64,000 nucleotides of DNA, taken from NCBI RefSeq assembly GCF_029227915.1, contig NC_079888.1:9779001-9843000 (forward strand). Direction: 5' to 3'. This stretch comes from Hydractinia symbiolongicarpus (Eukaryota > Cnidaria > Hydrozoa > Anthoathecata > Hydractiniidae). Made by a program: the position numbers and the translations under genes. Shown piece by piece: positions 1 to 64,000 of this stretch. Each line of letters begins with the position of its first letter. Within the stretch, counting starts at the first letter, position 1. The notes under the pieces are model-generated. The model searched no databases. It worked only from the letters and a program-made list of their open reading frames with translations, and was not told the origin of the DNA.

Positions 1-310
1 ATAGCTCTCGTACTCTGTGTGGGAGACCGGGGTTCGATTCCTCTTGACGGCGATTCAACATGGGCGAGTGAATGTTACCATAGCCCCGGGTTAACCAAGG
101 CCATGTGAGGAGGGAAATTGGGGAGATGGATCCATGTGTGGGCCGTTGGATGTTGCCGGGAGTTGTCTAGTTGAGCGCGGGCCCTAATTAGGTCTGCGTA
201 GCTCAAAATGAGCATTAAATACTCTAGGACTCTCCATCTAAGCCATGGCCCCTCCTGGAAATAATAGACAGGGTATATCCCTCGATATTAGTGAGGCTAG
301 CCATGTAAAA
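1..310 (+). mobile_element. tRNA-derived SINE, 5' end cut by window edge
   Basis: A pol III B-box-like motif (GGTTCGATTCC) lies at 31-41. It is followed by a GC-richer body unlike the AT-rich surroundings, and the element fades into AT-rich DNA near 310. The A box would lie outside the window. The body contains GTTGTCTAGTTG (about 166-177), a string also present in the SINE at 21845-22185, which suggests a shared SINE body. The right boundary is approximate. Confidence 0.55.
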
Positions 311-1655
311 TATGCACATCATCTATCTTTGTGTTTTCATTGTCTTCAAGATTCTCATTTTTAATCTCATTTCATCATGTTCCATTCCATTAATTAATTC
401 ATTCGCGATAGCTTTTTAAAATTCTTTATCACTCGATGGATCTTAAAAAAGAGGTTTTATAGGACTATTTTTTTCTAATGTAACGTAAGAACAAGCAATT
501 TCTTTACAGTTCTAAACTTACCTAACGAGATTGGATAACATTTAACCTCCGCCATCTGGTAAAGAAAAACATTTAGTTGGTAAAAAACATTCAATCAGTG
601 AATGGAAACCAGACCAAAGACTAACAATAACAGATAATAGCCATGGTTAATCAGCCATATATCTTCTTCTTGTCCTTTCCAATCTGTTTACCTCCCACGC
701 CAAAATGAAGACGAATCGATCCCGAAACGTTTTTAAATGAAATGAATTAAAATTAAAAAAAACACGAGTTATCAATTTTATATAAATTGCAAATTTCACA
801 TTATTCTACTAAATAGAAAAACCACGTCACGGTCATTTACGGCAGGAAAAAAAGTGTGCGCATGCGCCATTATTTGTTATCAAATTTTCTGCCGCAAGCG
901 ATTCATAATGGCCACCATCGCACGTGCTTCTAATTTCCCTTAAAAACAAATGTTTTTTGAGCCTCTGCGGTAGAGATCATCCCCTAAAAAGATTTTATTT
1001 AGTAGAGCAGGCCTTGGACTATACAAAAACTCTAGATTCGACTACCCGAACACTTTTTTTGTTTTGTTGGGAGGAGACAGAAAGAATAGCAATGTTTTGA
1101 TTATAAAATTTTATAAGTTGGTGGAAAATGAAGATATTTGCCTTCCAACGCAAAGTCATACTTTAAGACATGTTTTTCCTGAAAGCTGATATCCTGTTTT
1201 ATCAAATAAAACCAGTGGTTTGTGGCTGCCACTTTTTTTCTGAAAAAAAATTGGTCCTCGGAAATGACCTTTCACAAGACTTCATAAATCGGTAAATATC
1301 ATTATTTTAAATGAGAATTGTGCACTCAATAAGATAAATATAAGCAATAAACCAGTGTTAGATGTGAAAAATGTTGCTTGTGGCTACCCCCTAACTTTTC
1401 ACAGTCAGGGTAAACACTTAATTAGGCGACGTTAGGCTAATTAGGGCATACCACCTATTTACGCGACTCATTGTACCTTGTTAGACCATACGTACGTGCG
1501 CAAAATTTTATGTTAATGTGTTGCTTTGTTCGGTATTTTTCCAGCTTGCCCCATGTTCAGCATTTCTCCAGTGCATGTACGACATGATAAAAAAAATACG
1601 ACCTACCAATCGACTCCTGTAACTAATGTTTTCCTGAAAAAAATATATAGCTACC
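311..1655. other. no gene seen
   Basis: AT-rich DNA (A and T runs, no ORF over 60 codons, no convincing splice-bounded exon). I see nothing that can be named before the inverted repeat at 1656. Confidence 0.5.
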
Positions 1656-3740
1656 GAAGATGCTTTATCCAAAATGCCATTCCGTGGTTTTGAATTTAAA
1701 TTATTATTAGAATTACGTCATTCAAATATGACGTTTTGTTGCGTAATACACCGAAATGCATTGGGTGCGCATTTAGCAGGAGTTCGCGGAAAAAGCCTGC
1801 TGGAGGCACACGCACGTGTTTTTGAGATTTTGTATACCGTTGAAGTTTTCAACTAAAATAAAACCTTTCGAACTTTAATCATCGTTCAATGATGGAAATA
1901 AATAAAACGAATAATGAAAATCTAGATGATAACTTGTCAAAGTTTTTTTTTATTATTCTTGGATATTATAAAGAAAAAATAAAAGCTAGAAATAAATCAA
2001 AATCGAAATTTTTTTTCCACCGGATACTTTGTAGATTGTAAAGAAAAACAGAAATATATATTCGAATCCATGGAAGATGTCGATGTAGCAGTTAGAAATC
2101 TCGAGATAAAATCATTATCCCATTTCTCTGTTTATCAAAAAGATAAATCATTCGGAGTTGCTGGTGAGTTTTAAGTTATAATAAAAAAAATTGATCTTTT
2201 GACCAAGAGAAACAAAAAGCAGTAGTCTTCTTTAAAAAAGAAAATCTTTGTGTGTGTTACTAACTTAATTTTTTAGATATTAATTTAAAAAATCACAAGA
2301 TTCTCTTCGAAGATATCAAGAACAAGGAGTCACCCCAACAAATCCTTTGGTCCGGAACTCCTTTTGTGATTGTTGGAAAAAAGTCGCTAGATTGCACGCA
2401 CGGCGTAGATCATGGCATATTGAAAAAGAAGAAAATACAGGATGAAAAAATCAAAGGAAAAGTATGTTTTACCTTTGCTTTGAAATCTGAAAAGGAAAAA
2501 GAAAGGAAAAATAATAACCTTTTTCTTATCTATAGGATTCTCAAACACATCGCAAGGTATACAGTAAGGCTCGGTTTATGGTTCAAAATTCGAAAAAACT
2601 TGGTTGTCCAGCAAAAATCATAATTCGTGACATCGCCTTTTTCCCAGATTTCAAAGTAAGCGCATTTATTTTTCCATTACTCGTTTTGCCGTTTTAGTCT
2701 GACCATTTTCTGCTCATCTATCTAACTACCACAGGACGAATACACTCCTGAAGATGACGAAGTTATGATAACACATGTGTCTGAGTGTGACACTCCTTTG
2801 CCGAAAAGAAGGAAGTTACTTTTCTCTAAAGAAGAAAGAAGCGCCATTGTTAACAAACAAATGTTAACTGACGAGTCAATAAACATCGCACAGAGTCTTT
2901 TGGTGTCACAATTCCCAACCATAGGCGGATTTCAAGACACGGTTGTTGGGAAGACGTTTTGACATCGTGAAATACGAAGAAAATTACATCCAGTTGCTTC
3001 ATGCTGGTTCTTTGCACTGGATATGCGTGGCAAATGTCAACAACAACAAAATTGACAACAGGTATTGCCAAATTTTTGATAGCTTGACAAGTGAAAACGT
3101 TTCCGTAGATGTTGCAAATCAAATTGCCGCCTTTTCTTACTGCCAATCAGAAGAACTTGTCATCAATGTTATGCCTGTTCAGCAACAGAAAAATGGAGTT
3201 GACTGCGGCCTGTTTTCGATTGCTTTTGCTACATCATTAGCATTCGGTGAAAACGCACGCGATAAGATATATGGCAATGATTCTCTTCGTCCACACCTTC
3301 TGTCATGTCTAGATGCTGGTCAAATGACTCCCTTTCCAAGTAAGCTACGCGCAAGAAAGAGAACTTTAAGGCCGAAAAAACAAATTTGGTAGAAATATAT
3401 TGCGATTGCCGTATGCCATACAATACGGACGATGAAATGGTGGAATGTTCAAAGTGCATGGAGTGGTTTCACGATAAATGTGCAAACATTGCGAATGTCC
3501 AAGCTTTGTCACGAAGGAAATGGTTTTGTAAAAAATGTAAATAAATTTTTTCCAAAAAAACACATCATCATTCAACATTTCTTTCCTGCTTTACCCAAAT
3601 ATCTACTTCCGCAATAAAATCTGGGTAAATCGGGGATCTGGGTAATAAGTGCGGCTAAAGGAAGCCATATTTAATGCCGAAGTATTTTGAATAAGAGTTA
3701 ATTTTAAACCACGGAATGGCATTTTGGATAAAGCATCTTC
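1656..3740 (+). mobile_element. DNA transposon with 35-bp inverted repeats carrying a Ulp1/PHD gene
   Basis: The 35 bases at 1656-1690 are the exact reverse complement of 3706-3740 (core TGCTTTATCCAAAATGCCAT). They bracket a broken multi-exon gene with a Ulp1-type protease and a PHD finger. A perfect inverted pair around a protease gene, rather than a transposase, suggests a DNA transposon or a captured gene cassette. The repeats may be subterminal, because I could not find a clean target-site duplication directly outside them. Superfamily not determined. Confidence 0.6.
2070..3544 (+). pseudogene. Ulp1-like cysteine protease plus PHD finger, frameshifted
   Basis: Exon-like blocks read 2070-2161 (donor GTGAGT), about 2277-2462 (donor GTATGT), about 2537-2655 (donor GTAAGC) and 2734-3544. 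The last block encodes a Ulp1/C48 peptidase core with the expected order: His-Trp (LHWICVA, near 3015), Asp (QIFDSL) and DCG with the catalytic Cys (GVDCGLF, near 3203). It then encodes a PHD zinc finger (IYCDCR ... CSKCMEWFHDKC ... WFCKKCK) ending in TAA at 3542. Two frame breaks are seen: one near 2957-2961, where the reading switches at a T run, and one near 3375-3390, where the Ulp1 frame hits TAG while the PHD frame stays open across an A6 run. Both lie at homopolymers, so sequencing error is possible, but decay of a transposon gene is the simpler reading. Ulp1 proteases process SUMO-like proteins and PHD fingers read histone tails; the role inside a transposon is unknown. Confidence 0.65.
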
Positions 3741-3744
3741 CCGT

Positions 3745-5640
3745 TTTCTAGCCATATTGTTCTGAAGATTTTTCAAGATTGCTTCAAAAAAGGCAAGTAA
3801 TATTTAATACATGTTCATTTTTAAAAAGATCAGTTTGTTGTCTAGTGGGCTACTTAATACACTCAGAATGTTGAGAATCAGATTTTGCCAAGATAAGAAC
3901 ATAAAACGTTCTCAGCCTGAATTCCTTTAATATATATATAAAAATAGTGTGGGCTCTTATCTGGAAAAAACGTTCCTTTGTAAACAAATAACAACACAGC
4001 TATTTTTTTAAGCTTCTATTCCCAAGCCACCAAGAAAGAATAAAAATGCATGTTCGATTTTATTTTTTTGGAATTTAAGATCGTTCGATTTTAAACTTTT
4101 GTGCTTTCACAAAACAAATTCGAATCATTGTTTATATGAATTGAAACGAAAAGATGGTTTTAGGTGAGCTACTTTTATATTTTTTGTGTGCCAGGAAATG
4201 TTTTTATTTCTTTACGTTTTTATATTACCATTTTATTAATGGCTTCCCAAACCAGTTAGTACTGCTCCATACAAAGCCCTGTTTTGATAAGCCATAAACC
4301 AATCAAATCATCAGATTTCTTCATACTAACCGGTTTTTTGTAAGATGCATTACAAACTGTACATTGTGGAAATTTTACAATAACCTTTTTTGTGTGACTT
4401 ACAATTTTTTTAATGTCTGATATACTATTCTTCCTTATATACTTCTTCTTCATTTATATAAAATACAACCTGGAACACCTGTTCAAAAATATGCGATAAG
4501 TTGTGGAATTAGGCTAGACTTGTGATATATACTTTAGTTCCCTTTTGACAAGCTCATCAAAGTAACAAAGAACTCTGGCCTTCAATTGTTTTCGTTCTAG
4601 GATTCCAGCCTAAATATGGTACTGATAACAATGGGGGTGAGTGTTACTGAAAGTAATGGTGGAAAGATGTCTATTAATATAAATGCAGTATATTTCTTAT
4701 TTTTGGTGGACTTTAGTCAAAAAAATGCAATATTATATAATGATTGTTTTTACTTTGAAATAAGCCAACATGTTTTTTTAGGAGGTAACCTGGTGGCCAT
4801 GTACTGCAAAATTCATCTATAGAGTGTCTACACATGCAATAATTTCGGATTGGATGAAGTTTTTACACCAAATTTTAAGACAATGTTGCCAATAAAATTT
4901 TTTTTCCAAAATTAAAACTTTTTCTAAAAATAGAATTCTCGGACTGGGGTAATGACCAAAACAGTAAAACATGAGTGTCAAATTTTTTCAAAAAATATTA
5001 ATCCAGTAAAACCTAAAAAACATGTTTTTTCAAGCTATAAAATCAGAAATTAAAAAAACTCAAAACTCATCACACTCATTGCATACTTTTCATAAAGACA
5101 CAACAAAATACAAAATTTGGTAGATTAGAGAATTATAACCCGCAGAATGTTTTTACCCCCGGATTTGCGTAAACTTTAGAAATGCAATAGAAACTATAAA
5201 ATGCTGTATTTTAATTAAAAATCAAGCAAATCTGTTCTTTAAGAACTATATCAAGGATGCACAATATTATCAAGACTTTAAATATCCAAAACAGTTTAAA
5301 ATTAAGATGTTTTAAGGCATATGATAATGACCAGTAATCCCGAGAAAATTAGCAAAACAAAAAACAAGAAAGAAATTACAAAAACACAAAAAAATGTAAC
5401 ATTTATATACATGTAACATTACTGTATTACTGTACTACCATATCAACTCTTCTGCTGTGTTATATGATTTTAAAATGGGGATGGTAGTGTCATCAACAAA
5501 TACAATTTGGACTTAGCATTGTTCAACTTTCTGTAGTAGAGGTTTTGGTGTCGGTGTTTGCTCAGTTGCCAGTGTGCATTCCACTGTCATTTTCCGCCCC
5601 GTTGTTGGTTTTGTCCCTGTTGTCAGTTTACGCTTGGATT
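3745..5640. other. no gene seen
   Basis: AT-rich sequence with short random ORFs only (for example 4256-4453 minus, 4616-4822 plus). None has recognisable domains or paired splice sites. Probably intergenic or unrecognised old transposon sequence. Confidence 0.5.
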
Positions 5641-5652
5641 TCATTTTGACTG

Positions 5653-7290
5653 TCATATCCTCGGTTCATCTGAAAGCCCAAAGCGGCTGGCATTATAGCT
5701 ACTTGCTAGTTTGTTTGAAAGCTTGTCCCTTTTCATTTTCTTCTGGCTCCTGTTGATGCGCCTTTGTCGTCTCACGTTTTCAAGAATTTTCTTTGCTGCA
5801 AACTTAATTCTAACACTGTTCTCTTTTCTCAATGCCACAAAGGTGTCCCTTGATGGTAGTGAAGAGGTTACAGATTCTAAAATAGCAGCCCTAGATCCAG
5901 CACCTGAATTAAAATGTGCAACCGTGCTGGAAACTGCCAAAGAAATTTTTACTTTCCCACAAATTTTTATTTTGGGCATTTGTTACTTAAGTACTCTGTT
6001 CAAACTCTCATTTTGATTTTGAGTAAACTCTTTATTACACCTTGCAAGGAGATCAACAGTAGTTAGGTTATCAAAAATAGGTTTGAGCTCTGAAAGAATC
6101 ATGGAGGGCGATCTTCCTTTTTCTGTGTACTGTTGTGTATTTACATGGTACTTGCACTAGGAATTTTTTGGACAAAACTGATGTTGCTCATTCAGCAGCT
6201 TTAAATTGTCTCTTATTTTGTGGTAATAAATAGCCCATATTGCATTTTTCATTCCTTCCACGTCACCAACATTATTTTTGATTGCCTCACCATAATAATT
6301 TTGGATCTGGTCAATAACAACATCCGTCAATCTACCAGCGCCACCAACTGATTTACCATCTTGTAGCTTCATACTGCTTTTTTTTGTTTAAACTTTCTTA
6401 AAGCTGTCCCCATTCTTTTCTGAATATGGCCCACACATTCTTCTTTCACTACCGTGTAACTTTGGCCATATATCCTTAAACAATCATCTCTCACTTTGTC
6501 AAAAGTTCCAGTGTCTCCGTCACCAATGAGAGTAGTGTACTTCAATGACCGTGAGTCAATCGATCGTAAAAACATTTCACGAGCACCACTAGCTTCCATT
6601 TCACCTGATGATCCAATGTGATTTATATGGCATATCATGTTTTGTATGTTTCAGATTCTTTATCATCTTTAGCATATTTTTGACATGTATGGCAAAAAAG
6701 ACTTTTGATGATGTAGTCTAATACCTCACCTATTTCAATTAAAATGATAAATATGACACCATGTTTGGAGCAATGTCCACGGTGCTGCCATGTTCCATCA
6801 ATGGTAACAGCAACACTGGCAATTTCTTTCTCGTTTGCAGCTTTCTCAACATTCTCTGGCTCTGTAGCTTTTGTCAAATTAATCAAACATTTTGCTGCGT
6901 CGCACATTAACCCCTCGGCTTGAGCAACAGATTTTTCATTCAGGTTCTTCATAATCTTTTGGTAAGGATGCTCTCCAATGGGAGCTGGCAAACCCATGTT
7001 AGCTAAAAAGTTTTTGAGTCCTAAGTGACCAATAGGTTGGGATGCAAATACTGATTTTTATATTTACGTCAAAAGGACAGCTTTTTGAGTTATCTTTGAT
7101 GATCGGTTACTCGTATAGAACAAAGGCTGCTGGAAATTACAATAATTACACCTCAAATATAACTTTTCAGCAAGTCCTTTTTTGGCACCTTTTTCTTCAA
7201 AGAGTTCCACTTTACCTTTCTTACAACTGGAACATTTAACAGTCGCTAAACTATCATTGAGAACGGAGGTGTCAATAATCTTGTATTTTA
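5653..7290 (-). pseudogene. Mutator-like (MULE) transposase, decayed
   Basis: Read on the minus strand, fragments in order give a metazoan Mutator-like transposase. About 7290-7060 has a C..C/C..C zinc-binding N-terminus with a KGLAEKL and FYTS motif. 6997-6635 has the first catalytic Asp in VTIDGTWQHRGH. 6638-6369 has NHIGSSGEMEASGA, then GDGDTGTF, then VKEECVGHIQKRMG. 6372-6157 has GKSVGGAGRLTD and a QHQFCPK motif. The tail runs to 5653 (LARCNKEFTQNQNES, then a basic C-terminus). Lesions: in-frame stops near 7060, a one-base shift at the 6635/6638 junction, another at an A run near 6370, and stops near 6155 and 5980. The overlapping start/stop pairs are products of frameshifts, not of an operon. 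MULE transposases cut and paste elements that make 9-11 bp target duplications. No terminal repeats were found here. Confidence 0.8.
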
Positions 7291-7299
7291 CGAGATTTT

Positions 7300-7915
7300 A
7301 CGAGAACTGAAAAGACCAAGTCTAAGGGATCTTGACCTTGTCATGAAGCTTTCTTTCCCGATCTTATGAAAGAGGGTATTGTGTAGTTTTTCTTTACTTC
7401 TATTAGGAAGAGAACGGTAGGTCTTAGAGGTGATAACATGCGTCACAGTATTGACAGGAAAAACGGCATGGGCGTTGGTGTCGGTATAAAGGTTAGCGAA
7501 GGTTGCGGTGTTGTTTCTCGTGGAAATAATCTTTATGATGATGGTAATAAAGCAACTGGTTCTTGGTCAGAGATCACTAAAGGATTGTTGGTTACAAGGA
7601 GTTCAGAATAAACAGGTGCAGTGGGGTTATTGACGTTATAAGACGTGGGGGTTGTATGATGTCGGCCATTTTGTTTTTCACTGTGAAGATTAGCCCAACA
7701 GGGAATAAACACGGGTATTTGATACATATATTTGGGGGAAAAGTCCCTAGCAACAGGATATACACTGCCGTTGCTAAAGGAAAAAAATTGTTAGTGACCT
7801 GAAGTTAAGCTTGAAGAAAAGAACCTTCTGTTTATTTTACCGTTAAGAAATCTTCAGAGAGTGTTTTTAATAGGCGTACGCGTAGTTTGGATAACAAAAA
7901 CTGAAAATTTTTATG
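7300..7915. other. no gene seen
   Basis: Gene-free stretch between the MULE relic and a reverse-transcriptase relic. A 64-codon minus ORF (7533-7727) has no recognisable domain and is not counted. Confidence 0.45.
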
Positions 7916-7924
7916 CACTGTATT

Positions 7925-9424
7925 TTTTTGCAGTACATGGCCACCTATAAATTTACAAAAGAGGAAATAAAATCAGCTGCGAAACCAATTAAGAACAACA
8001 AAAGCCCTGGCAAAGATGACATTAATGGAGAGCTAATCAAAAACTCACCAGACATAATATACGAGATCATAGCAAATATCTTCAAAAAAATTGCAGAAAC
8101 AGACAAACACGAAATAGACCATGGTTAAATCCGAGCACTACAAAAACTGGGAAAACCAAAGGAACCACCTTCTAACTTGAGACCAATCATAGCTACTACT
8201 ATCCATTCTTGAAAAATTCTAGCACTGTGTTTAATGAAGCGCATTGGGTTAAGACTAGACGTCAAAATTCCAATCAACCAAACTGCATACAGAAAAATTC
8301 GATCAAGAACTGAACACGTATTTACCACCAACTGATAATTGATAGAACAATAACATCAAAACACGAAACTGTACACCTTATTCCTCTCGATATGAGCAAG
8401 GCATTTGACAGCATCAACCGTCAAATGTTAAAAAACGACTTTAACACCATTATCAATAAAGACGAATTACATCTAGTTCAGATTCTCTTAAATGTGAAAT
8501 TAGCACCAAAATGTGGTCAATACATGGGCGAATATTTTTCAACCGATACTGGCGCACCACAAAGTGATTGTGCTACTTTATCTAGCAAAATCGCTCGAAT
8601 CAGACAACAATAATTATACACCACCAATACAACACCATACATATGAAAATAGTCAAAACACTACAAATACAATCGCCGATCACCAAACAGAACACAACTA
8701 CTCACAAATCAAATCAATACAAATAACGTCAAACTACAGCAATAAACAAGAATTCAAAAGTGAACTACCAGACTTATTAAGATTAAGAGGGTTACAAATA
8801 AATGAAGACAAAACAGAGGAATATAAAATCAGTAAGAAGAACTGTGGCGACAAATGGGAAAAAATGCAAATTACTAGGGTCACTATTGGATACGAAAAAC
8901 GACAACAATAGGAAAAAACAGCTTGCCATAACATCCGCCAGAAAATTAAAACACATCTTTAATAGTAAAAAAATAACTATCATGAAAAAAATATCTGCCT
9001 TGCAATCATACGTTGAACCTATCTTCCTCTGTAACTCAGAAATATGGACAATAACATCAACAATCAATGAAGAAATAGACATGTTTCACAGAAAATTAAT
9101 TAAAGAATTTGTGCTAAACATAAAATGGCCAAATACCATAAGCAACGAAGATCTAAAGCACACATTACAGAATGGTCTAATAACATAGCCAAGAGAATAT
9201 TAAAGTGGTTCGGAAAAGTGTCTAGAATGCGAAAAAATACACCACTACAACAAGCAATGACATACGCGGTGCAACCTTACGGGAAACCAAAAGGAAGACC
9301 GAAAACAACATGGTTAAAAATGATGGATCAGCAACTGAAAGACACGCTGAACATTAACATCGCAGAAGCACTTGAAATTGCAAAAAGCAAAGAGATATGG
9401 GAACAACATAGACAAAATAGATAA
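7925..9424 (+). mobile_element. non-LTR retrotransposon reverse transcriptase relic A
   Basis: Successive frames give the middle and end of a LINE reverse transcriptase. 7940-8128 has KPIKNNKSPGKDDINGELIK (RT fingers). 8392-8600 has MSKAFDSINRQML and GAPQSD (RT palm motifs). 8513-8911 and 8802-9188 give the thumb and connection region (LRLRGLQINEDKTEEYKI, CNSEIWTITS). 9125-9424 has the C-terminal KGRPKTTWLKMM motif. At least four frame changes separate these parts, and the expected YADD catalytic motif is not recognisable where it should be (about 8715-8730). No endonuclease domain is visible upstream, so the copy is 5' truncated and dead. Confidence 0.75.
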
Positions 9425-9959
9425 TAGACCTATCTCAAATTGTAAATATATGCACGGCAATGTAAACTCGTTTACGAATAAACCGTTAATAAAAAAAACA
9501 AAAAAAATAAACAGACTGGAATATTTGTATTTTTCTATTTCTAATGTCTATGATGACGTCGTAGGTCATTTTTGTCACATGTTAATCCAATTTGTCTTGA
9601 TTGAGTAGTTACTGACATAAATGCGCATAGATATACAAGGTTTTATTCCAAGACAGCTACTAGCACCAAGGTTCTCAAATATCGATTTTTCAAAAAAATT
9701 ATTTCTTAAACATTTGAATTCTGATCGATTTAGAAAAATCCTTTGTCTTCATAACACTTGTAAATGTTCCTAATAATATCTCACATTCTTATATTAGTTT
9801 TTAAATGACTAGTACTGTAAATAGTTTTAAAAAAAATATAAAAGAAGATTTTCAAAAAAGACATATTTTCATTGACCCTTGTCTCATTATGATGTCAACA
9901 CTTGCTGTGGTGAGATATCAACCCAAATATTTTGTCACTAATTAAGTCGCAACATATTG

Positions 9960-10450
9960 ATGCTTTAGAATTGATTGTTTAGCATTGACAATAACCTTTT
10001 TATGCCTGCTCGTTAGAAAAGAATGAATTCATTTACCAACACTGCCATCAATACCTAATTTAATACGTTTTGTTGCAGCAATTTGAAAATCAGTGTTATC
10101 AAATGCTTTAACAAGTTTAGGTATATCATCGTCAATGTTACATCGTCTTCTAGCGACTCTATCATAGTGTTTAAGAAGTTCATTTAGGTGTCATTTGCCT
10201 TGTCTGAAACCATGTTATGTTGGATTAAGCAATTTTTGTTTCTCCAGATGTAAAGTGTCATAATATTTAAAGAAAGATTAAAAATTTGATAACATGACAA
10301 GACTTTGCAACTGGTTTATAGTTTGATGTTTGTGCATAACTTCTCTCTTTAGGAACAATTTATATTTCTTATGTCTTCTTCTACTATTTCCTTTTCAAAA
10401 GTAGGATGCACAGTTTTTATAAGAATGGATGGGAAACTTTCCAGATCAAC
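9960..10450 (-). mobile_element. non-LTR reverse transcriptase relic B
   Basis: On the minus strand a jockey/CR1-type RT core can be followed through frame breaks: SNYKPVAKSCHVIK (about 10340-10300), LNPT-HGFRQGK (about 10240-10205), LLKHYDRVARR (about 10185-10150), LVKAFDNTDFQIAATK (about 10115-10070) and LGIDGSVGK-IHSFLTSRHKK (about 10060-10000). Stops interrupt it, for example between GSVGK and IHSF. It faces opposite to relics A and C, so it is an independent insertion. Confidence 0.6.
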
Positions 10451-10959
10451 TTCTACATTTGTTGATAGTTCATAGCATCCGCAAAGTCGTTTTTGTTAAA
10501 AAAGATATTGTTCACTTTATTGGTACTTCTATGGAACATTGTTTCAGCATTGTCGAGGTATTATCCGTGCATTAAATACAGGAACTGGAATGTACCAAAA
10601 ACAATTCAGCTGCTTATACAAATGAAGTCACTAAATATTCAGACTCATTCCGTAAGGGCCAATAGGGCATTTTATTTAGGTGCTTTTTTGTATAGTTTAA
10701 AATTTAGAGTTATTTTTTCAGCTTGATTTACTTTTTTTCATTGTTTTGCTTTGATGACCTACTGCTTTTATAAGTTTTTTTTAAAATATTAGTATTATAC
10801 AGTTTGTTCGAATGAAATTTAATTGAATGTTTCAGCATAAGTTTGAAGGTAACGACTATTTTTACGACAAGCTTATGTCGTCCGCTTCATGCGAGCATGG
10901 TCACACAATATTTTAACAAAATCATTGTGGTATAAAATAAATTAAAAAGTTATAATAAA

Positions 10960-11696
10960 ATTAATGACTCGAATCTTGAAATAAACATTGGCGATAGAGT
11001 CATACAATCAGAAAGGTCCGTAAAAGTTTTAGGAGTAACAATTGATGATAAATTAAATTTCAACTTGCACATTAGTAATCTTTGTCGAAAAGCCTCAGCC
11101 CCCAGGTGAATGCATTATTTAGATTTAAAAAGGTACTGTCTTTGCAAATAAGATCTTTTTAGCGCAAGTCTTCGTGTATGCAAATTTTAATCATTGTCCC
11201 TTAGTTTGGCATTTCTCTTCTTCGAAATCTCTTTTGAAAATTGAAAAACTCCACAACAGGGCTTTGAGTTTTATTAATGATGACCCAAGACCAGTTGATT
11301 GCCTTCCAAATAAACATTATATGGAATTACTAAGGCACAGACATTTATGCATAGAAATATTTAAAATTCTGAGAAACATCAGTCCTTCTTTCATGAAAGA
11401 TATTTTCCTTTTTGAGGAAACTGATAGGCCAGTAAGAAGTCAAAACATGAACAACCTAAAAACCATCAGTGTAAAAACAAGCACCTTTGGTCTAAAGAGT
11501 TTGTGATGTTTAGCCCCAAAAGTTTGGAATAAACTTCCTTTTCATACGAAGAGTTGTGAAGATCCAGTTAAATTTAAGCAAATAATTGGTCGGTTTTGAT
11601 TGGTTTTTTGCAGAATTTTATTTTTTAAAAAACCATTGTATATAATAACCGACGGTAAATAAATTAGATCAATCAATCAATCAATCAATCAATCTA
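10960..11696 (+). mobile_element. non-LTR retrotransposon 3' end (relic C) with (AATC)n tail
   Basis: The RT C-terminal region starts near 10965 (RSVKVLGVTIDDKLNFNLHI), passes a frame break near 11105, and continues in the 11174-11506 frame (NHCPLVWHFSSSKSLLKIEKLHNRAL, then LPNKHYMELLRHRHL). After a stop it reads LAPKVWNKLPF, a standard end motif of CR1/jockey-like elements. A simple (AATC)n run at 11667-11694 sits where a LINE 3' tail should be. The element is 5' truncated, as is usual for target-primed insertion. Confidence 0.75.
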
Positions 11697-11840
11697 ACCG
11701 ACTTATTAAGGAATGGTCGATATTGCTCAATGAGCAAACTCTCCTTTAGCGTGACTTTGCGTTAGAATATTAAAATTGTCAAAAGATGGTGGAGAGCATT
11801 AAGAAGAGTCCAAAATATGTTGTAATACAGCAGAAGGTTG

Positions 11841-12190
11841 CTAAACCTTAACTTTCTTACCAGTCAGTGGCGAAACTCCCATGTGTTCATTGCAAGTGAC
11901 ATTACAGTCACTACACGTAAGCTTATAAACAAGTCCGGAGCATAGAAGTTTCGGTATACGATCTTTAAATGAAAAATAATTACTCAGGCGTATATTAGAG
12001 GTAAATACTACTTTGATTCTACAATGAGGTAATAACGAACTAAATAGTTTAGATAATATGGTCCGCATTTGTAATGGCACAGGCCCTAAAAATGGTAGCA
12101 AAATACACATCTCTTTTTTAGGAGCTGTGATAACCCTTTTCTTACGTTGAAACATGTTGTTAAGAAAGTTACATATGCAGAGTTAAACAA
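11841..12190 (-). mobile_element. Penelope-like element C-terminal fragment with broken GIY-YIG domain
   Basis: The minus-strand ORF 12155-11841 reads LPFLGPVPLQMRTILSKLF, KIVF-type strands, KDRIPKLLCSGLVYKLTCSDCN and EHMGVSPLTGK. This matches the linker and GIY-YIG nuclease region at the C-terminus of Penelope-like retroelements as I know them. The segment between the C..C pair and EH, which should hold the second half of GIY-YIG and its catalytic Arg, is missing, so the nuclease cannot work. No RT core is visible upstream. Assignment rests on motif memory. Confidence 0.5.
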
Positions 12191-13846
12191 CGCTATCAGA
12201 GTAACATAAACAGCTTACATAAACTTGTCGTAAAAATAGTCGTTTTTTTTCACCGAGATACCGTCAAACTTATGTTAAAACATTTGTTAGCGTTAGTTTA
12301 TTATACAATTTTATTTTCTACTAGGTGATATTTTGATAACCAGGATTTTGTTGTAGTTCTTTTTCACATTAAAATTTTTCGAGTTGTTGGTGTTTTTATT
12401 AAGATTGAAACACGTTTCGATTGCAGTCAAAAATTGTGTGACATTTTTTAAATTCGCAAAAATAACAAAAGTTGAATTTTTTGCTATAAAATCTCCTATT
12501 TTGTGCTACACGTATATGTCTTTTGCATCTACCTCTATCTGTTTTTGGTATCTACTCCTATCTATATTTTGTATTTACCTCTATCTGACCAGGGTAGTTT
12601 GTAGTCTTCAATTTGTAGTTCCACATTTAAATGACACTCTGTTGAAATGTCAGTGAGTAGCTACAACGAAAATTGATTTTTTTCAGGAAGACTATCTTTT
12701 ATAAATAAACCTTGGCTGGACTTGGTTTAAAACAGAGTTGTTGGATCGCCTTATAATGGGGGTGAAGAATAGTTTGGAAAAGATTCGTGTTGGCTTTATA
12801 ATTTGTGTTGTTCTTTGCGTCCTTTATTGTGAGGAAACCATCTGAAAATGTATGTTCTTAGAAGGATTCTTTTAGAAGAAAGCAGAACCCGTCATGTCTT
12901 CAGATTTTCATTGAAATTAACCAATCACCAAGTTCTGCCTGACAATGACTCGGGAAAACTGCAGGAGGTCAAGCAAAACAAGTTCTATGGATTGAGCTAA
13001 ACGTCCCTAAGTATTTAAAGATTTACACACGCTTTTCTTAAAAGAATCCGTAAAATCTAATCTGACACTGGCTGTTTATAATGAAGCCTTGACTTGTTTC
13101 TTTAGTAAGGACACAACTTCAGAATCTGTCCTCATTTTGCTCTTTTCTTACGGCTTCTGGAATTTATGTGTTTATAATTCTGCTTACAACCAATATAAAA
13201 ACGATGTCCTGGATAATTCGTGTCCTGGACGGTTTTTTATTTTAGGAAAAATTCGGGCACAGGTTTGGCTGATTTTATTTTTTTATTTTTTTTATTTCGA
13301 TGAAATCTAAGGTTCTTGTTCTTATGAAAAGTCTTCTTTGAAATTTCAAAAATTCTATAACTTATAAATTATTGACTCTTGTAAAAGGATGTGCATTTTT
13401 GTTTAAAAAAAATACTTGCAGCGTGTGGCCTCTCGAAAATAGACATAAGTCATTTCTGCCTTTTTATATTTTCAGGCTAAATTTTTACAATAGTAACAAT
13501 AAAGTTCGATAAAAAGTTGTCTAGGCGTTATTGTTATGCTCCTCCCGATCAGATTATAAGTTGACAGACAAGAACAAAAAAGGTTTTGACTTGGCTGACC
13601 GTAAAATAATAATTGGCAGGAATTCAATTTTGCAGACGACGAGGCATTATATTTGGCGGGAATATAATTTGGCAGACATCAAGAGATTGTATTTTCGGCA
13701 GGAATGTAGAACTTGGCAGGTTTTTGATGTCGTATAAATATATACATCAGAATTTTAGCCAAGCTAACCATGGTAACATGGATTTGTGATGTTTTATTTA
13801 GATTGGATATTTGTTGGTTAACGCACACAAAGCTGCCACTGCAAAA
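12190..13846. other. no gene seen; degenerate TTGGCAG-type repeats at 13560-13725
   Basis: Mostly AT-rich intergenic sequence. Between about 13560 and 13725 the words TTGGCAGGAAT, TTTGGCGGGAAT and TTGGCAGAC recur at uneven spacing, as in an eroded short-period repeat. ORFs at 12384-12656 and 13089-13310 are hydrophobic readings of T-rich DNA without recognisable domains. Confidence 0.4.
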
Positions 13847-14510
13847 ATGCAATTACCAAACGGTAAGTTTTGAAACAGAGAATGTCAATTTAACTGTTAT
13901 TCGTGGCTTTCCTTTGATAGACTTTCCTTTAACCTTATTTTGTCTGAAGGTTTTCAAACATATTTGTCCAGGCGAATTTTTTCGCCACACCTAGACTTTC
14001 CTTAAATAATCAACATAAAGAAAAAAATATTATTATGTTTTTGTTTGTCAGCACTTTTTCTGTCACATTAACAGAAGCCCTTGTTATAACCTCGTGCAAA
14101 AATCCACTTAGGTAGAAGGACAATGGAAAATTTTAAAGAGCTCAACTCTGGATTGTAAATAAATAAAAAAAGTTTCTTTGGTGCATTTTATGGAGCAGCG
14201 ACATTTATCTCGCGCATATAATATTCTCCGCAACAGCAATGAGAATGCATTTATCGCGTATTATTTCACGCAAGTAAAAATTTCCTCACACCAAGCAGGG
14301 AAAAAAAGAAAAATTTAGGGTTTCATGGACAAAATATTAACAAAAAAAAGTTTTGTATTAAAATTTTACGCACAAATTCTTTTTTTGCGCGAAAATTAGT
14401 ACGGAAGAAAAATAGTAAAAATAATTGGATTTACACTAAAAATGCTGCTACCGTTTTCTTTAAACTGTTCATAAAATTAACGTTTTAAATTTCATATTTG
14501 TATGATTTAG

Positions 14511-15369
14511 TAACAAGTGTTGTTGTTGGGACAGGAGTGGGGGTTGCAGCAGTTGCTGCTACCCCTCTTGTACTTGGAGCTGTTGGATTTACTGCAGGAG
14601 GTAAGACCAAGTTGATTTTACTTGCAAATGAAAGGGAAAATTTTTAATTCAAATTTTGTCGGGCTATTTTTTGAAACTGTTACAATGTCTCACCAGAAAA
14701 TGTTTCCGCAGTATTTCCTTACTTTTTTTTCTCCCAGTGTTACTCCAGACAATTTTTCTCACAGTGTCACCCCAAAACATATTTTTTTGAGCCTCACCAC
14801 ACATTTTTTTTTCTCAATGTCACCCTAAAAAATTGCTTCCTTAGTTTTACCCCTGAACTTTTTTCCTCAGTGTCAACCCAGATCATTTTTAGTTCTCACT
14901 GTCACCCAAAAACATATTAGTTTTCAATGTGACCGCCGAACAATTTTTTCTCAGTGTCACCCCAGATCATTTTTAGTTCTCAATGTCACCCCAGATCATT
15001 TTTAGTTCTCACTGTCACCCAAAAACATATTAGTTTTCAATGTCACCGCCGAACAATTTTTTCTCAGTGTCACGCCAGAAAATGTTTTCCTCAGTGTCAC
15101 CCAAAAACATTTTTCCTCAGTTTCGCCGAGAACATTTTTTCTCTGTGTTTACTATTTTTTCTTAACATAATTTAGGTGTAGCGGCGGGAAGTATTGCTGC
15201 AGCTGCACAGAGTACATTTTATGGAGCGGCGACCACCGGTGTATTTTCTGTCTTGCAAAGCGTTGCAGCTGCCGGTTTGGGAACAGTTGGTGCTGCTGCT
15301 GTAGGGACAACTGCAGGAGTCGGTGCAGCAGCGGCGTGTGATGCATGTACAAGTGAAGATAAAAAATAG
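14511..15369 (+). CDS. ISG12/IFI6-like small hydrophobic protein (two exons visible)
   Basis: Exon 14511-14600 (acceptor TTTAG, donor GTAAGA) and exon 15176-15369 (acceptor TTTAG, stop TAG at 15367-15369) are joined in phase. The product is Gly/Ala-rich: VVGTGVGVAAVAATPLV, LGAVGFTAGG, then VAAGSIAAAAQSTFYGAA, VFSVLQSVAAAGLGTVG and a short tail with CDACTSEDKK. This is the IFI6/IFI27 (ISG12) family pattern: hydrophobic GxxAAG repeats, about 100 residues, mitochondrial or ER membrane proteins linked to innate immunity and apoptosis in vertebrates. The start exon is not certain. A 16-nt candidate, ATG at 13847 to donor GTAAGT at 13863, has the right phase but is speculative. The intron (14601-15175) is filled by a minisatellite. 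No lesion is seen in the two exons. Confidence 0.72.
14690..15150. repeat. minisatellite in intron of the ISG12-like gene
   Basis: Units of roughly 29-38 bp built on TTTTCTCAGTGTCACCCC-AGAACAT recur about 12-14 times with substitutions. There is a higher-order duplication of about 113 bp: the stretch from 14880 (GATCATTTTTAGTTCTCACT) recurs from about 14993. It fills most of the intron. Confidence 0.75.
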
Positions 15370-15554
15370 ACTGACACATACACGCAACTTAATTACGATG
15401 TATAGTTTAGATTGTGGTATAGTTATAATATAGTTTTATTTTCTCCGTCTCCGTCTCCGTTATGTACTTAGATACTTGATATACAACCAAACCGCACATT
15501 GTACTCACAGTTCATGCGACACTTTTAGTGAAGCTGAAAGAAGTAATATACTAC

Positions 15555-15985
15555 GCTAGTAGATTGGGCCGTGAAAAAATCTAATTAATTCAAACGCAGA
15601 AGTAAAATGCAATGGTCTCACTAATTTTAATGAAACTGTGAGGTCTAATTTATAAACGTGATTACGTAATGTTAAAATGGTAAATTTGTCAAATAAGATG
15701 TAGAACAGATAAGATATAGAAGAAGGCGCATGTCAACATTGCACCTCATAAACATAACCGGTATGTAATAACCGTTGTGAAAACCGTTTCAGGTTAAACC
15801 ACACAATTTTATGCTAAAACTTTGTCTGTCGGCTAAAACCGAGTAGTGGGGTAAAGTCTGCACGAAATCTTCCAGCCGTTGTGACGGGTGAATTTTCGTG
15901 GAACGTTTACGGGCTAACGACTAGACTAGTTGATAGGCCGTGAGAAAATCCACTTAGGCAAAAGAACAACGGGAAAGAGCCGTCA
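15555..15985 (-). repeat. dispersed repeat (CTAGTCGTTAGCCCGT family)
   Basis: 15883-15924 read on the minus strand gives CTAGTCGTTAGCCCGT followed by a CACCCGTC end, matching the direct copy at 50755-50794. Related pieces on the plus strand carry GGCCGTGA-AAAATC (15566 and 15935) and AAAATCCACTTAGG (15945 and 14099). These are probably partial copies of one interspersed element. Confidence 0.45.
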
Positions 15986-16254
15986 CATGAATTTTGATGA
16001 CGTCAGCTATGACCTGTCGATACACAATAACAATTTTTTTTTGAAATTTGTTTACCTATTGCCTTTATTGTGCAGAGCATAAATCGCGAATTAAGAAATG
16101 TAAAGAGAATCATGTGCTTTTGACAAACGGATAAATAGATATTGGGATTAACAGTTTTCCAGATGGCATCATCAACCAACTGTTTCTAATTATTCGACCT
16201 GAAAGTTATAATTGCAATGCAATGATTTTATTAATTTTATTAAACGCATTGTCT

Positions 16255-16345
16255 CTTGCATGACTCGGCCGGGGTTGAACCCAGACCTCCCGCACTGGAA
16301 GCGAACGTTCTTCCCCAAGGCTGCCAGTTGGTTTAGGGTACGATT
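16255..16345 (-). mobile_element. tRNA-like SINE head fragment
   Basis: On the minus strand this reads CGTTCGCTTCCAGTGCGGGA, GGTCTGGGTTCAACCCC, GGCCGAGTCATGC. The B box is GGTTCAACCCC. The same head (CGCTTCCA-TGC, GTTCAAACCCC, CCGAGTCATGCC) occurs at 22105-22180. The body is missing, so this is a truncated copy. Confidence 0.55.
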
Positions 16346-16680
16346 TCGAAAAGTCAACAAGTAAAGAGTTAACATTCACCAGACAACAACAGTCACTGGA
16401 ACGGATAAAATATGGCAATTTAGGTAATAACGTACAAATGAACTCTTTCTAGTAATACCAGCGTGGAATTTTCTTGCTCTGCACAATTCCTCAAGCATTT
16501 GAATAATTTGAATATATTGATTCACAACATAGAGTATTCTTATTAGAATTCTTGTGGCTTATTTGCAAGGACTATTTTTTAAATAATTAGATATGGAAAC
16601 GAGCTATTGACCTGGATACGAGCAACTTAGCGGTGTCCAGGTTCTGTACTGTCTCTCTCTCTTTATGTATACTGTCGGCT

Positions 16681-16767
16681 CTCTCTAATTCGATTTTCCA
16701 GGGGGATAAAGTTTTTATCGGATTAGAAAGAGAATCGAATTAGGGAGTGTCTCTCTAATTCGAGTTT
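16681..16767. repeat. short inverted plus direct repeat of CTCTCTAATTCGA
   Basis: CTCTCTAATTCGATT at 16681-16695 pairs with AATCGAATTAGGGAG at 16733-16747 (14 of 15). A third direct copy, CTCTCTAATTCGAG, follows at about 16751. It could fold as a hairpin with a 37-base loop. No function assigned. Confidence 0.5.
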
Positions 16768-17047
16768 TTAGGCGGCAAAGTAGAAAAAATCAGAAAAAAG
16801 AATAAGACATACATTTTTGATATGAACAGTGCAGTACGAATAATTAAGGCTTTTCCCAAGGATCTTTTAAGATCTCTGGAAATAGTCATCAATATTTGAC
16901 TGTTTCTTATTCACCATATTATCCAAATCGATGGCTATATATACATCTTTTATGCAACCATTACATCGTTTTTTAAAGTTGGAAAAGCACTGTAATCTTC
17001 TAATTGCTAATACCATTTAATACATCTTTGTATCATCTGATTCGTCA

Positions 17048-17633
17048 TCACTGGAGTCCACAGAGTTCCCAGACACTAGCAATTATGTCAGCATTGTACA
17101 AAGTACCACTGACGGATGTTTGTAAGTCCACATCTACCAGTTCTTCGGATGTCATTCGATAATCCACAAGGAAGTTATCATTCATTTTTTTAAGATCCGC
17201 TTTCAATTCTCTCACGACGTGTTCCTCTACTTCCGAACCAGCAAACGGTACCGCTCTTTCCACAGTTTAGCTTGATTTTCTGCATTTTTGAAACAGTTCG
17301 TGCAAATTTAATTATGAACAGAATCCCATGTTTTTCGCAACATTGTCATAGCACTTAGAATTTGAAAGTTTATTGCTCTTCTCCAAATTTAGTATCTGCT
17401 ATTTCACTGCGAGAGAACGATATTTCGTTGTGTGATTGAAGTGGTGTTGGGAGAAAGGAAGATTGCTGCACCCATTGCAAACCTGGTACCTCAGAATCAT
17501 TAAATCCATTCATTCCAACAGTTATACACCTACACCTTGAAGAAAGAAAAGATAAACTTTTTAGTCTTCCTTGGCTTTCGAACTCGTTTAGCCAGCTATA
17601 CTTGCCTACATAACTCGTCTTTAACTCGTCCAT
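17048..17633 (-). other. unresolved minus-strand ORFs, possible old transposase tail
   Basis: Two ORFs (17263-17048 and 17633-17370) are separated by stops. Just upstream of the first, one frame reads NCFKNAENQAKLW, and downstream another frame gives an acidic DSSDDESDD end. Pogo/Tigger transposases have an NCFRKAGF-like motif and an acidic tail, but the resemblance is weak and no DDE core is seen. I do not assign a family. Confidence 0.2.
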
Positions 17634-19354
17634 AATAACAAATAATGTGATATAATAAACTTTAAGCTAAGTGAAAATTAGAAATAGTTAAACAAAATAT
17701 TAACGATAAGTATATATAAGCACATAAAGTTAAAGGGTTAAAAACAGCAAATTGAACCTGCATCTTCATATGTTTTAAATACTGACAACCTTACAATAAT
17801 ATTTCTAAAATAATAAAAGAATTTGATTATCATTATTTGCTTTTGGATATATAAAAAAAATTGTCAATGCAGTTTGTTGTCGATTGTGTGACAAAAAAGT
17901 TTGAAAAAAAAGATACCTCCTTCTTCTTACTTGATTTCGCACGTACTTATTGTCGCGCGTGCGCACAAACAAGTTTGTCAATACACGCCAAATTATATGT
18001 TAAGAAACAAAACTGATTGTACATAGGCGTTTTAAACATACGTTGTGTCACACTCTATTTTTCGTATTAAAATTTTTTATTCCTGTGGAGGAGTGTAGAA
18101 ATGTAAATTTCGTGAAATATGTGAAGTAAATCTGAACAGTGATGCTTCATATACAAGCATTTAATTCTTAGACCTCGACTGTTTTAGCCATCCCCCAACC
18201 GCCCAGCTTTTCAGGCGCCGTCAAAAGTACAAACTGAATATAGCTAATCGACACATCTTTGGTTGTTAACCAGAAGATGTTGTTTTTAAATTGTTTCTTG
18301 AAAGGGTAATATTTTGTTTAACTTAATCATAAAAACAGCATTCAATATAATAAGCAACATACAGAATAACACAACTCGTGGGAGGACGATAAATTAAATC
18401 GTAAGCTAATCACGTTTATAATCTAAATATATATGACTTTCAATGAGCATAACGAGAGTTATTATATTGGTTTTTTTATCTTAAACTAATTTACTTTTGA
18501 AAAATCAGACTTAAATGTCATGTGTTGTGTTCCTTAATCAATTATTTTGACAAAAAAGTATAGGACTAAGCTTGTTTTGATTTTAAGAGCAGAATGGAAC
18601 TGTGTTGTTTGAATTCAACATTAAAAGTATGATTTTTATTTTTATTAATTTATACTTATTTACTTTTTTTTGTTTTATAAACAACAACAGAAAATTGTAG
18701 GATGATAAGTTGGACTATAGCATCTCCCGACAAGCGTTTAAAAACGACGCTGAAAGAGAACTAATAACGCCGGGGATTGAAGGCTCTGGCAGTGTTGTTT
18801 ATTAAACCTATGCTAAAAAGCTGTGCGGTGGAGAATCGAACCCATAAAATATCCAGAGCAGAAGAACTGTTATAGTAAGTTAGGCCTGTACATATTTAAC
18901 AAAGTATAAGCTTTTTTGATTCTTCTGTCTACATTTTTAACTTTATACTTTTCTCTGCTGGCAAGATGTCTGTTTTTCTTCTTCAGTCAATCATAGCGCA
19001 ATGCAGTGAAAGTTAAGTGGTTTCATTTTTGTATTCAAATCTCTTTAAAAACTGTACGCAAAATGAACCATAGTTTGGCAAGGCAAACTTTACTTTTTTT
19101 ATAGACTCACATTTTTATATTGATATTTATAAAGAGCACCTGAAGAAGAGCTGTTGCAGTCAAAAACATTTTAATCAGCGAATCAGATCGCTTTTGTTTT
19201 TTATTTTTGTTTTGAATAAATTAAAAAAGCAGAAATAATTATGGCAGAGCAGAAGTTCAAATGGAAAGAATTTTACAATACCATATTTTACCGTACTTTG
19301 AAGTGAAACGTGTGGGAAACAAGGGAAAACTATGAAGAGACAAGGTCAAATAGC

Positions 19355-19460
19355 TTGAGAGCGGAGTGAAACGAACTGGAAACAAGGGGAAACGACGACG
19401 AAGCTGGGGAAACGAGTGGAAATGATGGGGAAACGAGGGAACAACTGGAGAACAGGAAAA
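19355..19460. repeat. degenerate GGGGAAACGA-type purine repeat
   Basis: GGAAAC / GGGGAAACGA words recur about eight times over roughly 100 bp with irregular spacers (for example 19388, 19407, 19429). It is purine-rich on the plus strand. The minus-strand ORF over it (SFPLVSPASSSFPLVSSSF) is simply the translation of the repeat. Confidence 0.55.
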
Positions 19461-20841
19461 ACCGAGAGAGCTTAATTTTCATGTGATTGTTATCATGGAC
19501 TCGTAAAACTCGAAAATAGCTAGGTCGTTTTTTGAATGAAAGCATGCTGATACGTTGCATTCACACATGAGGAAGTGATTTCCCCACAACTTTATTCAAA
19601 TTTTGATCAACAACACTTTTCGTTCATTTGTTTACATATTGTCGCAGCACAGCTACCATTTTTCTGAGCCGTGTAAAGTACAGCTGTATCGATGTAAGTC
19701 CAAAATACATTATAACATGTTTTTACTATTAGTATTAAGATATCAAACTAGATAAAAAAAAGTGAGACAGGAAACAAAATTTTTCAACATTATAAGCTTT
19801 CATTTAGTTTTAATAAATCAACTTTTTAATTTTTCTTGTTTGAACCATGGTCTTAAATTCTGACAAAAATTCTTAGAAATTCACGTAAGTCCGGGGCCAA
19901 AAGAGGGACTAGGAATGACCGAGCGAAGCACCTACTTCAAGTGGAAATAACAACTGTTTAAACGTGACCGCCATTATTGATTCTGTGTACCACACCTCCG
20001 ATCGTTTCCTATTTTTTTTTTAAGAAACAGAAATATAAGAAACCAGAAAAGTTTCCTGGTTAAAAGTGCGATCATTAAACCTGTAATTATTGTCGTTCCC
20101 GGGCCCGTTCTGACGCGATCTCATGCAAAACAACTCTTCAGGAAAAAGTATTTTTTTCATTTCGGTTTTGTCAACACCTGGGTCCAAGGTAATCTTCGAG
20201 AACATCTCGTGCTGTTTTAAGAAACCAATCAAAATGCTTTCATTGTACATCAAAAGTCAAGGGATTCCCGAAAACAATATTATATTCTGCTAGTTTACTG
20301 AAACCCCATATCCGTTAATTTAAATAGAACCTCATAAGAACTGAGTATGATTTAGTGTTGTAATATCCCCAACGCAATTTCAGCTTCCTTGCCGTGAAAT
20401 CTAGCAACTCTCCCCTCGGAAACTACCTAATTACCCAACTCCACGACATTCATCACAAATCGCTTCTTAAAAATCGAGCCTAAAAGAACCCAATCAAAAT
20501 TTCCAAGATGGTAGCCTGTATTTAACAACAGTGTGTTGCTATAATTTTGTAGTTTAACAGCTATGTGTATGCTTCAGCACGACTCCACTAAGCATTTGGT
20601 TGTATACAACTACTCGAGTCAAGCTGTGCCAAGTATACTTTCTGAGTTCCACTCAGCACAGCACAGCTTAACAAACCTTACTTTGCAGGGGAGAGAAAAT
20701 AAAAATCAAAAAAAGTGGAACTAGCTCCTGAAGTAGCTGACTTGAAGTTCCTAAAGTAGCGACGTGAACGAAGCATGAAATACATAAAAGCTAGGTGCAA
20801 GAAAAGATTATCTATCTTGCATTAATTTCCTTTCCTTAAAA

Positions 20842-21122
20842 TTAACTGCCTTCGGAAATCTGTTTTATTGATAAATTATTCTTCGCAGAGACACAGGCAC
20901 AGGAAGCATCTCTTGGTGTTAATTTGCTGATACAGACAGTAACATAATCATTCTTTTCTTCTTTGAAATTTATTTTTCCATGTCGAAAAACAAAAATGGC
21001 TATTTTTCCGGTATGTAAGTAATTTACAGACTCGAGCATATAGATATATCTAGAATTTTTATCTTCTCCAGCCTTGGTCATGTTTTCATCCAGAATGAGT
21101 CTTGCTGAAATATTTCTTTCTA
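20842..21122 (-). CDS. candidate terminal exon, unknown protein
   Basis: On the minus strand a strong polypyrimidine tract ends in TTTTATATTAG near 21123. It is followed by an open frame (ERNISARLILDENMTKAG, YIYMLESVNYLHTGKIAIFV, LTPRDASCACVS) to a stop at 20842. The composition looks protein-like, with alternating hydrophobic strands, and a beta-sandwich domain such as TNF/C1q is conceivable, but I recognise no family. No partner exon was found upstream. It could equally be a chance ORF. Confidence 0.25.
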
Positions 21123-21648
21123 ATATAAAATTAAAAAAAACAAAAAAAATATTGAACCAGCGACCAAAGTGCGCTGGTCTGTTTATTGCGCAAAATGCGT
21201 TTGCCAGATTTTTAATATGTGCGCAGGATTTGCGGAATGTGAGCATTTTAACCGGTTCGTAGCCCCTTTAAAACGAAAGTAAATGTTAAATGTTCTTTTT
21301 TGTTTATCTCAAAGTTTTTTTCAAAATTAGTGTGATTTATTAAAAGAATGGATGGATTAATGAATGAATGACCACGTCCCAAAAGAAAGATTTAGTCGCG
21401 TTTACTTGACATCTCTCACACTTGAGAGAGTTATTTAGCATATATAGTCTAAAGTATTTTAAGGCCTTATCATATCTGCAATCTCTCCTCTTTTTAATGT
21501 AGTTGGAACTTTTAATATTTAAACTCGAATATTTAAATGTGTGAGAAAACATTTTTTTTCTGGTTATCTCGACATTCACAGGCGGACATTCCTCAATAAG
21601 TCATAGTACAAGAATTGGCGGCAAAATTGTTAATAAAAGTCTTGCATG

Positions 21649-21711
21649 CTACTGGAGGCATGCTACTGGAGGTACAAATCAAATACAATCAAATCAAATC
21701 AAATCAAATCA
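21649..21711. repeat. doubled CATGCTACTGGAGG plus (TCAAA)n
   Basis: CATGCTACTGGAGG occurs twice in direct tandem near 21646-21673. It is followed by a pentanucleotide run based on TCAAA (about 21677-21711). This could be the 3' tail of a retroelement. Confidence 0.5.
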
Positions 21712-21844
21712 ATAACAAGATACTTAGGCGATGTAAAAGTTGTAGTAATGGTATCCAAGGACATAGGCTTAGTGAAAGCTCTAACCCAATGATGTAGATA
21801 GTAATGCGCAAATTTCCTAAATAAAATTCGGCCAGCAGATTATG

Positions 21845-22185
21845 GCGAGTCAATTGCAGAAATAGATAAAAAATAATTATTTATTTGTATGAAATTGTTT
21901 ACCCAGGATAGCCTCTTCAGTCTTTTTGGTACTGCTATCAACGAGGGTCCTGCAAAGGTGGTCCTAGTGCATTTGAAGCTCCCATTTGAGGTACGAAAGT
22001 CGTGCAACCACAACAATTTCCCAACTAGACAACCGCCTAAGATATCAATCCTATTTCCATGCTGAATGCTAAGCAGAAAGGATAGATTCACAATTTTATA
22101 GTCTTTGGCATGACTCGGACGGGGTTTGAACCTAAGACCTCTAGCAGTGGAAGCGAATGCTCTACCACAAGCCCATTTCGAATGA
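21845..22185 (-). mobile_element. tRNA-derived SINE, near full length
   Basis: Read on the minus strand from 22185: GTGGTAGAGCATTCGCTTCC (A-box-like), then GGTCTTAGGTTCAAACCCC (B box), then CGTCCGAGTCATGCC. The body contains GGCGGTTGTCTAGTTGGGAA, related to the SINE at position 1. It ends in an AT-rich tail near 21845. It shares its head with the fragment at 16255-16345. Confidence 0.65.
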
Positions 22186-22189
22186 AGAA

Positions 22190-24627
22190 TTATGTTGTTG
22201 TTACTTACTTGCTCATATGAAAGATTTGGGTGTTTTGTTGCTGGTAACGTTTTATAATTGTGTTAACGCTAAATATGAATATTTCTTCGCAGTTATTGTA
22301 GAAGAGAAAAAGTATGGATCACAAAAAACAACTTTTATCAATAACTTCATTTTATGGGAAAATTGTAAAACAGCCCCGGCGAAGGAATTTTAAAAAGGAC
22401 TAAAAAAATTAATTATCTGAGAATTTGGTATGATGAGCAAGAACATTTGAACCCTCAGATTGGATAAAATTCACCTTAGAATCTATAGCGTTCAGGCTCC
22501 TAAAATCCATTTTAAATGTTTCTACAAATGACTTTATCCTTAGAGAAAAAAACTGTGTGTGTAATCAGAAAACGTACGGTGTTTCCTTAGTTGAAAGACA
22601 TAATAAACTATTATACAATTTATAAAAACGGTTACTGTGTATATCTTATGGTCGATGATCGTAATCAACACAAAATATTTTTACGTGAGCATAGCAAGTT
22701 TTGCTATTTCACAAAAAGGCGCGAAAAAAAGCTTTTTCCGCTTTTTTAAAAAATAATGATTTAAGCTTTGCTTTCTCTCATATTATTAAGGCTGAACTCC
22801 CAGGAAACGAGGGTGATCTTTGAAGGTTTAAGTGCAATGTGTTATTCGTTTAAAAAACACGTGATCACATGATTGTGTTATCCAATGCTAAAGCTTGAAT
22901 GACTCAGACGATTAGATTTATCTTAACTAAGCGTATTATACTGCCTTAGAACAAGACGCTTTGCGTCAACACAGACTTTTGGATTATTGAAGAAAGTTAT
23001 TACTGCCAGAATTTTTGTTGGTAGAAAAGTTCTGTAAGAAAGCCCTAAATAGTAACGATATAAATCTAAGAATGGCAATATGACTTTTCTATTTATAGTT
23101 CGTAGTGTAAATAGAACCAAATTGAGGCTGGATCTTTCGAAATTTATACGTTTTTCCATCTTTAGTAATGGGGTGTCTTGTGAGAAAATTTCAGAATTAG
23201 GTACTTGTTTACGTTCCAAAGCCCACGCTAAACATATCTATGCAAACTTGCATATTTTTATGCGCAGTTAAGCTCTGCAATTTGTACACAGCCTCCTACA
23301 CGGTCGCTGTTTTAAAATTATATCGCAGTTTAGCAGGCTTACTGTGTGTGTTCAAGCTGAATTTCGCGACTTATGGAAAATATTGAAGGATCATTCTACT
23401 TTTCCTGAGCTGGCATGATATTTCTGCCAGCCAATCAAAATATCCCAATGCTATGACTTGCTTGTACATTAAACAATCCGTAAAAATATCGTCGAAAGTG
23501 GAGAAGAATTCGGCACTTTGTTGTAAAAGGCACCATCAATAATAACTTCCGTTCAACAGCATGTGTTGGTGACAAATCGTTAGAGAAATTAGGCCTTCAT
23601 TTCATTATATTTCTAACAAAAAACGTCCTGAATTCTTGAGAAGCCAACGTTCCTAATTTCTGAATGTTCTATTCAGGAGCTATAATATTAACACGATCTT
23701 AAACAGTTTGCTAAAAGCTAGATGCTAGACTCCCTATCAACATGCATCTAAAGACTGCCTATATATATTAATGAAGTTAATTTTTTATTTTGTTCTGATT
23801 GTTTTAAAAATTGAAGTTAAATAAATGTCAAAGTTTAGAGACAGAAATATTGGTTTTTACTTACAGGGTCACTCTTACCTTTCTGGAGGTTTATTGCTGG
23901 GATATTTTTGAGTTTTTTTGCTAAAAATGTATATATTCCTCTATATAAATATCCCTCTCAATGCATAAGGAATTTCATTAGTGAAGGGCTTCTTTCTTTA
24001 AAAATTGGTAAAATTTTTAGACTTTCTGTATCGCTCAACTAGCTACAGCTGGTGACGATGTAAATTAATATATAAAAATACTAAGTATAATAAATGATTA
24101 CCATTCTTATGAGTTGAAACTGCTTCCAATATGAAATATTGAAAGAGGGAAACAGAAGACACAAAGAGAGATATACTGCCTAATAAGGAAAACTTAGAAC
24201 AGGGAAGCATTATCCTTCAACTAGATTAATTAAGTTCGAATTCACGTCTCGAAAGTAAAAGAAAATGATATGTGTATGTAACTGTCTTTTCTTTTCGTCC
24301 CCCATGTCGAAACTACATGAACACAAAAGCGCATTTATTCGTCATCCCTACGAAGGAGTGTGAAAAAAATATGCTTGCACTTGTCGAAGATAAACAAGTG
24401 TGTGTTTATTCTTCTTGTTGACATTTTTAAAATACATCCAGAGCGAAATGAAGCAAGATATTTCAACCACTCTTTCCAAACTAGGTATTAAGAAGAGCGG
24501 TGGTGTCGAAACTCATACGTCATCTCAATCTTCTTTTACGGTTATATAAATCTGTTGTCTGTTAAAATCATCATATGCTTTTTATACATCAAGCTGGCTA
24601 GATAATAAAAAAGAAATTGTTTGTATG
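22190..24627. other. no gene seen upstream of Hedgling
   Basis: AT-rich intergenic DNA. The 98-codon minus ORF at 22923-23219 and the plus ORF at 22157-22393 carry no recognisable domain. The last few hundred bases are presumably promoter-proximal to Hedgling. Confidence 0.45.
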
Positions 24628-24635
24628 TATAAAAG
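24628..24635 (+). promoter_or_regulatory. possible TATA box of Hedgling
   Basis: TATAAAAG lies 100 bp upstream of the Hedgling ATG (24735), a plausible distance for a TATA box with a 5' UTR of about 70 bases. No transcript evidence is available, and TATA-like words are common in AT-rich DNA. Confidence 0.25.
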
Positions 24636-24734
24636 ACAATAGTAGAGAATATTTTAACGTAAAGTGGTTTGGTGAGGTCACTTAATGAGAGTAATTGATA
24701 ATCCATAAAAAGATATTAAAGAACGCAAGAAGCA

Positions 24735-27275
24735 ATGAAGGGAGTTTTCTTGACCTTCATCGTTGGCGTGTTAATTTGTATAACTACAGCAGAAAATATA
24801 CCAAGGTATTTCTCGCTCAACCAATTTTATCCAACAAAAGGTGAGAGAGATCCAAGACTAAGCGAGACGAAATCCAGTGGTGCTATTCGTGATGTTATCA
24901 AACGTAACTCGCCAAGGTTTCGAAAAGTTTTAGTTCGAAACGCGAATCAAGAAATAGTTTTTCATAACGAAGATGCACGTTTGATGACGTCACGAGCGAA
25001 AAGCAAGTTAGATATTTTGGCGAGTTTGACTCGATCTCGATGGAACATGAACATACGGGTATTAAAAGCTTGGACAGATGATGTCAGTGCAGATTTGCTC
25101 TCATTGCATTATGAAGGTAAGAATTGAACTTTTGTTATCAATTTTGAGACTTCTCTACGATTTTGAGACTTCTCTTGCACAAATTGTATTAATTTAAAAC
25201 CTGGTAACGTTCATCTTAAAATTATTTTTGCCATAAAATTTACAAGCGACAGGCACTAAAACTTTATACTTCCAAAGTTTTTTGCATTGTAGACAAAACG
25301 GAGCAATTTTTAAGAAACAGAAATATAGAAATTTCAACATTAAGCCGCAGTCAAAATCATGTGTTGCTTATAAAACAGCGTGTACATGAAGTTAATGACA
25401 AAATATTCTTATTTTCACACACTTTTAATGAGAGAAGTTTAAGTTGAGTCATATTCTTAGTAAATGTCCGCCTCAAAAATCCTACCGCAGGCTTGTTGTT
25501 TGCAATCTCTCAGCACATCGCTTTAACTATCGCTACATCAAGCACAACTTATTTCATAATTTTAGCCAAGGCTTCCATGCACCAGTTAGAAACACATTAC
25601 TTAAGCAAAAATATGGACAAACATTGGCGCGACAGCTCTTGTTTAAAATGACGCAATCTTTTATATACTGTCGCTGTCACTTCATGTAAACATAACGTTG
25701 GCGTGAATTTTTTTTTCAAGACTGTATCATCGGAATATTCACTTCTCACTTTTTGTCCAAAAACGGCAAGGATTTTATCGTTGGATGAACTGCTGCAGGG
25801 TTAGGGAAAATTTTTATCAAGGAATTTTCGACTTAACCATGTCGTACAAAAATTTATCACTTTTACACGAGAAAGAGGTCTTGAGCTATAGCTGTTTTTA
25901 AAATCCCTATTGTTTGTCCTTTTCTTTTGTTTCCTTTTTTTCCATTTTTTTATTTACTCAGTTCAGTCTGCTTATTGTAGCTTACAACGTTTCTTATTAA
26001 ACAAAATAGTGTATTGAAGTTATGTCATCCTTGACTTAAACTCTCCAAGCAACATTTTAAAGAGTAGAGAGAAAGCTCTAAAAATAGGACCGGGCATCGC
26101 GCCATGGACAGCCGTGTCTCAAAGCTAAACAGAAGCCTTGAAAGGAGACTAATTTAAAAACAAATTTATGGTCGCGACACAAAACAGACAGTATATATAA
26201 AATATATAAAACACAAATTATACTAACTTATACTAATTATACAAACTATAAACATGTGTTGGAAGGCTTTCAAAAAAAAAAAAAAAAGAACAAAAAAAAA
26301 CAATCACATGATTACAATTGTTTAAAAACATTCTAGTTGACTAACAAGCTAAAAATTTAAAACTGACGTCAGCAAAATATGAACAAAACATTTTTTTTAT
26401 ATTGTGACTAAGAAAACAATAGTTTTTGTTCTTAGGACCGTTAGTCACAGTTTTCTTATCTTTTTATAATGTGCGATTAGTAATTTGGAAATAAAAACAA
26501 CATCTATTTTAACTTCAAGTTTATGAATTCAACCTCGCTTCCAGGACTTATACCGTTTCATTAAAACGGCTGGAACAGATAATCCAACCTCATCCCTAGT
26601 CACTAGTATTTTTTTTTATTAGCACAAATCCTTTTCGTCCCAATATAAAACGCGTAACAAGTCCTGGGAACGAGCTTGCAGACATTTAAGATACAACATT
26701 TGTCGTGTAATTAATTTTATTTACCATTAAGTGAAGACGTGAAACTTTTAAAAGATATTTTCAATCTAAATTTTCTAAATAAGTAAGCCCTCTGACACAG
26801 TTACTTTGAGTCCGTATTATTTTAGTCATAAAAGATGATATGTTTACTAGCCAGAAGCTAACCGTCGACGTTTCCCTGGGTTTGTGACCAAATATCAAAG
26901 CCGCAAGCGCTTACCTGAGCGTTGTACAACTGAACTTTTTATGCAAACTGTAATGAAATGATAAAAAATCGCATTTAATAAGAACTTCCTCTTTTTGCCT
27001 CTGTTCGCACAGATAATAATTGTCAACAAAGATGGCAGCGTGTAATATACATGTTTAGCAAGTGCGTTTTTCGTGTTGCAAAATATGATGATTTCCAAGA
27101 TGATGCAAATTTAAATGTCCACCTCTTTATTCATTAGGTCGAGCCATCATAGTTCGGACAAATGACAACAACAATGGAAGAATCAGTGATTTAGCTAAGT
27201 TAGCTTTAGAGGCTGGATTTGATTGGGTTCACTATAAAGACAGAGATTATATCCACATCAGTGTAATTCCTGACG
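24735..27275 (+). other. Hedgling exons 1-2: signal peptide and Hedge domain
   Basis: Residues 1-19 (MKGVFLTFIVGVLICITTA) are a typical signal peptide. The domain follows hedgehog N-terminal landmarks: NSPRFRKVLVRNANQEIVF, then DARLMTSRAKSKLDIL, then SLHYEG at the end of exon 1. RAIIVRTNDNN and LALEAGFDWVHYKDRDYIHI follow in exon 2. The intron splits the Gly codon of HYEG. By my alignment with hedgehog, the zinc-ligand His of LHYEG and the second His (YIHIS) are kept. The zinc-ligand Asp after RA is Ile, the nearby Glu is Lys, and the calcium-site Glu/Asp cluster is partly lost. There is no N-terminal Cys for palmitoylation and no Hog domain, so this is not a secreted morphogen precursor. Confidence 0.9.
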
Positions 27276-30200
27276 GTAGGTTGTTTTACATTTTATTTGT
27301 TTGTTTATTTAAAAATTACATAGGGTAGTTTTGTCCATAAGTACAATTTTAAAAAGGAAAGCTGTAAAGCTCTGTTGCTGATTGTATACCATGAGGCATC
27401 TTCCAAAGAACTGTCTTTTTTAAGGATACCTTGGAGGAATGCTCCCAGGAATATATATAGAATATGTTTGTAGCTAGTTTAGCTATATATGTGTGAAAAC
27501 TATAATGTACCATTGACAGAAAGCAAACATTATATATACTTATTGGTCGAGAATGATAAAAATTATTTTCTTTTAGTATGTCAAACAAAATTGGATCTTG
27601 CCATTGTTGTTGATACTTCAGGAAGTGTTGGTATACACAATTTCAATAAAATCAAATTATTTCTCAACAAACTCATTGATTTCTTTAACATTGGTATTGA
27701 TGAAACACACATTGCTCTCATCTCGTACTCTTACAGTGTATGTTTTTTTCTTAATCCTGCGCATTTATTATTTAGAATATATATATTTAACAACTAGTTA
27801 GTTATACTAAAATAAGTAATAATAATTATTAGATGATAAACGACTTCTGGTTTCCTTTTTTCTAGGTCAAAGTAGAATTTCCCTTAAATCGATACTACAA
27901 TAAATGGGATCTAAAGCAAGCGATCAATCGAATGTGGTACCAAGGTGCCAACACAGCCACTGGTAATGCTCTCATTGCACTGAAACAGCAAACATTTACT
28001 CTGCAAAATGGAATGAGAGATGATAAAAGTATTCCAAAGGTGGGAAAATATTTTGTTAAAATTTTTTAAGCAAGACAAGGGTCGATGTTCGTGATTAATG
28101 ACTTCAATCTTTGAAGTATTTAAAGTTTTAAGTTCTCTTAATAGGCTAAACAGCATTTTTATCTGCTATTGTTGCAATCGTCATTTTCATTCATGTTACA
28201 TTTTGCAATGGTAATATAAAGAAAAGTGGTTTTTTAATTCAGATCGGTATTCTTATGACTGATGGATATTCAAATGGAGGAATGAGTGTAGCTCAGGCTG
28301 CTAGACAAGTGAAAGCTGCAGGAATAAACATGTTTGTTGTTGGTATTACAAACAAGTACGTAAGCACCGTGTGTATCATATATTAAGTAGCTCTAAGTCC
28401 CATGGAAAGATCAATTGTGCAAACGGACTATAATTAGGTAGACGAAGAATCGAAGATATCAGCAATGGTCCATTCATATACATTTTTGTAGGAAAAATTG
28501 TTAAGCGTTGCGGAGCTCAGCATACTGATCAAATAATGCATATAATTGTGTCTGTGCTTTCGATAAGTGGTTGTTAGGGCAATGTTAGAAAATTTTGCAG
28601 ACCATTTTGTCTTTCACAAAAAGGCAACTTAACAGGAAAGACAGAATCAGAAGTAAAAATTTGATTTATTTTGTAGTCCAAGACGATCGGAAATCAATGC
28701 TATTGCTAGTCCACCAATCGATGAGCATTATATTGCAATTGCAAGGTTTACAGATTTGTCAAGCTTTGTTGATCAAATAAGTACTGTTTCATGTGATGGT
28801 AAGTGAAACAAGTAAAGAAAAAAGCCTGTTTTTTTGCAATTTTTAATTTGTCCCTCATTCATACTGAATATACATATTTTTCTCAAATTGAAAAGGAAAA
28901 GGAACTGGCTATTTACCTTCTGAATTTCTTATGTCAGCATGTTGTTATTTTCATATTAAGAGGGAGCGCAAATCTCACAATGTGAAAATGCTGATACTGA
29001 TGTTGATGGAGGTTCATTTAAATACTTCCGCGTTCAAGTCAAAAGTAGCGTTACAATCGAAGTGCAGGATAAACAAGGTAAGTAGCAACATAATGGATCT
29101 TGACTTTTGTTCTCGATGGGATGCATCTGCAACTTGTAATGAACAGACACAGTTTTGAATAAAATGTTAGACACTTTTTTATTTAAATTTTAGGACAGAG
29201 CTTTCTGTATGTATCGTTTAAATTGAAGAATCCTGGTCCTCTGTCACAGGGAGATATTATGAAAAATGAGAATCCATTATCACCGCGAACAATCCCAATA
29301 AATATTCCATCAGGAAGTTCAAAGGTTTGTTATGGTTTGAGAACAAACTTTTGAAGTGCGGTATGCGTGTGCTTAGTAAGAAAGTAAGATTAGAAGTTAC
29401 ATGCCCTGTAGCTTTCAAAGTGCCACAAAGTTCTTTTTAAATAAATTTCGTATTCAAAAACATTTTTTTAGCTTTAGATAATTATTACAGAGTGTAGTCT
29501 ATTTTTCATTTGTTTTCAGATCGTTTACATTGCTGTGCAGGGACAAAAGGAACATAATCAGTTCTCCCTTAGTATTTGGGATTCATTATTCCCTAATCCG
29601 ACCATCACTAAAACTGTTGACGAGAATCAAGTTTCCGGTGTGACTGTTGCACGAGTCCAAACAAAAATTTCGCCAAATATGTAAGCAATTTTTTTTATGT
29701 TATTACGTATAACTTTGTATTTTCGTCAAATCATTTATTAGTTAAACATTACTCACTGTAATGTTTCGAATGGTTTACCTTTGTTATAATATTTAATAGG
29801 TTCAAGTATTCCATCAAAGATGGAAATATTAATAACCATTTCCAAATCGATTCAAACTCTGGCGTTGTCAAAACAAAAGTGTCACTAGATCGAGAAAAAA
29901 TCTCCAAATATCAACTTAGCATTATTGCACAGGATGAGAATGAGAAATGTCACAAAGGATTAATGGTGCTTATCGTATACGTAGAAGATAAAGATGATAA
30001 TAAACCAAAATTTGAAAAAAGCCTCTACACAGCAAGTGTTTGGGAGGATGTACCACAGAACCAGTATGTAGTGAAGGTATGTTTTGTGTAGCAACATATA
30101 GCAAATAAAAATCTTCCAAAATTAGGAAATTGTGCAATCGAAGACGGCTGAAAAAGCTGCTTCTTAGCAAATGGTTTCTGATTGTTTTTAAGCAGCAATG

Positions 30201-33200
30201 TTGTTTACCTTAAGGACAAATCCACTTTGTTTCAACAGGTTCAAGCTACAGACCAGGATGTTGGCAGTAATGCAAAGTTAACTTATGAAATTTATGAGCC
30301 TGCAGGTGACAAGAATGTTTTCCAAATTGACCCCGATACCGGTGTTGTACGAACCAGAGCTACTTTAGATTATGAAACAAAAACAAGCTATGAGTTGAAG
30401 CTGCGTGTGAGCGATGGTGGGAATACAAAAGACTACGGCTATGCAACCCTTAAAATTCAAGTACAGGACGTAAATGAACCACCATATTTTACGCAACCGT
30501 CTTGTATATTAAGTCAGAATTGTTTGTTCACCATCAAAGAGAATAAACCAGCTAAATCAAATGTTGGTCAAGTGATCCAAGCAAATGATCCGGACACTAG
30601 AGCAAACTGTAGATTAGAGTATCATATAGTTTCCTTGGATAACAAGTACTTCACCATTGACAAAACAACCGGCGTAATAACCACGAAAGAGGAACTTGAC
30701 AGAGAAACGAAAGAAACGTACTCGTTAGACGTGAGAGTTTCAGATTGTGGAACACCAAGGCTGTCTGCACAAAAAACAGTCATCGTGAAAGCATTAGATG
30801 AGAATGATAATCATCCTGTCTTTCCTTACCCTTCTTACACACAACGTGTCCCAGAAGATAAACTGGTAAATAGTCGCATTATCAAACTTACCGCGACAGG
30901 TCAGTATAATACACTTCATAGAATTGTTTGCATTATATCAAAAGCGCTGAATTACAAATATAACGGTTTTATATATTTTTGTTGGGCCTGAAATTCATGT
31001 GCAATGTTTTCACATTTAGATTTGGACGCGGGTGCAAGCGCTAGAATAACATACAGCATAACAAAAACTGATGCTACAAATGTGTTTACTATTAATCCAT
31101 CGACTGGTGAGATCGTTCTAAAAAGGCAATTAGATAGAGAAACAAAAGCAAAAATAACGCTTGAAGTGACAGCCACCGATGGTGGATCACCTCTAAAAAG
31201 CACTCCAATAAGTGTTGTCATAATTGTCACTGATGTTAATGACAATAGGCCTGCATTTAGTGGACCAACAGATCAACAGGTTAAAGAAAACGTTGGCAAA
31301 GGAACTCATGTTTTTGCAGTCACAGCTACAGATGCTGATGAGGGTAATTTTGTTTTGTCTAGTTCCTTGTTGATGTAGACAGTTGTTCCATATTTTCCAT
31401 ATATTTAAAAAAAACACAACTCACATTTGAATTTTAAATAATACAGAATAACAATACAAAATTTGCTTGCTTTTTGAACATTAGTATTTTATGTAAATTA
31501 AAGTTTAAAACAAACTTCATTGATAATTTAATGCACACTAAAGAAACCAGTGGGTTATACCTAAAGCACTTTAATAATGCTGGCTGCAACCAAACACTTT
31601 CTTATAATCATCAACATGCCTTAAGTATCAGTTAAAGTACTCCAGAAAATATTTTAAAGGATGATTGTGTTTGAAAATGGTAAAAGATGTTAAAAATTCC
31701 TTGTCTAATAATAATTTTTTTCTGTTAGATTTGTTTAGTTCAACTTAAAAATTAATTTCTAAAATTTTGCCAATGAAGGTGGTTAAGCATTCTTGAAGTA
31801 CATATAAGATATTATTTTATTCTTTGCTGTGCAGGTTTAAACAAGAAAATAAGATTCTCGATTGTCAGTGGCAATAACGGAGGCGTGTTCAAAATTTTTG
31901 ATTCTGGTCAAGTTGAAACATCTGGTCAACCTGATCGTGAGAAACAAGAATATTATACTTTAAAGATTAGAGCAAGAGATTTCGGTTCACCTTCTCTGTA
32001 CTCAGACCGAGATTATCGTGTGCAGATCTTAGATGAAAATGATAATACACCAGTGTTTTCAAGAACAAGATACATTAAAACGGTCAAAGAAAATGCGCCA
32101 CAAAATTCAGATGTTATCCAGGTTATTTTTTATCATGTTCTTTTTTAAATATCGTTTTAAAGGAATTTTTTTAGAAAGGAACTTTAAGTCTAGCTTAAAA
32201 TATTTGCTTTCTCCTGAGACTTTCACATCTTATCATAGGTTAGAGCAGATGATGCTGACATAGGAACTAATGCAGAAATTATCTTCTCTGTTGACTCGGG
32301 AAATGACGGTAACAAATTTAGCATCGATGCTTCGAATGGCTTGATAAAGTTGGTTGGAAAGTTAGAGTACGGTACAAAGAATGTTTACCGACTGCGTATC
32401 AAAGCTACTGATAAAGGCACTCCAAGAACACTGACCGGAACTTCGATTGTTGATATCACTGTTCAAGGTATTTGAATTCTTTACTGTCCATTTTTCTTGC
32501 ACAAGAGGTTTTCTAGTTGAAGTTGGGATTTTCAATTATGTGGTTTTTAGAGCAAAGCCTCTCTTTATTTTTCATAAGACAAGGTTATCCAACCAGACTG
32601 CGAAAATCACTCTTGTGGCTTTATGTGTTTCGTATATTGTCAGGAGTATTGTTTTTTGAGCTACAAGTTAAAGGGAATTGGGAATCTCTTGGGATCATGG
32701 AAATTTACAAAACTAGACCTTACCATATGATTCATTTCTTTAGATACGAACGACTTCAAACCTGTATTTTCTAAAAACCAATACACCAAACAAATTGACG
32801 AAAACATCAAAATTAACACACCAATTTTAAAAGTGTCGGCGATAGATCAGGACAGTGGTACTAGTGGACAAATTATTTATACCATAACACGACAAGAAAA
32901 CGATAACGCGTTTTATATCGATTCAAACACAGGTACTTTTAATTTCCTACTTCCTATTTTTGTTCACATAAAAAACTTCATGTTACATGTTAGACCCATG
33001 TATTTCAGGTCAGATCTTCAATAGAGGAAACATCGACTACGAAACGCGACAAAGCTACCTTTTGACTGTTACTGCAATCGATAAAGGAGTTCCAGCGAAA
33101 TTTTCCACAGCAACTGTGAATATTCAAGTAAATGATCTTAATGACAACACTCCTGTCATGGCAAATGTGGAGAAATCCATCTTGGAAGATAAATCTGTAA

Positions 33201-36200
33201 ACTTTGTAGTACATCAGCTTGTTGCTACTGACAAAGATAGTGGCGACAACAAAGTTATTGAATACACCCTTATCACTACTGGTGTTCCATTTGCTGTCTC
33301 TAAAGATGGTAGACTCATTGTGTCAGGTGCACTTGATCGTGAGACGCAAAGTGCCTATACCCTTAACGTGCGAGCACAAGATAAAGGCGTACCATCAAGG
33401 TCGTCTACCGCAACTGTAGTTATTCGCCTCGATGACATTAATGATAACACACCAGTGTTCGGTAAAAACAGCTTCGATTGTTCAGTTTTTGAAAACGCGC
33501 CAATTAATACTCACGTATGTTACGTGAAAGCCACAGATCAAGATATCGGTACAAACGCGCAAATCAAATATAGTTCCAGTGATGATTCCCTCTTTAAGAT
33601 TAACGTGGTAGGTATCACCATTCTCAGTATGGCAATTCCCTGAAGATTAACCGTCGAAAAGAAAATCGACTTTGCTTCTTCGTATGTTCATTTATCCACT
33701 TTGTTATTATAGAATACTGGGGAAGTAACAACGGCAAAAATTTATGATCGTGAAGTTGATAGTGTGAAATCTATACGAATAAAAGCACAAGATCAGGGAC
33801 GGTATCCAAAGGCATTAGGTAAAGAAAACTTTTTCAATCAATCAACCATTATTTTAATTTTATATATATAACTTATATATATATATAAACTTTATAATAT
33901 ATATATACATGCATATATATACATACGTATATATACATACATATATATACATATACACAAGACTGGCGTAAGCCGGATTGTGTCAACTCGTGCCGGAGCA
34001 AAACGGCGTTCGTTGTTTAGATCCGACAAAAAGTCGAACTTATATTATATATATTTTAGATGCATCGGTGGGCTTAAATGTTACTATCAAAGATGAGAAT
34101 GACAATACACCTGAGTTTGGTAAACAAAAATACACATTCAATATCAAAGAAAACGAAAACGACGGAACCGACGTCGGAGATGTTGGCGCTACCGACAGAG
34201 ACACCCGCAGCAATGCTGATATTGACTATACGATTACCAGTGGTCATATATTTGGTGGAGTGGCAAGGTTTGTGTTGGCATGATTTTGCTCGATTGTTTG
34301 TTAATTATTCTACTCGATTGGAAGAGTATTTATTTTTGCGAAGGTTAATCAAAACGCTTAGCTTCTACATTGCTCTGCATCTGCTGTTTGTGTATACATA
34401 TATCACCTTCTACTAGGTTCTCGATCGTGAAGACCAGTAATAACAAAGCCATATTGAAAGCTAAAAAACTGGACCGAGAAACTCGATCATCTTACAGTTT
34501 AACGATTCGGGCTAATGATCGAGGCACGCCATCATTGTCAGCAACTGTGGTTGCCACAGTTGACGTTAATGATTTGAACGACAACAAACCGATCTTCACT
34601 GAGAATGTTTACACTAGCAAAATAAAAGAAAGTGTAGGCGTTGGCACATACGTGTTGAAGGTAAACTAGTTGAATTTAAGACAAGCATGAATAATTTTTA
34701 TCTGCGAAGTAGCCATTTTAAATACCATTCCATCACACTGTGGTTAAATGCAGGTGCATTCATGAAACTTAGCGTACATGCGAGCTACACACTTTCTAAG
34801 ATGCGACTTATAAATTTACGTTTATTTTTTCTCGCCCACCAAAAATGTAAAGTACTAAATTTACTTAATGGTCAAGTTAATACGAAATATTTCAATTTCA
34901 CAACTTACCTTATCAATTGGTGCATTTGTTACAATTCGGAATTGGTCTCTTTCTGTTGTTGTTTTGTGGTCTCTGTCGTTTTTATTCATTAACGTGTGAT
35001 AAGAACTTGTCCTTGAATTTTTGCAAACAGTTACATATTTTGTGTCATCATAGAAATGCACCTAGGTGGATTCAGAATGTGATCAACATGTTTTCTCATT
35101 TAGGTTTCAGCTTCAGACCGTGATGCAGGTAGTAATGCCGAAATAGCTTACAAATTCATTAGCGGTACCAATCAAGATTATTTTTCACTGGACGTGAATA
35201 GTGGTGTATTAACAACAGCTAAGAAGTTGGATTACGAAACCATTCAAGCGTACTCTTTCACTGTGACAGCAGAAGATAAAGGTAGTCCGAAGAATACCGA
35301 CACTGCACAAGTTAGTCTTTTTGTCAACGTCAGCAATTTTAATCATGGATAACTTGAGACTGCAGTGACTTAAACTTCAATAACTACTTTCGCTCATTAT
35401 TTTAGAATATTTCCTGCGGAGGAGGGAGATAGTTCGTTATATTCCATGTGAAATTTTCACCAATGTTTTTCGAAATGCCAAAAAAATCCACTCTATTAAA
35501 TTAAAGCTCAGAAAATATTCTTGACTTTTTCTTTGATAAATTTTAACTTCAGGTTAAAATCGAGATTCTGAATGTCGATGACAACGCACCAAAGTTCGAA
35601 AATATAAGTCAAGTTGAGTTACCGGAAGATATAGGCGTCGGTCAACCGGTGGTTCAGTTTAAGGCCACAGACAAGGACGGGTCCACTTTGACGTTTAGCA
35701 TTATTGGAGGAAACACCGAAAATAAATTTATAGTGGACAGAAATACAGGTATACCTGCTTGCATATATGTATTTAACAGAACGTAACGCTAACAAATGCG
35801 ATATATTAAAATAGATTGTGATTTGACAAGCTAGCATGAGTTTGTCCAAACAACAGCTGAAAATTTTTTCTCTACACTTTAAAAAAGGCATTAGTGAGAT
35901 TTAGTATAAATGCTACCTTGGCTGATACTACCAATAGTTAATGGGCTGGTAGTACCTGAAATATTTTATACGTCACTCTTCTGTTCTTTCTTTTGTCTGC
36001 ATCTGTTGCTTTAAGTGTGTCAAAATAAGTTTTAATACAATTCTGGGAAACAATAAAGTGGACGAAAATTTGACTTTTTTAATAATGTGCGATTACTTGG
36101 AGTACGGTCAGTCATCAGAAAAATGTTGACACAAATTAATTGAACTAGAACCCTAAGTTATGTTTTACTTTTAAGTAAAAAACGGAACAAAATGTTACAT

Positions 36201-39200
36201 TGACTTCTAAAATCTGATTGGCTGCTTAAATATGCAAACAAAAGATAACCCAACGCATTAAGGGCTACTACTCCCTATCCTGTATTTTTATTTCAACAGG
36301 TTTAATGAGCGTTAATCAACCGCTTGATCGTGAAACTACCGACATTTATAACGTCACCGTTCAAACGTCAGACGGCAGCAAAACGGCGCTGGCGCATTTA
36401 CCAATTAAAGTATTAGATGTTAATGACAATCAACCAATTTTTTCGAGCACATCTTATAGTGGATCTATTGATGAAGATGCTTCTTCTGGAACATTTGTTT
36501 TTGCTGCTAATAAAGGTAAACTGTCTGGTTAATAAAGACAAAACCGTCATCGAATTTTCTACCACTTTCAATGTTATGTGTTTGAATAATATTTATAATA
36601 ATCCTGTTTTTTTTTCTAGCCATTCTTAGTGTTCACGCAACTGACAGAGATCTGGGCACCAACGCAGAGATCGTTTATTCAATCGTTTCTGGTGGCAAAG
36701 ATGACTTTAGTATTGCCGGATCGACAGGTGAGACTATATGTCGTGGCCATGCGTATATTAAAGCCAACCCAACTTTCGTTTAATATGAACTCCTGTTACA
36801 GTTTGTTCGGCTAATAAGTGTGCTGTCTCGCTAAGGTACCCTTCTTATTTCTAGGTGAAATCAGAGCAAAAGGTAGCTTAGATAGAGAGGAACAGGCTGA
36901 ATACAACTTGAAAGTTATGGCTGCTGACAAAGGCTCTCCTACGCTAAGCTCAGTTGTCATGGTGAACGTGAAAATCAACGATCTTAATGACAATTCTCCA
37001 CAGTTTGAAAAATCAGCTTATTCAATCTCTATCGCAGAGAATACTGGTGTGTCTGCCCGACTTCTTGCTGTTAAAGCAACAGATGAAGACGAAGGAGAGA
37101 ACGGAAGAGTGACGTATAAAATAGTTTCAGGTTCTACCAGCGATTTTAGAATTAATGATACAACAGGAGAAGTGTTTACCAAAATAAACTTGGACCGGGA
37201 AACAAAAGGTAGCCATCAAATCACAATTAAAGCTACTGACCATGGCGTGAAACCACTGAGTAATTCAGTTGTCATGACAATTACAGTAACTGATATGAAT
37301 GATAACAATCCGATTATAACATTTCCAACCAAACTTGCTGCTGTCAACGAAAGTTCACCAGAGCTGTACAAGGTTGGAACTATCCAAGCCACAGACAGAG
37401 ATATTGGTGTAAACCGTCAACTCGTGTACGGCATTCAAGACGAAGCCAATCTTTTTGGTATCAATCCTAACAGCGGTGAAGTCTACTTGACAGGTATGCT
37501 CGACCGCGAGAACAAACCCAGACATCTGGTGACAGTGACTGTCCATGATAAAGGCGTACCACAGCTTGACGCTACAAAGAGTTACAATGTGATCGTACTG
37601 GATGCTAACGATAATAAGCCTGATTTTATATCGGCCAAATACGCAGGTAATAATCCTATATGCTTTGTAGCTGAAGCTACTTTATTGTCTAACTGATTTT
37701 TATGCTTTGTATTTTTATTTTTGAAGGATCTGTGGAGGAGAACAAAGCTGGACGCAACAAGTTGTTCACCGTAAAAGCTGATGATAAGGATATTGGTGAA
37801 AATGCCATCGTGTCCTACTCCATTGTAGATGATCAGCAAGGCTTATTTGAGATTGACCAATCAGGTCAAGTTTTTGTTGTCAAGGAAACTGATTTCGAGA
37901 AAAAATTCTCGTATTCGTTAACAATCAAGGCTTCTGATTGGAAGTTTAATACCACGGTTGATGCTGAAATCACCATTATCGATGTGAATGACAACAATCC
38001 TATTTTCGTACAATCAACATACACAAAAGTGATCGCTGAAAACAGTAATCTTGGCGCGTCAGTGTTGACAGTAGCAGCAACAGATGTTGATCCTTTTGGT
38101 GATTTAATTTACTATTTTGACAAAACTGCAGAAACTCTCCCTTTTGATATAGACAGTAGAACAGGCGTGATAACGGTAGCCGGTTTATTAGACTACGAAG
38201 TCCAAAAAAAGTATACTTTCAAAGTTATGGCAAACGACAGCGGTACGCCACAGTTGACGGGTAACTGTACCGTCGCGATCTCTATCAGCGACGTCAATGA
38301 CAACCAACCAGAATTCTCGAATTACACAAAGACGGTTGCTGTGAAAGAAAATCAAAAAGCCGGTATATTTGTTGCAACTTTGACGGCAACTGATAAAGAT
38401 AGCGGCTTGAACGGTGTCGTGAAGTACTACGAATCCACAATAGGTGGACAGAAAAGCAAAGATTTTGAAATCTTACCTGACACCGGCGAAGTAAAGACTA
38501 TTCGATCTTTCGATCGCGAGGTGGAAGCTACGTTACAATTCGTAGTATATGCGATAGATCAAGGAAAAGACAGGCAGCTAAAGTCCAAGGAGTTCTTTCT
38601 TACAGTGAACATACTAGATGAAAACGATAACTCGCCGATATGGAAAGAGCAAAACTACAAAGTGGACATTTTAGAATCAGCTGCTGTTGGAGAGCAGGTC
38701 ATCAGCGTGAAAGCTACAGACTTAGATCAAGCGCAGAACGGTCGAGTATCTTACGAAATTGTCGATACTAGTGGACAATTTGGCATTGAAGCTGATTCAG
38801 GTAAGACACTTCGCTTCGTTAAGTTGTCAAACAGTGGTTAAACTCAAGGGTAATAAATCCAACCTTGAAAAGATGTTAGAGTTTACCTCGAAAATCTAGA
38901 TAGAATGTTATGTCTTTTGCACGTAAAAATATTCATCATCCATAAGTAAATAAATAAATAATTCGCATTTCTCTTAGGTGTTGTTCACGTTAAAACCGGT
39001 TTGGATCGAGAAACACGTGACTCGTATACTTTAAAACTGATCGCTAGAGATAACGGTACCACTTCTCGCAGCGCGGAGAACACATTGAATATCACCATTT
39101 TAGACGTCAACGATAATTCTCCTCTGGTTGATCCTACCACCCTAACCGGACACGTATTCGAAAATAAACCCGGACAAACTACTATAGTTAGGGTGAAAGC

Positions 39201-42200
39201 AACAGATCGTGATATCGGCAAGAATGCGCAAATTGAGTATTCGATGTCAAACAATGACTTGTTCTCAATTGATGCAGTATCTGGACGTGTACAAACATTG
39301 AGACCTTTGGATCGAGAGGAAAAAGATAAATATAACTTGGAAATTACAGTTTACGACAAAGGTGTACCGCGGCGTCAAACCAACGCTATTCTTAACATCA
39401 CAGTACTTGATGTCGACGATAACTGTCCGATATTTGCAGCTAACGTTTATAACGCTAACGTTGAAGAGAATGCAGACTTTGGCACATTTGTATTGCAAGT
39501 GTCGGCGACAGATGCGGATATTGGTACTAATGCTATATTAAATTATGGAGTTTTTGAAACCAACGGTCCGTTCACGATTAATCAAGATAGTGGCAATATT
39601 ACGGTAGCCGGAGACGTAGATTTGGAATACACACAAACGTATTATATGAAAATTAGGGCTGGCTCATTGACGTGTGGAATAAAAGTTAACGGAACTAACG
39701 TCGGAGAAGGTGGAAAAACTGACAACCAAAACTACACTTTGACCTATGTTTACGTCACCGTTATTGACAAGAATGATAATAGCCCGGTTTTCCGAAACGG
39801 GAAGGAAAAAATCCACTTTAATCGGATTGACATGATTCACTTAATCACGCTTAATGCTACTGATGATGATTCAGGTCCTGGTGGAGAGGTAGGGAAAAAT
39901 CTTGCACTGATTTATATTAACTGTTTATTCACTTCTTTTAATTTTGTAATGTATTGTGCATCTTCTCACGTAGGTTGCATATCGCCTTGCAGAAACAAAG
40001 CAACAAAATGTGAACGGAACAATCGAAAACTATGTGGTTGTGGAGGCTTACGATCACGCTCCTACTCCTCTTGTCTCAAACCAGACTTTAGTTGTGGTGA
40101 ATGACATACGCTGTGATCGAATGCTGTTCGAAGTTTCGCAAAATGGTAGCGTGACTGTGAAAGCATTGTGTTCACTAACGAACACGAAAACATCTATCAA
40201 TTTGCTGGTAGGCGAAACTTTAGATTTGGAATGTAAAACTACCGGCAACGTCAACGACGTGAAATACAGATGGGTAAAAGACGGCAACGTTGTGTCGACA
40301 TGGAGTAAAAGTGGAAAACTTCAGATAGAAGATGTCCAGCAGAATCAAGAAGGTGTCTATGCCTGCGTGGCCTCCAGTGTTGCGGGCGTTATCCAATCCA
40401 CAGCCACGGAAGTTGTTGTACAAGGTAAAGCTACTTTTACCTATAGAGTCTTTACCGCACTTGGTCTTGTGTCGTTTGTTTACATTTGCTTCTCGACTAT
40501 ATTAGTTTGGCCTGGATCTGTTCCGTTTTTTGTGTGTGTATACTTGCCTATCGAGTATTTGCTTCTCTCAGCCTCTTTGGTATTTACGGTACTTTCCGTT
40601 TTGATTTACGTAAGGGAGAAAATGTAATGGGGCGGCTTCAACTTTAATGATCTAGCTTACGTGTGAATACATTTTTATAATTTAGAAAAACCAGTCATTG
40701 TCAAACAACCAATTTCACAAACAGTCGGCATCGACGGTACAGTTATTCTGAAAATCGCTGCTTCAGGTGATCCAATTCCCACATACCAGTGGTACAGAGA
40801 CGGTAGTAAGTACAAGGGGTATACATCCAGTAACCTTACATTGAGAGACACCATTCAAGCTGATTCGGGAAAATACTACTGCATCGTCGAGAATTCAGTT
40901 GGCTCCGTGAAGTCGGATGAAGTAAAGCTTCGCGTTGTTGACCATTCAACCGTGGTGGTAATGAAGGTTGCTATTGACAAACCAGATTTAAAGCAAAATT
41001 GTCAAAATTTCATCATAGAAGATTTTGAGAAAAGTTTAACGGGTGTCATAACAAACAAACTGGTGGTTACAGAACATCCGAAACTCGATCCGAAATTCTG
41101 TAAAATTACGGCCTGCAGTAGGAATCCTTGTTCAAACGGTGGTACTTGCTCTGTAACAGAGACTGGATTTATGTGTGTTTGCCCAACGTCTTGGACTGGT
41201 GATAATTGCGAAAGGGATTTAAATGAGTGCAACCAAGGCTCCTCAATATGTTATGGTAATAGCACCTGTGCTAATTTGGAAGGATCATACTCATGCAAGT
41301 GTCCAAGCCATTTAACTGGTCGAAATTGCGAATACTCCACAGATGCCTGTAAAGCAAATCTATGCGATAAATCCAGTGACTTGTGTGTGGCGTCACAGAA
41401 CAGAAACCGTTCGTGCGTTAAGAAATCCACCGAGGTCACACTCAACATTAACTCGAAATCATTCACGCCATGGAACGATCAAAATCGATTTGTTTTGGAA
41501 GAAATGCTCAACCAGATCATAAAGACAAGAAAGGCTCAGCGCACGACGAGTCGCCGTAAACGTAGAAATACAGGTAACTCGGTAGATTTTGGTGTGTGCA
41601 CGATCCATATCACCAACCACGAAGTCGTTAGTGCAACCGAAAGCAAGATCAAACTGGCTTTAGACTGTTATGGGTCAAATGATACAGTATTAATCACGTT
41701 AACACCAAAGCTTCTCGTTGATTTGTGCGGTCAGTTACTTGGAGCAGGTAACACCCTCCTCCAGTGTGGTCAGCCAGGCTCAATGACCAAAAAAGAAGTG
41801 AAAAAAACTGACCCAGCGACTGTAGATATTCACGTTGTGATTGAGGACAAAAAGACAGGCAAGGCTCTTCCCGCAGAAGAAGCCATCGATTTGTTGGAAA
41901 AGAAGAAGGACCAATTTCCTTCTAGTTATAACATGTTAAGCGCAAATGGTAGAGGTAAAAGAACACAGGAGGAGAAAAAAAAGAACACGGTTGTTATTGC
42001 TGTTGTTGTTTGCTTATGTCTAGCACTAGTAGCTGCGGTTGCCATTTTTCTTTTCGTCAGACATAAAAATCAAAGTCGAGGTAAAGGGACTGACGTCATG
42101 CATCAACGTTCAGTTATGTTGCGTAGTGATCCGACGAGTTCTTCACAGCTTGTGCCTCGAGGAAGTGTAGATGACGGCATACCGAACGAAAATTTGGCCT

Positions 42201-42631
42201 ACAACGACGACGATGAAGAAATAAATAACGGCACGTTTATGTTCGAAATGCCGGCAAATTTGAAAGCGTCAAACAAAAAAACAGAGGACATTGAGAAAGT
42301 TGGATGGTATCATGGCGAGGTTAGCGAAACAAGCGTTGAAAAACTTTTATCCCAATGTAATGAAGCAGGCACCTATTTGCTTTACAAAAACGCATCGAAA
42401 GAGTACGTTCTTGGCGTAAAAGCGTCGCCTGGAGGACCCTCAGTGCACCACTTCTCAATCAATATTCCTAGCGAAGGAAGGTTCAACGTCCAGTTTGGTT
42501 CAATGGACCCTATGACATTTAATAGCGTTTCTCGTCTTATCGAATATTACAGTGTTCATACAATATCCTTTGACGACGACATGATACCCGATGTCGTTCT
42601 TACGTCGCCATTGCTTAAGTCAGCGCTGTAA
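24735..42631 (+). CDS. Hedgling: Hedge-VWA-cadherin-Ig-EGF-TM-SH2 receptor-like protein
   Basis: 28 exons join in phase: 24735-25116, 27138-27275, 27577-27737, 27866-28039, 28243-28355, 28677-28798, 28961-29077, 29194-29324, 29520-29680, 29800-30076, 30239-30899, 31020-31343, 31835-32121, 32239-32467, 32744-32932, 33009-33607, 33713-33818, 34060-34267, 34417-34660, 35104-35310, 35553-35748, 36300-36515, 36620-36727, 36855-37646, 37727-38800, 38978-39888, 39974-40424, 40686-42631. The total is 10524 nt, 3507 residues plus stop, with GT-AG at every junction. Order: signal peptide (1-19), Hedge (about 30-173), VWA (about 180-360), cadherin repeats (about 465-2710), two Ig, two EGF, juxtamembrane segment, membrane span (about 3293-3317), SH2 (about 3400-3488). 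This is the Hedgling plan: a hedgehog N-terminal domain on a giant cadherin, with no Hog autoprocessing domain. It should act at the cell surface. Exon edges are my own splice calls. No lesion is seen. Ligand and partners are unknown. Confidence 0.93.
27577..28798 (+). other. Hedgling exons 3-6: von Willebrand A domain
   Basis: The VWA/integrin-I fold has a full MIDAS metal site: DLAIVVDTSGSVG (DxSxS) in exon 3, a Thr in the loop GANTATGNALI in exon 4, and the Asp in IGILMTDGYSNGG in exon 5. The C-terminal strand and helix end at FTDLSSFVDQISTVSC in exon 6. The intact MIDAS predicts divalent-cation-dependent ligand binding. Exons 7-9 (28961-29680) then encode a beta-rich segment of unknown fold (VKSSVTIEVQDK, FLYVSFKLKNPGPL) before the first cadherin repeat. 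Confidence 0.9.
29575..39888 (+). other. Hedgling exons 9-26: 21 cadherin repeats
   Basis: I count 21 extracellular cadherin repeats by their LDRE (or LDYE/FDRE) and DxNDNxPxF calcium motifs. Good examples are ELDRETKETYSL with DENDNHPVF (repeat 3), ALDRETQSAYTL with DINDNTPVF (8), NLDRETKGSHQI with DMNDNNP (14) and PLDREEKDKYNL with DVDDNCPIF (20). Repeat 6 has lost the motif (KLEYGTKN, DTNDFKPVF) and repeat 16 is short (DFEKKFSY). Repeat 21 carries an insertion of about 20 residues with a Cys. A decayed 22nd repeat spans the exon 26/27 boundary (NYVVVEAYDHAPTPL). Calcium-rigidified repeats make long adhesive rods. Confidence 0.9.
33855..33960. repeat. (TA)/(CATATA) microsatellite in Hedgling intron 17
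   Basis: Runs of TATATA and ATACATAC fill about 100 bp of the intron between exons 17 and 18. The adjacent 33961-34040 is of ordinary composition. Confidence 0.7.
39974..41985 (+). other. Hedgling exons 27-28: two Ig, two EGF, juxtamembrane segment
   Basis: Ig1 (40190-40424) has both Cys and the core Trp (LDLECKTTG, YRWVKDG, VYACVAS). Ig2 (40690-40935) keeps YQWYRDG and KYYCIVEN but has Ile where the first Cys should be (VILKIAASG). EGF1 (about 41109-41213) reads CSRNPCSNGGTC ... GDNCE. EGF2 (41214-41338) starts DLNEC, a calcium-binding EGF signature. Then come RRKRR (41552-41566), a 130-residue region with four Cys, and RGKR (41951-41962) just before the membrane span. Both basic stretches fit the furin pattern. 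Confidence 0.85.
41984..42631 (+). other. Hedgling membrane span, cytoplasmic tail and atypical SH2
   Basis: The span is TVVIAVVVCLCLALVAAVAI followed by FLFV, then RHK as the stop-transfer. The tail (about 190 residues) includes an acidic stretch with a tyrosine (ENLAYNDDDEE). It ends in an SH2 domain: GWYHGEVSETSVEKLL, GTYLLYKNASKEYVLGV, VHHFSINI, SRLIEYYSVHTI. The domain has the alpha-A, beta-B, beta-D and alpha-B landmarks of SH2. The invariant phosphotyrosine-binding Arg of FLVRES is a Tyr here (codon 42383-42385, about residue 3426), while the beta-D His is kept. Confidence 0.85.
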
Positions 42632-43223
42632 ATAAGGAATAGTGGGAGAACATTTAAACATAAGAAATGACTTACTCGAGACTCGATTATCTAAATTACA
42701 CCAGGCAAGCGAGACAAAAAAAAACAATTCGGTTACTCACCGCTGGATTTTATAAAAATGAAGCAAAACAAAAAAATCAGAACTTCTTTGTATGTTTAGT
42801 AATATGAGTGGTCTGTTATTGTAAGGAATTAAATGTATATAAACGAATTTTTATGTAAATGTAATTTTGTTCGAAGAGAATTGATATATTAAATGTTTTT
42901 TTATGTTTTGAACACAACATACCGATTCACATCGATGTTGTCCCATTGGAAAAGTGTTTTTAACCATGCGTGTAATTTTGCGTCCCAACGCAATATTAAT
43001 TTTTTAAAATATTTTAAAATATTACCAGTAAAGCCATCCTTACTACACACAGTTTTTGCCACCCAGTCTCATTATTTTAAGAATTGTCTATCCATCATTA
43101 CAATTATTTTCTAACCGATCAGGACATAAAAAGTAACAATGTTGATGCAATATATACTTATAATATTATGTTAAGTTAATTAGGCCTTTGATAGTTTTGA
43201 TGGTAATATTCACTTCACGATTG
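42632..43223. other. Hedgling 3' UTR and downstream spacer
   Basis: AT-rich, with no ORF of note. I see no canonical AATAAA signal within the first few hundred bases, only variants such as ATTAAA (about 42829 and 42888), so the polyadenylation site is not fixed. Confidence 0.4.
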
Positions 43224-43790
43224 TCAAATTTGAACACGAAGTTCTACATTTTCTCGACCTAGAAATTTCTTTTGATGGGTTAAGTATCTTCCAAAAGGAA
43301 ACGAACACTGGACTTGGTACAAATTACAAAAGCTATGCTCCATGGTCATATCGAAAATCTGGATCTGAAGTCTGGTAAATCCTGCAATGAGATTATGCCC
43401 ACCTAACAAGATAAACAAAGAAATAAGGATGGTTAAAAAATTCGCACCCTGGAATAGCTTTTAAGTTATGTTGTTAATAAGTTTATCAATTCGGAAAGAA
43501 ATATACCAAACTTAGAAAAAAAGAACAACTAAAGGATGCTGGTCAAGATGGTAAAGTGATCATTCTATCACTTAAGTGAAGGCTTCGAACATGCTTAAAA
43601 AAGAAAATAATGTTGTGTTTAAAACCATTCGACTTTAACCAATATGAACTACCAACTAACGGACCAACGCTCGCATATAGTCTACCAGTCCACATGTCGT
43701 TGTGGTAAGGCAAGCTATGTCGGTAAAACATTGTTTTGAACATGGTACGGCCAATGATAGTGATGTGTTCACGCTCATATTGATAATTAC
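43224..43790 (-). CDS. two 3' exons of an unidentified minus-strand gene
   Basis: On the minus strand one block starts after a TTTTTGTAG acceptor near 43792 and reads GNYQYEREHITIIGRTMFKT, MFYRHSLPYHNDMWTGRLYA, SVGPLVGSSYWLKSN to a weak donor near 43628. A second starts after ATCTTGTTAG at 43402 and reads GHNLIAGFTRLQIQIF, CNLYQVQCSFPFG, GRENVELRVQI to the stop at 43224. Both introns are phase 1, so the blocks join in frame. The C-x6-C, PFG and GxxxxxVQI layout faintly recalls ML/NPC2-like lipid-binding domains, but I cannot claim that family. The upstream exon is not found. The gene converges with Hedgling about 600 bp away. Confidence 0.38.
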
Positions 43791-44509
43791 CTACAAAAAC
43801 AATTTTTATTAAATCTTTACGCAACAAGATGAATTTGATTCCAGCAACGTCATTGTTAACTTCGTTAAGAAAAACACTATAATAAGAGACACGAATGATA
43901 ATTAGTCAATCTTATTAAGTAAAGAAGCTGGATATATCAAATATTTGGAAACCTTCTCAAGATTGGCCTTAAAGTCTCAAGAAAACATTAATTATTTTAC
44001 ATTTATTTTTTTAATTGCTTACGATGACTTTTTAAACAATTCCAATTACTTTTATGTTTTTAATTATAAAATTTCTTCTTACACATTTTATTTCCGAATA
44101 ATCTATTAGCTGCTTCCTCCAAGGTTAGTTTAAACACGACGTGGAGATTTCATTATTTTAATTTTTCTATCCTAGCAAAATGGCTACCTTATTCGATTTA
44201 TCCTTTTTATATCATGTTATGTTTGTTTCTACTCCCTCTCCCTTTTTTTTGGAATCCCGAGAGTAATTTATATCTTTTTCAGAATAATTATCTATTTAGC
44301 ATTTTAAATAAAAAAATCCCAAAAGACGTAAAATAAAAGCGTTTTTTTATTAATTAACAAAGAAATAATTAAGATTTATTCAAGCTCGTAGTTGTAAAAA
44401 GTTTCATATGTGAAGCGCAGTAATCTTATGATTTGAAAATTTCAGCTGGCAGAATTTATTAATGCAGGCAAGTTGTTTAATTGTTTGAGAATATCAACCT
44501 GTACAAAAA

Positions 44510-45583
44510 ATGGTTTTAACTTGTACACAAGAAATTATTATGTACACTAACGATACAATATTCTTACGAAATTTATCAGACAGACAATTTTTTCCAGAAA
44601 CTGTTCAAGTGGTTCTTGTAATATGTTATGTTTCTCTGTATACAGTCAATTTAATTGGTAATACTTCGATATGGATAGCTATTATTTCTCAAAAGACACT
44701 TCACACACCAATGAACTATTTTCTGTTGAACTTATCACTTGCACATATTGTTTCGGGTAGTAATGCTGTCTTCTTTGCTTTTGTAACAGACACAGGCTCA
44801 GTTGTGAATTCTCAAACTAGCCTGGACGCTTTGTGCGCTTGCAGCGAAGGATTATGTGTATACTTTACTGGTGTTGGTACATATCTTTTCACCTTATGTG
44901 GCATCAGTCTAAACAGATATATAGTTATTAAATATCCCACGAGGAGAAACCTTCTCATGAAAGGCAAAGGAGTTCTTTTATATAGTGTTTTCGTCTGGTT
45001 ATTATGCAGTGGCATTACACTACCTTCTTTTGTTTCATTTCAATACAACAAAAATATTCGTTTATGCTTACGAAGCTGGCAACATTTTGAGCATCCTTTT
45101 ATTTACCGAGCTGTCATGTTCACGATTTCGTTTTTTGTCCCGATCACTTGTCTTATGATCACTTTGTGTACAATCATTTGGAAACGTTGGAGCATCAACG
45201 AAGGCTTGGGCAGGTATGCCACAAATATCATTACACTGAACCTGCAAAAAGCAGAAAGACAAATAGGCACCTCTTTTCTAGTATTTTTTATCACCTGGCT
45301 GCCCTTTTCAATCTATTGGTGCTTGTGGACGGGAGGATATTTCAAAGGGTGTGATGGGAGCATCAACGCCATGAAATGGATCAGATTAACAGTTTTATTT
45401 TCAACACTAAATGGCAGCATTGATCCTTTTATTTATACTTTTGGTAGCACTAACTTGCGAGTAGCCGTGGTTTCATCTTTTAGAACAATCTTTCCACAAG
45501 CAAAGAACGGCCGTCTACCACAAAAAGAAAAAATGGACAGAATTAGAATGATGTCTGTAGCAACAATCTCGTCGCAAGTGTAA
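44510..45583 (+). CDS. class A (rhodopsin-like) GPCR, intronless
   Basis: 357 residues with seven hydrophobic helices and two N-glycosylation sites before TM1 (NDT, NLS). Landmarks: TM1 NLIGNTSIW (Asn1.50), TM2 LNLSLAHIVSG, extracellular Cys before TM3, TM3 end SLNRYIVIKYP, TM4 Trp (FVWLLCSG), TM5 Pro (FFVPITCL), TM6 FITWLPFSIYW, TM7 NGSIDPFIYTFG, then a short tail. Three switch positions deviate from consensus: His instead of Asp2.50, Asn instead of Asp in DRY, Asp instead of Asn in NPxxY. The family is probably peptide-receptor-like; the ligand is unknown. Single-exon receptors of this sort are common in cnidarians. The start at 44510 is chosen as the longest frame; ATG at 44540 is an alternative. 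Confidence 0.85.
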   Translation: MVLTCTQEIIMYTNDTIFLRNLSDRQFFPETVQVVLVICYVSLYTVNLIGNTSIWIAIISQKTLHTPMNYFLLNLSLAHIVSGSNAVFFAFVTDTGSVVNSQTSLDALCACSEGLCVYFTGVGTYLFTLCGISLNRYIVIKYPTRRNLLMKGKGVLLYSVFVWLLCSGITLPSFVSFQYNKNIRLCLRSWQHFEHPFIYRAVMFTISFFVPITCLMITLCTIIWKRWSINEGLGRYATNIITLNLQKAERQIGTSFLVFFITWLPFSIYWCLWTGGYFKGCDGSINAMKWIRLTVLFSTLNGSIDPFIYTFGSTNLRVAVVSSFRTIFPQAKNGRLPQKEKMDRIRMMSVATISSQV

Positions 45584-46230
45584 AATACAATGAAATATCA
45601 GGACCCCAGTCCCCAGTTAAAAAAAATTTAGACATAAACCTACTAATATAGGCATTGGGTCAAATTTTTGTCTGCATAAAAAGGCTGACGCTGGAACTGG
45701 ATGTCACATCAGTTAAAAAAGTTTAAAAGTTTATACTTCTTGAAAAAGTAAAAATTTCAAACAGAAAAATTATATACGAGATTTTTTGTTGCTTGTGGCA
45801 AATCGGAGCTGAGATATAAATGTGCCTTGCCTAACTCTGACGTTATCCAAGAAAATGTAAGCATTGGCAAAAAAATAAACCCTTCTGCCTTGTTTGATGG
45901 TAATTATGTTTTAACTTATATTTGCATCTTGTGATAAAAAGTTAATTAGTACAGTTAATTTGTAAAACAAAACTGTATCAACTATTTTGTCTGATCTGTA
46001 ATGGTGCTTGTGTTTTCTCAAAAATTTTCTGCAAAATCTGTATTTGTGTGCACCTTACCGCTGCATTTACGAAGGTAGACTTGGACCCCGATTACACGAC
46101 TCTCCCCCCCCACTTATTATTTTATTAAGTGTAGATGATGCTTTAATTTTCAAGACCGAAAGAATGTAAAGTATTTCATGAAAATAACATTGTAAAATGG
46201 CTTCTTGCAAAGACGGTTGTTTATTGTCAT
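45584..46230. other. GPCR 3' flank, no gene seen
   Basis: AT-rich spacer between the receptor stop codon and the hAT-like element. No ORF or repeat of note. Confidence 0.4.
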
Positions 46231-46770
46231 CAGGTGCGGATCCAGGGTTAGTCAGATAAGTCGCGTGACTAAGTGTAAATTTGACGAAAAATGTTAGCCA
46301 AGCGAAGATGTCGACGATCCAGGCGTTGCAAACGGAGGGCGTTAAAAATTGTAATTTTTTTACGGCGAAAAGCCATGGTTCACAGCCCTCTCCAATTCGC
46401 CTATAGCGATGTTGACGTCAAAGTTGTGACGTCGCTACCATATAGACTGAGAGGCTTTCAAGTTATAGCTTACAGATTTTGACTGATTCATTTTGACTAA
46501 TCAGTCACTCAGTCAGTCAAAAATCAAATAGCTATGGCCCGCAACCCTCCCCATCTCACCTAAGGGGCCGTTGACGTCAAAATCGTGACGTAATTTTCAC
46601 ACTCTATGCGTAGTCCAACAATATGTGGCCCGCAGCCGCCAAAGGAAATTTAGGTTCCGTACTGCGTGGTTACTGATAACCTGTTAGGCTATAGTTTTAA
46701 CTCCCATCCGTCAGGATTAGTCAAAGACTCACGCCTTTTGACTTGGATTCTTTCCGTACTATTATTGATT

Positions 46771-48210
46771 ATGGCCGCAGCAGATATGTTGGCGCGGGTG
46801 CTTACTGATTTAAAGTGTGATAATTTTGAATCTGTTCGTAAAATGCAAAAAGAACTTTTAGAAAGTGTTTATTCTCGAGCATTTTTGTTGTCTGGGGATA
46901 TTTATCCCTTGGTTGGTAAGAGTCTTCATCGGAATTTAGGTCCAGATATATACCTTCCATCTGAGGCGAGGTGTGAAGATAAAGGAATTATTGCTTTAAG
47001 GTGAGAAGTATGTTTTTTACTCTCCAACACACCTTGCATTTATTTAAAGGTTTTCAGTATATCTGCTACGAAAAGCTAGTTGGGGAGAGCTTTATACAAC
47101 AGACTATTAAAACCAAATACAAAAAGATTTAATTAGCTAATAGCTAGGGCTAATACACCTTTACGATAATTCGGAAAAAATAACACTCCATCGTAGCTTA
47201 TTTTGCAATCGGAGGAGGTAAACATTACACTTTTATAAGAGTTTATTAAGGAGAAAACACGTTTTTTCGTGATAACTTTTCTTGCCACGTTTTGTTTTTA
47301 ATGAAAAGTACACATAAGTTGTATCTTATTATTATTAACGTTTCCTGAAAATTTTAAAGAAATTGATACGACGGAAGTTAAAAAGCTGGAGAAAACACGC
47401 TTTCGTCTCTAACAAACTCTCATAAAAACACGAGTTTTACCTCCTTTTTTCCGATATTGTAAAACAATGGAGAGCCGTAGGAACGCATGTACAATTGAAT
47501 TATCATAAAGGTGTATTGTTTTTGTAATATGAGCTTTGAACAGAATTTTCAGCATTGCGGAGGAATTCTTTTTCAATTAATATTTGTGTTGTTATTAGAA
47601 GCAAGAACTTGACATCTGGATAAGTAAGGTTGGTGATGAAAATAAACAACTCTTCGAATGACTATTAAGAAACAAAGTTTGTTGAGTAAAAGGTCATGGT
47701 AAAATATATTATTTTTAGATCCAATCCATCAGGAGACTGTCTATACAGCTCAGCATCGTTGGTATAGGTATAGGTGATAATTCTCTTGTTGATGTTTTGA
47801 GAATCTTGACATCCATAGAACTTTTCTTGCATCCTTCCTTTTATTCCAATCATACTTGTTTTCAATTTGCTTTTAAAAACCAAAAGGCAAATATTTTTAT
47901 ATCTGAGAAAAGTTTATTCAGATTTTCCCTTTCCTATATTGTTTGTGATATGACTCTTTCTCCTGAGGAGGCAGTTAAAGCAGAAGCAATCAACAACTGT
48001 ACCCCCAAGACATGGTTTCCTTTTCTATCAATACTTGCCTTGTCAACAGTAATAAAGAGAAAAATTAACACATTTTACCCACAATTCGGTTTGTTACAGT
48101 TTGTTACAACTTTCTTTACACAGTGTATATCGCCACACCCATCTATTTTACCTGATGAAGATCAGTTAAAAATTTATTTTGTTATGAAGATATTGTTAAG
48201 TCTGGTGTAG
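46771..48210 (+). pseudogene. OTU/vertnin-like protein gene, two exons, frameshifted
   Basis: Exon 1 (46771 or 46666 to 47000, donor GTGAGA) encodes MAAADMLARVLTDLKCDNFE and ends YLPSEARCEDKGIIALR. Exon 2 (47720, acceptor TTTTTAG, to 48210) begins in phase with SNPSGDCLYSSASLV, matching the OTU cysteine-protease motif (G-D/N-C-L-F/Y plus S/A). It then meets TAG. One frame over, the protein continues: DNSLVDVLRILTSIELFLHP and a long helical part to the stop. The break at about 47762-47775 lies in a GGTATAGGTATAGGT repeat, so slippage is the likely cause. OTU-like domains of this kind occur in deubiquitinases and in vertnin-like proteins. The catalytic His was not located. It sits inside the hAT-like element. 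Confidence 0.5.
47152..47517. mobile_element. palindromic MITE in the intron of the OTU-like gene
   Basis: The left end AATACACCTTTACGATAATTC and the right end (reverse complement AATACACCTTTATGATAATTC) differ at one base. Inner segments also pair (GGAGGTAAA ... TTTTAT-AGAGTTT on both arms), so the arms span most of its 366 bp. Coding capacity is nil. It lies between the two exons of the OTU-like gene. Confidence 0.65.
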
Positions 48211-48877
48211 ACTTCAAGCCAAATCATTACGTTCCCCTTTTTCCAGGTTGCAACTTTCTTAACTGAAAGTTGCATTTTCCTATTTCAGCATGCAAAAAGC
48301 AGTAAAAAGCCCTTCTTAATTCTTCTTTTAAAGTTGAAACGAAACTTGAGTTTAGCCCTATAAATAAACAAATATATCTGAACAAATACATGGGTTGAGG
48401 TGTGTATGTATCATATCACATGTATGTATATTTCATCTTCATTATCCTGATCTTTCCATATTCTTATTGTTTTTGTTATTATTGTGTTTTATTTTGCTGT
48501 CCATGGCTGGTGTGATCATTTGATTCACCTAGTCATGCTGATGAAGCCTGATATTGGCAGAAACAGCAGGAGTTTATAAATAATGAAATATATTCACAAT
48601 TGTCTCACTTTATTGTAGTTAATCCCTGTTAATTTTAGTGGTTTTATCTATTTAAAATAAGACGTGTAAGACGGAGATTTGATTCTTATAAAAGATGTTC
48701 TTAGGAGATTTTGTTATAGCTTAGCGTTTCTTTTGGTCAATTTTATTAATAACTAGATAAATCGGAAGACAATTTTTCGGCGATTTTTGTACCCGCAAAG
48801 CTTAAAATTTAGCCCCCAGCTGCTAAATTCAAGACTCAGTCTTGACTAAGTCTTGAAAAAGTCTGGATCCGCCCCTG

Positions 48878-50750
48878 GTCATCTGTTTCAAATAAGATCC
48901 AATCCCTCCTTTTATTCCATCACCCCGCTTTATTATATTCTTACTAAATTTTTCACCCCCTGTTTATTACCGCCCCGTCTATTTGTGGCCTAAACATAGT
49001 TCACATGAACTATTCGAATGTGGTCCTGATAATCAAATGTATTAAGGGGCTACAACACGAAATTTCACAAATTTTACTCGTCAGGTTGCCATTTCTGATA
49101 AGTATTATTATTGAAAATAATTCGCTACAATTGAAAAATACAGGAAAAATTTGCAAAAAATGTCAGTTACTTAATAGCATTTTCTACAAAAAGGGTGTGA
49201 TAACACAATTTGAATATTGCTGCGCCTTTCTCCCGCTATTTTAAACTTAGAGTGAGGATCCTTTTACTTAAACTTATTACCCTCTGCTAAACCATAAATT
49301 TAGGGGAAATAAAGCGCTGTGGGCGTTCTTAATTATACGCAAATTGTGAAAGTAGTTTCTTATGTAAACAGTCGACTCTTCAATTAACGGTCATCTTAAA
49401 CATCGCATATCTCTAATGAACAAAAATTTGGAAAAACCAAACTCAAGGCCTTTCATAGAAGGGTTTAAATAGTGGACCGCTGCACGAAACAAACATTGCT
49501 GCTGGAAATCCTCTTTAACTAGCGAAGAGGAAAGGGAATGTTAATGTTCTAGTTTAATCAATTTGTTTAGACAAATTAGGCAGGAAATTTCTATTAAAAA
49601 ATTCTTTCTTAGACAAAGTCAACAGTTGTGTCAAATTAAGAATTATTTTTCATTCTTTAACTCAGCTGAGTTGACCTAATAGCTTCCTATCAGGCTGGAA
49701 TTTTAGGTTAAAAACATAAGGTCGTTTAAAACAGTAGAGACATAAGAAAAATGATGATTCTGGTTAGAATTTTAATATTCTTATGAAAAAGGTTGTAGTT
49801 CTTATTCCCCAATCTTTCGCAAAACGTTTTCAGCTGTATAAATTGTCCGACGTAAATATTCTTTTCCGCGAGGTCAAATTTTGTTCAAAATTCAACATAA
49901 ACTTCTTGAAGAAAACTGTAGAAAAAAAAAAGACAAGAAAAAAGTCTGTGAGGTGAGATGAAAATATGCTTCAAAAACAGGCAATGCCTGACCTGCAAAC
50001 ACAGGGAAAAGCAGGCCACCTCTCGATGATCAGCTGATCTTAGTTATAGTGGAAACAAGAATGGTGAAGAATTATGTAGCCAAAGTTAGATCAATTAAAA
50101 AATGGCTGTTTACTGATGTTGTTTGAACTGGAATATTCGGCTAATTAAGAGCAGTATGATCAATTAACCTAATTTAGTCTGACTGGATATCTAAGTGGTT
50201 GGAAAGGACAACATTTGAAATTAAGTACCAGATCTTTAATAGACATTGTTGGCAATCACATCAAAAGTTGTTTTGTCGACTGTGATGTTTTTACCAAAAG
50301 TATGTTATTGTTAGCGGCAACTTTTTGTATTTACATGTGATTATAGATACAGGAAAAACACCATATTTATTGCGACAAATCCCTGTTCTTTCCAAAATAT
50401 CTACGCAGTGCCTCCAGAGCGTACCACTCATTGCTGACATCGGCTAAGTTGAGCCGGAAGGCTCGACCTAGCAGTTCGCAGTATAGCTCGTTCTATATCT
50501 CACTAAATCTAATCTATCATATACTATTTACAACATACCGAATGATGCTAATGAGTTCGTTCAAGCCATTAGCGTCCTGTTGTTATATTACCGTGCTATT
50601 TTACAGCTTTTACTTACGTTATGTACAGTTTCTGATGAAGTATCTCATTTTAACACTAGCAACAGCTTATGGATAAAGTGTATTTACTTCCTAAAAGAAT
50701 GATAAGGAGAAAACGATGAACAAGAAAATATTATTGCAGTGTGAATTGTC
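48878..50750. other. no gene seen
   Basis: AT-rich spacer. ORFs 49005-49244 and 50431-50676 have no recognisable domain. Several A and T runs and no convincing exon. Confidence 0.45.
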
Positions 50751-50754
50751 TCTA

Positions 50755-50852
50755 CTAGTCGTTAGCCCGTAGAAAATCCACGGGTTCACCCGTCCTTTTT
50801 ATACCGCATTGCGTGCTTCTCGCTATTGCGCAGCTAAGCTACCATTTTGCGT
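50755..50852 (+). repeat. dispersed repeat copy next to the (GACA)n array
   Basis: CTAGTCGTTAGCCCGT followed by AAATCCACGGGTTCACCCGTC matches the minus-strand copy at 15883-15924. The next 50 bp (to ACCATTTTGCGT) lead straight into the GACA array, so the array may be the tail of this element. Confidence 0.45.
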
Positions 50853-51351
<499 letters not shown>

Positions 51352-51587
51352 TACACCAAGAGGTAATGAAATCTTCCAGAAATATTTTGAAGCTTCAAAC
51401 TGAAGAAGTTAGAAAGGAGGCTTCTATCAACTTGACGCTATTTATTTGTAGTGCGAAATACATACATAGATATAACAAAAAAAAGTTAAACTTATAGAAT
51501 ACAATATTCTATTCATCTCGGTGAAGTCTATTTTATATTCTAGTAACAAAATTATAAATGTCCATTTTTTTTTTCCCTGCCTCACAA

Positions 51588-51660
51588 GTTTTCGTAGTGT
51601 AGTTGGTTATCCAGGCGTCTAACACGTGCAAGGTCCCCCGGTTCAAAATGGGCGGAAACA
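51588..51660 (+). tRNA. tRNA-Val(AAC)-like sequence, probably a pseudogene
   Basis: GTTTTCG and CGGAAAC pair as a 7-bp acceptor stem with one G-T wobble. TAGTGTAGTTGGTTAT resembles the A box/D arm. CTAACAC gives an AAC anticodon loop, and AAGGTCCCC and GGTTCAAAA resemble the variable loop and B box of eukaryotic tRNA-Val. However, the D stem, one anticodon-stem pair and the T stem (CCCGG against T-GGG) are damaged. It is therefore a decayed tRNA gene or a SINE head rather than a working gene. Confidence 0.45.
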
Positions 51661-52585
51661 CTTTCTTTCTTTTTTTATCACCAACAATAGCAACAACAAA
51701 AAGAAAAGCAACAACAACAAAAACAAGAAAACCTGTCGGTTTGAACACACAATCCAATTCTAATAAATCAATTAGAACATGGTTAAAATCTGCCTATGCA
51801 AGAAAGCTGGACGGCTTAAACACTCACAACTGCCAGAAGGCTATTCTGACCTTCTGTCAGTTGAAACAAGAAGGTTTTCAACTATCTACGCTTTTGTAGA
51901 AATGTTCTATTATTAGGGGTAGCAGCAGTACTTGCATATAGAGGGTGGTGTCGATTAAAATAACACTGTATATAAAGAACTTTAACTATAAAAAAATATC
52001 AGTAATATTTTTTATTTATTTTCTTTTAATAAATTGTTTTCAAAAACCATGAAGAACAAAAGAATACACAATTAAAAACAAAGACACAACACTGGGTATG
52101 CGAAAAATTGATTCCTGTAAAACCCAATAGACAAGTCCTGTTTGTACCATTAGCACATCATATTACTGCAATTTTCAGTAACAAATTTGCAAATGAGAAA
52201 AAAATATCACTTATGAAATGCAAGGAATTTATAAAAAGTAGCAGCTTCGATGTGATTCTCAAAAATCTTCACAAACATATCAGAATAGAAGTAGCATCAG
52301 GAAAAAAAGTACAGGTACTTCGAACTTCAATCCTCAAAAATTGTGTTATTTAATACAACAATACAATAAAACTGAGAAAATGGAGCTGACAGCTATTCTC
52401 ATAAATCTCTATAACAATATTATGTAAATAATTAATATATATATGTACATAAAATATATTAGGCAACCACATTGTTTTTCTTTCTTATATTTATTGCATT
52501 TTTTGAAAGTGAAAAAATATATGTCCTCTACCATCCTTTTATTACTCCAGCGATGATCTGGTGACTCATCTTGTCACATAACTTC
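51661..52585. other. unassigned stretch with short open frames
   Basis: The plus frame to 51899 contains RTWLKSAYARKLDGLNTHNC, and another at 52108-52353 contains FVPLAHHITAIFSNKFANEK. Neither has a family I recognise and they are not linked by clear splice sites. They may be old transposon coding remnants. Confidence 0.3.
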
Positions 52586-53223
52586 ATGGTTTTTACCGAG
52601 GGTGGCGATAAGCCGCAAACGCCCGCATATATAAGGGCGAGCTCGGGCGACTTTTTAAACTAAATTGACGGTTGTCCGCCGAAACCGCCCGCACTTTCCC
52701 GAACACGCCCGGACTCGCCGGAGCATTCCCGAAATGCAACACCTTGTAACATAAACATGGCGGACCGCAGTCGAAAGCATGCGCTTGAAGAGAAAGAAGT
52801 TGATAAAGTTTATGTATAAATTATTTATCAAGTAAATCTTATTAAAAACCATCAAAAACAGTTCTTTTAAGCACTTCGCTAGCACATAGTTAGTTCATTT
52901 TAATATTTATACTTTTTTAAATAATTTGTGGTAAATCTTGAGTGATTTTGTGGGTTTTTTTTTTTTTTTGTTCGGGCATTGTTCTTTTCTATGTGGAGTT
53001 TTTTGTATTCAGCGTGTAATCTTCTCTAACTCAATACTTACAAAAGTGTGCTCTTATTGTTCATAGTGTGCATACCAAGCTGTCCACTTGGTTTGTACTA
53101 GATTGGCAATATGACAGTTTTTTTCAGGCGAATACCTAAATTTTTTTCAAAACGCCGAACTCGCCAGAAAGCGCCCTCACTTTTCACGGGGTATGCAGCT
53201 TATCGGCACCCTCATGGTTTTTA
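52586..53223. mobile_element. MITE with perfect 10-bp target-site duplication
   Basis: ATGGTTTTTA is duplicated exactly at 52586-52595 and 53214-53223. Inside, GAGGGTGGCGATAAGCCGC (from 52598) faces GAGGGTGCCGATAAGCTGC (reverse complement, ending 53213), 17 of 19 matching. The interior is GC-rich near both ends and non-coding. A duplication of 9-11 bp is what Mutator-like transposases make, so this is probably a non-autonomous MULE, in line with the MULE transposase relic at 5653-7290. Confidence 0.8.
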
Positions 53224-54817
53224 TTACATAAAATAACTTTGCTAAAATGCAGGTAATCAAAGTGGAAATTTTTCCCGGTTGAACAAAAGATGAATTAGCT
53301 AAAACGTCCCAATTTCGTGATTTACGTCTTAATTATGTGATGTGTTTTTTTCCAATGTGATATACGCTAGGCTCTACATATACATACTAAATAATATAAA
53401 AGCTCCTACGCAGCTTATTTCTCTTCGATTTAAAAAATCTCAACAACATAACAAATGCAAAATTCTGGACTTCATTGGCGATAAATTTGTGATGTAACCA
53501 ATGATGTTGTTGTCTATAATAAAGTGAAACCTTGTGTTTACAATTATACTTAATTGATGTCAAGACTTTTGGGGTGAAGAATCATCTGAAATGACAAATT
53601 TCAAGATGAACGTATCATCATAATGGAGATACAAAATCATTTACAACACTGGTAAAAACTTTAGAAATAGAATAAAATGGAATAAAATATAGTCTGCAGA
53701 ATGAATTTCGAAATACACCTAATTTAAATATAGCTAGCTATAAGTTCCTCATAATTGATGCAATCAATATGTTTTAAGGTCCAAAATGATATTAAATCAA
53801 TGTAAAACCATAGTTGAAAGACTAAGATAAGGACTAAATACATACATTAAAATCCACGACAAGTAACCAGTAACCATCCAACATCCAACATATGTAGAAT
53901 AAAACTCATAATGGCAGAAAAAATCACTCAAACTTTTGCTCGGAAAGCGAAATATGCGTCTTTTGCACAAAAACGAATAAACGGCGCGCCATTAACTTTT
54001 CGTTCCTGAAGTTTCGTTTCCAAAATCTAGCCACCTAAGGTATGAGTCGGTAACTTGTACAGGAACATGAAATACGTTTATCTTAAGGTAGAAATAATAA
54101 ATACAACATTATGAGCACTAGATCTTAAGACATTCTTTTAAAAATCAATGTCAACCCGCTTTATAAATAAAATTTTTACCGCCTCTGCTAGTTTCTCATG
54201 TAATCTTGCACATGAATTGGCTCCGCATAAAATATTCACCATTGTGTTCATTTTTTATTCCGAGACGAAGAAAGGCTAAACCAAACACAGATTTCTGCGG
54301 ATTGTGTGAATAATATATTAGCAACAAACTGCTTGCACTGCACAATACCCGTAAGTTTTGGAGCTTTCTAAAGCTTGGTTCTCACTATGAGCGAACGATG
54401 AGCTAACCATAGTGCGCATGACGCGCTAAGATCTTAGCCCGTAGTGTGAACGTAAAAAGTACCTGCTTAGCTCAAAATTTTTTGATTTTTTTTTCCGGCA
54501 AACAGTGAGATCAGCTCACTTTCAACAATCTTCAAAGAAAGCCGACATAAATCGTGCTTAAAGCGTTTTTTAAGTAGTAGTATGTTTCATTATGAAAGGT
54601 CATTGTAAAACCATAGTCATAAGAAAAAGAGATTGGAAAAAGAGTCTTGAAAAGAGAGCGCTATAACAATAGAAGCATTGTTTTGATCCTTTTGTGGCTG
54701 TAATTAAACTAGAACCCAGTTTTCTACAGGCACGGTAAATTAGAAATGGCGGTTTTTCTGGTTCAGATTACTCTTTCTGGTTGTAAACAAAGAATTTGAT
54801 TTGATTTTTTTATTGAT
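53224..54817. other. no gene seen
   Basis: AT-rich spacer. At 54372-54450 a stretch with GGTTCTCACTATG and GTAGTGTGAACG at its ends looks like a short decayed inverted-repeat element, but the pairing is too weak to call. Confidence 0.35.
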
Positions 54818-57160
54818 ATGCCTGGAGATAATTGTTCACTATATGGCTGTACAGTATCACGAAGAGCTAAGTACAAGGGAATAGCTATTTTTAAAGTTCC
54901 AACTAGTGAAAATACGTTCGATTCACAGTGGAGGAAAAAATTGATAGCTATTGTCACCAAACATCGTGTGGTTGATAAAGTAATTCGTGACAGAATAACA
55001 AATAAAAGAATCTTCATTTGTCAACGGCACTTTATTGAAAATCAATATTATCGTCATGAGAGCAGAGTTACATTGAATCCTGGTGAATTGCCTTGCCTCA
55101 ATTTACCCATCAAAAGCATTCCTTCTTCTTCAACCATAACAAAACCAAGGGAATCATCACAGTCAACGTTATTAAAGAGAGCTTAACATCAACCTCCAGA
55201 AATTAAAACACCTGAATATTTTGAATGTTATCAATCATTTTCTGAATTTTCTTCCCGTATTCAAAATCTCAGACATGCCGAGTGGCAACATAATTATTCA
55301 GAGAACAGTGTTCAATTTTACTGCAATGATGATATTCATATGGTACCAAAATATGAGATTTATGTTGATACAAGTCTTCAGTTTAATGTCCGATTGCTAC
55401 TATGGAGTCTTCCTAAACAACATCAAATTTATAATATCTATGACCACTCAGTTAAAAATATCACGATTTCTAATTTGATTAGATACATTTCGGGTTTCTT
55501 TGTTTGTCCTGGTTTGCCAAGATCATTTTCTGGTAGTTGCATTGAACATACTGCACCTAAAAAACTTAACCAAACAATAGACATATTACCAAATCCTCTT
55601 TCTCAAACGAAATGGCATCGACCACCTTCCTGCCAATTATTAATTAACACTGAAGACAAATGTGAACTGTGTTTGAAAGCTGATTCTAGGGAAAAACTTA
55701 GTCTTCAAAGAAAACAAGAGAATTTATCCACACCGGCTCATGATAAAGCTCCTGTTTCCTTAACATTTCCTCATCATATAAAATTGAAACTTTAAAGTTA
55801 TACAATTGAGAACAAACAGTTAAAAGCTGACAAATTTAAGATGAAGATAAAAGGCAGTACCTGTTGATGATAGTTTGAGCAAATATATGATGAATATCAT
55901 GTCAAATGCAGATTACGAAAAGATGCCTGAATTTATGCAATTCTTTTGGAGTGAACAACAAAAATATCTTTCTTCATCAAAGACAGCTGTTAGATATCAT
56001 CCTATGATTATCCGGTATTGTTTGGGTTTAGCCGCAAAATCGCCTTCGTTTTATGATGAAATTCGTTATGACGAGAAAACAAAAGCTGGTTTCGTTATTT
56101 TGCCCAGTCGTCGCCGATTAAGGGACTATAAAAACTTACGAAAAGATGCCTGAATTTATGCAATTCTTTTGGAGTGAACAACAAAAATATCTTTCTTCAT
56201 CAAAGACAGCTGTTAGATATCATCATATGATTATCCGGTATTGTTTGGGTGTAGCCGCAAAATTGCCTTCGTTTTATGATGAAATTCGTTATGACGAGAA
56301 AACAAAAGCTGGTTTCGTTATTTTGCCCAGTCGTCGCCGATTAAGGGACTATAAAAACTTACGAAAAGATGCCTGAATTTATGCAATTCTTTTGGAGTGA
56401 ACAACAAAAATATCTTTCTTCATCAAAGACAGCTGTTAGATATCATCCTATGATTATCCGGTATTGTTTGGGTTTAGCCGCAAAATTGTCTTCGTTTTAT
56501 GATGAAATTCGTTATGACGAGAAAACAAAAGCTGGTTTCGTTATTTTGCCCAGTCGTCGCCGATTAAGGGACTATAAAAACTATATACGACCACAGTAAG
56601 GAGTTAATGAAGATGTCATCTTAGAATTAAAACAAATAGTGGAGAATTTTTCAGACATAGAACGATATGGTATTGTGTTAATGGATGAAATAAAAATACA
56701 AGAGAAATTAGTTTGGGATAAGCACACCGGTAACTTAATTGGATATGTGGACTTAGGTGATATGGAACTTAATTTGGCATCCCTTCAAAAATCTGATGAC
56801 ATTGCATCACACATGCTGGTCTTCTTAATTCGAAGTATTGTTAACCACTTAAAATTCTCCCTTGCCAACTTTGCAACCACAAATGCTACGTCTGTTCAGT
56901 TATTTACATTATTTTGGAAAGCTGTTGGCATATTGGAGGACAATTGTGGAATTAAAGTGGTCGGTGTTACAAGTGATGGCGCTTCTCCAAACCGCAGTAT
57001 GTATCGGATGCATTTTAATATGACAAGAGTGGAAGATGTTAATGGAGACGTTGATGTAACCTATCGTACACTTAATGTGATGGCAACTGAAAAGAGATAT
57101 ATTTACTTCATATCCGACCCACCACATCTGATTAAAACTGCCAGAAATATATTGAAATGT
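54818..57160 (+). pseudogene. P-element/THAP9-like transposase, broken, with internal triplication
   Basis: The N-terminus (54818-55186) is a THAP zinc finger: MPGDNCSLYGC, a core Trp (SQWRKK), CQRHF and a closing ELPCLNLP. The same frame continues past a TAA (55184) with the variable linker (WHRPPSCQ, CELCLKAD, TPAHDKAPVS), a TAA near 55793 and a frameshift before 55875. The P-element transposase core follows: RRRLRDYKNYIRPQ, a TAA at 56597, then YGIVLMDEIKIQEKLVWDKH (first catalytic Asp), GVTSDGASPNRSM (second Asp) and YFISDPPHLIKTARN. The homology ends near 57150, so the C-terminal part with the last catalytic residue is absent. In between, a 223-bp block is present three times. P-type transposases cut and paste DNA using GTP; this copy cannot make protein. 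Confidence 0.85.
55914..56582 (+). repeat. 223-bp tandem triplication inside the P-like transposase
   Basis: Three head-to-tail copies start with TACGAAAAGATGCCTGAATT at 55914, 56137 and 56360. They differ at only a handful of bases (for example AAATCGCC, AAATTGCC, AAATTGTC). The third ends where ACTATATACG replaces ACTTACG. Since 223 is not a multiple of three, each copy opens in its own frame and stops just inside the next. Confidence 0.95.
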
Positions 57161-57194
57161 ATTGATTTAAGTATCGTGTTCCTGGTCAGTTGAT

Positions 57195-57860
57195 TTACCA
57201 GCAATAAGTAGATGTATGCTTTGCAGATCTACGTATACGTCTGTAAAGTGTTCCAAAAACATATCCTGCAAGATATTTAATAATTTGCTTTTCCTTTGGT
57301 GAAAAATTTGTACCTGGAGATACATTTGCAATATCACCATTGACAACTGAACCTGTTAGGTGGGCAAGTACATAGTTCGCTAAATCAAATCCTAGGAAAA
57401 CTGATGCACTTTTTGATAAGTTTTTAAAACAATATTCTCGGAAACACATTTGTAAAAAGAGGCATAAAATTTCTCGCAATTGTTTTTAAAATTAGCTACA
57501 ACATCTTTAATAAATTCAAAGGTGTATCTAGCATCATCTAGTGTTGGCTTTTGAAACATCAAAAACCCCTTTCTCGTTTCTTCACTATAGCACTCATCTA
57601 GAGCTAGCTTGAAAGCACATTCTCCGATGTATTTCTTCAAGTATAGAGGGTGTAATTTATGTCCAGGCACTTGGTGATAAGGTTCAGTCACATTTTTATG
57701 TCTGGTTAAACCTCTTGATGTCTTGCATATTTTTTCGCACTGATCACATTGAAAACCCTCTTTTATGGAATCAGCAACAACCTCATCAACAATATCTGTT
57801 ACAGGAACAGATAATTCTTTATCTTCCTCTAAAGGGTTGTCTTCGATCGCAAAAATCGAT
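57195..57860 (-). pseudogene. C2H2 zinc-finger gene fragment, inverted against the P-like gene
   Basis: On the minus strand from about 57860: an acidic stretch, then a C2H2-type finger (CDQCEKICKTSRGLTRH), then HQVPGHKLHPLYLKKYIGE, PTLDDARYTFEFIKDVVANF and, after a frame change near 57400, VSPGTNFSPKEKQIIKYLAG with YVFGTLYRRIRR, to a stop at 57195. I do not know the family name; the C-terminal motif looks like that of transposon-borne proteins in cnidarian genomes. The 5' side is cut by the A tract at 57863-57914. Confidence 0.5.
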
Positions 57861-57862
57861 CG

Positions 57863-57914
<52 letters not shown>
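57863..57914. repeat. 52-base A tract
   Basis: Pure A run between ATCGATCG and GAAGAATGCGGGG, exactly between the zinc-finger fragment and the BEL terminal repeat. It could be the tail of an RNA-derived insertion, replication slippage on the A run seen at the other terminal repeat (63642-63651), or an assembly join. Confidence 0.95.
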
Positions 57915-57916
<2 letters not shown>

Positions 57917-58048
57917 AGAATGCGGGGAAACCCCGAAAAAATAATAATGGCGTCATTATTTACATACTCCCCCCGTTGACATGTCCGATGTCAACACGGT
58001 ATGACTAAACATAAAGAAATCCTAAATATATATATATGTCAAAAAAAA

Positions 58049-60958
58049 CTATAAATACTCTTCGCGGAGTTTACGCATCAACTGTCCTTCAACCGCAGCC
58101 TTTCTCGTCGGCCTTCGTTGTTGCTCATCTTCATTGAGAGTGTCTTCAGCGGGTTTTTCAAGTTCACTTTTTTCAACTTTTTCAACTTCGTTTTCAGTCT
58201 CATTTGCTATTTCAAGTGGAATCAGTTTTTGAATAGGACGCGTTATCGTAGAAACAAGTCCTTTCTTGGTGTTAACCCGAATCTTCGCACCACGAATAAA
58301 TCCGTCCTTTCCATAGATCAGTTCCGTAACTTTACCCAATGGCCATCTACTTCTTGGCAGTTGGTTATCATCTTTCACCACCACGACGTCGTTCAACTTT
58401 AAATCAGGTGTTTCTCTGCCATCCTTTCTGTAGAAGTGATGTTGCCGTAATTCGTTTAAATACGTTCGATAAAATCGTCGCCACTGATCGTCAAGCACTC
58501 GTTGTACATAAAGTAATCGTTTCGAGCACTGGTCGGTATCATTCATTGGGACACATTCAGCACCAACAATGTTCGAGCCGTAAATCAAATGCAAAGGTGT
58601 GATAGTCTGTCCAAGATCGTCCTCACTCTGATATGTAAGTGGTCTTGAGTTAATCGATGCTTCAACTTGGCACAGAACTGTCTCGAGCTCTTCGAAAGTC
58701 AATAGTGCCTTCCCAATGGTCTTACGCAAAGCGGTTTTCATTGATCTGACGATCCTTTCATAAAATCCTCCCCACCAAGGACTCTTGGGGAGAATCGGGT
58801 TAGTTTCAATAGACTCATGTCTCATAAATCTTTTTACATGGTTAGATTTAAACGTTTTAAAGTTATCATGCACAACCGTAGCAGGCGTTCCTCTTCTGGA
58901 TTGAAATCTTTTGAAAGCTCTAATTAACGCTGGCGTCTTTAAATCGGGTGAAAGCTCAAAGTGCACAGCTCTAGTAGTAGCACATGTAAGTATTAATACG
59001 TATACCTTTGTCGTGTTTCGGTTCTCGGTACGAATGTAGAGTGGACCAGCATGATCGAACCCAACGTGTTCAAAAGCTCTCGAAGCGCAATACCTGTATT
59101 CTGGTAGATCTGGAGTCGGTGGTGATTTAATAGGTTTGCCTTGGTATCGTCGACAAACAATGCACTGTCGTAAAATGGATTTGATTGTGCGTCTACCTTT
59201 CGGAATCCAAAACTTCATTCGTAACATGTTGAGTGTCGCTTCTACGCCTTGATGAAATGTTTTTTCGTGGGCATCTTCAACCAGAAGTTTTGTAAAATGT
59301 GAATCACTCGAAAGAATCAACGGATACCTTTCGTCATATGAAAGCTTTTTATTCTCACCAAAACGTCCTTTAACACGTAAATCTCCTTTCTCATCTTCAA
59401 ACAACTTCAGGGCGGACGAAAGTTTGTTGAAGTAGTTTTGGTTGTTTCGAAGTTTTCGTTGATTGTTTGTAATCAAAATATCAAATGCACTTTTGTATTC
59501 TTGAGTCGACAGTTCACGATCGTTGCATACTGATAAGTCTCTTTTTCGAATTCGATTTAACAATTTATTCGCAAATCTGTAAACATATCCAATGGTAGTT
59601 ATAAGCTTTTTCAGTGAGCTAAACTTAGTCTCGTCTATAATATCATGTAACTGCGAATGACAATGATGAGTGGAATGACTAATGTTAGTAGTGACATGAC
59701 TTTTCTTCTCTTCTGACAAAACATCGAATGAATGTTTGTTGACATGAAACTCAGGTGGAACAAAGCTGGAATCAGACAGAAATTCAGGACCGTTTAACCA
59801 CAAATTTGAATTGAAGTCACCAATTTTGTCTGGTCTGGTAGGTATATCACTGGGGTTATGAATGGTGGAAACGTGAAACCATGATTCCGATGGAATGACT
59901 GATCGAACATAAACAACTCTGTTTTCTACCCATGGCTTCCACTGCTTCAATTTGCCTTTTAGCCAACAAAGGGCAACTTCCGAATCTGACCAACCGAAAA
60001 AACGATCAACTTTCAATCTACCATTGATCGCATTAAGCACATGGCTCATCAACTTTGCTAAGAGAGCACATCCTAGCAATTCTAAACGTGGAACAGAATG
60101 CGGCTTTAGGGGCGCAACTTTCGTTTTAGCAGTCACTAGCGAAACACTTACGCCGAGGTTAGTTCGTATTTTTGCATAAATCACAGCAGCGTAGGCAATC
60201 GTCGAGCTATCACAAAATCCATGCAGTTCAATTGATTGAATTTCATGACGCGGTTCACAGAATAAATAACGTGGTATCTCAAAGGTTGTAAATTCGCAAA
60301 ATCGTTCAATATATCTCTCCATTGTTTAAGCAGTTCCCCTTGCAGTGGATCATCCCAATCAACATTTCTGGAAAAGAACCTTTACTTTGGTGGTGATTGG
60401 TGCGATCAGGCCCAACGGGTCATAAAATGAAGCAGATATACGTAAAATGTTTCTTTTTGTTGGAAACAGTTCTTTCGCTCGTTTCAATAACTCGTCAAAT
60501 CGGTACACTAGAATATCTCTGTCGATGTCCCACTCGATCCCTAATACTTTGGGGTTAACAGTTTTGACGCTATTCGGTTCAGAATTCACGTTCTCAATTT
60601 TTTCGATAAAAGTTTGTAATTCATTGTTATTAGTAGCCCATTTTCGCAAATTGAACCCTCCTTCTTTCATGATTTGTTTACTAATTTCGTAAAGTTTCTT
60701 GCCTTCAGTTACGGTATCGGTACCGGTTGTTAGGTCATCGACGTACAAGTCATCCTTCAAAACATCAGTAATTTCGGGGAAGATAATTTCGTAAGTCTCC
60801 AAGTGGTGTTGGATTGTCCCATTGAGTAAAAACGGACTGCACGTTAACCCAAACACGACACGCAGAAATCGATAGATAATGAGCTTTGAATCGTTCTCGG
60901 TAGGGTTTTCTTTCCACAAAAAAACGAAGATAATTACGGTCTTTCTCAGCGATTTCAA
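58049..60958 (-). pseudogene. BEL/Pao pol remainder: RT end, RNase H, integrase
   Basis: 60958-60359 continues RT with the catalytic DDLYVDDLTTG. After shifts near 60360 and 60310 the frame 60322-58049 runs on for 757 residues. It has an RNase H-like region (HGFCDSSTIAYAAVIYA, SDSEVALCWLKG), an H-H-C-C integrase zinc site (HQGVEATLNMLRMKFWIP, CIVCRRYQG), the integrase catalytic Asp (FDHAGPLY), Asp (VHDNFKTF) and Glu (GGFYERIVRSMK), and a C-terminal domain (PRSRWPLGKV) ending LRKLREEYL-like at 58049. Three small shifts and no nonsense codons inside the large frames suggest recent inactivation or sequencing errors at homopolymers. Confidence 0.85.
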
Positions 60959-63395
60959 TATTCAAGAAGGCTTGTTGAATATCAGCAACTAAAGCGACGT
61001 AGTTCGTACGGAATCTCAGCAGAATGTCAAACACCTTAGCAAGTAAATTAGGACCAGAGTACAAAATGTCATTGAGGGATGGTTTGTGAACGGCACAAGA
61101 TCCATCAAAAACAGGACGAACTTTCGTTGTACTTTTATCTTGGCGTACAACCGGATGATGCGGAAGGTAGTGAGCATTTTCGCAAGCTATCTCACTTTCT
61201 GGAACTTTTTCTATAATCTGTTTCGATTCGTAGTCTGCAAAAACGTCGTTGTATTGCACAGCTAAATCAGGTTCATTTCGTAATCGTTTGTTAACAAGAT
61301 AATCTAAGCGTTGTTTCGAAACTGCAAAATTATCGGAAAGTTTATCATGATCAGGACGAAATGGTAATTCGGTCACGTAGCGTTCACCGTTGAATTCAAG
61401 AGTTTGTTTAAAAGAAGATAATACGTTTTCGTTTTCTCCGTCACCGATCGACTCAATTTGCCAAAACTTGTTCAACTCGTCACAAAGAATTGTGTTTTCG
61501 GTATCAACACGGCAGGCGTGGACTTCCATGCAGCTTGATTCGTTCGCTTTCGACTGTTCACCTCCGGACAAAATCCAGCCAAGTTTGGAATTGATAGCGA
61601 TAGGACCGCCTCTCGGATCTCGAACAACTTCGCCGGTAATGAATGAATAATAATGGTCTAAACCAATCAGAACGTGAACATTCAGTCTCGTTTCACCATT
61701 TGAAAAATCTGCTAATTTCAACCGCTTCAAGTGTTCGTAATTATCAGCGTAATATTTCGCATTCTGATTTGAGAGAGGAGCGCAAATGTTTGGTACGGTA
61801 GATGAGCGGTCAGCGGTTTTTACATACAACTTAACAACGGGTAGCTCTCTCGATTGGCTGTTGCTATGGCCAAAAGTGTTAATAATTAATTTCTCCTTTC
61901 GAATTGTTTCTAAATTCAGTTTTTCTTTCAGTTCATTTGTGACATATGTTCTCTGGCTACCTGAATCAAACATGAATCTCGTTTGTATGTTCCTGCTCTC
62001 CCTTTCTTTCGAAACAAAAGCTTTAGCCGTCTGCAAAAGAATTCCTTTGTTTTCTTGGCTGATGTGATTCGCGTTGGTTTCGTTAGAAGAGTTTTCCTCC
62101 GAGCCATTGTTGTCTTTATCTTTTCTTTCGGCACGTTTTTCTTTCATACACAAAGAGATGTGGTGACGTCTTCCACATCTATTGCATATGTAATTTGAAC
62201 AACAGTTCTTTGAAATGTGTCCATGCTGCAAGCATAAAAAGCAACGCCCTTCCTTTTTCATAATTTGCGAACGTGTTTGTACGTTGGTAACTTTTGAACA
62301 CCTCGACGGAGAGTGAGAATCGTGACAGAAAACACATTTTTCTCTGTCCAAAGTCAATAAGCAGTCTGCGGTAGAAATTCCTCCTCTCTTGTAATTTTCA
62401 CTGGGAGTTTGTCCCTTGCCTTTCGCGGTTACAGTGCACCTCTCTCGAGCTTGCAGTTCGTTATTGATAAAAAACAGTATCTTTTCAACGGACCACTTCT
62501 CCTCTCCAAAGTTTCTAGAAATAATCATTCGTAATTCGTTGGGAATTCTTTCGTTCAGAACCGGAATCAATAAACTCAGCATTTCGCTATTATACTTCAA
62601 ATTTTTCAAATTTCGAATACAGTTCTCAACATCATTATAAAGTTTTCTCAATTGTTGGGTGTTATCCATTGATCGTACTGACTCAATCTTCAACAGGGCT
62701 TCCATGTGCGCGTTAATGAGCACCTGTTCGTTGCCAAAACGGTTTCTAAGCAACTCTATAGCATTTTCGTAGTTACTGTTCGTCAATTCTAACCCAGAAA
62801 TAGTTGATAAAGCGGTTCCTTCGACGTATCTCTTCAAATAATTAAATTTATCAATTGCATTCAAACTGTCATTGTCATTAATGGCTGAATTAAACTGGTC
62901 CCAAAACGAGGGCCAATTCAAAGGGTTCCCATTAAATTTGCTCAGTTCTATTTTGGGTAGTCTCATCGATTTCTTTTCAACAGACCGTGTCGATTCTGTG
63001 GCTGAAACATGTGGTCCGGTAGCGGTAGTAATAGTCGCGAGACTCATGTTCACTAATAGATAAAATTCTGTAGCCTCCATAACGTCGGTTTCGATCTCTT
63101 CAGCCGATAAAACACCGTATAGCTCTTCATCTAACTCCTTTAACTGTTTAACAGTGTCAATTAAAGTGGTCTGTAAAGAAATAATTTCTGCTCGTTTCTC
63201 CTCCGAAAAGTCCTTAACTATGACATCAATTCGCTCGCGCAAAGTGCTCGCAATAGACCGCAACCCCTTTCGCCTTGCACTCTTCCTCGTAGTCGTAGTA
63301 GACATAATGAAATTTAATGTAATGCAAAAAATGAAACCAATGAAACTGGAAGCATGAAAAATGAAAGTTTTTGAAATTTGACGTGCAGTACACAA
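60765..63395 (-). CDS. BEL/Pao gag-protease-RT N-terminal part
   Basis: The open frame is 876 codons, but the likely start is Met31 (codon at 63305-63303, MSTTTTRKSARRKG), because the preceding residues are an unlikely leader. Order: coiled-coil N-terminus; DUF1759-type gag (about 145-300, LSKFNGNPLNWPSFWDQF); three Cys/His knuckles (about 355-425, CVFCHDSH, CFLCLQHGH, CNRCGRRHH); a retropepsin-like DUF1758 domain with the DSGS active site (about 470); then the start of reverse transcriptase (KVRPVFDGSC, YVALVADIQQAFLNIEI). The frame is lost in a T7 run near 60937, where one extra T shifts the reading. The remainder continues in the next frame. Confidence 0.85.
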   Translation of the reverse strand: MCTARQISKTFIFHASSFIGFIFCITLNFIMSTTTTRKSARRKGLRSIASTLRERIDVIVKDFSEEKRAEIISLQTTLIDTVKQLKELDEELYGVLSAEEIETDVMEATEFYLLVNMSLATITTATGPHVSATESTRSVEKKSMRLPKIELSKFNGNPLNWPSFWDQFNSAINDNDSLNAIDKFNYLKRYVEGTALSTISGLELTNSNYENAIELLRNRFGNEQVLINAHMEALLKIESVRSMDNTQQLRKLYNDVENCIRNLKNLKYNSEMLSLLIPVLNERIPNELRMIISRNFGEEKWSVEKILFFINNELQARERCTVTAKGKGQTPSENYKRGGISTADCLLTLDREKCVFCHDSHSPSRCSKVTNVQTRSQIMKKEGRCFLCLQHGHISKNCCSNYICNRCGRRHHISLCMKEKRAERKDKDNNGSEENSSNETNANHISQENKGILLQTAKAFVSKERESRNIQTRFMFDSGSQRTYVTNELKEKLNLETIRKEKLIINTFGHSNSQSRELPVVKLYVKTADRSSTVPNICAPLSNQNAKYYADNYEHLKRLKLADFSNGETRLNVHVLIGLDHYYSFITGEVVRDPRGGPIAINSKLGWILSGGEQSKANESSCMEVHACRVDTENTILCDELNKFWQIESIGDGENENVLSSFKQTLEFNGERYVTELPFRPDHDKLSDNFAVSKQRLDYLVNKRLRNEPDLAVQYNDVFADYESKQIIEKVPESEIACENAHYLPHHPVVRQDKSTTKVRPVFDGSCAVHKPSLNDILYSGPNLLAKVFDILLRFRTNYVALVADIQQAFLNIEIAEKDRNYLRFFVERKPYRERFKAHYLSISACRVWVNVQSVFTQWDNPTPLGDLRNYLPRNY

Positions 63396-63771
63396 TAAGA
63401 CGATTTTAGAATAACAAACACTGTCTAAGCTAAGTTAAAGTTCATAACATAAATCCACCAATTCGAGCAAATAATATCCACACAACATCACAAGTCCACC
63501 AATTCAAGTAAATATCCAAAAATAATATCAAAAGTCCATCAATCGAGCGCCATTTAAAGAATTCATAAAATATCAAAATCAAGTACCTCGTGTACTCTAC
63601 TCGTTATCTTTCTCAACTATACTCTCTAGAAAAATTGTACAACAAAAAAAAGAATGCGGGGAAACCCCGAAAAAATAATAATGGCGTCATTATTTACAAA
63701 TCCAATTACCTTCTTTTTAGTTTTTTCATTTACCTTCTTACAGTAGTTATATACAGTACATTTGTTTTTGC

Positions 63772-63955
63772 GATGATGTGACAAAACAGCAAGCTGCAAT
63801 GATAATACTTAACCCTCTGCAAATTTTACAATCATCATACGATGATGTAACAAAACAGCAAGCTGTAATGATAATACTCAACCCTCTGAAAATTTTACAA
63901 TCATCATACGATGATGTGACAAAACAGCTAGCTGCAATGATAATTAATTCCTGTG
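63772..63955. repeat. 69-bp tandem repeat, about 2.6 copies
   Basis: Copies begin GATGATGTGACAAAACAGC at 63772, 63841 and 63910 and differ at a few bases. The third breaks off after AATGATAATTAATTCC. The 69-bp period is divisible by three, so the frames through it stay open, which explains small ORFs on both strands. Confidence 0.9.
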
Positions 63956-64000
63956 CGTGCAGTTGACAGAGCCATTTCTTTAACAATAACTTCTTTCTAT

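Follow-up and report, generated by a model that had tools for sequence, protein, structure and literature searches.

An intact Hedgling gene that may encode a giant, convertase-cut adhesion receptor with a pseudo-SH2 domain

Does the long run of exons summarized in Table 1 constitute one complete Hedgling gene, and what kind of protein would such a gene make? The locus lies in the window, the whole 64,000-nucleotide stretch of DNA analysed here (C14:9779001-9843000; assembly 480.9 Mb, 76 contigs). A preliminary description of this DNA had proposed 28 splice-consistent exons with a summed length divisible by three, and this was borne out. When the 28 exons are spliced from the sequence, 27 of 27 introns are GT...AG, the reading frame is open across all exons, and the coding length is 10,524 nt (a multiple of three) with a single terminal stop. 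From the sequence, we consider it near certain that the locus is an intact, complete Hedgling gene.

Table 1. Positions of the Hedgling gene and its features in the window.
Feature	Position	Strand	Basis
Hedgling gene, whole coding span	24735..42631	+	28 exons, 3507 aa; gapless 96% homologue P0002
Exon 1: signal-peptide-like hydrophobic N-terminus and most of Hedge domain	24735..25116	+	hydropathy, Pfam
Exon 2: end of Hedge domain, split between HYE and GR	27138..27275	+	Pfam
VWA domain, exons 3-6; MIDAS motif DTSGS ... T ... D intact	27594..28776	+	Pfam, motif scan
Cadherin repeats, 21 Pfam stretches; roughly exons 9-26 (approximate limits)	29520..39888	+	Pfam
Ig domain 1, exon 27	40181..40420	+	Pfam, aa 2779-2858
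Ig domain 2, start of exon 28	40688..40894	+	Pfam, aa 2861-2929
EGF repeat 1	41114..41206	+	Pfam, aa 3003-3033
EGF repeat 2, calcium-binding type	41216..41314	+	Pfam, aa 3037-3069
SEA/MAD-like juxtamembrane domain (predicted)	41426..41791	+	fold prediction only; four Cys invariant, 10 sequences aligned
RRKRR furin-type (proprotein convertase) site, putative, disordered loop of SEA-like domain	41552..41566	+	motif, model, alignment
Transmembrane helix (predicted)	41984..42058	+	hydropathy, about aa 3293-3317
NLAY, NxxY/F tail motif	42191..42202	+	motif scan
FMFEM tail motif	42236..42250	+	present in 15/15 tails examined
SH2 domain, aa 3400-3481	42305..42550	+	Pfam, structure model, Foldseek
Tyr3426 codon at SH2 betaB5 Arg position (YLLY replacing FLVR)	42383..42385	+	alignment

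The spliced product has the domain order of a Hedgling. In Pfam comparisons HH_signal (E 4.9e-36, aa 37-169, exons 1-2) directly precedes VWA (7.5e-43, aa 180-356, exons 3-6), and there are 21 Cadherin stretches, two Ig_3 stretches (2.3e-22), EGF (1.4e-8), EGF_CA (6.6e-6) and SH2 (1.2e-7, aa 3400-3481; 32.1 bits against a cut-off of 21). A hydropathy scan predicts a single transmembrane stretch (about aa 3293-3319) and has a second peak at the N-terminus that is compatible with a signal peptide. Thus, as expected of a Hedgling, a hedgehog-type domain without Hog/Hint is joined to VWA, multiple cadherin repeats and a membrane span. Neither the Hog/Hint family nor TNFR or furin-type repeats are among the 20 Pfam families found in the spliced product at E <= 0.001. 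The domain set given in the preliminary description (Hedge, VWA, 21 cadherin repeats, two Ig, two EGF, a membrane span and SH2) is therefore confirmed by Pfam and hydropathy, together with its remark that TNFR and furin-type modules are missing. HH_signal, VWA, cadherin, Ig and SH2 also appear in the Pfam lists of the Actinia, Acropora and Actinostola homologues, and the number of cadherin repeats is 21 in P0002 and P0010, 22 in P0003 and 13 in P0006.

The rest of the window holds several unrelated features. A 364-aa open frame (44489-45583, plus strand) about 1.9 kb downstream of Hedgling matches 7tm_1, the rhodopsin-type receptor family (E 8.6e-32), and another plus-strand frame at 2925-3392 matches an Ulp1-type (C48) peptidase (E 2.9e-7). 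Pieces of a Pao-type retroelement (peptidase A17, reverse transcriptase, integrase and DUF1758/1759) lie on the minus strand at 58049-63434. At 55913-57193, three tandem copies of a 223-bp unit (98% matches) directly adjoin an ORF with a match to TNP-like RNase H. About 125 perfect copies of (GACA) at 50853-51351 create spurious long ORFs in several reading frames. A degenerate tandem array at 14727-15148, with a 26-27-bp unit partly read as a 113-bp unit, contains TCAGTGTCAC.

Homologues place the protein firmly in the Hedgling family. It is 37-96% identical over aligned residues to 12 homologues along the whole chain. Five of 17 matches (P0001, P0005, P0012, P0014 and P0017) were VWA/collagen-type by name and domains and were set aside. 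A wider homologue search scored 7985 candidates and gave 190 matches, and the best 120 of these 190 added P0019 alone; the other new rows among the matches listed were Fat-type cadherins, bacterial proteins and other proteins by their names and domains. The SH2, loop and tail counts exclude P0007 and P0019, whose C-termini are missing. A tree of full-length proteins groups the window protein with the Hydra homologues (support 100/99); together with the assembly size, this suggests a hydrozoan source, probably Hydractinia. That tree divides the Hydra side from the anthozoan side at 87/90 and puts P0007, truncated at its C-terminus, among the anthozoan-side rows. When C-terminal halves are used, the same division has support of 100/100. 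The P0006 branch is long in either tree.

The two sides differ in the SH2 domain. The fold of the window SH2 is predicted to be intact (mean pLDDT of the model, 79.3), and every Foldseek match listed for the model is to an SH2 domain or a protein with one (Grb2, 8.6e-7). We assume the usual roles for positions betaB5, alphaA2, betaD4 and betaD6, and take the betaB5 Arg to be the residue that normally grips phosphotyrosine. When aligned with ABL1 and GRB2, the window SH2 has Tyr3426 in place of this Arg of the FLVR motif, Glu at alphaA2 and Ser at betaD6, and it retains the betaD4 His. betaB5 is Tyr in all five Hydra-side rows with an SH2 domain (window, P0002, P0003, P0123 and P0006) and Arg in five of five anthozoan-side rows (P0008, P0009, P0010, P0011 and P0013), counts that include the near-identical pairs window/P0002 and P0010/P0011, the latter pair being assigned to the anthozoan side by the tree alone. 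Three Hydra records (P0004, P0015 and P0016) have no SH2 domain, their chains stopping just past the FMxE motif. P0124 and P0125 stop at the same place, apparently without an SH2 domain, although these are ORF calls and an intron or contig end could explain this. We propose, on this direct evidence from the sequences, that the hydrozoan-side SH2 is a pseudo-SH2. The betaB5 change, which is not reported in the available passages of published Hedgling papers, is a point added here. The simplest history would be one loss of the Arg, then loss of the domain in Hydra. An earlier suggestion was that the protein links adhesion to cytoplasmic signalling; a plain SH2 link to tyrosine kinases is doubtful because the betaB5 Arg is Tyr.

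Alternatively, the hydrozoan SH2 could simply be decaying, a functionless domain kept by chance. The replacement of the Arg in every Hydra-side SH2 is consistent with decay, as is the missing domain in the three Hydra records and apparently in P0124 and P0125. In P0003 the Pfam SH2 score falls just below the cut-off (19.9 of 21 bits); in P0006 Pfam SH2 is not listed even at E 10, and that SH2 matches the window's at 26/101 positions, lower than the 38% overall identity of P0006. However, SH2 conservation equals that of the full protein in P0002 (110/113 vs 96%) and P0003 (53/111 vs 49%), which leans against pure decay in the window lineage, and the C-terminal PLLKSAL is identical in the window protein, P0002, P0003 and P0123. 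We regard decay as rather unlikely, though the best of the alternatives. The same conservation, together with the retained fold in the model and the betaD4 His, would also fit an SH2 that reads phosphotyrosine via other residues and ties Hedgling adhesion to tyrosine kinases, as is maybe the case in anemones. The combination of Tyr, Glu and Ser at betaB5, alphaA2 and betaD6 in the window protein, and the absence of the domain from the three Hydra records, make this improbable to us.

In the tail, the motif FM-x-[EQD]-[MVI] is present in 15/15 sequences, including the three Hydra records. NxxY/F occurs in 13 of 15 tails, and shuffled tails carry it in 13-53% of cases; NLAY is PTB-binding-like by resemblance only. 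The part of the tail that persists in Hydra, where the SH2 is missing, is our best guess at the essential cytoplasmic output.

At the other end of the protein, does the Hedge head act as a hedgehog? It is significantly similar to hedgehogs of solved structure (Drosophila Hh, 2.5e-27; Shh, 7.2e-26), and with the HH_signal match this upholds the earlier placement of a hedgehog N-domain in exons 1-2. Of the Shh zinc ligands, H141 and H183 persist as H125 and H167 and D148 is replaced by Ile132; Lys161 stands in place of the catalytic E177. Of the six calcium ligands of hedgehog, as named in the available passages of PMC8052667, E90 and D132 are retained and 4/6 are changed, in an alignment judged by eye. 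None of the 11 aligned rows spanning the D148 site (the window and 10 homologues) has Asp there; P0013, P0015 and P0016 cover the zinc region only in part. Published Hedglings likewise lack a complete peptidase motif, according to the passages available of PMC6027127 and PMC8052667. The full zinc triad with catalytic Glu and the C-terminal Hog/Hint domain of a hedgehog ligand are thus both absent from the window protein. The idea that the Hedge head, held at the membrane, is a hedgehog ligand for Patched on an adjoining cell has the similarity to solved N-domains in its favour, but the altered zinc, catalytic and calcium positions and the lack of Asp at D148 in all 11 rows make such a role improbable. 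The VWA metal-site motif, by comparison, is intact wherever it is covered (11/11 and 13/13 rows).

Elsewhere in the genome, four further HH_signal-like exons (L003, L004, L005 and L006; G000 C12) have E values of 4.8e-6 to 9.4e-4, and the L005 match contains one stop. All four retain LHYEGRALD and with it the zinc Asp missing from Hedgling. They could be genuine hedgehog or hedgehog-like genes, possibly expanded on one contig.

The juxtamembrane domain provides a second point. Its predicted fold resembles SEA/MAD folds, including those of PCDH15 and CDH23; sequence-profile comparisons gave no significant SEA/MAD match, and Notch is not among the 50 fold matches listed. The basic cluster at its RRKRR loop is kept in 13/14 sequences (P0016 left out). 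A conserved furin-type site in a SEA/MAD-like domain suggests a Notch-like cleaved adhesion receptor. From the model, we infer a conserved, possibly cleaved SEA-like domain, and add it here to what is known of Hedgling.

These readings suppose that the Hedge/VWA exons and the SH2 exon belong to one gene, as was first proposed. P0002 is 3507 aa long, like the window protein, and aligns with it without gaps (3351/3507 identical, 96%). It is encoded on a single 10,801-nt contig. The window gene spans 17,897 bp of genomic DNA, more than this contig, so the introns are gone from the P0002 sequence and the Hedge head and SH2 lie in one spliced message there, a message from a close relative and not from the sequenced individual. 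Hedge, VWA and SH2 also occur in a single chain in P0003 (10,872-nt contig) and in the Actinia and Acropora proteins; the Actinostola protein, a partial sequence whose N-terminus begins inside the Hedge domain, has the remainder of Hedge together with VWA and SH2 in one chain. Fusions do occur in gene models and the message evidence comes from relatives, but with both ends in one chain in P0002, P0003, Actinia and Acropora, a fusion of two adjacent genes is almost certainly not the explanation. P0007 has about 22 additional residues at the HYE/GR split, the exon 1/2 junction of the window gene (25116/27138). They are likely a retained intron or annotation slip, and their position suggests an intron position in common with the window gene.

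As a whole, the best explanation, to which we give a probability of roughly 0.5, is that Hedgling is a giant single-pass, convertase-cut adhesion receptor with a pseudo-SH2. The VWA metal site and cadherin rod would bind partners on adjacent cells or matrix, and the Hedge head, without a full zinc site, could be a non-catalytic binding module. We postulate that a proprotein convertase cleaves the RRKRR loop of the SEA-like domain to give two non-covalently held chains. By analogy with Notch, a pull on the long arm might then expose or release the membrane stub. The hydrozoan tail would signal chiefly via its short conserved motifs (NxxY/F and FMxE), its pseudo-SH2 being unable to use the standard phosphotyrosine pocket, and Hydra would have lost the SH2 entirely. 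More tentatively, and at slightly less than even odds, we suggest that hydrozoan Hedgling is a convertase-processed SEA-domain mechanoreceptor in which a single conversion on the stem of the hydrozoans (or medusozoans) made the SH2 a non-phosphotyrosine pseudo-SH2, with the domain later deleted in Hydra and perhaps elsewhere.

If this is true, a giant adhesion receptor was uncoupled stepwise from tyrosine-kinase signalling while its short tail motifs remained unchanged. From the betaB5 change one would expect phosphotyrosine to be no longer read by hydrozoan Hedgling, though perhaps by its anthozoan counterpart; from the conserved basic loop, one would expect a two-chain cleaved receptor. A complete gene with orthologues across cnidarians offers a testable system.

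The family is known, and so is the architecture. The preliminary description had thought the domain set possibly lineage-specific and Hedgling known from a sponge and a sea anemone. The first idea fails and the second is incomplete, at least from the available passages of the papers concerned: Nematostella Nv200640, described by Burglin in 2008, has Hedge on two exons, VWA, 21 cadherins, two Ig, two EGF, TM and SH2 (PMC2362128), in the same order as the window protein (3592 aa there, 3507 here), and Hedgling occurs in choanoflagellates too (PMC4054682). As described in the accessible part of that paper, choanoflagellate and sponge Hedglings resemble the window protein in having an N-terminal Hh beside VWA, then cadherins and a transmembrane segment, and some Hedglings have TNFR, Furin and EGF modules, the first two unlike the window protein (PMC4054682). 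The Hedge domain is homologous to the N-terminal signalling domain of Shh and Drosophila Hh; unlike hedgehog ligands, the window protein has no Hog/Hint, has a predicted membrane span and has an incomplete zinc/catalytic set. The membrane-adjacent SEA-like arrangement is like that of PCDH15 and CDH23 by fold, and the cleavage loop is like that of Notch by analogy only, with no significant sequence match in either case. The five anthozoan-side rows, which do not include Nematostella, have the betaB5 Arg, whereas the window protein has Tyr. In Hydra vulgaris, the ectodomain aligns both in P0004 (named cadherin-related tumor suppressor / Hedgehog protein), which has no SH2, and in P0015 and P0016 (named protocadherin Fat 4), records without the Hedge head or SH2. 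The basic loop site is common to the window protein, P0004 and P0015, and the FMxE motif is found in all three Hydra records.
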